A DNA stretch of 42,951 nt from Candidatus Colimorpha onthohippi (GTDB lineage: Bacteria; Bacteroidota; Bacteroidia; Bacteroidales; P3): assembly GCA_018064565.1 (NCBI GenBank), contig JAGHVA010000058.1, positions 1 through 42,951 on the forward strand, given 5' to 3'. The notes under the pieces were generated by a model. That model saw only the letters and a program-made list of their open reading frames with translations. It was not told the DNA's origin and ran no database searches. Below are positions 1-42,951 of the stretch, in pieces. Every line of letters begins with the position of its first letter. Within the stretch, counting starts at the first letter, position 1. A program made the translations under genes and the position numbers.

Positions 1-46
1 GTCTAACTCACTCATCACCGACAAAACGCTCAACCTACATACCAAA

Positions 47-619
47 TTAGCACAACCCATTGAATCCCATAAACGCCATAGCTAAAATACCCGCTGTAAC
101 CAATGCGATAGGCACCCCCTCCATACCTTTGGGGACACCCGTAAGTTCCATCTGCTCACGCAGACCTGCAAATATAACCAATGCCAACGTAAAACCGATG
201 GCGATGCTCACCGAATAGATTACACTCTCCGTCAGTGTCATTCCTTTCTGAACCACCAGCAACGCCACGCCCAACACAGCGCAATTGGTCGTGATTAACG
301 GCAAGAATACCCCCAATGTCTGATACATCGACGGAGCAATTTTTTTCAGCACAATCTCAACCATCTGCACCAGACCTGCAATCACCAATATATAAGCTAT
401 TGTCTGCAGATAGGCCAAATTCAATGGTAACAGCACATAATAGTACAATAGGTAGGTAACAAACGTAGCCAACAGCATCACAAACAATACCGCTGCTCCC
501 ATGCCGATCGAACTCTTTACATTTTTGGATACCCCCAAAAACGGACAGATGCCCAAAAATTGCGCCAAAACGACATTATTGACAAAGATGGCGCCTATTA
601 TCAGCGTAAAAAAATTCAT
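47..619 (-). CDS. rnfA: Electron transport complex subunit RnfA/RsxA (integral membrane)
   Basis: 190 aa; MNFFTLIIGAIFVNNVVLAQFLGICPFLGVSK and LPLITTNCAVLGVALL are characteristic RnfA/NqrE-family motifs; multiple TM segments. Confidence 0.95.
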   Translation of the reverse strand: MNFFTLIIGAIFVNNVVLAQFLGICPFLGVSKNVKSSIGMGAAVLFVMLLATFVTYLLYYYVLLPLNLAYLQTIAYILVIAGLVQMVEIVLKKIAPSMYQTLGVFLPLITTNCAVLGVALLVVQKGMTLTESVIYSVSIAIGFTLALVIFAGLREQMELTGVPKGMEGVPIALVTAGILAMAFMGFNGLC

Positions 620-700
620 ATTTAGTCCTATGATTTATAAAACAAACCGCAGCAACTCTGCGCTACAATCCATGTGCAAATATACATCTTATTTTCAATA

Positions 701-1474
701 TCACACCAAGTGGAACAATTCCATGGCATTTTCTGTTGTCTGCCGAGCCACTTCTTCCAACGTAATATCCTTGATTCCAGCCAGACATCGCGCCACGTCG
801 GGCAGAAACGATGGTTCGTTCTGCTTTCCGCGATGCGGTACAGGTGCCAAATAGGGTGCATCTGTCTCTAAAACAATGCCACTTAATGGGATTTTTTTAA
901 CTATATCTGGCAACAGCGACTTCTTGTAAGTCAGCACACCTCCAATACCAAGACAAAAACCCATTTCCAACGCCACCTGTGCTTGATCCAAAGTTCCACC
1001 AAAACAGTGAAGGACTCCTTTCCACACAGGCTTGTTGATGTCATCCAATAGGTCGAACAACTCACCATACGCATTCCGAACGTGTAAGGCGACTGGTTTA
1101 TTCAATTCATCTGCCCACCGCAACTGGTGTCGCAAAGCCGACATCTGCTGATCACGATAGGATGTGTCCCAATAGAAGTCAAGACCTATCTCACCAACCC
1201 CCACATAACTATCTGGATTATTGTACAGCCAATCATGCGCCAATGACAACTGACTCTCATAATCATCGCTCACTGATGTGGGATGCAACCCCATCATCTG
1301 ATACATAGTGTCGGGATATGCCACCGCCAAATCCCACTGCCGCTGATAAGTATCTCCATCTATTGCTGGCAACAACAACCTATTTACACCAGCCTGAAAA
1401 GCCCTGCTAATCACAGCATCTCGACACTGGTCGAATTCCTCACAATAGATATGTGTGTGGGTATCTACGAACAT
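701..1474 (-). CDS. TatD family metal-dependent hydrolase
   Basis: 257 aa; MFVDTHTHIYCEEF, GVGEIGLDFYWD, LHCFGGT and LETDAPYLAPVPHRGKQNEPSF motifs of TatD DNases. Confidence 0.95.
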   Translation of the reverse strand: MFVDTHTHIYCEEFDQCRDAVISRAFQAGVNRLLLPAIDGDTYQRQWDLAVAYPDTMYQMMGLHPTSVSDDYESQLSLAHDWLYNNPDSYVGVGEIGLDFYWDTSYRDQQMSALRHQLRWADELNKPVALHVRNAYGELFDLLDDINKPVWKGVLHCFGGTLDQAQVALEMGFCLGIGGVLTYKKSLLPDIVKKIPLSGIVLETDAPYLAPVPHRGKQNEPSFLPDVARCLAGIKDITLEEVARQTTENAMELFHLV

Positions 1475-2253
1475 GGCACCGTTTTTGATTTATGCTTATT
1501 CATAACAATCCAATCAGATATTGCATCATAAACCGATTGCAACTGTTCGTCTCCATCCAGCATTCCCCGATGGCGGCTCATGGTAGCTACATCACCGCGC
1601 ACCGCTGGACCAGTTTGCTGCAACCACACATTATCACACATTGCCTTCTCCATCGTAGTCTTGATAATAGGATACAGCAATTCAAACGGAATGCCTTTGC
1701 TTTGCAGCAGCGATTGAGCGGAAGCATTCAGCGCATTGACAAAATTGTTCACCAACACGCTACACAAATGCGCCCAACTACGCTGTGCACCATCCAAGCA
1801 ATAACAATAACGCGACACCGACATTGCCAATTGCTGGATTAGCCCAACTGCCTCCTCGCTGCATCCTTCAATACAAAACGGCAACTGGCTATAATCCATA
1901 GCCACCCCACGAACGAATGTTTGTGGAGCCCACAACACCCCATACAAATCGCAAACTCCGCGCAGCACCTCTATAGGAGCACAACCAGATGTGTGCAACA
2001 ACAACCGAGCACAACCAGGACGCAACTCGCCCACCACACTGGGAATCACATCATCACTCACAGCCAAGATACACACATCAACATCCCCAAGGCTTGACAC
2101 TTTTTGCAGAGAATCAGCCCCAACAACAGACGACAATTGTGCAGCATGCTCGATATTTGGGGAGCATATCTGCACAATTGAGTGCCCCGATGCACTGAAT
2201 GCCAATGCCAAATGGGTGGCTACATTGCCCGAGCCGACAAAACTGATTTTCAT
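1465..2253 (-). CDS. Rossmann-like / DUF2520 domain protein (NADP-binding, ProC-like)
   Basis: 262 aa; N-terminal ISFVGSGNVATHLALAFSASGH nucleotide-binding motif; stop overlaps the tatD start. Confidence 0.85.
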   Translation of the reverse strand: MKISFVGSGNVATHLALAFSASGHSIVQICSPNIEHAAQLSSVVGADSLQKVSSLGDVDVCILAVSDDVIPSVVGELRPGCARLLLHTSGCAPIEVLRGVCDLYGVLWAPQTFVRGVAMDYSQLPFCIEGCSEEAVGLIQQLAMSVSRYCYCLDGAQRSWAHLCSVLVNNFVNALNASAQSLLQSKGIPFELLYPIIKTTMEKAMCDNVWLQQTGPAVRGDVATMSRHRGMLDGDEQLQSVYDAISDWIVMNKHKSKTVPCS

Positions 2254-2474
2254 CAGTCGTCATCGTCATCTAAACCCAAATCATCCACCGATGGACAATC
2301 GGGCCAGATATCCACTATGCTTGTATATACCTCATCTTCATCTTCTATCTCCTGAAGATTCTCAATCAGTTCCAGCGGAACACCTGTCCGCTGCGCATAG
2401 TCAATCAGTTCAGCTTTGGTGGCAGGCCAAGGCGCATCTTCTAATCTTGATGCCAAATCTAACGTGATATACAT
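2253..2474 (-). CDS. DUF2795-like small acidic protein
   Basis: 73 aa; LASRLEDAPWPATKAELIDYAQRTGVPLELIENLQEI resembles the DUF2795 pattern; acidic DDDDD tail; abuts the DUF2520 gene. Confidence 0.75.
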   Translation of the reverse strand: MYITLDLASRLEDAPWPATKAELIDYAQRTGVPLELIENLQEIEDEDEVYTSIVDIWPDCPSVDDLGLDDDDD

Positions 2475-2574
2475 AATTCAAATAATAAATATTATCCAGT
2501 AAAAAAAACACCATAGTGTAAGCGATACTATAAAAAACACTTATCTACTGTGGGATAAGACTCAAATTGGCGTG

Positions 2575-2582
2575 CAAAAGTA
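2575..2582 (-). promoter_or_regulatory. Candidate Bacteroidota -7 element (TACTTTTG on minus strand)
   Basis: CAAAAGTA on + strand matches TAnnTTTG; CCAA (TTGG) about 20 bp upstream; lies upstream of the DUF2795/DUF2520/tatD genes. Confidence 0.5.
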
Positions 2583-2635
2583 ATAAATTGTTTTTATATA
2601 TCCAACACTAATATTTATTTTTCGCTGCCAACATA

Positions 2636-3211
2636 CTATTGCCCAACCTTGACACAATGCTCCTCGATTTTCTCCAACTGCAAAACTCGGCGCGATAGCA
2701 TAAACAGATAATCAGACAGCCGATTGATGAATATCAATACTCCATCGCTGACCACCGCACACTCTGACAACGAGACAATCCTGCGCTCGGCTCTACGACA
2801 CACACATCTTGCCACATGACCTTGCGCCGATGCCACACTACCTCCTGGCAACACAAAACTCTCCAACGGAGGCAATAGACTGGTCATCTCATCAATTTTG
2901 CGTTCAATATAACCAACCTGTGCCACTCCGATCTGCGGGAATCGGCTACACAAAACCTCATCCTCTGTAGCCAACAATGTCTGAATATCAAACAGCACCC
3001 GCTGCACATATTTGAGATCCTCGTATATAGCCACTGATATTGGTTTAATATATTCCCCCAACAACGATATTTGAGCATTCAACTCGTCCACTGTGCCATA
3101 AGCTTCAACACGTATATCATTTTTGCGGACTCGAGCACCCCCAACCAACGACGTATCGCCTTTGTCTCCCGTTTTTGTGTAAATCATCTTACCCTTAAAA
3201 CTAAATGTCAA
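2636..3211 (-). CDS. Cob(I)yrinic acid a,c-diamide adenosyltransferase, PduO type
   Basis: 191 aa; MIYTKTGDKGDTSLVGGARVRKNDIRVEAYGTVDELNAQI, LPGG, CRRAERRIV and NRLSDYLFMLSR motifs; start probably the internal MIYTKTGD. Confidence 0.95.
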   Translation of the reverse strand: MTFSFKGKMIYTKTGDKGDTSLVGGARVRKNDIRVEAYGTVDELNAQISLLGEYIKPISVAIYEDLKYVQRVLFDIQTLLATEDEVLCSRFPQIGVAQVGYIERKIDEMTSLLPPLESFVLPGGSVASAQGHVARCVCRRAERRIVSLSECAVVSDGVLIFINRLSDYLFMLSRRVLQLEKIEEHCVKVGQ

Positions 3212-3221
3212 AATTAAGACA

Positions 3222-3473
3222 CTACACCCGTTCTACACATTTCACTTCAGGGATAGCCTTCTTGATGGCAGACTCTATCCCTTGCTTGAGTGTCTGCATC
3301 GCATGTGGACAAGACCCGCAGTGGCCTTTTAGACGAACCATCACAACTCCTTCGTTAGTCATATCCACATACTCCACATCACCGCCATCTTGCATCAGAT
3401 ATGGTCGGATTTGCTCTAACGCGTTTTTCACCTTTTGCTCAACTGTGTTTTTTTCTTGATCTGTCATACCCAA
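3222..3473 (-). CDS. NifU family Fe-S scaffold protein (C-terminal NifU domain only)
   Basis: 83 aa; IRPYLMQDGGDVEYVDM and LKGHCGSCPHAMQTLKQGIE (CxxC) motifs. Confidence 0.95.
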   Translation of the reverse strand: MGMTDQEKNTVEQKVKNALEQIRPYLMQDGGDVEYVDMTNEGVVMVRLKGHCGSCPHAMQTLKQGIESAIKKAIPEVKCVERV

Positions 3474-3503
3474 CGTATTATTCAGTTATTTTTTTCCATT
3501 TTA

Positions 3504-4571
3504 CTATTCTGCCTTAACCCTACATATAGCACGTATGGTATTCTCTGCCAACTGCATAAAAGCATCACTCTCGGGGGTAGATTCATCGCTCCAAAGCGAC
3601 ACGGGTTTACCGCTGTCTCCACTCTCAGCGATACTTTGCACCAGCGGAATCTCACCCAGCAGTTCTATACCCATCTTCTCCGCCAACTTACGGCAACCTC
3701 CATTACCAAAGATATAGTATTTGTTGTTTGGCAACTCAGCTGGCGTAAAATATGCCATATTCTCCACAAAACCCAACACTGGGATGTTAATATTCTCATT
3801 TCTAAACATCTCTACACCCCTAACTACATCCGCCAAAGCAACCTGCTGCGGAGTGCTGACTATTATAGCACCCGACACTGGCAACGTTTGAGCAATCGTA
3901 AGTTGAATATCACCCGTTCCAGGAGGCATATCTACTACCAAATAATCTATCTCTTCCCACCATGTCTCCGTGACAATCTGCTTCAACGCATTGCTTGCCA
4001 TCGGCCCCCTCCACACAATTGCTTTGTCTGGATCAACCAAAAAACCTACACTCATCAGTTTGATTCCATATTTCTCAATAGGCATCATATAGGTTTTACC
4101 ATCATGTTCCTCTCCATACACATCTTGACTTGACACATCGAACATGATAGGAATTGATGGCCCATAAATATCTGCATCTACTAATGCTACTCGAGCACCT
4201 GTCTTTGCCAACGATACCGCAAGATTTACAGCTACCGTACTTTTACCCACACCACCTTTGCCAGACGCCACTAAAATCGTATTTTTGATACCAGGGAAGA
4301 GGTCGCGAGGGTTAGCCTGCTGCGGCTGACGTGATGTAAGATTGATTGACACCTCAGCATTACGATCAACATATTCATGAATTGCCTCGACACAAGCATC
4401 GCTCATGTGTTTTTTCATCGGGCAAGCAGGTGTGGTCAACACCAAATCAAACGACACCTTTAGCCCTTCTACCGCGATATTCTCAATCATTCCCAACGAT
4501 GTGAGACTCTGTCCCAAATCAGGATCATCCACATGGCTTAACGCCATCTCTATTTGTGTAGTTGTTATCAT
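3504..4571 (-). CDS. Mrp/NBP35 family iron-sulfur cluster carrier ATPase
   Basis: 355 aa; MIP18-like N-terminus plus VASGKGGVGKSTVAVNLAVSLA, DADIYGPSIP and DMPPGTGDIQLTI. Confidence 0.96.
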   Translation of the reverse strand: MITTTQIEMALSHVDDPDLGQSLTSLGMIENIAVEGLKVSFDLVLTTPACPMKKHMSDACVEAIHEYVDRNAEVSINLTSRQPQQANPRDLFPGIKNTILVASGKGGVGKSTVAVNLAVSLAKTGARVALVDADIYGPSIPIMFDVSSQDVYGEEHDGKTYMMPIEKYGIKLMSVGFLVDPDKAIVWRGPMASNALKQIVTETWWEEIDYLVVDMPPGTGDIQLTIAQTLPVSGAIIVSTPQQVALADVVRGVEMFRNENINIPVLGFVENMAYFTPAELPNNKYYIFGNGGCRKLAEKMGIELLGEIPLVQSIAESGDSGKPVSLWSDESTPESDAFMQLAENTIRAICRVKAE

Positions 4572-4646
4572 TTTTCATTATTGTTATTACACAACTATAA
4601 GCTTGAACAACCTATCGCCGCCCAATGCTTTAGTTGACATATACTC

Positions 4647-5696
4647 TTAGTTTCCAAACAATTCCTTGAGTTTGGCAGCCAGTTCGCCACCACGGAGGTT
4701 GCGTGCAATAATCTTACCATCCTTGCCTATCAAAACCGTGCTCGGCACCGACGAAATCCCGTAGGTCTTACCGCCCGTTGAGGACCAGCCACTCAAATCG
4801 CTCACATGATTCTCCCACTCCAATCCATCCTCTGCTATCGCCTTAGCCCAGGCATCTTTGCTTTTATCAAGCGAGACGCTGTAGATATCAAAACCTTGCG
4901 CATGATATTTCTTATATAAGCTGACAACATTAGGATTTTCCTTTCGGCAAGGACCACACCATGAAGCCCAAAAATCCAATAGCACAATCTTGCCACGCAA
5001 ATCGCTCAACTTACGAATCTTTCCCGTCATATCTTTCATAGCAATATCAGGAGCATCCATACCCGCTACTACCGAAGTCTTGAGTTTGCCGTCTATATGG
5101 CGCACAAACTCATTGTCAGCATACCTGTCATACAGCCTATCACGGACCAACTTGTACAAGCCGCCATACTCATTGAACTGCTCTTCAAAAAAGGTAACCA
5201 AAAAAGCACTCATAATACAATCGCTGAACTCTGTGATAATCTCTTCCACATTGGTACGGAGATTCCACTGCGAAGCCTCATCCTGCCCACTTGGGATCAG
5301 GTTGTTGAAACGCCTATACTCTTCCATATTGCGAGAACCTTCTGTCTTTGTAATTCTCAGGTGCCCATACATGGCAGAATACCGCATGTTCAAAGTAACC
5401 GACTCGTTAGGCAACAAAAACACATGCACATCTGGACAACGGTCTATCGAGAAATTCATGACAAAGAAAGTTGCAGAACTCACATTGACAGGCATCAAAT
5501 AACGGCCGTTTTCGGTAATGGTAACCGAGTCGGTCTTAATAAATTTGTTTCCCTGAACCTGACGAAGATACATTTTTGTTCCACTTGGCAAACCACTGAC
5601 AACACCTTGTAATGTAGCTTGTTGCGCACATACATATCCAATGGCGACAAAGAATGTCAATACAAATACAATACGTTTCATTTCAATCCTTAACAT
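4647..5696 (-). CDS. TlpA-like thioredoxin/AhpC-TSA family protein, exported, with DUF4369-like N-terminus
   Basis: 349 aa; signal peptide (MKRIVFVLTFFVAIGYVCAQ); VLLDFWASWCGPCRKENPNV redox motif. Confidence 0.92.
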   Translation of the reverse strand: MLRIEMKRIVFVLTFFVAIGYVCAQQATLQGVVSGLPSGTKMYLRQVQGNKFIKTDSVTITENGRYLMPVNVSSATFFVMNFSIDRCPDVHVFLLPNESVTLNMRYSAMYGHLRITKTEGSRNMEEYRRFNNLIPSGQDEASQWNLRTNVEEIITEFSDCIMSAFLVTFFEEQFNEYGGLYKLVRDRLYDRYADNEFVRHIDGKLKTSVVAGMDAPDIAMKDMTGKIRKLSDLRGKIVLLDFWASWCGPCRKENPNVVSLYKKYHAQGFDIYSVSLDKSKDAWAKAIAEDGLEWENHVSDLSGWSSTGGKTYGISSVPSTVLIGKDGKIIARNLRGGELAAKLKELFGN

Positions 5697-5703
5697 TATG
5701 TTA

Positions 5704-7317
5704 TTACTTTATTTCAGTCAAAACCGATTGAAGAGATTTGTCAATAGTTACATTCACCTTGTAATACCCCTCCACTCCATAAAGATACTCTGCTACACAC
5801 GCTTTGAACATTGTTTCTACCCTTGACCTAAATTTCCCCAAGTCTGGGTAACTCAATTTAACACAAACTCCCCTACTTGCGCCAGACGCCAATAGCTTAT
5901 CGACCATATCGTCTGGCGTACGAAAACGATTGGCAAAACTATTGAGATTTACATACTGCTTAACCAATTGAGGATAGCACGATGCTGCATAACAATATGC
6001 CGCACTATCTATCACACCGCTGTTAACCAACTGGTTACAACACCCGATTACACTATCTTTTGGATACGGCAACAAACGATCAGGATAAATTCCACCTCCG
6101 CCATACACTATGCGCCCCTTTTGAGTGTAATAACGCGTGGTATCAGTAAGTCTCATAACAGCAGAGTCAGCTGAGTTCTCCTCAAGCAACTGGTTCAAAA
6201 AATCTGTATAGTACTCATCTGTTCCTTTGTTGTATGGTCGCTGTATGCAACGTCCCGATGGGGTGTAATAACGAGCTACTGTGAGCCACACCGCCGAACC
6301 ATCCTGAAAGTCGAACTGCCTTTGTACCAACCCCTTACCGAATGTTCTGCGGCCATAGATAACTCCACGATCGTTATCCTGCACAGCACCACTGACCACC
6401 TCACTGGCACTGGCCGAAAACTCATCCACCAACACTACCAACTCAACTGACTGATACTTGCCCTTACCATCTGCCCTAAATTCATTTCTGCGCTGGTGCG
6501 CCCCCTCTGCGTAAACAATAAGATCGCCTTTTTTAAGAAACTCATTGCATATTTCAACTGCCATTTCAAGCACACCACCACCATTGGAACGTAAATCCAA
6601 TACAAGTTTTTGCATTCCCGCCGACCGCAGCTCCTCCATCGCTTCAGAGAACTCTGCATAGGTAGTTTCAGAAAATCGACTTAGATTGATATATCCCGTC
6701 TTGCTACCAAGCATACCATAATATAAAATACTATGAGTAGGGATCATGGATCGCTTCAACATCACGGTCTCCATTTTTTTCTGCCCCTGACGCAATATTC
6801 CCAAGGAGACCCGAGTGCGATTGGCTCCTCGAATACGGCTGATTACATCTTCGATACGCATGCTAACTCCCGAAACGGTATCCTCATTCACTGTAACGAT
6901 ACGGTCGCCCACTCTAAGTCCGGCTGCTGCCGCAGGACCATCAGGCATGGCATGCACAATGCACACCGTATCACCATACTTACGCAACATAGCACCAATG
7001 CCACCAAACTCACCCTGGATTTCCTCACTTTGACGCCTTATCTCCTCTTTGGAGAAATAATGACAATGGGGGTCTAACCCCGACATCATCATACCCAACA
7101 CATCTTCTGCAAGCGAATCTCGCGTCTTGGCATCCACATACTCATCACACACCAAGTCGATCATACTTTCCACTTTAGCCCCTATCGACCCTGATGCCAT
7201 GGAGGAATGGCTCCTACTGAAAATCTTAGGGCCCAATATCCAACCCAAAATGATGCCTACAATCAGCATCAAAAACAACGACCTTAGCGAATATCCGTAA
7301 TTTGAGTTCTCATTCAC
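5704..7317 (-). CDS. S41 family C-terminal processing peptidase (PDZ + protease)
   Basis: ORF track 5704..7380 (558 aa). PDZ GGIGAMLRKYGDTVCIVHAMPDGPAAAAGLRVGDRIV; catalytic VVLVDEFSASASEVVSGAVQDNDRGVIYGRRTFGKG. The predicted promoter at 7341..7348 lies inside the longest ORF, so a GTG start at 7317 is proposed. Confidence 0.9.
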   Translation of the reverse strand: MNENSNYGYSLRSLFLMLIVGIILGWILGPKIFSRSHSSMASGSIGAKVESMIDLVCDEYVDAKTRDSLAEDVLGMMMSGLDPHCHYFSKEEIRRQSEEIQGEFGGIGAMLRKYGDTVCIVHAMPDGPAAAAGLRVGDRIVTVNEDTVSGVSMRIEDVISRIRGANRTRVSLGILRQGQKKMETVMLKRSMIPTHSILYYGMLGSKTGYINLSRFSETTYAEFSEAMEELRSAGMQKLVLDLRSNGGGVLEMAVEICNEFLKKGDLIVYAEGAHQRRNEFRADGKGKYQSVELVVLVDEFSASASEVVSGAVQDNDRGVIYGRRTFGKGLVQRQFDFQDGSAVWLTVARYYTPSGRCIQRPYNKGTDEYYTDFLNQLLEENSADSAVMRLTDTTRYYTQKGRIVYGGGGIYPDRLLPYPKDSVIGCCNQLVNSGVIDSAAYCYAASCYPQLVKQYVNLNSFANRFRTPDDMVDKLLASGASRGVCVKLSYPDLGKFRSRVETMFKACVAEYLYGVEGYYKVNVTIDKSLQSVLTEIK

Positions 7318-7340
7318 AATACTAAACAATTTTGACGATG

Positions 7341-7348
7341 CAAAGATA
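7341..7348 (-). promoter_or_regulatory. Candidate Bacteroidota -7 element (TATCTTTG, minus)
   Basis: CAAAGATA on + strand; 24 nt upstream of the proposed GTG start of the S41 peptidase. Confidence 0.6.
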
Positions 7349-7411
7349 CAAAATAATTGCAACATATCAACGAAACGCACTCACGCTATACATTAGATGA
7401 AATAAAAATTG

Positions 7412-7419
7412 TAACTTTG
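7412..7419 (+). promoter_or_regulatory. Candidate Bacteroidota -7 element (TAACTTTG)
   Basis: TAnnTTTG match 62 nt before the ATG at 7481; no clear -33 element. Confidence 0.5.
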
Positions 7420-7480
7420 CACACGCATTCTAATGCAGATTCAACTTGTCTATTTAGCAAACTAACAACAATTAAACAGT

Positions 7481-8152
7481 ATGGACTTAAACGAATCTCT
7501 CAAAAAACTTGTTTTTGAAAAAAGCCAATTGAAACAACTTGTATATAGCAACACGCTACAGGCCTTCAAACAATTTCATGACACCACCGCAGAAATTATA
7601 TCGCTGTTTGAATCTGAAAATCAGAGTAGCAGTCATGTTGTAAATTTCAAATTCTCAGACCGTGGCGATTTTGAATTTGAAGTCCAATTTGCAGGCGATA
7701 TATTGGTATTTCTCATGCACACAAATGTGTTTGAGATACCTCGCAACCATGATTTGATGCGCACTCAGTACATACGTGAAGACACCACCCGATCATATTG
7801 CGGAATCATCCATATCTACAATTTCTTGGCCGACTCTTTCAAATATCAGCGAGACAACGACTTGGGGTACCTCATCGGCAGGATATTCATCAACAAAGAC
7901 CAGCATTACTTCATCGAGGGAAAACGCGAATTAGGTATGCTTTATAACAATTTTAATACCTCCGTACTTAATCAGGATGCTATCCAAAGCATCATCGAAT
8001 CAGCTATCGAATACACTACCAATTTTGACTTACTGACGCCTCCTTTTGATGAAATTAAGGTTATCCCTGTAGGCGAGATTCGCAACGACCTTGACAAAAA
8101 AAGCATAATCACAGCAAAACGTTTAGGCTTTAGATTTCAAGCAGATAATTAA
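7481..8152 (+). CDS. Conserved-looking cytosolic protein of unknown function
   Basis: 223 aa ORF with ATG start, upstream promoter-like element, no signal peptide or TM; no family recognised. Confidence 0.8.
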   Translation: MDLNESLKKLVFEKSQLKQLVYSNTLQAFKQFHDTTAEIISLFESENQSSSHVVNFKFSDRGDFEFEVQFAGDILVFLMHTNVFEIPRNHDLMRTQYIREDTTRSYCGIIHIYNFLADSFKYQRDNDLGYLIGRIFINKDQHYFIEGKRELGMLYNNFNTSVLNQDAIQSIIESAIEYTTNFDLLTPPFDEIKVIPVGEIRNDLDKKSIITAKRLGFRFQADN

Positions 8153-8202
8153 AAATGGGCGACCTACGCATAAAAGAAATTCACAATATAAGGTGAAAAA
8201 AT

Positions 8203-8233
8203 TTTGTCAATTTCAAAAAAGGTTGTACTTTTG
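8203..8233 (+). promoter_or_regulatory. Bacteroidota promoter TTTG-N19-TACTTTTG upstream of tRNA-Glu/rpsT
   Basis: -33 TTTG at 8203..8206 and -7 TACTTTTG at 8226..8233 with 19-nt spacer, matching the TTG-N19-TAnnTTTG consensus. Confidence 0.75.
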
Positions 8234-8274
8234 CACCCGCTTTTGAGACATGGTATGTCGCAAGAAGTGAGTCC

Positions 8275-8349
8275 GCTCCGATCGTCTAGCTGGCCCAGGA
8301 CGTAAGATTTTCATTCTTAAAATCGCGGGTTCGAATCCCGCTCGGAGTA
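8275..8349 (+). tRNA. tRNA-Glu (anticodon TTC)
   Basis: Cloverleaf by eye: acceptor GCTCCGA/TCGGAGT, anticodon stem TAAGA/TCTTA with loop TTTTCAT (anticodon TTC), T-arm GCGGGTTCGAATCCCGC; discriminator A, no encoded CCA. Confidence 0.96.
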
Positions 8350-8379
8350 CTAATAGAACAAAAAATCGTATTAACAATT

Positions 8380-8631
8380 ATGGCACACCACACGTCTGCA
8401 AAAAAAAGAATCCGTTCAACGGAGAAGAGAAGAGTTGAGAACCGTTACTACGCCAAGACCATGCGCAACGCTTTGCGTGATTTTCGCGCTTTAGAAGACA
8501 AAACTGTTGCTACTGAGAAGTTGCCCAAAATGGTTTCCATCATTGACAAGTTGGTCAAGCGTTCGATTATCCATAAGAACAAAGCTTCCAACCTCAAGTC
8601 AAAATTGATGCGTCAAGTGAACGCAATGTAA
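8380..8631 (+). CDS. rpsT: 30S ribosomal protein S20
   Basis: 83 aa; MAHHTSAKKRIRSTEKRRVENR...IIHKNKASNLKSKLMRQVNAM typical S20. Confidence 0.97.
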   Translation: MAHHTSAKKRIRSTEKRRVENRYYAKTMRNALRDFRALEDKTVATEKLPKMVSIIDKLVKRSIIHKNKASNLKSKLMRQVNAM

Positions 8632-8652
8632 ACTCAATCCTTTTGAAAATAT

Positions 8653-8684
8653 AGGCTGAATCCTTAGGGTTCAGCCTTTTTTTT
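8653..8684 (+). terminator. Rho-independent terminator after rpsT
   Basis: AGGCTGAA-TCCTTAGGG-TTCAGCCT followed by a T run. Confidence 0.9.
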
Positions 8685-8710
8685 ATGTGTAACACTCACC
8701 TAACTAAACT

Positions 8711-8869
8711 ATGGATAACTTTGCCGACATTGACTTTGAAACCGCCAAATGCTACAAGACAAGTATTTGTGCCGTGGGGGGCATGGTATGTTACAATGGA
8801 GACGACGGGGATACTCACTCTACCTCTTTCGAATCTGGCAATGCCCATAATTTGCGCATCGCCCAATAA
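8711..8869 (+). pseudogene. Truncated remnant of a DnaQ-like (DEDD) 3'-5' exonuclease gene
   Basis: Translation from ATG 8711: MDNFADIDFETAKCYKTSICAVGGMVCYNGD... resembles the exonuclease N-terminus and ExoI motif (FAAIDFETA...SVCSVG); homology stops near 8803, just before the 3' end of the convergent gene; stop at 8869. Confidence 0.7.
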
Positions 8870-9273
8870 TAATATGCCACAAACAGGAGTGTTATCATCG
8901 CATCACCGACATTAAAAAAACTGTTCCCCATATATACTACCGGCAACGCTAAAATCACAATTTGCGCTATTGTATATGCATGGAAACCCCACACTCTTTG
9001 ATTCCACATCAGCGCAGCACCAACAAGCGACAACCCATAACAGACTCCTGACAAGATATAAAACACCCTCGGAACCTTGAACAGCATTTCATACATCGCA
9101 CGCATGTTATCCGCCACAGGAATATCTCCCGCAAAATACGACTGACTCAACATTGGCATCAACAGTCCCATCAGTATGTATGCGAACAGCGAGCAGCCAG
9201 ACCCTATAAAGGTCAACACCAACATTACCTTATAAAATTTCATACTTGCTGTTATTATTTGACATTTACCCAA
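8815..9273 (-). CDS. Small integral membrane protein, unknown function
   Basis: 152 aa (start probably internal MKFYKVML at 9243); about four hydrophobic segments. Confidence 0.75.
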   Translation of the reverse strand: MGKCQIITASMKFYKVMLVLTFIGSGCSLFAYILMGLLMPMLSQSYFAGDIPVADNMRAMYEMLFKVPRVFYILSGVCYGLSLVGAALMWNQRVWGFHAYTIAQIVILALPVVYMGNSFFNVGDAMITLLFVAYYYWAMRKLWALPDSKEVE

Positions 9274-9287
9274 TTATATTTTCATTT

Positions 9288-10112
9288 TCACACACCCATA
9301 AATGCAGCCATCTGCTGCTGCAACTTCTGAGCTTCCTCGCCTGCTCGTAATGCAAAGTCCTCACCCGATGAAGCATATATGATACCTCTCGATGAGTTTA
9401 CCAATAGCCCACAATCATCTATCAGACCATACCGACACACATCCTCTAAACTGCCACCTTGTGCACCAATACCTGGAACCAACAAAAAACTACGCGGCGC
9501 GATAGTTCTTACCTGCGCCAGCTGATCCGCCTTGGTTGCACCAACCACATACATCATATTGTCGGTATTACCCCATGCCTGACTTTTTCTGAGTACCGAC
9601 TCAAATAGGCGCTCCCCATCAGTCTCCCTATACTGAAAATCAAAAGCACCTTTATTCGAGGTTAAAGCAAGCAGTATCACCCATTTCCCTTCGTACGACG
9701 TAAAAGGAGTAACACTATCCTCCCCCATATAGGGAGCTATCGTCATAGCATCAAAATCAAAATCTCCCTCTGGATCCAAGAAAGCCTTCGCGTACTGCTT
9801 TGACGTATTACCGATATCGCCCCGCTTTGCGTCAGCGATAGTAAACGCAGGCTTGTTTAGACTATGCAGATAGTCCATCGTCAATTTCAACTGTCGCAAC
9901 CCGTCTATGCCCATACTCTCGTAAAAAGCCAGATTGGGTTTATATGCTACCGCATAATCGATTGTAGCATCAATTATAGCCTTGTTGAACAAAAAAGCCG
10001 CATCTGGCTCACACTTCAAATGATCTGGAATTTTATTAAGGTCGGTATCTAATCCGACACACAAAAAAGACCTTCTCTCTTTTATCAATTCTATGAGTTG
10101 TTGACGAGTCAT
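9288..10112 (-). CDS. pyrF: Orotidine-5'-phosphate decarboxylase (type 2)
   Basis: 274 aa; [74 protein letters not shown]. Confidence 0.96.
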
Positions 10113-10137
10113 GACTATCTGTATTAAATGTAAATAA

Positions 10138-10830
10138 CTATTTGGTTAAATTATGAAAACGCTGGGTCAACTCACCCGCACTAAATGCGCTGATATTGTC
10201 ATCACTTACGATACGACCATGGCTAATAATAATAGCTCGAGAGCACATCGCCTCAACCTCCTGCATAATATGCGTTGACAACAAAACGATCTTATCCTTA
10301 CCTGCGTCCTTTATCAGTGAACGTATCTCCTCCAACTGATTCGGATCCAAACCTGTGGTTGGCTCATCTAAAATCAATATCGCTGGGTCGTGAAGCATTG
10401 CCGCAGCCAGCCCAACACGTTGGCGAAAACCTTTAGACAAAGCGCCTATCTTTTTATTAGCTTCTGGCGTCAAACCCACCCTCTCTATCATTTGACCGAC
10501 CCTGTCTCTCACATTGTCCAAATGATAAACACCAGCGGTAAACTTCAAGAATTCACGCACATACATATCCAAATATAACGGATTATGCTCGGGAAGATAG
10601 CCTATATGCTGTCGAACCTTATACGGCGCAGTGTAAATATCATCACCACACACACTTACATCACCCGCTGTGGGAGGAATAAAACAAGTGATTATCTTCA
10701 TTAACGTTGACTTGCCAGCACCATTAGGTCCCAACAATCCCACCACCTCTCCAGATTTGATTTCAAACGACACATCATCCAAGGCACGCTGGTCACCATA
10801 GAGTTTCGAAATATGAGATACCTTTATCAC
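10138..10830 (-). CDS. gldA: ABC transporter ATP-binding protein, GldA-like
   Basis: 230 aa; [51 protein letters not shown]; overall GldA-like. No GldF/GldG permease gene is adjacent. Confidence 0.8.
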
Positions 10831-10869
10831 AATGCAAAATGTTAAATTGTTTCACAATTAAATATCACA

Positions 10870-12330
10870 CTACTGCCTTAGAAGTTCCTTAGCTTCTGCG
10901 ATACTTATCTTCTCGCCATTGTAAAAGGCGACCACAAAAGCATCGTTGAATCCTTTTGCTTTGACCTCGCTTAACAACGCTTTCGCCGATTCAATACTAT
11001 TGGCTTTGCCCCATACATAACAATAGCGTCTGCCCTGCATATAAAAATCGTAGTTGTTCAGCCCTTTCAACTGCCGATCGCCTTTAGGCAACTTATTGAA
11101 ACCGCTCAAAAACTGAACTCTAAACACAACATGTGATGAGACATCCGTTGATTTGGGGGCAACTGGTGCTTGCACAACCAGTTTTGGCTCTGGCACTGAA
11201 GGCTCATTTTTTTGTACCTTTTCAGACGGCTCAACTACTATATCCTCCACCGCTGCTTCTATGACATTTTCGGGACTCACATAGCTCAAACTATCATCTA
11301 CCGAGACTACAAATGTTTGTCCTCGTTGGTTATTTTCTGATTCTTTCGACTCAATTTTCAACGCCACCGCAGGCTTTGATGCAATCGTGTCTGCCGCCAC
11401 CGACGGTGCTGGCAATACTGGCGTATTCTCATGATGTTCTTCTCGTTTTGCAGTGTTTGCCTTTACCGTCTTGATGTCAGCATCCACCACTTTGGAATCC
11501 GTTATAGTAGTCATGGGGCTACTTGTCTGAAGTATTTTGGGCTGCGACCCCTCCTCGCGCGCCTTATACAATGCAAATGCATTATACAGACACAAGGCAA
11601 TTTTTTTCTTGCCCTCCTCCGTGCACAAGAAGGCCTCTTCAGACGGATTACTGATAAAACCTATCTCGGTCAACACCGATGGCATAGCGGTCTTGTATAT
11701 AACAAACAACTCCGCCTGCTTTACACCTCGGTTGATGCTTTTGGTATTCTGACTATATTGCTTTTGCAAAAAATTGGCGAAATCAAGACTTTTGGATAAA
11801 TAGGCATTCTGATACATTGCAAACATCACATAACTCTCTGGGCTGTTGGGATCAAAGCCTTGATAGTCCGAATTGCTCTTATACCCGCTTTCCAACAAGA
11901 TATCTGCATTCTCCTTTTTGGCTACCTCCATATTGGCCTTACTTTGCGAAAGTCCCATCACAAAAGTCTCCACACCGCTCGGAGCATCCTTGGGATGCGA
12001 ATTGGCATGGATTGAAACAAACAAATCGGCTTTCGCTCGATTGGCAACCATTGCACGATTTGCCAACGTCACGTCTTCATCACCCGTACGAGTATAGACA
12101 ATCTTCACGTCTGGGAAATTCTCTTTCACCATTGAACCGAATTTGCGCGCCACATCCAAAACCAAGTCTTTTTCAACTATCTTACCGCTAATCGCTCCTG
12201 GTTTATCACCCCCATGTCCAGGGTCTATCACCAAAGTTCTCACCTTGCCCGGTTCTCTTTTTTGCGCATACAACGGCTGCATCCCAACTAATACAACCAA
12301 AATAATTAATGCTAATCGTTTCATTGACAA
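10870..12330 (-). CDS. N-acetylmuramoyl-L-alanine amidase (Amidase_3) with C-terminal SPOR-like region
   Basis: 486 aa; signal peptide; VIDPGHGGDKPGAISGKIVEKDLVLDVA, FVSIHANSHP, VLTEIGFISNPSEE; C-terminal FRVQFLSGFNKLPKGDRQLKGL...GKANSIESAKALLSEVKAKGFNDAFVVAF. Confidence 0.94.
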   Translation of the reverse strand: MSMKRLALIILVVLVGMQPLYAQKREPGKVRTLVIDPGHGGDKPGAISGKIVEKDLVLDVARKFGSMVKENFPDVKIVYTRTGDEDVTLANRAMVANRAKADLFVSIHANSHPKDAPSGVETFVMGLSQSKANMEVAKKENADILLESGYKSNSDYQGFDPNSPESYVMFAMYQNAYLSKSLDFANFLQKQYSQNTKSINRGVKQAELFVIYKTAMPSVLTEIGFISNPSEEAFLCTEEGKKKIALCLYNAFALYKAREEGSQPKILQTSSPMTTITDSKVVDADIKTVKANTAKREEHHENTPVLPAPSVAADTIASKPAVALKIESKESENNQRGQTFVVSVDDSLSYVSPENVIEAAVEDIVVEPSEKVQKNEPSVPEPKLVVQAPVAPKSTDVSSHVVFRVQFLSGFNKLPKGDRQLKGLNNYDFYMQGRRYCYVWGKANSIESAKALLSEVKAKGFNDAFVVAFYNGEKISIAEAKELLRQ

Positions 12331-12369
12331 TAAGAAGATTTTTTCTTTCGATAATTGCGCAAATAATCA

Positions 12370-12377
12370 TATCTTTG
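12370..12377 (+). promoter_or_regulatory. Candidate Bacteroidota -7 element for lptD (TATCTTTG)
   Basis: TAnnTTTG match; arm of a 9-bp inverted repeat with the opposing promoter. Confidence 0.6.
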
Positions 12378-12391
12378 CACACTTAAATTTG

Positions 12392-12399
12392 CAAAGATA
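12392..12399 (-). promoter_or_regulatory. Candidate Bacteroidota -7 element for the amidase gene (TATCTTTG, minus)
   Basis: CAAAGATA on + strand, 62 nt upstream of the amidase ATG. Confidence 0.6.
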
Positions 12400-12483
12400 C
12401 AACCTTTTTTTGATTGTAAATTGTAAAATATCCATCCCGCACTGGGATACGATTATTTCTATCAACACTCAACACCTTCCACT

Positions 12484-15177
12484 ATCAAACCGCTTCCACA
12501 TATCCTAATTATTTTGGTTGCATATCTACTATTGCCTTTGTGGTGCGGTGCGCAAGATCCTGCAACGAGTGTGCCCACTCGTAAGAGCAACAGCAAGCAT
12601 GTCCATCGCATAAAAATGGCTGGGGCAGCCGACAGCAATGCCAAATCAACCGCCACTGTAATTTCGGCACCTAAATCCAACACGAACACCCCTGCCGCCA
12701 ATCTGGATAGCTTTGATATTCCGCTTTCGCCCAACGCCATCACAGATATTGTTCACTATAAGGCAGCCGACTCCATAGCACTCAATATCAATTCTCGGCA
12801 GGCCTATTTATTCCGCCAAGGAGACATTCATTACCAAGACATGAACCTGACCGCCGACTCGGTTGCGGTTGATTTCAACATGCAGACCATGACTGCTGCG
12901 AGTCTCTCTGACAGCAACGGCTCGTCATCAGCTGGCAAGCCAGTATTTAGACAAGCTGATGCCGAATATATCGCCGACACAATCCGATTTAATTACAACA
13001 CCAAACGTGGCATCATCTCATCGGTAATCACGCAAGAGGGCGATGGTTATCTGCATGGCGACAAAGTCAAGAAGATGAATGACAGCATCATGTATCTTTC
13101 AAGTGGCAAATACACCACATGCAATTATGCCCATCCGCACTATTCTATGAATTTTACCAAGAGCAAGATGATTATGGGCGACAAAATGGTATCTGGACCC
13201 GCCTACCTCACTATTGAGGACGTGCCTACACCCATCGCTCTACCCTTTGCTTTTTTTCCACTCACACACGGACGTTCATCAGGTATCATCATACCAAGTT
13301 ACGGCTGGATGGATAGTCGTGGCTACTACTTGCACGATGGAGGCTACTATTGGGCCATCAACGACAATATCGACCTAACACTATTGGCTGAAATTTACAC
13401 CAACCTAAGTTGGGAACTTGAGGCCAAGTCCCAATATTACCGCAGATACAAACACCGTGGCAATTTTGACATGCGCTATGGCAATACCATCGAAGGTCTG
13501 AAAGGCGACCCAAACGCTTACAATACTTATAGCGACTTCAAAATCAGTTGGCAACACCAGCAAGATGCCAAAGCCAACCCCTACAGCCGCTTCAGCGCTG
13601 ATGTCAACCTGCAAAGCCGAAACTATAACCGCAATACCACCAACAGAAACGACTACTTCAGCAGCACCACCACATCAAGCATATCTTACTCCGGTAAGAT
13701 TGGCAACCATATCAATATAGCCGCGTCTGCTCGCGAATCGTTCAATGCCCAAACAGGACTAATGAACATCAAACTGCCAAGCTTATCATTAAATACCACC
13801 ACGTTCTATCCATTGAGGCGAAAAAGCGTCTCTGGCTCTTATCGCTGGTACGAAAACATATCGCTCTCCTACACATTAGCTGCGGAAAATAATATTAACG
13901 CTCAAGATAGTGAGATTTTCACCCCCGCCATATTCAATAAGATGAATTACGGGCTGCAACATAATATCCCAATATCCTCATCCATCAAGGTTTTGAAATT
14001 CTTCAATTGGACCAATAGCATCAACATCACCGAGAGGTGGCATTGGCGCAGCATCGAAAAAACATACGACACCTTGACTGGCATGGTTATTACCGACACC
14101 ATCAAAGGCTTCAGAGCTAATCATGACGCCTCTTTCTCATCGTCAATATCCACACGCATATACGGAATCTTCAACTTTAAGCGAGGATGGATCAAGGCTT
14201 TTCGCCATGTCATCAACCCATCAATCAGTTTTAACCTACACCCAGATTTCGGTAAGACATTCCACTATTGGAAAGGCTATCGGGATAGTACTGGATACGA
14301 ACATAGATACTCTATATTTGAGCAAAGCCTATATGGCGGTCCTGTAGATGGTCGTAGCGGTCAAATCCGGTTTGCTATTGGTAACAACCTCGAGATGAAA
14401 GTTGGTTCGATTCGCGACACCACACTTGCTCCTACCAAGATTACATTACTCGAAAACCTCAATATTTCGGCTGGTTACGACTTAGCTCGCGACTCTCTAA
14501 ATTGGAGCGACCTCAGCATATCAGCCCGTACTACCCTTTTCAAGTGTATTGTGCTTAACTTTAGCGGGAGCTACTCTCCTTACGTCATAGACCAACATGG
14601 ACGGAAATATAACAAATTCTTATGGGAGACGGACAACCGGTTATTCCAACGACAAAACAGCAACTACAGCGCTAATATATCCTATTCTTTCAACAACCAG
14701 ACATTTCAGAAATCAGATCACAAAGAGGCTCCCAAAGGCGAAATACAACATCCCATATTCCAGACGCCCTATAGTTTCAACCCCGCTGTAATGATGGGGA
14801 CATACGTTGACTTCTCGGTGCCATGGAATCTATCTGTAAACTACTCGCTCACCTACGTCAACAGCTACGTAGCCTCACAACTCAACTACCAAGAAAACAT
14901 CACACAGACACTCTCAATATCTGGCAATTTCTCGTTAACCGAAAAATGGAAGTTTGCTTTCTCAACTGGCTATGACTTTGCGAACAAAGGTCTCTCCTAC
15001 ACTTCTGTTGACATCTACAGAGACCTACACTGCTGGGAGATGCGGTTTAACTGGGTCCCGTTTGGATACTACAAAAGTTGGAATTTTATGATCAATATCA
15101 AAGCCTCGTCATTGAAAGACTTGAAATACGAAAAACGGCGCTCATATCTTGACAATCAGGGCTATTACACTTATTAA
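12484..15177 (+). CDS. lptD: LPS-assembly outer membrane protein LptD-like (OstA domain + beta-barrel)
   Basis: ORF track 12514..15177 (887 aa) with TTG start. OstA-like region (FRQGDIHYQDMNLTADSVAVDF...), LTIEDVPTPIALPFAFFPLTHGRSSGIIIPSYGW typical of Bacteroidota LptD. Extending to ATC 12484 gives the signal peptide (M)KPLPHILIILVAYLLLPLWCGAQ. Confidence 0.9.
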   Translation: MKPLPHILIILVAYLLLPLWCGAQDPATSVPTRKSNSKHVHRIKMAGAADSNAKSTATVISAPKSNTNTPAANLDSFDIPLSPNAITDIVHYKAADSIALNINSRQAYLFRQGDIHYQDMNLTADSVAVDFNMQTMTAASLSDSNGSSSAGKPVFRQADAEYIADTIRFNYNTKRGIISSVITQEGDGYLHGDKVKKMNDSIMYLSSGKYTTCNYAHPHYSMNFTKSKMIMGDKMVSGPAYLTIEDVPTPIALPFAFFPLTHGRSSGIIIPSYGWMDSRGYYLHDGGYYWAINDNIDLTLLAEIYTNLSWELEAKSQYYRRYKHRGNFDMRYGNTIEGLKGDPNAYNTYSDFKISWQHQQDAKANPYSRFSADVNLQSRNYNRNTTNRNDYFSSTTTSSISYSGKIGNHINIAASARESFNAQTGLMNIKLPSLSLNTTTFYPLRRKSVSGSYRWYENISLSYTLAAENNINAQDSEIFTPAIFNKMNYGLQHNIPISSSIKVLKFFNWTNSINITERWHWRSIEKTYDTLTGMVITDTIKGFRANHDASFSSSISTRIYGIFNFKRGWIKAFRHVINPSISFNLHPDFGKTFHYWKGYRDSTGYEHRYSIFEQSLYGGPVDGRSGQIRFAIGNNLEMKVGSIRDTTLAPTKITLLENLNISAGYDLARDSLNWSDLSISARTTLFKCIVLNFSGSYSPYVIDQHGRKYNKFLWETDNRLFQRQNSNYSANISYSFNNQTFQKSDHKEAPKGEIQHPIFQTPYSFNPAVMMGTYVDFSVPWNLSVNYSLTYVNSYVASQLNYQENITQTLSISGNFSLTEKWKFAFSTGYDFANKGLSYTSVDIYRDLHCWEMRFNWVPFGYYKSWNFMINIKASSLKDLKYEKRRSYLDNQGYYTY

Positions 15178-15246
15178 ACGCTAAGGCTCACATCTTATTG
15201 GTTCCAATACCTCCATTTTCACAAATCACCTGCAATCTATTAACGT

Positions 15247-15759
15247 ATGAAGCTCTATTATTCCATCAGTGAAGTAGCCGAACGATTAGGCGTAAATGCA
15301 TCGCTGCTCCGCTATTGGGAAAAAGAATTCCCAATGCTGCAGCCATACAAAAACGCACATGGCACACGGAAATACAAGGAGGAAGACATCGCATTGCTGC
15401 AACACATAAAATACCTTACCCGCGACTGCGGCTACACCTTAGAAGGAGCACGCGAACAAATTAAGCAAAATAAATTCACCAAACATACCAATATTTCAGA
15501 CATTCAGTCTAACCAGAGCACTCAGTCTGACGCAAAATACACAGCAGACGAACCAACCCTTTTTAACTTGCCAGACTCCCAATTGTCAAACGAAACTTCT
15601 CGATACAAGCAAGGCATCACCACAGCCGATACACAATCAAACGATGAGAACCAGTGCGCCATTTGTAGTGCGCAGAATATTGAGGCTGCCCTACAACAGC
15701 TTCTAAAAGCAAAGCAGCAACTAATCGCACTGAAAGAGTCATTGCACAACTCCAACTAA
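15247..15759 (+). CDS. MerR family transcriptional regulator
   Basis: 170 aa; YYSISEVAERLGVNASLLRYWEKEFPMLQPYKNAHGTRKYKEEDIALLQHIKYL HTH_MerR. Confidence 0.95.
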   Translation: MKLYYSISEVAERLGVNASLLRYWEKEFPMLQPYKNAHGTRKYKEEDIALLQHIKYLTRDCGYTLEGAREQIKQNKFTKHTNISDIQSNQSTQSDAKYTADEPTLFNLPDSQLSNETSRYKQGITTADTQSNDENQCAICSAQNIEAALQQLLKAKQQLIALKESLHNSN

Positions 15760-15890
15760 AAACACCGACCTATAGCAAACTGAACGCTCGCCACCCAATC
15801 ATCAGCTTTCTTCAGGTTCTCTGCCCTAATAATCTCTACACGCCGTTTAACCCCACAAAACACTTATACACCTCTGAGTATTTTAGATAC

Positions 15891-15936
15891 AAACAAAGAC
15901 GCGCATAACAAATAATGATTATGCGCGTCTTTGTTT
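15891..15936. terminator. Bidirectional intrinsic terminator between convergent merR-like and giant secreted protein genes
   Basis: Perfect 18-bp inverted repeat AAACAAAGACGCGCATAA-N10-TTATGCGCGTCTTTGTTT. Confidence 0.85.
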
Positions 15937-15985
15937 GTTAATCAATATGGCTAACTGTCATATCTAACCACTACAATCCATTTAA

Positions 15986-18900
15986 CTACCTGATAAGCAG
16001 AACTGTGCCAGTCTCATACTGCCATGCTTTTGTAACAATACTGGTCTGGTAATGCAACCGATAGACATACGCTCCTTGAGGACAGATTTCTCCGTCAAAA
16101 CGACCGTCCCATCCTTCGTTGATGTCAGTAGTATGAAATACCAACTGACCGCGGCGATTGTAGATAAACATCTCGAAGCCATCTATCTGACTGCTTTTTA
16201 CCATGAATCTATTATTCGACGACTCGCCAGGCGTAAACGCATTGGGGACAAACAATACAGGTTTCAAAATCGGAATTTTGGCATAGGCCGTATCACGGCA
16301 ATAGTCTGTATAGACCTCCAATGCTACCGACACTGTATCAGATACTGGATTGACTGTGTAGCGCAGCGATGGACCAACTTCACCTTGCATTACACCATCC
16401 ACATACCAATAACGAGCATATACATTGGGGTTCATATCCATTGCCTCCAAGAGTAGGTCGTCGTACGAAAAATACTCAGGTGTGGTCTTCAGCATTGCTT
16501 TTGGATTCACAATAGGATTGAGTGTGATACTCTTGGACGATGGACACAAAGCGTCATACCGATAGTCAGAATACAAGACATACGTTGTAGTAACCTTAGG
16601 CGAGACAATAATCGTGTCTTCAAATTCCTGACCTACCAAAGATGGATCTTCTGGAGTAGCTGACCACTTGTAATACTTCATATCCGTAGATAATGAAATC
16701 TCATGGAACAACTCCGAACAATTCGCATGTGAGACTAACACATTATTTGCCGAAGGCAACTCTGTCAAAAACAGAACCGTGATGCTGTCGCACCCATGAA
16801 CCGTCTGTAACGAATCATAATAAGTGCCTCCTGAAGCCAACCCTCGACCTCTAAAAATATATCCCATTCCCTCGCACATCGAATCCAATATCTCATCGTA
16901 TGTATTGTAGAACAAACTCAAGTCGAGCGTAACCAAACTATCGCATCCTTTTGTTGTTCGCAACATATATTGAGGACCAGATATAGACGCATCATACGTA
17001 ACTCCATTCAGCCACGTAAACGTATTGCACTCGTTATGGTGGTGCGTGGCAGGTGTAGCGTGATTAACAGTTAATCTTAAATGAATCACACTATCACAAT
17101 TCACAGCATTACGCAATCGTACACTCTCGGAGATAGTTGAGAACAGATAGGTGCTGTCGTTACGCCAAGTAAACGTATCGCAATGCTCTTGCACATCGTT
17201 CGACCAAGAGGTGTCTCGAACTGTAACCGTCATGATAACCATACTATCGCGCAACCCATTCGACGTGCGCAGTAAAACACTATCGACCGACGACTCAAAA
17301 AACGAGACATGATTCCAGACCAATGGTAAAGTGTTGTTACATACCGAACTATCCAAATTAACCAACCTATTAACCACTAAATGCATATACCAAACACTAT
17401 CGCACTGATGGACGCTCAACAGCGAATCAACATAAGTACTATCAATATTATAGGCATGCCCAGCAAAATAAGACCACTGATTCTCAAATATGGTATCATA
17501 CCTATCGTACTCAAAGGTAGGATATTTTTGCAGATGGAATGTCCAGACGCTGTCGCACTGTAGCGAAGAGTTGATATGGCGAATATCGGTACCCGTCTCC
17601 GTATATACATTACCAAAGAAAAATGCCACCGTATCATCACAAATAGTATCAAACCTATGATAATCGTATGTCGGATTGACCGTCAACAACATAGATACCA
17701 CACTATCCGCACCCGTATGCGCCAAGATGGTTCCCTTCATAGCGATTACACCAGATTTACTTTTACCCTCCAGCAACTCATCTGGCAGCGAATCGCTAAC
17801 AAACTCAGCATTATTCCAAATCCAAGGCAACTGATCTGCGCAGATAACCGAGTCGTCTGAGCCTGTTACATTCGGATGAACATACAAATTATATACAATC
17901 ACACTATCACACCGTTTCGCATTTCGGATGATGATGGTAGAGTCAACAATTGTGGTTTTATCGCAGAACGGAACCCCATTAAACACATAACATCCCTCCA
18001 CGAGGGTTTGATTCTCCACAATTGTATCATAAATAGTGGATGAGCTGTTGCCATATACCGTAAGGTTTAACGTTCTTACACTATCGCAACCAAAACGGGA
18101 CGTAGAATCCGAAATATACTGATGAACTCCCACAGCAACACTATTTGCAAGCAAAGTGGTGTCATGCCACTGATAATCCTCTTTCATCCTATTCTCACAT
18201 ACCACACTATCTTCTACCACATGCCATGTTGGATGCACAAAGAGATTGAACACAATATTACTGTCGGCTCCATGAGTGGTCAGGATTTTGATACGTTGCG
18301 AAGATCCTCCCTGCTTCGGGTTACCACCAAACGCATTTGCATTGAACGTAGTAGTATAACCCGCAGTAGTCCATGTATAAGGCAACTCCTGACCGCAAAC
18401 CGTGTCATAGACATTTGTGTCCCGATTCCACCATACATGAAGGTTATAACTTAACAAGCTGTCGCAACCTTTGACATTTTTAAGTTTTATCGTATAGTCT
18501 GTCACCTCTCCCCAATGTGGGATAGTATAACTCGGGTTCTGGTATGCCAGATTGCACGACCCGTCTCTAAAATAAATTCCATTGTGATAATACCCATAGT
18601 AGTAGCCATACCACCAACTGCCATGTTGATCGCTCAAGCGATTCTGAACCACTGTATCATATTCAGCCCCATACGTTACTGCATTAACAGTAAGCTTCAA
18701 TGTAACAATGCTGTCGCAACCATAACGCGCAGTCACCGCCTCATTTCTATAAGTACCGGCCGTCGATAATTTAGCTCCATTAAATGTATATGACTCATTC
18801 TCACATATTGTAACAGGCAACACATAATCATAATGAGGCAATGTATCCACCTTATAAACCAATACACTATCCGCACCCGTCGAAGCCGTAATCGTACGGA

Positions 18901-21049
18901 AATTACGCCCTATACTATTGAACGTGAAACCATGCCAGTCAAGTGGAAAATGATTATAACAAATCTGCGTATCTATCACTGTTGACGAGTTACGTTTCAC
19001 AGCCAAATTGTATATCACAATGCTATCACAACCTTCGTTCTCAATTTGAATACGATAATTTTTAACCTCATCGTTAAATACTTTTTTATACGGTGTTCCC
19101 TGATATATCGTATCGGGCAGATAGTTCTCCAATATAGTATCGTAAATAGTTCTTGTCGGATTCTGAATAGTATGCAGCGTCATGATTACCAAACTATCCG
19201 CCCCATGAATATTTCGCGTCTTGTATTCCTTGGTACCCACACTCGTAAAACGCTGTCCGTTCCATGTGAAAGGCAAATCAGTGGCGCAAATTGATGAGTC
19301 AACACGAACCGTATCGTTACGGTAAACAAATAGATGGTATTTGATAACACTATCGCATCGATTGATATTACCTTTCGCATAGCGTGCCACTCTATAACCA
19401 TCTCCCGTACCATACACATCTTTTGCCGTAAACACTTGATCATAATAAGTCTTGGGCAACTGATTCTGGACAATGGTATCAAACGCCTCTCCCTCCGAAG
19501 TGTCTTTTACACTTAAAATAACCAACACGTTACTATCACAACCGTGTACAGAAGGCAACACACAACTATAACGACCTTCTTCAACTGCCGACATACCATT
19601 ACAATAGGAATACGGATTATTGTTACATATAGTAGGCCGCTGCGTAATATTATAAGTGGGATTTACTTTAAGCGTCAGCGTGATGATGCTATCACAACCG
19701 CTGACGGTAGTGAATTTTTTGGTATATTTCTGAGCTTTTTTGCAAATAGTACCATAAAAATCGTACGTCTCGTTATCGCATATCGCCTCTTCTCTTGAAA
19801 TCGCATAACTCGGAGCCATCACGACAGTCATCTTCAACAAACTATCCGCACCCGTATGCGCCACTAAAATAGCATTCTGCTGACCCTCGCTACGGAATGT
19901 CTGACCGTTCCAACGAAATCCAGACTGCGACTCGAGCACATTTTGGCATACTGTGGAACATGCTTCTGCCGTAACATTCGGATAAATTGTTAGCCCGTAT
20001 GTGATTATGCTATCACATCCTACGGAATTAGGGACAATCACCGTCTGGTTGTTTGCTCCCGAAAGATCCGTGTAAGTATAACCGTTGTAGGTATATGGCA
20101 GCTGGTTTTGTACGATAGACTCTCCCACCGTTTTTGAGCTGCTGTGACGAACCGTGAGATTTAGCGTAATCACACTATCACACCCCACAGCATTCTGCAA
20201 AGACACCTGATCAGTGGTTGATGCCGAATATGTCCTACCAAACGGATTCCATGTATAATTATCACAGACATTCTCTGTTATCGAACTACTTGTCGAATAG
20301 TTGATTCTAAGATGCAATGTCGTGGTAGAATCACAGCCCACCGCATTCGTGGAATGATAAATCGGATTGTCAGACCGTGTATAGGTAGTACCATGCCATG
20401 TGTACTGGTCGCACTGCGTCAGCGAATATTCGTAGGAAGAAGAATAATTGACGACAAGCAACAAGGTTACCGCACTATCACAATTCACCCTATTGGAGAG
20501 ATGCGCCACATCCGTTGTACTCTCCGTATAGGTCATGTTGTTGTTTGGCCAATAGTACTCGTCGCACTGCGGACCAGGATTAAACTGACTTTGAGTACTT
20601 TTTCGGATAGTTAACTCTAATGTTTTGATACTATCACAAATATTTTTAATCGCCCCTTTTAAGGTTTTGTTATACGTGCCTGATACAGTATATGTCTCAC
20701 TTTTACCTGATGTATAATTCCATGTATAACTATCGCATACATCAATCGAAGTGGTTTTACTTGAAGTCTTGTATATGACTACATTATACACTACATGCTC
20801 GTCTTTGCCCGTTGATCCGTATTTCCGGGTAAATTTATATGGTTCACCCGTAGAAGAGGTAAACGTCTTGCCGTTAAAAGACCTTGAGTCACATGCAGTA
20901 TCATAAATTGTAGTGGTATATGCTCCCCCAGAAAAAACGGTAGTCTGAGACATGTGTTCGGTCTGCGACATCACAATATTAGCAAACGATCCGAACAGCA
21001 GCAGCGAAAACAAAGTCCGAAAATCAATATGTTTGAGCCTAATATTCAT
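15986..21049 (-). CDS. Giant secreted repeat protein (about 25 GCDS-type modules) with T9SS type-B sorting domain
   Basis: 1687 aa; signal peptide MNIRLKHIDFRTLFSLLLFGSFANIVMSQ; recurring CDxYTW/VENQLPY...GCDSxxTLxLxV modules; C-terminal PNAFTPG...FEMFIYNRRGQLVFHTTDINEGWDGRFDGEICPQGAYVYRLHY...GTVLLIR. Confidence 0.93.
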   Translation of the reverse strand: MNIRLKHIDFRTLFSLLLFGSFANIVMSQTEHMSQTTVFSGGAYTTTIYDTACDSRSFNGKTFTSSTGEPYKFTRKYGSTGKDEHVVYNVVIYKTSSKTTSIDVCDSYTWNYTSGKSETYTVSGTYNKTLKGAIKNICDSIKTLELTIRKSTQSQFNPGPQCDEYYWPNNNMTYTESTTDVAHLSNRVNCDSAVTLLLVVNYSSSYEYSLTQCDQYTWHGTTYTRSDNPIYHSTNAVGCDSTTTLHLRINYSTSSSITENVCDNYTWNPFGRTYSASTTDQVSLQNAVGCDSVITLNLTVRHSSSKTVGESIVQNQLPYTYNGYTYTDLSGANNQTVIVPNSVGCDSIITYGLTIYPNVTAEACSTVCQNVLESQSGFRWNGQTFRSEGQQNAILVAHTGADSLLKMTVVMAPSYAISREEAICDNETYDFYGTICKKAQKYTKKFTTVSGCDSIITLTLKVNPTYNITQRPTICNNNPYSYCNGMSAVEEGRYSCVLPSVHGCDSNVLVILSVKDTSEGEAFDTIVQNQLPKTYYDQVFTAKDVYGTGDGYRVARYAKGNINRCDSVIKYHLFVYRNDTVRVDSSICATDLPFTWNGQRFTSVGTKEYKTRNIHGADSLVIMTLHTIQNPTRTIYDTILENYLPDTIYQGTPYKKVFNDEVKNYRIQIENEGCDSIVIYNLAVKRNSSTVIDTQICYNHFPLDWHGFTFNSIGRNFRTITASTGADSVLVYKVDTLPHYDYVLPVTICENESYTFNGAKLSTAGTYRNEAVTARYGCDSIVTLKLTVNAVTYGAEYDTVVQNRLSDQHGSWWYGYYYGYYHNGIYFRDGSCNLAYQNPSYTIPHWGEVTDYTIKLKNVKGCDSLLSYNLHVWWNRDTNVYDTVCGQELPYTWTTAGYTTTFNANAFGGNPKQGGSSQRIKILTTHGADSNIVFNLFVHPTWHVVEDSVVCENRMKEDYQWHDTTLLANSVAVGVHQYISDSTSRFGCDSVRTLNLTVYGNSSSTIYDTIVENQTLVEGCYVFNGVPFCDKTTIVDSTIIIRNAKRCDSVIVYNLYVHPNVTGSDDSVICADQLPWIWNNAEFVSDSLPDELLEGKSKSGVIAMKGTILAHTGADSVVSMLLTVNPTYDYHRFDTICDDTVAFFFGNVYTETGTDIRHINSSLQCDSVWTFHLQKYPTFEYDRYDTIFENQWSYFAGHAYNIDSTYVDSLLSVHQCDSVWYMHLVVNRLVNLDSSVCNNTLPLVWNHVSFFESSVDSVLLRTSNGLRDSMVIMTVTVRDTSWSNDVQEHCDTFTWRNDSTYLFSTISESVRLRNAVNCDSVIHLRLTVNHATPATHHHNECNTFTWLNGVTYDASISGPQYMLRTTKGCDSLVTLDLSLFYNTYDEILDSMCEGMGYIFRGRGLASGGTYYDSLQTVHGCDSITVLFLTELPSANNVLVSHANCSELFHEISLSTDMKYYKWSATPEDPSLVGQEFEDTIIVSPKVTTTYVLYSDYRYDALCPSSKSITLNPIVNPKAMLKTTPEYFSYDDLLLEAMDMNPNVYARYWYVDGVMQGEVGPSLRYTVNPVSDTVSVALEVYTDYCRDTAYAKIPILKPVLFVPNAFTPGESSNNRFMVKSSQIDGFEMFIYNRRGQLVFHTTDINEGWDGRFDGEICPQGAYVYRLHYQTSIVTKAWQYETGTVLLIR
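15989..16264 (-). other. T9SS type-B / gliding-motility-associated C-terminal sorting domain (CHU_C/TIGR04131-like)
   Basis: Final 92 aa: KPVLFVPNAFTPGESSNNRF...IYNRRGQLVF...GWDGRFDGEICPQGAYVYRL...GTVLLIR. Confidence 0.92.
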
Positions 21050-21107
21050 AGGATTATCAAAATTAGCAAAGTAAGTATGTACAAATCTATGATTTCAATA
21101 TATAAAC

Positions 21108-24100
21108 CTATCTTAACAACATTATAGTACCTGTAACCTCTTGATAGGAATCTGGCTTGGCAATATCTCGATATCGAATGGTATAGATATACGATCCCTG
21201 CGCACAGAACACATCATTATGCTTGCCATCCCATCCTTGATTGATATCTCTTGTCTTGAATACCAACTGACCTGAACGATTGTAGATATACATCTCAAAT
21301 TCCAAGATACCTACACCTTTTGCCATAAACACGTTGTTAGTTGACAGATATGGTGTAAACGCATTAGGCAAATATAACGTAGGTTTGCGCATCGGTATAA
21401 CCGAATAAGCCGAATCTCTGCATAATCCGTTGTCAACTTCCAGCATTACCTTGACCGAATCCAACGACTCATTAGCCAGATAACGATACACACTATTATG
21501 CTCCCCATTCTGCATAAAATCGTTGATGTACCAATTGCGAACCTCGTATTGCTCACCAATATCATAAGCCTCTACCCATAAGTTATCATACGACAGATAC
21601 TCTGGAGAAGTACGTATTACCGCCTTAGGCAGCGACAACGGCATAAAACTAATTGAGGAACTGGCTGGACAACGAGGAGACTCAACATAATCTGCATACA
21701 TGTAATACGTTGTAGGCTGACTGGGCTTGACTCTTATGCGACTGTTAAACTCTTGATTCAACAACGAAGAGTCAACGGGTACTGACGACCACTTGAAATA
21801 ATCCACATCCGTTGAAACCGTAAGTTCATACGTTGAGTCGGCACAATACTTGGTTGACATAATCTCAATCAGCGGTGTGGGCAATTCCGTCAAATGCAAC
21901 ACAGTGATACTGTCGCAACCCTCTATCGTGTATAACGAATCGAAATACGTACCAGCACGTGTCAACCATCTGCCTCGGAAATTGTATCGATGTCCCAAAC
22001 ATACAGAATCCGAATACTCATGATATGTGGAATATGGGACATGCAAATCCAATGTTACCAAACTATCGCATCCATGTATGGTCTTGAACAATTTTTGCGG
22101 ACCATAGATAGTACTCGTATAGGTATGGCCATCGACCCATGTATGTGAATTACATTTTATCAAGTGGTCGCCTGTCTCTACTGAATAATACACCACCAAA
22201 TCCAGATGCACCACACTATCACAACCAACGCTATTGGTAAACATACGGTATGGTTTCGTTGTGGAAACGGTATATGTCAAACCGTTATCCCATGTATAGA
22301 CATCACAGACCTCGTGATGATCGTAAATAGCCGACGTATCCAGGATTGTGATATCTAAAACCAATAGGCTGTCAGCACCACGAGATCCCTCAAGGACAAC
22401 GGTGTCAACCATTGTTTGACGATAGCTATTTGTGTGCCACTCAAACGGCACATGATTGTTACATACCAACGTGTCGAAAAATGTAACCTGGTTGACCCAT
22501 AAGTGCATTGTGGTCAAACTATCGCAATGATGAATGCTCTTGGTCCCATAAAAATAATCGCCAATTTCAAAACAGTCGTAAGGTCCAAACACATACGGAT
22601 TGACTGGACTATAAATGCCATACATAGCCGCCTTATCCACCTGTGTGCTATAATACGCAGTATCGTAATACTCATCATTATACAAACGGTAAATACGCAA
22701 CAAGATAGACGACACACTGTCGCATCCTAAATAAGACCTTAACGTATCATCATAACGGAAGGTTTTATCGGTGGTTGGCGATGAAAATTGGAAAGTGGTG
22801 TCGTTGAAGTGAAACGTTTGATCGGCACATATGGTGTCGTAAAATACGGTATCAAAAGTCGGATTCACATGCACATGCATTGTCAATGTACTATCAGCAT
22901 CAGTCGATGCGATAAGCTTTACTTGCTGTGCAATATCGCCACTCCGGAAAGATTCTGATGGCAACGAAGCTGCATAAAATGTCTTTCCGTTCCATACAAA
23001 CGGCAGTTGACTATAACAGATTGTGTCGAAAGCATCGGCAAAGACGTTACGCCGAATACGCAATGAATACGTTACAGCACTATCACACCCATATATATTT
23101 TGGATGTGTATCAGCGAATCCACAATATCGTCCTCAAAAATATAGCCATGGTAGTTATATGGAAGGCTATTCTCAACTACACTCTCAAGAACGACTCCTT
23201 CTGTATTTGCGCGAGGAGTTAGGTTAAGCCGCATGATACTATCGCAGCCATACATCGACACTGAATCACCTACATAATCTTTAGGCAAAGATCCTTCTGG
23301 GGGCATGATACTTTTGTGCCGCCAAACCAATGGAATATCTTTGGACGCCAGACAGCTGTTTAATGTGTCGTATTGCGCATATTCAGGATGAACGGTTAGA
23401 CGCATCGTCAGCAAACTATCAGCACCTGCTGCTGTATGAAGCAACACAATCGTATCAATCCTCCCCGCCTGGGTAGCAAAACTGGATTCAGGGTCTTGCC
23501 GGAGACTATCAGCCACAAAACGCACATTATTCCACACATACGGCAACTGAGAGTAACAAATCTCTCTATCCGCGGTAGCTCGGACATTGGGATGCAACAC
23601 CAACGTGTAATGCACATTGCTGTCGCAATAGGGTTTTGCCGCACGACTGCCAACCACATCTTCTACTACAGTATCGCCCAACATGAAATCCGACAGCCTG
23701 AACGTCCTTGACAAAAAGGTATATGGCAACTGATTTTCCACTACCGACTGTTCGATTGTGTCAAACCGAGGTGTATCAACCACAAGCCTTAGGCGAACCA
23801 CACTATCGCAACTATACGATGCAGTATGCAAACTATCTGACCAAAACACTGATGTATCAAAATCATGAGCAGCAAAACGAACTACAGTCCCCTTGCAAAC
23901 AGCACTATCTATCACATAGTCATACGCAGGGTACGTATGCATCCTGAGCACAAGGACACTGTCTTCGCCTCCACTCGCTGTATGCCTATCATACAACGTA
24001 CCTTTTTGTTGAAACTCAACACCTCTCCATGTAAATGGGAAAAGATTCTCACAAATAAAAGTATCTACTGGAAACTGCTGATTCCACCTGACATTCACCG

Positions 24101-26057
24101 TATAATCAATGATACTATCACAATTATTTGCGTTGGCTATAATCACCTTTGTATGAGAGATGCTATCCTCAAACCGATGCCCGTGGAACGTAAATCCCAA
24201 TCCATTCTCCACCACCGTAGTATCCTTAACACTATACGTATTCTGTTTGATTTTTAGACGCATCAAGACAATACTATCTGCTACCGTATCGTGGTATGAC
24301 ACCGTTGAAAACAACGTCTGAGTCTGCTCACCCTGTTCCGAAAAGACTTTACCGTTCCATGTAAACGGAATACTATTTTCACAAATGGAGGAATCAACAG
24401 TCACACGGATATTGGGAATCACTTTTAGATTGTACTGAATCAAACTATCACAACCCGCAGCGTTTTTGATTTTTACTGCCGTATTACTAAACCCGCTAAG
24501 ATCTCTGCATATCTTACCATTATAATTATACGGCAAACTGGTCTCTACGATAGTGTCATATACTGTACTCATTGTTGATGACGAAATCCGGAGTTTGAGG
24601 TGAGTAATACTATCACAATCATACACTTTGGTTTTTTTTCTATCCTCATCCTCGTAGGTTCCTGCATTTTTATAGGTAGTCTCGTTAAATGTGTATTGAC
24701 TTGGCTTGCAGATGCCCGTATCGATTGTATTGTTGTACGATGGATGGATATGAAGCGTCAGTGCCACAGTACTATCCGCTCCTGTAGAGGCACCCCCAAT
24801 TATTACATGACGCAGGGTAGTGTCTTCCCTATCTGCTGGGAAAGCATCCTCGAACGAATATTCATACCATACAAACGGCACTTCGTTGTCACACACATTG
24901 GAATCCGTATAACCCGTAACATTCCACGATACATGCAACGTAAAACTCACAACGCTATCGCACCCTGCCGCATTCAAAGAGTCAATCCGGCAATTTGTAA
25001 CCTCTCCATGAAACGTGGTATCAAAAAAATCAAATGGCAAGAAACGTTCTGGCACTGTCTTGGTAATCGTACTTGACGTATTATTGCGCAATCTCAAATT
25101 AAGAATCATTGATGAGTCGCACATATTCCTATTCATCAAACTCAATGTATCGTGCGCACTGCCGGAATATTTCTGACCATTATACGACCATACATAGTAC
25201 TCATCCACACATGTGTCAACATTGTCCCGAATGGTATCCGTGCTGAATATATCCAGATGCAGCACTCTCAAGGAATCACAGTTCTCGGCATTGGCCTCCG
25301 AATGCACAACCGAGTCGGTCGTTGAAACGGTATAAACACTATCGTTCCAATCCCAATAATACCTATCGCAACCACGATCATACCCCTCGCTACGCGACTT
25401 ATGACGAATCGTAAGGTTTAGCGTACTATACTTTTTGCAGACGCCATCAGTTCCGGTAACTATCTTTGTCTCTGTACTTTCTGTATAGGTACTATCCGAT
25501 AACGGCCAATAATATTCATCACACTTGCTTTCCTCAATAAGCTTATTCGACGACTCGACAATTGTAAGATTCAACGTTCTAATACTATCACATTGCATAG
25601 CATTTTTACCTACCATCTTCACGATCGTAGAGGTAGTACTACTATACAATACCGTATCCCCAACCCATTCAAAAGAATCACAAGCAACTTCTACATCCTC
25701 AACACGACTATTAGTCCGCAAATACAACCGCAAAGTAATCACTGAGTCATAATACTTACCGTTTTTGTAAATTGTTTCTGTGATTTCATCATCTATAACT
25801 TTAACGCCTCCGTCATTGTTAGGATTTGAATAAGGCTTTCCTAAACAAGAATACGTCACACAAGCAGTATCCACAACACTCGTTCTAAACGTTCCTTCCA
25901 CACCTTGTCTTGGAGATACAGGATCAAATGTTGTGATTATCGTCGGCACCCATTGCGCTTGCACTACCGATGAAAACAAGAAAAACAAAGTAAGAAATGC
26001 CCACTTACGATTTTTTCCAAACTTCATGATATACAGATTACGGCTATTCATAAACAA
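21108..26057 (-). CDS. Giant secreted repeat protein, paralog of the downstream gene, with T9SS type-B sorting domain
   Basis: 1649 aa (probable start MKFGKNRKWAFLTLFFLFSSVVQAQ at 26027); about 24 GCDS-type modules; C-terminal PNAFTPYLSTNNVFMAKG...FEMYIYNRSGQLVFKTRDINQGWDGKHNDVFCAQGSYIYTIRY. Confidence 0.93.
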   Translation of the reverse strand: MFMNSRNLYIMKFGKNRKWAFLTLFFLFSSVVQAQWVPTIITTFDPVSPRQGVEGTFRTSVVDTACVTYSCLGKPYSNPNNDGGVKVIDDEITETIYKNGKYYDSVITLRLYLRTNSRVEDVEVACDSFEWVGDTVLYSSTTSTIVKMVGKNAMQCDSIRTLNLTIVESSNKLIEESKCDEYYWPLSDSTYTESTETKIVTGTDGVCKKYSTLNLTIRHKSRSEGYDRGCDRYYWDWNDSVYTVSTTDSVVHSEANAENCDSLRVLHLDIFSTDTIRDNVDTCVDEYYVWSYNGQKYSGSAHDTLSLMNRNMCDSSMILNLRLRNNTSSTITKTVPERFLPFDFFDTTFHGEVTNCRIDSLNAAGCDSVVSFTLHVSWNVTGYTDSNVCDNEVPFVWYEYSFEDAFPADREDTTLRHVIIGGASTGADSTVALTLHIHPSYNNTIDTGICKPSQYTFNETTYKNAGTYEDEDRKKTKVYDCDSITHLKLRISSSTMSTVYDTIVETSLPYNYNGKICRDLSGFSNTAVKIKNAAGCDSLIQYNLKVIPNIRVTVDSSICENSIPFTWNGKVFSEQGEQTQTLFSTVSYHDTVADSIVLMRLKIKQNTYSVKDTTVVENGLGFTFHGHRFEDSISHTKVIIANANNCDSIIDYTVNVRWNQQFPVDTFICENLFPFTWRGVEFQQKGTLYDRHTASGGEDSVLVLRMHTYPAYDYVIDSAVCKGTVVRFAAHDFDTSVFWSDSLHTASYSCDSVVRLRLVVDTPRFDTIEQSVVENQLPYTFLSRTFRLSDFMLGDTVVEDVVGSRAAKPYCDSNVHYTLVLHPNVRATADREICYSQLPYVWNNVRFVADSLRQDPESSFATQAGRIDTIVLLHTAAGADSLLTMRLTVHPEYAQYDTLNSCLASKDIPLVWRHKSIMPPEGSLPKDYVGDSVSMYGCDSIMRLNLTPRANTEGVVLESVVENSLPYNYHGYIFEDDIVDSLIHIQNIYGCDSAVTYSLRIRRNVFADAFDTICYSQLPFVWNGKTFYAASLPSESFRSGDIAQQVKLIASTDADSTLTMHVHVNPTFDTVFYDTICADQTFHFNDTTFQFSSPTTDKTFRYDDTLRSYLGCDSVSSILLRIYRLYNDEYYDTAYYSTQVDKAAMYGIYSPVNPYVFGPYDCFEIGDYFYGTKSIHHCDSLTTMHLWVNQVTFFDTLVCNNHVPFEWHTNSYRQTMVDTVVLEGSRGADSLLVLDITILDTSAIYDHHEVCDVYTWDNGLTYTVSTTKPYRMFTNSVGCDSVVHLDLVVYYSVETGDHLIKCNSHTWVDGHTYTSTIYGPQKLFKTIHGCDSLVTLDLHVPYSTYHEYSDSVCLGHRYNFRGRWLTRAGTYFDSLYTIEGCDSITVLHLTELPTPLIEIMSTKYCADSTYELTVSTDVDYFKWSSVPVDSSLLNQEFNSRIRVKPSQPTTYYMYADYVESPRCPASSSISFMPLSLPKAVIRTSPEYLSYDNLWVEAYDIGEQYEVRNWYINDFMQNGEHNSVYRYLANESLDSVKVMLEVDNGLCRDSAYSVIPMRKPTLYLPNAFTPYLSTNNVFMAKGVGILEFEMYIYNRSGQLVFKTRDINQGWDGKHNDVFCAQGSYIYTIRYRDIAKPDSYQEVTGTIMLLR
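21111..21386 (-). other. T9SS type-B / CHU_C-like C-terminal sorting domain
   Basis: Final 92 aa aligns residue-for-residue in length with the paralog's CTD. Confidence 0.92.
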
Positions 26058-26127
26058 CTATAACACAAAAGGTCACACTCTATCTTAGAAGTGACTATTA
26101 AGACAATAAGTACAATAACTCAATCTG

Positions 26128-26135
26128 CAAAAATA
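26128..26135 (-). promoter_or_regulatory. Candidate Bacteroidota -7 element (TATTTTTG, minus) for the giant-protein operon
   Basis: CAAAAATA on + strand about 70-100 nt upstream of the ORF; no clear -33 element. Confidence 0.45.
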
Positions 26136-26203
26136 CACTTTTTTTTCGTTACGGATAGCACAAAAAACAATATATCATAAAATTCGTATTTATTTTGCTT
26201 GAC

Positions 26204-26237
26204 AAAAAAAAGACCACCTGCACTAATACAGATGGTC
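26204..26237 (-). terminator. Intrinsic terminator downstream of the HIT gene
   Basis: Minus strand GACCATCTG-TATTAGTG-CAGGTGGTC followed by TTTTTTTTG. Confidence 0.88.
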
Positions 26238-26260
26238 AATTATACATGACGATAACAAAA

Positions 26261-26656
26261 TCACTCCATCATTTGGGCGATTGTGTCAGCGATTGAACGC
26301 ATCTCTGATTCATCAAGCGACAAATGATTTCCATTGAAGTTCAACTCGTTGCCAACATACAGCGGCACAAGATGGATATGTGCGTGAGGAACATCAATTC
26401 CTACTACCGCCACAGAGACTCTTTTACACGGCAATGCTTTCTTGATTGCAAATGCTACTCGTTTTGCGAAAAGCTGCAAATCAACATACTCATCGTCTGT
26501 TAAATCAAAAATATAATCCACCTCTTTTTTAGGGACGCAAAGTACATGACCTTTGGAAAGTGGATTGATATCTAAAAACGCATAACAGGTGTCGGTCTCA
26601 GCCACCTTATACGAAGGAATTTCTCCTGCAATAATTCTTGAAAATATAGAAGGCAT
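26261..26656 (-). CDS. HIT family hydrolase
   Basis: 131 aa; MPSIFSRIIAGEIPSYKVAETDTCYAFLDINPLSKGHVLCVPKKEVDYI; HAHIHLVPL histidine triad. Confidence 0.96.
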   Translation of the reverse strand: MPSIFSRIIAGEIPSYKVAETDTCYAFLDINPLSKGHVLCVPKKEVDYIFDLTDDEYVDLQLFAKRVAFAIKKALPCKRVSVAVVGIDVPHAHIHLVPLYVGNELNFNGNHLSLDESEMRSIADTIAQMME

Positions 26657-26678
26657 ATCTGATGTGATTTACTAATTG

Positions 26679-27152
26679 CTATCTGGATATTTCGAGAATC
26701 TCAAACGACATCTTACCCGCTGGAACCACAACTTCCACAATCTCACCAGCCTTGTGACCTAAGAAGCCTTTTGCAAAAGGAGACGTAACCGATATCAAAC
26801 CACTCTTAAGATTCGCCTCGCTCTCTGGAACAATAGTATAAACCTGCTTCATGTTATTCTTAACATTGCGGATTGTAATTTTAGAGAGTAATAGCACCTT
26901 TGAGGTATCAATCTTAGATTCATCCAGCAGACGTGCATTGGCCACAAGCTCTTGCAACTTAGAGATTCTGGCCTCCAGATGACCCTGTGCCTCCTTAGCG
27001 GCATCATACTCTGCATTTTCAGATAGGTCGCCTTTGTCTCTTGCTTCGGCAATGGCAGCCGCAGCAGCTGGACGCTCAACCGCTATAAGATGATGGAGCT
27101 CATCGTTCAGTTTTTGCAGACCTTCCTCACTGTAATACTTAATTTCAGACAT
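26679..27152 (-). CDS. greA: Transcription elongation factor GreA
   Basis: ORF track 26679..27188; probable start MSEIKYYSEEGLQKLNDEL at 27152; RDKGDLSENAEYDAAKEAQ and C-terminal SPFAKGFLGHKAGEIVEVVVPAG. Confidence 0.95.
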   Translation of the reverse strand: MSEIKYYSEEGLQKLNDELHHLIAVERPAAAAAIAEARDKGDLSENAEYDAAKEAQGHLEARISKLQELVANARLLDESKIDTSKVLLLSKITIRNVKNNMKQVYTIVPESEANLKSGLISVTSPFAKGFLGHKAGEIVEVVVPAGKMSFEILEISR

Positions 27153-27200
27153 TATTCCGATTGTTGATGATAAATTGCCTTTGGACAACCATATGTACTA

Positions 27201-27208
27201 CAAACATA
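27201..27208 (-). promoter_or_regulatory. Candidate Bacteroidota -7 element (TATGTTTG, minus) for greA/HIT
   Basis: CAAACATA on + strand about 50 nt upstream of the greA start; no clear -33 element. Confidence 0.4.
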
Positions 27209-27273
27209 TCTCCAAACCACATAGGGCACAGGCAATTAATAATTGTTAAACATAGTATGACAACTAAAAAGGA

Positions 27274-27299
27274 GGAAAGGTTGTGAAAGCAACCTTTCC
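27274..27299 (-). terminator. Intrinsic terminator downstream of the PorV-like gene
   Basis: GGAAAGGTTG-TGAAAG-CAACCTTTCC; minus strand continues TCCTTTTTAG. Confidence 0.75.
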
Positions 27300-27332
27300 C
27301 ACTCTTTTCAATAAACTTTTACCTACAATACG

Positions 27333-28418
27333 TTAGAACCGGAATGTTCCACCGATAGTATGGGTTCCCTTTAGCGGAGAAGCTGAACGGTAAGAGTAAT
27401 CAAGGGTTATACCCGTTTTTGCCTTACCATTAGCATCCTTCTTTGAGAGAGGGATATCCACCGATGCACCTGCACACAATCCCGTATTGGTTGTGGTACG
27501 GTCTGACGAGCTAAATATATCGGATTGATACACATAGCCACAACGGACCTGAAACATATTGAGCATACCGTACTCAACACCTAAGGCAAAATTGTCTTTC
27601 AGGAAAGCATTCGATGTAAAAGATCCCGCCACAGAGAGTTTCTGATTCAAATTTTCAAAAAGAAAATCGTACGAGACACCAATATTCAAGCAAGTAGGCA
27701 ACTCCATCTCGGCAGCGCGAGTCTCAACGGTGAAATTGTTACCTGCGTTATTGAGCATAGTCAAAGAATGACCCGTACCAGAGAAACTCATCGTAGCACC
27801 GATATTCTTAAGACTGATACCGAATTTCAACTCATCATCAGCACCAGTAACATACTGGATACCTGCATCGATAGCAAAACCAGAAGCAGACACATTGTCG
27901 GTTGACTCGCTTATGATTTTAATCACACCACCACCATGGATACTACGCGTAAACGAATGCGCATATGCCAAAGCTATATTCATGAAAGATGGGTTGAATG
28001 AACCAGCCGTACCTGGTGTTGGGTTCTCTACGGTAGTTACATCAATATCGCCAAATCCCATAATCATTACTTGAGCACCTAAAACACCTGCCTCAAAGAC
28101 ACGGATACCCATACCTATGGCATTGATAGATGCACCACTATTGAGACCTGTCTTGCCTCCTAAATAGATGGTATTGGCGTATGCAAACTCCATATTGTCA
28201 ATGAAAGCCAGACCTGCGATATTGGAATAAAAAGCATCGATACCACGCACGTTGGCCACCGAGACACTACCCCAACCAGAGCTATGAGCCCATGGGTTAA
28301 TAAGAAGCTCGGTAGCACCTGCTGTACCGCGACGGTTGTCGTTACCAGCCCAAACTGGCTGGACCGACACCATCAACACGACGGCAACGATGGCGAATAT
28401 TTTGGTTAGATTTTTCAT
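27333..28418 (-). CDS. PorV/PorQ-family outer membrane protein
   Basis: 361 aa; signal peptide; GTAGATELLINPWAHSSGWGSVSVANVRGIDAFYSNIAGLAFIDNMEFAYANTIYLGG typical of PorV/PorQ/UPF0164 barrels. Confidence 0.88.
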   Translation of the reverse strand: MKNLTKIFAIVAVVLMVSVQPVWAGNDNRRGTAGATELLINPWAHSSGWGSVSVANVRGIDAFYSNIAGLAFIDNMEFAYANTIYLGGKTGLNSGASINAIGMGIRVFEAGVLGAQVMIMGFGDIDVTTVENPTPGTAGSFNPSFMNIALAYAHSFTRSIHGGGVIKIISESTDNVSASGFAIDAGIQYVTGADDELKFGISLKNIGATMSFSGTGHSLTMLNNAGNNFTVETRAAEMELPTCLNIGVSYDFLFENLNQKLSVAGSFTSNAFLKDNFALGVEYGMLNMFQVRCGYVYQSDIFSSSDRTTTNTGLCAGASVDIPLSKKDANGKAKTGITLDYSYRSASPLKGTHTIGGTFRF

Positions 28419-28449
28419 TATCTTTAGTTTTATACGTTATCAATCAAAT

Positions 28450-31400
28450 TTAGAATTGGAAAGAATTCAAGTCAACTGGGCGCATAGTTCCAAACCACTT
28501 GATAACACGTTCACCAATATTAGGTACACTGACATGAATAAGATACATACCTCCAGCAATAGGAATACCCATATGGTTATGAAGATCCCAATCGTATGTA
28601 GTGGTATTAGCTGGAGTTGGACCAAGACGGCGCACCAACGTACCATCAACGGTATAAATGCTGATGACTGAATTGGCTGGCAGATTAGTAAAACGAACTT
28701 TTGTTTCAAGCTGACTTAAGGTCTCATAGGTTGAATAGCTATAGTACGGATTTGGCACAACAGCTATTGCCTCAAGAATCTCATTCTTCTTGCTATCAGA
28801 AGCACCATCCTTGGTAGCTTGTTCTGTAAGCGTTGCAATATCGCCCGACAAGTCGAACATATAACGCGGCATATTATCATTTTTCACCTCCTCACCACAA
28901 TCTTTTGCATCGGTAGCATTATAACTCATGTAGCGACCATAAGGCTGGTTTACTTGAATATCAACCGTAACATCACATGCAATACCATCGGAAGGCGCAC
29001 CAGCATTGAGTTTGCTGTTATGTCCTGGATAATTGAATGCGAATTTCTTGTTAACCAAAGGAATATTAACCCAAGCCGCAGAAGCAAAGAGCATAGCAGA
29101 AGAGTCACGCGTCGAATTGATTTTATCTGTAGCCGTCATACCAGCCGAACCTTCGCTCGAGACAATACCATAATAGTATTTAGGTGTATCACCCTTATCC
29201 TTGAGCATCAACAAGCGATCCAACGACTTAATCATCGAATTAGCCCAAGCACCTGCGTCATAAGAAGGCGTTTCATACTGATGGATGCCTGAACTCGAAC
29301 CTACCGCACCTGGGAAGTTGAGCGTTGTTGCATTGAGCACATAGATAAAGTGACGACCTCCCATAACATAATTCTCTGTGCCATTCATAACCTCATCAAC
29401 GGGGTTCCACAACATGTCGCGACCGTTGAACTGAATGTAACGCGAATCTTCACCGAACATGATATTCAAACGTTCACCAGTGGTCAAAGAAATTGCATAG
29501 CCTGGGAACCATCCCATACCATAAGCATCAATATATGCTGGATTGGTAGGATCCGATGGGTTGGCGGCAATGCCAAGATCCTCGATGGTACGCCCTAACT
29601 TATCTACAGACAAATGTTTGCGTTTTTGGAACTTACGAGCTTTACCCTCTGCTTGTGTGTAATCGTCGCACATCTCAAGGACAGGACAACGTGTCCACTT
29701 AGTGGTATCCGCTGTAAACACAATACGTACACTTGGCAACTTAGTCAAATCGTTATATACCAACGACTGATTGTAGGTATTATCAAGCAACGAACGTCTG
29801 ATTTTACCATACACATACGCATTAGCAGCATCTTTTTTATGTAATTTTGCAATGGTATCTGCGGGAGGCATAAAGTGTGAGTAGTTGAATCCTGGATGGA
29901 AATCAAGTGTTGAAACCAAGCCATAAGGAGCCCACATACCACTCACCACATCCTCAAAGATATTGCTCTTATCCACACCGACAGCAGTGGCAGAACCAAC
30001 TTCTTGGCTGGTCTCGCATTTACGACGAAAATAATCTTCATCAAGATAGGCTTCAGACAAAGAGATATCCTCAAGTCTTCCCGTAAAGTCATTGACCGTG
30101 TTGGATGCAAACTGGATACCTGCGCGAATCCAGTTGTACATCTGCGCACCATCGTAGTCGTTGACACCATAAAGCCACTGCTTATAGGGATCCTCATAAG
30201 TGATAGACGAACCCAAAATCGCATTAGAACTTGCAGTATTGCCATAGTATGTGCAATAGTTATACTCCGATTCCGAACCGTTGATAAACATACCGCTTAC
30301 TTGTAAGGGATCGGCTGGAGCATCTGCATTCTTGAGCGACACAGCGATGCCCAAATCAAGGAAAAGCTGTTCGTTTTGGCGACCAATAGCAAAATCAGAA
30401 TAAATGGTATCAGCACCTCCTGGATACACTGGCTGACCCTCGATAGCATTGGTGATATACCAACGAGTTTTTTCATTTACAATGGAGGAACCATCTTCGT
30501 TCACGAAATTGATTATAAACTGACCTGGCTTGATATTCAAAGGATCAATCACCTTAACATCAATAGGCCCGTAGTTTTGCTCATATTTAGGATGTGCGAT
30601 AATACAAGGGTTAGAAACACGAGAGATTGAACCACTGCGGAAGGTGAATTTGCCAGGACCTTTGCCCTCTACACCTTTAGCACCCATCAACTCTTCAATT
30701 GATTCCTGTGTAAGCATCAACTGATTTCCACCATTACCATAACCCTCAATACGAGTAATATTAGGACGCATCTCAAACTCAGCCTGGATAACAGTGCCAC
30801 CATTCTCAGCTGAAGGATCATGAGGAATAGCCGTCACGGGCTTAATCGAATTTCCCCACTCATCTTTACGTCCTGAAAGGTATGGTTCTTTCTGACCGTC
30901 AAGGAAAGCAGCCTCTGTTTGAGAATACTCTTTATAGCGGTTGTGAGCATATGCCACAGCCACAAAATAATACTCCTTGTTATTGACCAAAGCAGTAGAA
31001 GAACCTGTTGCAAACTGGTCGCTGGTGATGCGGAACACATGCTGTATGCCTGAATTGGCACCATCTACCTTAACCGTACCTGAAAGAATACCCGTAGCAG
31101 AGTTGGTCTCAAAGTTGACCAATTTAGCAATCGGAAGCGTCTTGGCCTCATCATAATAGTTTTCAATATCGCACTGTGCCACCAGACGAGCTTTAGTAAC
31201 ATCGTTGATATCAGAAATAGACGCATTGGCATCAACCAACTGGTAAATCTGATAACCCTCAAACACATAACTACGCTCCTCATCGGTGTAGGTACCCGTA
31301 GTGGCTACACCATCAACAGTCGTAGAATACGAACGAGTAATAGAAGGATCAACCTCACTATATTTTTCATTGTAGTTATTAGACGAAACATTATCGTATG

Positions 31401-33327
31401 AGAGATAGAGAATAATCTCTTTATTTAACTCCTGAACAGTAATAGTAGGAGCATCTGGACCATCCAAGACCTTAAAGCAGTTTTCGAAAAGTGCCTGACA
31501 AACATCATCTACCTCACGAAGCAGTTCCACTGACGACCAAGCATTGCCAGAAGCAGCCTGAGCAAAAGGAATACCTACCGTGATGTAGTTCAAAGCACCA
31601 GGTCTCAAAGTGAAAGGACCTGCCGACTGCATGAAACGACGGTCACCTGGCTGGTTGCCAGCAGTTTTATCCGTCCATATCTGACCACCATTCCACACAG
31701 GGTCAACGCCATTGGTACCCCATTTCCAAGGATCGGAATCACCAGGGAACATGAAGTCACAAACCACATTGGTGGTATTGTCGTTAAAACCATTTCCACC
31801 AAAAGTCATACGCTGACTATTTTTCCAATTACCTTTCAAGTAATTATAATAATCGGTAGCCTTGCCTGGGTCGCTAATTTGAGCAGTACCACCATTGTTG
31901 TAGTACACAAAACGACGCATACCAAAACGCTCATCATCAACAATACCGTTGCCGAAGTTCACACCATTGATAGCGCAGTTGCCGATAGAGTCACCAGGTT
32001 TGAAATACCAACCATCTGGGTAGAATATATCTGCCGACTGCGTTAGAGCAAACGTATCGTATATTGTATTGCCATTAGCGTCTTTCATCTCAAAGGCAGC
32101 CAGTTGGCTAATCATAACACCATTACCACTTGCCTTGATTTTGTCAATATCAATCTTGGGATTATCCTTACCATCAGGATCCATATAAGGACCTTGGAAG
32201 AAATCGATACCCACAGCAGGAGGGATTCCAGAATAAGTCGCAGAACCAGGACCATCTTGCTCATCACCATTGTAGCAATAGCCCAAACCACGTTTTACAT
32301 CACATCCCACATAGTCGTCGTATGCATAACCGAGATCGGCATCCACCCACTGCGAAAAATAGGTATCTTTCAACGTGTAGGTTGAACGGTTGATAATCTC
32401 GTATGAATAGAATGTCATGTTGTTGATATCATCGTTGGTAGAGAATGCGAAAGCCTGAGCGCGAATTTCAAGACCTATCGGCTGACCATCAGTCTCAGTA
32501 TGGACATTACCCATGTCGTTGAATATCCACCAAATAGTCTGGTCGCCTTTCAACACCTGGTCCGAGAGGATGCCACCATGGACAATACCCTCAGTAGTTT
32601 CCATCGTGGGAACCGATATATCCAAACCGTTAGACTTACGTGTCTGTGGACACAAATCGTTGTCAAAGTCATAATACGGATAGTCGCCAGCCTCAGGATT
32701 ATACTCGCCATTACCATCAGCGTCAAAGAAAGGAGCAAGATACTTGGAGAAACCCTCAGCGGTATTGCCATGGGCTGGCCAATTTTCAATCACATCCTCC
32801 ATTTCTGTAAGGGGGTTGTCTGGATTAGGCTCAACACCCGCTTCGGTATAGATAAAGTGAGCCATGTGATTCTGAACCTGCTGCTTGCTGATGATATAAT
32901 GCCTATCATACTGGTTGCAAACAGGGAGGTCAACATAAGCGGTATTCAACTGCAATGGGCCTGGCCAAAAATCGTCGCCAGAAGAACCGAACGTAAGAGC
33001 GGCAATACGGAGCTGCTCGTTAACATCGGTACCACCGACCCAAAGAGCCGCGCAATAGAGCGGGCAAGCGTTGCCGTTTTTAGGCAGGTGATACTGAGCA
33101 ATAGAGCCATCGTACCACATATTACCATAGCCATTGATACGGGCGCGGACATTGTTTACGCTAAGTTCGGCAGAACTTTGTGCACGCTTACATACTGCAG
33201 CCTTTTGCTCAGTTTTTACACTCTTTACCTTTTTAAGTTGGCTTTGAGGTTCACGAGCGAAAGCAGACCCCGCAGTGGCAGAGATAATAAGAGCTGCCAA
33301 AAGGAAATTACAAAGTATATTTTCCAT
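28450..33327 (-). CDS. Very large exported protein with FlgD-Ig/Por_Secre_tail-like C-terminus
   Basis: 1625 aa; signal peptide MENILCNFLLAALIISATAGSAFA; DADGNGEYNPEAGDYPYYDFDNDLCPQ; C-terminal VRFTNLPANSVISIYTVDGTLVRRL...YDWDLHNHMGIPIAGGMYLIHVSVPNIGERVIKWFG. Confidence 0.85.
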   Translation of the reverse strand: MENILCNFLLAALIISATAGSAFAREPQSQLKKVKSVKTEQKAAVCKRAQSSAELSVNNVRARINGYGNMWYDGSIAQYHLPKNGNACPLYCAALWVGGTDVNEQLRIAALTFGSSGDDFWPGPLQLNTAYVDLPVCNQYDRHYIISKQQVQNHMAHFIYTEAGVEPNPDNPLTEMEDVIENWPAHGNTAEGFSKYLAPFFDADGNGEYNPEAGDYPYYDFDNDLCPQTRKSNGLDISVPTMETTEGIVHGGILSDQVLKGDQTIWWIFNDMGNVHTETDGQPIGLEIRAQAFAFSTNDDINNMTFYSYEIINRSTYTLKDTYFSQWVDADLGYAYDDYVGCDVKRGLGYCYNGDEQDGPGSATYSGIPPAVGIDFFQGPYMDPDGKDNPKIDIDKIKASGNGVMISQLAAFEMKDANGNTIYDTFALTQSADIFYPDGWYFKPGDSIGNCAINGVNFGNGIVDDERFGMRRFVYYNNGGTAQISDPGKATDYYNYLKGNWKNSQRMTFGGNGFNDNTTNVVCDFMFPGDSDPWKWGTNGVDPVWNGGQIWTDKTAGNQPGDRRFMQSAGPFTLRPGALNYITVGIPFAQAASGNAWSSVELLREVDDVCQALFENCFKVLDGPDAPTITVQELNKEIILYLSYDNVSSNNYNEKYSEVDPSITRSYSTTVDGVATTGTYTDEERSYVFEGYQIYQLVDANASISDINDVTKARLVAQCDIENYYDEAKTLPIAKLVNFETNSATGILSGTVKVDGANSGIQHVFRITSDQFATGSSTALVNNKEYYFVAVAYAHNRYKEYSQTEAAFLDGQKEPYLSGRKDEWGNSIKPVTAIPHDPSAENGGTVIQAEFEMRPNITRIEGYGNGGNQLMLTQESIEELMGAKGVEGKGPGKFTFRSGSISRVSNPCIIAHPKYEQNYGPIDVKVIDPLNIKPGQFIINFVNEDGSSIVNEKTRWYITNAIEGQPVYPGGADTIYSDFAIGRQNEQLFLDLGIAVSLKNADAPADPLQVSGMFINGSESEYNYCTYYGNTASSNAILGSSITYEDPYKQWLYGVNDYDGAQMYNWIRAGIQFASNTVNDFTGRLEDISLSEAYLDEDYFRRKCETSQEVGSATAVGVDKSNIFEDVVSGMWAPYGLVSTLDFHPGFNYSHFMPPADTIAKLHKKDAANAYVYGKIRRSLLDNTYNQSLVYNDLTKLPSVRIVFTADTTKWTRCPVLEMCDDYTQAEGKARKFQKRKHLSVDKLGRTIEDLGIAANPSDPTNPAYIDAYGMGWFPGYAISLTTGERLNIMFGEDSRYIQFNGRDMLWNPVDEVMNGTENYVMGGRHFIYVLNATTLNFPGAVGSSSGIHQYETPSYDAGAWANSMIKSLDRLLMLKDKGDTPKYYYGIVSSEGSAGMTATDKINSTRDSSAMLFASAAWVNIPLVNKKFAFNYPGHNSKLNAGAPSDGIACDVTVDIQVNQPYGRYMSYNATDAKDCGEEVKNDNMPRYMFDLSGDIATLTEQATKDGASDSKKNEILEAIAVVPNPYYSYSTYETLSQLETKVRFTNLPANSVISIYTVDGTLVRRLGPTPANTTTYDWDLHNHMGIPIAGGMYLIHVSVPNIGERVIKWFGTMRPVDLNSFQF

Positions 33328-33353
33328 TTTTATATATTTTTTCCGTTTGACAA

Positions 33354-36300
33354 TTAGAAATTATAAGAGAGTGATAATTTAATATGACGCGGCGAGGAAT
33401 AATTCCAAGTAGCGTTGCTCATATAGATGGTATATAAGTCCCTAAACGACTGAGGGTCAAGATACGAATTGATGACCGCCTGAGTCTCTGGGTCGGTAAG
33501 ATAACCATTGTCGGTCGGGCTACCCGTTACAGCAAACACGCCCACAACATTGCGGATATCGAAGAGGTTGTTTACAGTAATAGCAGTATTGAGGTAGGTG
33601 GTACGTTTGCCAACCTTGATAGGCCAGTTCTTATCCACGATAACATTGCAATAGAAACCCCATGGCAAACGAGCTCCGCGATAAGATCCAACGATAGTAC
33701 CTTGGGTCATACTGAACTGTTTCGTATAAGGACGTCCAGACTGCGCGACAACCATAAAGTTCACACCAAAGTCCTCCAACAATTTGACCTCTTTCTTGCG
33801 TTGTTCACCCGTCTCTGGATCGGTAACCACGCGGGTGATGGTAGGTCCGTTGTACTTAGAACCACTGCCATAACGGAAGTCAACGTTTGCCTTAATCTCG
33901 TGACGACGGTCGTCCGAAATTGGGTTCAACATCTTAAGCGTAGTATAACCCTCTTTGATAAGCTCGGTCATAGTAGATGATGAAAGACCCGTTCCTTCGG
34001 CATATTGCAAAGTATAGTTCGCATTGATACGCACATTCTTGGTTTGACGGAGGTCATAGCTGAACGTGAAACCCTTGATAGTTTTGAAATCCAAGTTGTC
34101 GTAGCTATAGTAGTTTTGGTTAGGATCGGCACCAGCATACTGAACAAGCTGTATAAGGTCGCGGGTCTCCTTATAGTAAGCGGAGATACTGACCGCAGAA
34201 GAAGAATTCAGAGCCTGTTGGAATCCCAACTCGTAGTTGGTGATACGTTCTGGCTTAAGATTAGGATTGGAGATTGAAGACATTTTGCTCATATAGAGGT
34301 ATCCCAAATAATTGGCCTGCCAACTTGAGGAAGGACGACGAGCGATAATGTCGTACGAAGCCTTGAACTGCGAGTTGTCGCCAACTGGGAAAGAGAATGC
34401 GATACGAGGCATTACCACCACTTGAGGTTTGTAATCCTCAAATGCTTCGGTACCTACCGTATTATTCTGCTTAGCGCAGTACCCTTGGCTGTACGATACG
34501 GCGTTGGCTGACCAGACTTACCAGCAATATTGCTTGGTGATGCAACCTCAACACCATTGGCATTGTACCAGACAGAACCATTACGATAACCCAAAATATT
34601 AGGTTTGGCAGCTGTAGCATCATCAACATAAACCACCCAGTCGTCGCCAGCACCATTATAGATTTTACCACTATACTGAGCAGCACCTTTGTTCAAGTCG
34701 CCAACAGTGTAGGACTCATACAACAAATAGGGGTCTTTTAGCACATATTGGTTTCCGTCAAAATAGTCAAGACGAACACCGACATTGAAGATAAGATCTT
34801 GGAAATAGAACTTATCCTGGATGTAACCAGCCATGTAGGTAGGTGAGAATGCGGGGAGGTAACGGTAATTGGCATGACCTGCGGCTGAAGGATTGTAGAA
34901 ATCCTCAAGAGTCCAGTTGCGACCGTTATACTTCTCGCCAGTGTGGTCATACCCATTATAACTCACATAGGACGAACCCTGATTAAACAGCTCATCGGTC
35001 GAGAACATCTTGATACCACCAGCGGAGACAAAATCATCTGGAGAATAACGGTCGATATCAATCCACGAAACATCGTTTTTAGCCATACCTAAATATTGAC
35101 GCATGGCAATATCGAACGACTCCTGCTGATCAGCAACATACAAAGGGTCATAATCCACGTAAAGGTTTGAACCCTCCCAGCGATAATTAGGATTGGAAAA
35201 GTCCAACTGCTGGATATGCTTGTTAGCCTCTTGACGCATAAGCGTCCAAAGACCATAAGCATTAAGTGAATAAGACGCTGATGAGAAACGGTCATATTGG
35301 AAACCAATCTCAATTTCATGACCTTTAATCTCAGCAGATGCCTTGGCTTGGAAATAATAATAGTCCGTACGTCCGTATCCGAACGTATTGTCGGTTACAC
35401 CTACGTTGGTAAACAAACCATAGATACTGGCAGGGCCATCACCATTACGAAGACCTTTATACTCAATGAGGTCGTTGAAGTTGTTGATCGAACCCTTCAA
35501 ATCATCAATACCTAACAACTGTGTATTGTAATTTGCCAACACCTCATGATCCTTGTCGGGTGTAAACGACTCAATTTGGTCTCTCCAACCATTCTGTACA
35601 AAAGCAGATTGCTTAACACCATTATAATCAACCTGAGTAGCAGAGCTATAACTGCGAGACCGATTTGTTACAAACTGACCAATATAACCATATTTGAAAA
35701 TGTCGTCCAGAGATGAACCATAATTAGAGTTGTATGATTTGCTGTTCGAGCGGCTATACATGGCGGTGATGTTGTACATCACATTGGTAAGCAGTGCACT
35801 CTTCTTTGTCTCGGGGAGTGTTGCATCAGCAGGCTGATCGGTAGCATCGGGGAAACGCTGTGTGAAGTCGAGTGTGATACCATAGGTAGAACTCTCAGTT
35901 ACATTGACTCCCTGACGGGAAAGGTTAAGAGCCAATCCTGCCAAACTAGCACTTGGCGACTTCGAATACGCAAACTCCCCAGTAACCGTCAAAGTGGCAT
36001 AATCCGAGAAACGGAAATCGACCGCACCTTCAGCTGCGATGCCATACGAACTAAGATTTGGTACACGAGACTTGTCATCACCAAAATCAGAAGCCTTCGG
36101 ACGAGTAAATGTCACAAAGTCGTCCTTACCCAAGCAAGTCTCCGCAGTATAGTTCACAGCGCCTGTCAAAGGATCGTATGCCAATGGATTCTGTTCAATA
36201 TAACGCACAGTGGCATCGTTGACCATTTGATATCGGTTGCTCTTTACACGATACAGACCCGACTTGGTAAACGACCCCTGAGCAGTAAGACGGAATCCAA

Positions 36301-37117
36301 CGAGCGTACGCTCGGTAGTGCCACCACCCTCAAGATTGTATTTTTTCTTTACCAGTGGACCTGTCAAGTATGCCATCAAACTATTAGCCAGCCGATAATC
36401 GAGCCAACCCTCATATTTGATAATACCCTTAAACTGACTTGAAGGCGGTTTCAAGGTGATAATCTGAGTACCACCGATAGCCTCTCCGATGGAAGCTGGA
36501 GTACCGCCAAGGATAACCTGAATTTCAGCGATAGCTTCCTTAGGAGCCTGAATGCCCGTACGCTTACGGACACCGCCCTGCATGGTAACCATACCATCCT
36601 CACCACGAGCCGTGGATGTTCCACCATCGGAATAACCCACACCACCGACTGCTGCAACAATAGCATCAACTGACGTACCAGGCATACGTGCGATATCGTC
36701 AGAACTGAGACGCGATCCAGACTCAGGGGTACCGATTTCAATCACAGGGACTTTCTGCTCAACAATAACAACCTCCTCAAGGTTGGTTGCCGTAGGCACG
36801 AGCTGTACATCAGCGATAGTAAAACCAGAAGCAGTTACCGTGATACCCGTGCGAACATACTTCTGATAACCCACAGAGGACACCTCAATATCATACTTAC
36901 CCACAGGCAGAGGCTTGATGGTAAACACACCATCGAAGTCAGTCTGACCACCACGGATTTGCTGTCCATCCTGCTTGGCGACAACATTGACAAACGGCAA
37001 CGGTTCTTGCGTCTTAGAATCAGTAATTGTACCCTTGAGGGTACCTTGAGCCAGAGCCACAGACCCCGTAGCCACAAGGAGACCGATTGCCAACAGTACT
37101 TTTTTGAACATACTCAT
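33354..37117 (-). pseudogene. TonB-dependent receptor (carboxypeptidase-regulatory-like domain, plug, barrel) interrupted by a frameshift
   Basis: N-part 34454..37117 (887 aa: signal peptide, GTLKGTITDSKTQEPLPFVNVVAKQDG..., plug IPxMPGTSVDAIVAAVGGVGYSDGG-type region) and C-part 33354..34421 (355 aa barrel ...PNLKPERITNYELGFQQ...PRHIKLSLSYNF) lie in different frames with a 61-nt co-open window at 34457..34517. Confidence 0.85.
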
Positions 37118-37194
37118 TGTATTTTAGATTTTCGTTTTATTTTCGTAGAAGACAATGATATAACTAAGTCAAACCATCACGCCCAAAACACAAC

Positions 37195-37536
37195 TCAATC
37201 AATATACGGATTATTTAATATTGTGGAATAGATAATCGCTTTACGCGCATCAAAACTCACACCATCCTCTTCGCCAGCAATAGCCATCGGCTGCTGACAC
37301 ACATTATGTCTATTCTCAACATGGGGAAGCGAGCCAGCTGTCTCATACGAGAAATATGGCGAACTTTCATTCGCTTTATGACCAGCATTTTTGCCCTTGG
37401 CTGCCGACCTATTGTATGACCTATTCCTGCTACTGCTATTACTCGAGGCAGAACTATCAACACTACTCTTCTTGGCCGTGAGCAAAGGCTTGAAAAAGAG
37501 TAATGCCATAACCATTATTGCAACAAACAGTGTCAC
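37195..37536 (-). CDS. Small single-TM hypothetical protein with Ser/Asn-rich linker
   Basis: 113 aa; hydrophobic MTLFVAIMVMALLFFKPLL followed by SSVDSSASSNSSSRNRSYNRS. Confidence 0.55.
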   Translation of the reverse strand: MTLFVAIMVMALLFFKPLLTAKKSSVDSSASSNSSSRNRSYNRSAAKGKNAGHKANESSPYFSYETAGSLPHVENRHNVCQQPMAIAGEEDGVSFDARKAIIYSTILNNPYID

Positions 37537-37590
37537 AGAATTTCAGATTGAGAAATTAACTAATTTGACTTGTATTTATTTATAGTAAGT

Positions 37591-37635
37591 ATTACCTACC
37601 AGCTACCATTGAAAGCAACATAGCTGGTAGGTAAT
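37591..37635. terminator. Stem-loop at the 3' end of secDF (terminator-like, no clear U tract)
   Basis: Perfect 15-bp inverted repeat ATTACCTACCAGCTA-N15-TAGCTGGTAGGTAAT, 8 nt beyond the secDF stop. Confidence 0.5.
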
Positions 37636-37643
37636 GACATTTA

Positions 37644-40600
37644 TCAGTCCGCAAGCTGTTTGTCCTTTTTGTTCGACAATTCATAAACAACTGGACAAGC
37701 AATACATACAGAAGAGAACACACCCACCAAAACACCGATAAGCAAGGCAAAGATAAATCCACGGATAACCTCACCACCGAATATGAACATCATCAAAAGC
37801 GTGAAGAAGGTAGTACCACTGGTGTTGACCGTACGAGCCAATGTGGAATTGACAGCATCGTTCATGTGTTGCATCAACGTATGTTTTGGATGAAGCGTAC
37901 GATTTTCGCGAACACGGTCAAAGATAACCACTGTAGCGTTGATAGAATAACCTATTACAGTAAGTACTGCTGAAATAAAATACTGATCAACCTCCAAGTT
38001 AAACGGCAACAAGCCATATAACAACGAGAACATACCGATAACAAGGATGGTATCGTGAGCTAATGCGGTAACACTACCCAAACCGAAACGCCACGATTTA
38101 AAACGGAGACCGATATAGATAAACATCACCAAAAGACCACCGATAACAGCCCAGATAGAGTGCATCAAATTATCGTGTGCAATTGTGCCTCCCACTTGAT
38201 CAGCCTGAATAATACCCAATGGGTTCGTCTCGGTTGATTTGAAATCCTCAAGCGAAATCTGATCCTTAAAATATTTTTTACTACCCTCATAGAGTTTGGA
38301 GACAATCTCACTCTTCACCTCATCACCATCTTCTTTGATTTTGTACTTGGTGGTGATTTTCACCTGACTTGTGGGACCATAACTCTTCACTTCTGGAGCC
38401 TCTTCAAACTGAGCAGCCATTGACGCACGAACGTCAACCGCATTAACTGGCTGATCAAAACGGACTACATAAGTACGACCTCCTGTAAAGTCGATACCAA
38501 AACTGAGACCACGGAAACAGAAACTGGCTATGCAGATAACAATAGCCACAATCGCTATGGTATAGAACGTCTTGCGACCGCCAATGAAATTGACATGAGC
38601 ATTACGCAGGAAATTCTCAGAGAACTTAAATGAGAAATTGATAACTTTCTTGTGGTTAAGCATCCAATCCAAGCATAGTCTGGTAATGAAAATCGATGTA
38701 AACAACGACGTTACAATACCAACACAAAGTGTAACAGCAAAACCCTGAACAGCACCAGAACCGAACATGATAAGCACCAAACCCAAAAGGAATGTGGTAA
38801 CCTGACCATCGATAATAGCGGAGTAGGCATTTTTGAAACCAGTTTCAATTGCATTAGACATGCTTGCACCCAAACGCAACTCTTCCTTGATACGTTCATA
38901 TATAATAACGTTGCCATCAACTGCCATTGCCATAGTAAGCACGATACCCGCAATACCAGGCAAAGTAAGTACCGAACCAATGGACGCCAACACTCCAATC
39001 AAAAGAAACACGTTGGTAATCAAAGCAACGATTGAGACCCAACCAGCGCGGTTATAAAATACCACCATATAGACAAGCACAATCACAAAGGCCAAAATAA
39101 AGGAGATAAGACCCTTGTTGATTGACTCCTGACCCAAAGAAGGACCGACAACAGCCTCTTGGACAATCACAGCAGGGGCTGGCAACTTACCTGATTTGAG
39201 AATGTTCGCAAGGTCTTTTGCCTCCTCAAGTGTAAAATCGCCAGTGATAGAGGAACGACCTCCAGCAATCTCACCATTAACCACAGGGGCAGAATAGACC
39301 TGATCATCCAAAACGATAGCAATGCAATTGCCCACATTCTCGCCAGTAATACGTTTCCACTCACGTGCACCCTCGGAGTTCATTGTCATGGAGATTTCAT
39401 TGCCACCAACATTTGAAAAATCCTGACGGGCATCAGTGATAACACCACCGTCGAGCAACGGCTCTGCATTGCGAGTCTCAATCTTAATGGCATACAACTG
39501 ATATGTCTCAGAACCTTTGATCGGCTTTGCACCCCATAAAAATTTCACACGACGGGCATCAATAACCTTGCGGTCATACGCCTTACGAAGCATCTCGTTG
39601 ATAGACTCGCGATCCTTACCCATGGCATAACCAACCACTGGACCACGACCAGCTGCACCCGACTGAGGATCGATATTCAAAGCAATTTTTGAATATAATG
39701 GATGTGCGTTGTCTGACTCTTTTGCATCTTCCTCTTTTGCGTTAAGCGGCTTTGCTGCCAATTTGTCAAGCTCCGAATCCGCAGAATCGGTAGAAATAGT
39801 ATCAGCAACCTTATCTTCTTCATTATTCTTGGAGATTGAGGCCAAATACTCATCAGCTTTAGCAATCATATTGATTGCCTCAGGACAATCGTAGGTGGAC
39901 CAAAAATCAAGCTGTGCTGTACCTTGTAAGAGTTTGCGAACGCGCTCAGGCTCTTTCACACCAGGAAGTTCAACCAATATTCGTTCAGAAGAACGAAGCT
40001 GCTGAATCGTAGGCTGTGCTACGCCAAACTTATCAATACGCTGATTGATAATCTCGAAAGTACGATCATACGCTGACGCTGCCTCTTCTTTTACCACTTT
40101 AATGACAGCATCGTTGTCGTCATTGATCTTGATACGGTCTTTGAGTTGATTGATAAAAAGTGTGGACAGCTGCTGATCGGGAGCCACCTTCTTAAATTCA
40201 TCATAGAATATGGAGACAAAATCTCTATTGGTCGTTGTTTTTTGGGCTGCGAGGGCGTTATCAATCGCAGTGTTGAAAGCAGGATCCTCGGTGTGGTCGG
40301 CCAAAGCACGCACCACATCAACGGTAGATACTTCAAGCATCACGTTCATACCACCCTTAAGGTCAAGACCCAACCCAATCTCACGAGCTTGGCATTCGCG
40401 ATAGGTATAACCTAAATATACCTTTTCTGACGCCATAGAATCTAAATAGTCTGCCTCAACGTTGTTTTTAATTGAGTCAATCACTTGAGGCAGAAGGCGC
40501 TGATCGATGTTCGCACGAATTAACGGTTCCTGTTGCTTAGCATAGGTTTCAGCTTTATTTTTTGCCTTGCTCTCAATATTGCGCGTTACGAAAGTAAACG

Positions 40601-40667
40601 ACAACTGAAAAAGACAGACCAGGGCGAAGGCCCAAGTCAAAAACTTAATAAGTCCTTTATTTTGCAT
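37644..40667 (-). CDS. secDF: Fused protein translocase subunit SecDF
   Basis: 1007 aa; SecD GLGLDLKGGMNVMLEV, ISMTMNSEGAREWKRITGENVGNCIAIVLDDQVYSAPVV and SecF GLSFGIDFTGGRTYVVRF, VIFDRVRENRTLHPK. Confidence 0.97.
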   Translation of the reverse strand: MQNKGLIKFLTWAFALVCLFQLSFTFVTRNIESKAKNKAETYAKQQEPLIRANIDQRLLPQVIDSIKNNVEADYLDSMASEKVYLGYTYRECQAREIGLGLDLKGGMNVMLEVSTVDVVRALADHTEDPAFNTAIDNALAAQKTTTNRDFVSIFYDEFKKVAPDQQLSTLFINQLKDRIKINDDNDAVIKVVKEEAASAYDRTFEIINQRIDKFGVAQPTIQQLRSSERILVELPGVKEPERVRKLLQGTAQLDFWSTYDCPEAINMIAKADEYLASISKNNEEDKVADTISTDSADSELDKLAAKPLNAKEEDAKESDNAHPLYSKIALNIDPQSGAAGRGPVVGYAMGKDRESINEMLRKAYDRKVIDARRVKFLWGAKPIKGSETYQLYAIKIETRNAEPLLDGGVITDARQDFSNVGGNEISMTMNSEGAREWKRITGENVGNCIAIVLDDQVYSAPVVNGEIAGGRSSITGDFTLEEAKDLANILKSGKLPAPAVIVQEAVVGPSLGQESINKGLISFILAFVIVLVYMVVFYNRAGWVSIVALITNVFLLIGVLASIGSVLTLPGIAGIVLTMAMAVDGNVIIYERIKEELRLGASMSNAIETGFKNAYSAIIDGQVTTFLLGLVLIMFGSGAVQGFAVTLCVGIVTSLFTSIFITRLCLDWMLNHKKVINFSFKFSENFLRNAHVNFIGGRKTFYTIAIVAIVICIASFCFRGLSFGIDFTGGRTYVVRFDQPVNAVDVRASMAAQFEEAPEVKSYGPTSQVKITTKYKIKEDGDEVKSEIVSKLYEGSKKYFKDQISLEDFKSTETNPLGIIQADQVGGTIAHDNLMHSIWAVIGGLLVMFIYIGLRFKSWRFGLGSVTALAHDTILVIGMFSLLYGLLPFNLEVDQYFISAVLTVIGYSINATVVIFDRVRENRTLHPKHTLMQHMNDAVNSTLARTVNTSGTTFFTLLMMFIFGGEVIRGFIFALLIGVLVGVFSSVCIACPVVYELSNKKDKQLAD

Positions 40668-40714
40668 AGTTTATGTATTAATTAGTTTCCAATAAATAGT
40701 ACACTTTGAACGTG

Positions 40715-40722
40715 CAAAGATA
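40715..40722 (-). promoter_or_regulatory. Candidate Bacteroidota -7 element (TATCTTTG, minus) for secDF
   Basis: CAAAGATA on + strand, 47 nt upstream of the secDF start; CAAA (-33-like) 16 bp further. Confidence 0.55.
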
Positions 40723-40865
40723 GCACTTTTATTTGATACAAACGACATTTAATAAAAAGTAGGCATATTTTTTTTTACGATGCAACCTTGCCCTCAGACA
40801 AAGAAAGCGACAACAGAATTGGTTGTCGCCTAAATATGAAAGTGGTAGCCCCAATAGGATACCCA

Positions 40866-42416
40866 TTACCTGAGCGGAGCAGGCATGTGTTCAGGACGCA
40901 GCAGGTCGTTGACCGACTTGACTGGTGAGAACGTTTCGATAGGCACCTCAACGAATAATGTAATCCAATCAGCCATAGCTCCATTCCACAAGCCTGGAAG
41001 TTCCTGCGTTTTGAGTGTGAGAGGACCACTACTTTTCTTCGCAATAAAACCAGCATTCGGATTTGAATAATCAGGCAAATTGAAATAATGCCCCTTATAA
41101 TCACGAAGACCGCAAACGAGGTCAACTGGATTGAAATGGGTAGATTGGCGAAGAATGGCTTCTTGTGTGGGGTCATTGCGGTTAATCTGATTAGCCTCAA
41201 CTATCTGCAACGACTTGCTTCCATCCTCGTCCAGCACCCAAAACGGACCTCCTCCTGGCTCACCTTGATTGCGAACCATACCACACACACGCATTGGTCT
41301 GTTAAGCAATCTCACCAACCGCTGCTGACGAGAATTCAAATTTTGCTGGCAAAAAGCCGACCCCAAATCAATCATCAGTTGCGTTTGTACAAACTTCTCT
41401 ATATTCAAAAGCTCCTTCTCCTCAAGTTGAGACTTTGACATCATCCGTAGATAGCCGTGCGATTGCTGTTGCAAACGCATCAGCAAGCCTGCCAAAATTT
41501 TCTTGTATGTAAAGGTAGGTTGCTTAGCCCAATCAGGAACAACATTGTCGATATTCTTTATAAATACGATATCCGCCGACAGATTGTTCAAGTTGTGCAA
41601 TAGCGAGCCATGCCCACCTGGGTGAAAAATCAAACGACCCTGTTGGTCTCGTACTGGTTCGTTGTACTGATCCACCGCAAGTTGATCGGTGGTAGGCGAC
41701 TGCTCTGAAAAAGAAATATGGTATTTTACATTCAATGCAAACTGATAGTACGACCTAACCTGACGCAGTGTAGATTCAAACAATTTTCGATGTTTTCCTG
41801 ACACCGTAAAATGCATACGTACAATACCTTGTGCGTCTTTTGCGTAATTTGCGCCTTCTATGAGATGTTCTTCGAATGGAGTTCTATGTAAGTTACCGTA
41901 AGTATGAAACTTAAGTAGTGCTTTAGGAAGCGAGCCATACGAAAGGTAACGATCTTGCAATAGAAAATTTATTATGGTAGTATAATCACCACGCTCAAGA
42001 TACTCTTCTATATCCAATGAGGCTCGAGCCATGGTATTTTTCAAATCTGTATAGAATGGGAAATTCCGCAGATTATCCACAAAACGCTGAACTTCGGGAA
42101 ACTCTTTTGCGAAGTTGTGCGACACTCCGAAATAGGAGGAGGCGAATGTAAACAAATCCTTAAACATACGAGATGCAGCACCTGAGGCAGGGACAAACTT
42201 AAGCATACTATGCTGAGGTGCGAGCAATTCATAGTCGCCAAGGGCTGATGCCACTTGCGACTTTGATAATTTCAGAATTCCATTTCCTACCGTTGCAGGA
42301 GCTGCCAGTCTAATTTTAGGAAAGCCGTTACGGTAGTTTAACATCTGCTGATTGACCAATTCCATGGTAAGACCATGCGACTGGATTTGATTGATATCTT
42401 CTGGACTAAACGACAT
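40866..42416 (-). CDS. DUF4301 family protein
   Basis: 516 aa; MSFSPEDINQIQSHGLTMELVNQQMLNYRNGFPKIRLAAPATVGNGI...FVPASGAASRMFKDLF, HPGGHGSLLHNLNNLSADIVFIKNIDNVVPD. Confidence 0.88.
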   Translation of the reverse strand: MSFSPEDINQIQSHGLTMELVNQQMLNYRNGFPKIRLAAPATVGNGILKLSKSQVASALGDYELLAPQHSMLKFVPASGAASRMFKDLFTFASSYFGVSHNFAKEFPEVQRFVDNLRNFPFYTDLKNTMARASLDIEEYLERGDYTTIINFLLQDRYLSYGSLPKALLKFHTYGNLHRTPFEEHLIEGANYAKDAQGIVRMHFTVSGKHRKLFESTLRQVRSYYQFALNVKYHISFSEQSPTTDQLAVDQYNEPVRDQQGRLIFHPGGHGSLLHNLNNLSADIVFIKNIDNVVPDWAKQPTFTYKKILAGLLMRLQQQSHGYLRMMSKSQLEEKELLNIEKFVQTQLMIDLGSAFCQQNLNSRQQRLVRLLNRPMRVCGMVRNQGEPGGGPFWVLDEDGSKSLQIVEANQINRNDPTQEAILRQSTHFNPVDLVCGLRDYKGHYFNLPDYSNPNAGFIAKKSSGPLTLKTQELPGLWNGAMADWITLFVEVPIETFSPVKSVNDLLRPEHMPAPLR

Positions 42417-42445
42417 AACTTATGATTCTTTATATTAACAAACAG

Positions 42446-42482
42446 ACAAGGGACTTTTCGTAGAAATCGGAAAGTCCCTTGT
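42446..42482 (-). terminator. Stem-loop terminator-like element between the lipoprotein gene and the DUF4301 gene
   Basis: ACAAGGGACTTT...AAAGTCCCTTGT inverted repeat. Confidence 0.65.
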
Positions 42483-42506
42483 TATTACAACGAACAACGC
42501 CAACAG

Positions 42507-42951
42507 TTATTCTTCTACATCTTCCAATTTATTGAAATCTAAGTACAATGTAGTCTCAACCGTTTCACCATCTTTGAGACGCACCGATGTCAACGCCGTG
42601 CGCTTGCCAATACGCTCTTCATGAACATAAATACTGTCACGATAGCCTTGCACCATACCGTAGGTCGGATCCATATACTGATAAGGTACCTGAAACGTGT
42701 CATAAAACGTAGCATACTCATACTTGCATGCATAAACATCAAAAATCGCAGGGGCATGAAAAGTAGCCTCAAACATACCGTTAGCATCTGTAGTGCCCGA
42801 TGCGTTAATTGTACCGCCCGTATGTCCAATACTGATTTGAACATCTGAAACTGGCTCATTCGTGTTTTTTTTGAGCACTTCAACCTTAAGTCCGCAATCA
42901 GTATCCTTATCACACGACACAAAAGACACCAACGATAATGCACTAATTAAC
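42507..42951 (-). CDS. Putative lipoprotein with Ig-like/carboxypeptidase-regulatory-like fold, truncated by window edge
   Basis: Open to the window end: ...LISALSLVSFVSCDKDTDCGLKVEVLKKNTNEPVSDVQISIGHTGG...GTTDANGMFEATF; candidate lipobox at SFVSC. Confidence 0.65.
   Translation of the reverse strand, partial: LISALSLVSFVSCDKDTDCGLKVEVLKKNTNEPVSDVQISIGHTGGTINASGTTDANGMFEATFHAPAIFDVYACKYEYATFYDTFQVPYQYMDPTYGMVQGYRDSIYVHEERIGKRTALTSVRLKDGETVETTLYLDFNKLEDVEE

Follow-up and report, generated by a model that had tools for sequence, protein, structure and literature searches.

Coupled loss of cysteines across module junctions in predicted T9SS-exported stalk proteins of Bacteroidales points to probable inter-module disulfide staples interrupted by unstapled joints

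In the extender repeats of RTX adhesins (MpAFP and its relatives), calcium ions in the linkers hold the junctions between repeats (PMC7493085). Rib domains are atrophied small Ig-like stalk domains that occur in tandem (PMC6936399; PDB 8yke and 6s5y), intramolecular isopeptide-bonded adhesin domains have been surveyed (PMC12617251), and disulfides matter in the gliding/T9SS apparatus, as in SprF-GldK (PMC12635249). Here we describe two large secreted proteins, A and B, encoded by adjoining minus-strand ORFs in a 42,951-nt stretch of DNA from Candidatus Colimorpha onthohippi (contig JAGHVA010000058.1; hereafter the window). Like MpAFP, they would be long bacterial stalks in which beta-sandwich modules follow one another in tandem and are stiffened where they meet, but the RTX stalks rely on calcium and type I export, whereas a disulfide and T9SS are predicted here. 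The sequences are unrelated, no RTX domain was found in Pfam searches, and MpAFP peptide-binding-domain entries were among the weak Foldseek matches of our two-module model. The best match of that model was the Rib structure 8yke, but at an E-value of 0.011 and a TM-score of 0.31 it is too weak for homology; with neither a Pfam match nor a PDB sequence match, the modules were not assigned to the Rib domains. Rib arrays are not known to have cysteine staples. The six-module model was best matched by PDB 9flp, the neck of GhpA from the grappling hook of Aureispira (E-value 6e-7, TM-score 0.20, 13% identity), which is also a Bacteroidota surface protein but gave no sequence match. Matches to BamA POTRA and pIgR had low TM-scores and were set aside as uninformative. 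A and B resemble SprB-type T9SS adhesins in being large surface proteins whose T9SS sorting domain is of type B; PorP/SprF genes were absent from the window and numbered three elsewhere in the genome. The disulfides of SprF-GldK link different envelope proteins, whereas those predicted here would join neighboring modules of one adhesin. Isopeptide-bonded adhesins likewise reinforce their stalk domains covalently, but by Lys-Asn/Asp bonds within one domain rather than by the Cys-Cys bonds between domains that we predict. Since the Foldseek matches are weak, we do not file the module under RTX, Rib or the GhpA neck; it appears to work like the junction-stiffened stalks by different means.

Both proteins begin with a signal-peptide-like hydrophobic stretch followed by SQ or AQ (Table 1); the annotated start of B is TTG, and an internal ATG is more likely. 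The sorting domain was recognized by PF13585 in A (45.1 bits) and B (40.5 bits; cut-off 27) and by TIGR04131 in A (35.8 bits; cut-off 35), with B at 29.1 bits falling below the latter cut-off. The names Ig_7-like and PKD-like are given to A by resemblance, as A itself has no Pfam match in that region. No Pfam or NCBIfam model covered the modules of A and B, nor those in the arrays of such modules from Saprospiraceae and Flavobacteriales. A sequence search of the PDB returned no solved relative, and a weak phmmer match to Crov588 was dismissed as a repeat artefact. Judging from their sequences, A and B are most likely T9SS-exported surface stalks of stacked Ig-like modules. They are far from alone: the same genome codes for many further arrays of these modules, and a match was present in 66 of 206 sampled Bacteroidales genera, with arrays reaching thousands of residues. 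In the literature searched, neither these modules nor the cysteine staple proposed below is described.

Table 1. Features of proteins A and B in the window, predicted disulfide staples of A, and V-G pairs with regular-like modules in other proteins. Module classes are defined in the text.
Protein or locus	Feature	Residues (aa)	Window position	Strand	Details
A	Whole protein		15986..21049	-	1687 aa; signal-peptide-like start, then 25 modules of ~50 aa in tandem, an Ig_7-like and a PKD-like domain, and the type B sorting domain (T9SS)
B	Whole protein		21108..26057	-	1649 aa; tandem paralogue of A, module types in identical order
A	First module	44-98	20756..20920	-	C1 present (C53), C2 absent
B	First module	about 56-113	25719..25892	-	C1 present (C66), C2 replaced (KYYDS)
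A	V	303-357	19979..20143	-	C2 = C345
A	G	358-413	19811..19978	-	C1 = C368, extra C364
A	V	517-577	19319..19501	-	C565
A	G	578-629	19163..19318	-	C588
A	V	630-686	18992..19162	-	C674
A	G	687-738	18836..18991	-	C697
A	V	791-874	18428..18679	-	C862, extra C832
A	G	875-940	18230..18427	-	C885
A	V	1001-1059	17873..18049	-	C1047, extra pair C1020/C1029
A	G	1060-1126	17672..17872	-	C1070
A	V	1178-1228	17366..17518	-	C1216
A	G	1229-1279	17213..17365	-	C1237
B	V	326-378	24924..25082	-	C366, extra C356
B	G	379-439	24741..24923	-	C389
B	V	494-548	24414..24578	-	C536, extra C517
B	G	549-605	24243..24413	-	C559
B	V	606-658	24084..24242	-	C646
B	G	659-710	23928..24083	-	C669
B	V	763-823	23589..23771	-	C811
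B	G	824-891	23385..23588	-	C834
B	V	951-1003	23049..23207	-	C991
B	G	1004-1066	22860..23048	-	C1014
B	V, degenerate	1125-1190	22488..22685	-	C1178, extra C1162
B	G	1191-1240	22338..22487	-	C1199
A	Ig_7-like and PKD-like domains	1433-1595	16265..16753	-	C1444, C1502, C1584
B	Ig_7-like and PKD-like domains	1394-1555	21393..21878	-	C1405, C1463, C1546
A	Type B T9SS sorting domain		15986..16252	-	PF13585 / TIGR04131
B	Type B T9SS sorting domain		21108..21371	-	PF13585; TIGR04131 under its cut-off
A	Predicted staples, block 1				53-138, 105-190, 162-239, 213-290, 262-345; then unstapled joint
A	Predicted staples, block 2				368-452, 424-504, 475-565; then unstapled joint
A	Predicted staples, block 3				588-674; then unstapled joint
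A	Predicted staples, block 4				697-778, 749-862; then unstapled joint
A	Predicted staples, block 5				885-988, 951-1047; then unstapled joint
A	Predicted staples, block 6				1070-1165, 1137-1216; then unstapled joint
A	Predicted staples, block 7				1237-1318, 1290-1369, 1341-1420, 1392-1502, 1444-1584
L199	Regular-like V-G pair				AYDTYTW, then CESYEW..GADS
L060	Regular-like V-G pair				IPDSYTW, then CGSYQW..GGDS
L074	Regular-like V-G pair				VVTTNFTW, then VCDSLHW..GADS
L019 (own genome)	Regular-like V-G pair				AVDHFVW, then VCDSLVW..GYDS
L128 (with L129, L131)	Regular-like V-G pair				AYDSYQW, then LCETELPYEW..VYMDT; L129 and L131 labelled Paludibacteraceae
L012 (own genome)	Regular-like V-G pair				VNENELPYDW, then CDSFSW..GTDS

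Modules were classed by two core cysteines, C1 at module column 11 and C2 at column 43: regular modules (R) carry both, VEN-type modules (V) lack C1 and GADS-type modules (G) lack C2. The earlier note held that each V is followed directly by a G, and segmentation bore this out for all 12 V modules of the window (six dyads in A and six in B), with no solitary V and no interior G that lacks a preceding V; since B is a tandem paralogue of A (44% identity across the C-terminal 711 aa) and has its dyads at matching places, these are not 12 independent events. Its statement that the number of cysteines stays even in each dyad stands for the two core positions but not overall, as five of the 12 dyads have odd totals owing to extra cysteines (364 and 832 in A; 356, 517 and 1162 in B). 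The GCDS cysteine of a V module and the next IC cysteine, put at about 20 residues apart, are in fact 23 apart, and the same distance separates C2 from the following C1 in regular pairs (321 of 335 V-G pairs and 898 of 1014 R-R pairs in the wider sample). This constant spacing indicates that the modules abut without a linker.

For the wider sample, a module profile HMM was run over contigs of the same genome, family-level loci, further loci that a dyad alignment had retrieved from a genome collection, and an order-level set picked with an R-only query. Strict column labels gave 76 V-R and V-V pairs, most of which were regular modules shifted by one column and were relabelled. The resulting sample of about 2,000 adjacent pairs, drawn from many Bacteroidales genomes, comprised 335 V-G, 6 V-R, 0 V-V, 8 R-G, 186 G-R, 175 G-V, 1014 R-R and 166 R-V pairs. 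Of the 341 V-initial pairs that could be scored, 335 had G as the second module. In the order-level set, chosen with no selection for V or G, each interior V was likewise followed by G; the leftover V modules were mostly array-final and the leftover G modules mostly array-initial. Column-wise cysteine covariation, which the earlier note had proposed, gave a correlation between C1(n) and C2(n+1) far above chance (phi 0.97). Among 1,892 scorable pairs, both cysteines were present in 1541 and both absent in 336, so that 1877 were concordant and 15 discordant. The remaining correlations were 0.38 for C2(n) with C1(n+1) and -0.23 for C1(n) with C2(n).

The proposal that cross-links between modules explain the coupled losses was right in kind, and the coupling holds far beyond the genome of origin. 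The bonds themselves were probably misplaced. The earlier note had envisaged a C1-C2 disulfide within each R module and, in the dyad, a bond from C2 of V to C1 of G; the alternative is a bond from C1(n) to C2(n+1) everywhere, so that a V-G junction is one without both cysteines. Since the two schemes predict identical interior patterns, the dyad counts cannot discriminate between them, and the former accommodates the 335 of 341 concordant V-G pairs equally well. The invariant 23-residue distance from C2(n) to C1(n+1) would also suit it, but the same distance is kept in R-R pairs, where it has no cross-link. A third scheme, in which C2(n) always bonds to C1(n+1), was rejected, as it leaves orphan cysteines at 186 G-R and 166 R-V junctions.

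Five lines of evidence separate the first two schemes, beginning with the ends of the arrays. Under C1(n)-C2(n+1) pairing, a final module should be without C1 if no cysteine-bearing unit comes after it. Where the sorting domain lies at most 45 aa behind the array, 17 of 19 last modules lack C1 (17 V and two R); where another domain intervenes, the last module is V in only 7 of 80 cases and R or G in 73 (Fisher p = 9e-12, a value that overstates independence because the sequences are related). One of the two R exceptions, L184, looks mis-anchored, and the other, L132, has a cysteine directly after the module. At the opposite end, C2 is absent from first modules near the signal peptide in A, L109, L111, L114 and L023 and, by eye, in B; a missing C2 in the first module of A is expected of a module that has no predecessor to be stapled to. 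First modules that retain C2 have a cysteine just upstream (L059/L121, with GEYC in L059, and L206, with SNC). With bonds placed inside R modules and inside dyads, array-final V and array-initial G would each be left with an orphan cysteine, yet such ends are the rule.

A similar picture emerges from the domains behind the array. Where a PKD-like domain lies between the last R and the sorting domain, it typically has a single cysteine, in a GCxD(S/T) motif at the C2 position, and where a single domain separates the last regular module from the sorting domain the number of cysteines is odd in 30 of 37 cases. The lone cysteine of the PKD-like domain is again an orphan if bonds lie within modules. 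The combination of Ig_7-like and PKD-like domains typically has three cysteines (odd in 18 of 27), which is the number needed under C1(n)-C2(n+1) pairing: the last C1 would pair with the second Ig_7-like cysteine, and the first Ig_7-like cysteine with that of the PKD-like domain. In A and B the chain can be followed past the array as DC-like, LCP or RCP, and xCRD motifs. In three of the six V-R exceptions the module after V carries an added cysteine at its column 0 or -1 (PSC in L016, HPC in L019, GKC in L130), beside a C2 that would otherwise be an orphan; this again favors C1(n)-C2(n+1) pairing, and the location of such compensating cysteines is not accounted for by bonds within modules. Eight VEN modules, in L104, L106, L109, L113, L115, L075, L065 and L009, have a cysteine one column before C1 (DTCxENQ or similar) and are followed by G; these early cysteines are mostly partnerless, a possible partner near column 39' being seen only in L104 and L106, and they count against the pairing.

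Residue couplings bear on the same question. Mean-field direct-coupling analysis was carried out over module pairs with the cysteine columns masked, and the artefactual values of the masked columns were ignored. The first and last strands were coupled in parallel at an offset of 43, the mean z being 2.9 for the full set of pairs, 1.8-2.3 for subsets and about 0 for shuffled data. This offset aligns C1 with column 54 and C2 with column 0. C1 would then lie at the top of the module, where the first strand ends, and C2 at the bottom, where the last strand starts; the two cysteines are thus predicted to sit at opposite ends of the module, contrary to a bond within it. Across the junction, columns 54 and 41' (z 11) and 12 and 1' (z 8) were coupled, the former also in V-G pairs alone (z 8.9). 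The analysis gave no antiparallel hairpin signal between the last strand of module n and the first strand of n+1 (E(n)/A(n+1)), which is a further point against a bond from C2 of V to C1 of G. AF2 was used for secondary structure and confidence in a six-module and a two-module model, which agree with the couplings on strand positions; the model of a regular pair has five strands (pLDDT 94), with C1 ending strand A and C2 just before strand E. The parallel A-E couplings and the five-stranded model would suit an Ig-like fold, for which Foldseek gave weak matches. Taken with the array ends, the PKD-like cysteine and the compensating cysteines, these observations make the pairing within R modules and within dyads quite unlikely, and C1(n)-C2(n+1) is probably the pairing scheme.

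A different explanation is that the V-G dyad is a single ancestral two-module cassette spread by duplication, in which case the pattern would be inherited rather than selected and would carry no structural coupling. Much of the V-G count is indeed inheritance, since most modules find their nearest match within their own class (387 of 436 V and 389 of 428 G); A and B are themselves paralogues, and part of the direct coupling of C1 with C2' arises because V and G are separate subfamilies copied as cassettes. In spite of this, several families and proteins contain V-G pairs with at least one regular-like module (L199, L060, L074, L019, L128/L131 and L012; Table 1), and these probably represent separate losses of both cysteines. 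With cysteines masked, the best match of the V module in L199, L060, L074, L128 and L012 was an R module of another protein; the V of L131 and several G modules (L060, L128 and L131) did not have an R module as best match. Copying also fails to account for the end-of-array rules and the compensating cysteines. This explanation is disfavored, and we regard it as very unlikely.

We therefore return to bonds between C1(n) and C2(n+1), and consider it likely that A and B are stapled rods of the following kind. Five-stranded Ig-like modules of about 50 aa would be exported by T9SS and stacked end to end without linkers, and a predicted C1(n)-C2(n+1) disulfide would staple every regular junction, the chain of staples extending through the Ig_7-like and PKD-like domains up to the sorting domain. 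A V-G junction would be one from which the staple is missing, both partner cysteines having been lost together; such a junction would retain the abutting geometry and the 54-41' coupling in spite of lacking the covalent link, and the rod would consist of stapled blocks split by unstapled joints. V-G junctions occupy matching positions in A, in B and in related proteins encoded by other genomes (L059, L060 and L061). That such joints act as hinges or points of breakage is guessed from this conserved position and is the least certain part of the proposal.

Most cysteines of both proteins can be placed in this arrangement. Assigned by hand, 40 of the 48 cysteines of A fall into 20 staples (Table 1) and four more form two plausible local pairs, 483/496 and 1020/1029, leaving 364, 436, 832 and 1656 outside; in B, 38 of 43 are accommodated, with 71, 356, 517, 1162 and 1618 outside. 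The four or five cysteines left over in each protein count against the arrangement. The two extra pairs in A each lie within a single module. The pair 483/496 (in aa 475-504 of A) is also kept in L059, L060 and L061 of other genomes, which suggests a second, local disulfide.

Alternatively, C1(n) and C2(n+1) could be adjacent but reduced in the cell, or hold a ligand such as a metal. DsbA (PF01323) was found in none of 61 genomes of the family and VKOR (PF07884) in one, which leaves room for reduced thiols, and the bacteria concerned live in the gut or rumen. On the other hand, the junction brings only two cysteines together, and strictly pairwise loss is typical of disulfides; we think it unlikely, on balance, that the thiols are free or metal-bound. 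If the staples do form, the question is raised of how a family with no recognizable DsbA and, in all but one of the genomes searched, no VKOR makes dozens of disulfides per exported protein. A thioredoxin-fold protein (AhpC/TSA, DUF4369) is encoded at 4647-5696 of the window.

It is conceivable, with somewhat less than an even chance, that the cysteines amount to a joint code, in which cysteines at C1(n) and C2(n+1) specify a stiff stapled junction and the absence of both a programmed unstapled joint; the order of stapled blocks and joints, shared by the paralogues A and B and by related proteins of other species, would then determine how flexible giant Bacteroidota surface rods are or where they break, up to strictly alternating VGVG... 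arrays with every second joint free. If the staple rule is true, the stiffness of each joint in such a surface rod could be predicted from sequence alone.

Some further observations concern neighboring genes and related arrays. A 2282-aa ORF of the same genome (L009, contig C129) has an array that is almost purely alternating V and G, with 12 dyads; on the staple model, every second joint of this protein would be free. Near A and B, the window encodes a 1625-aa secreted protein (28450-33327) that belongs to no known family and whose tail resembles T9SS type A or FlgD only below the threshold. Just downstream of that gene lies one for a 361-aa protein (27333-28418) that matches PorV (PF19572) weakly, below the cut-off. 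Two adjoining minus-strand ORFs (33354-34421 and 34454-37117) appear to encode the barrel and the N-terminal portion of a single TonB-dependent-type outer membrane protein, split in this assembly.
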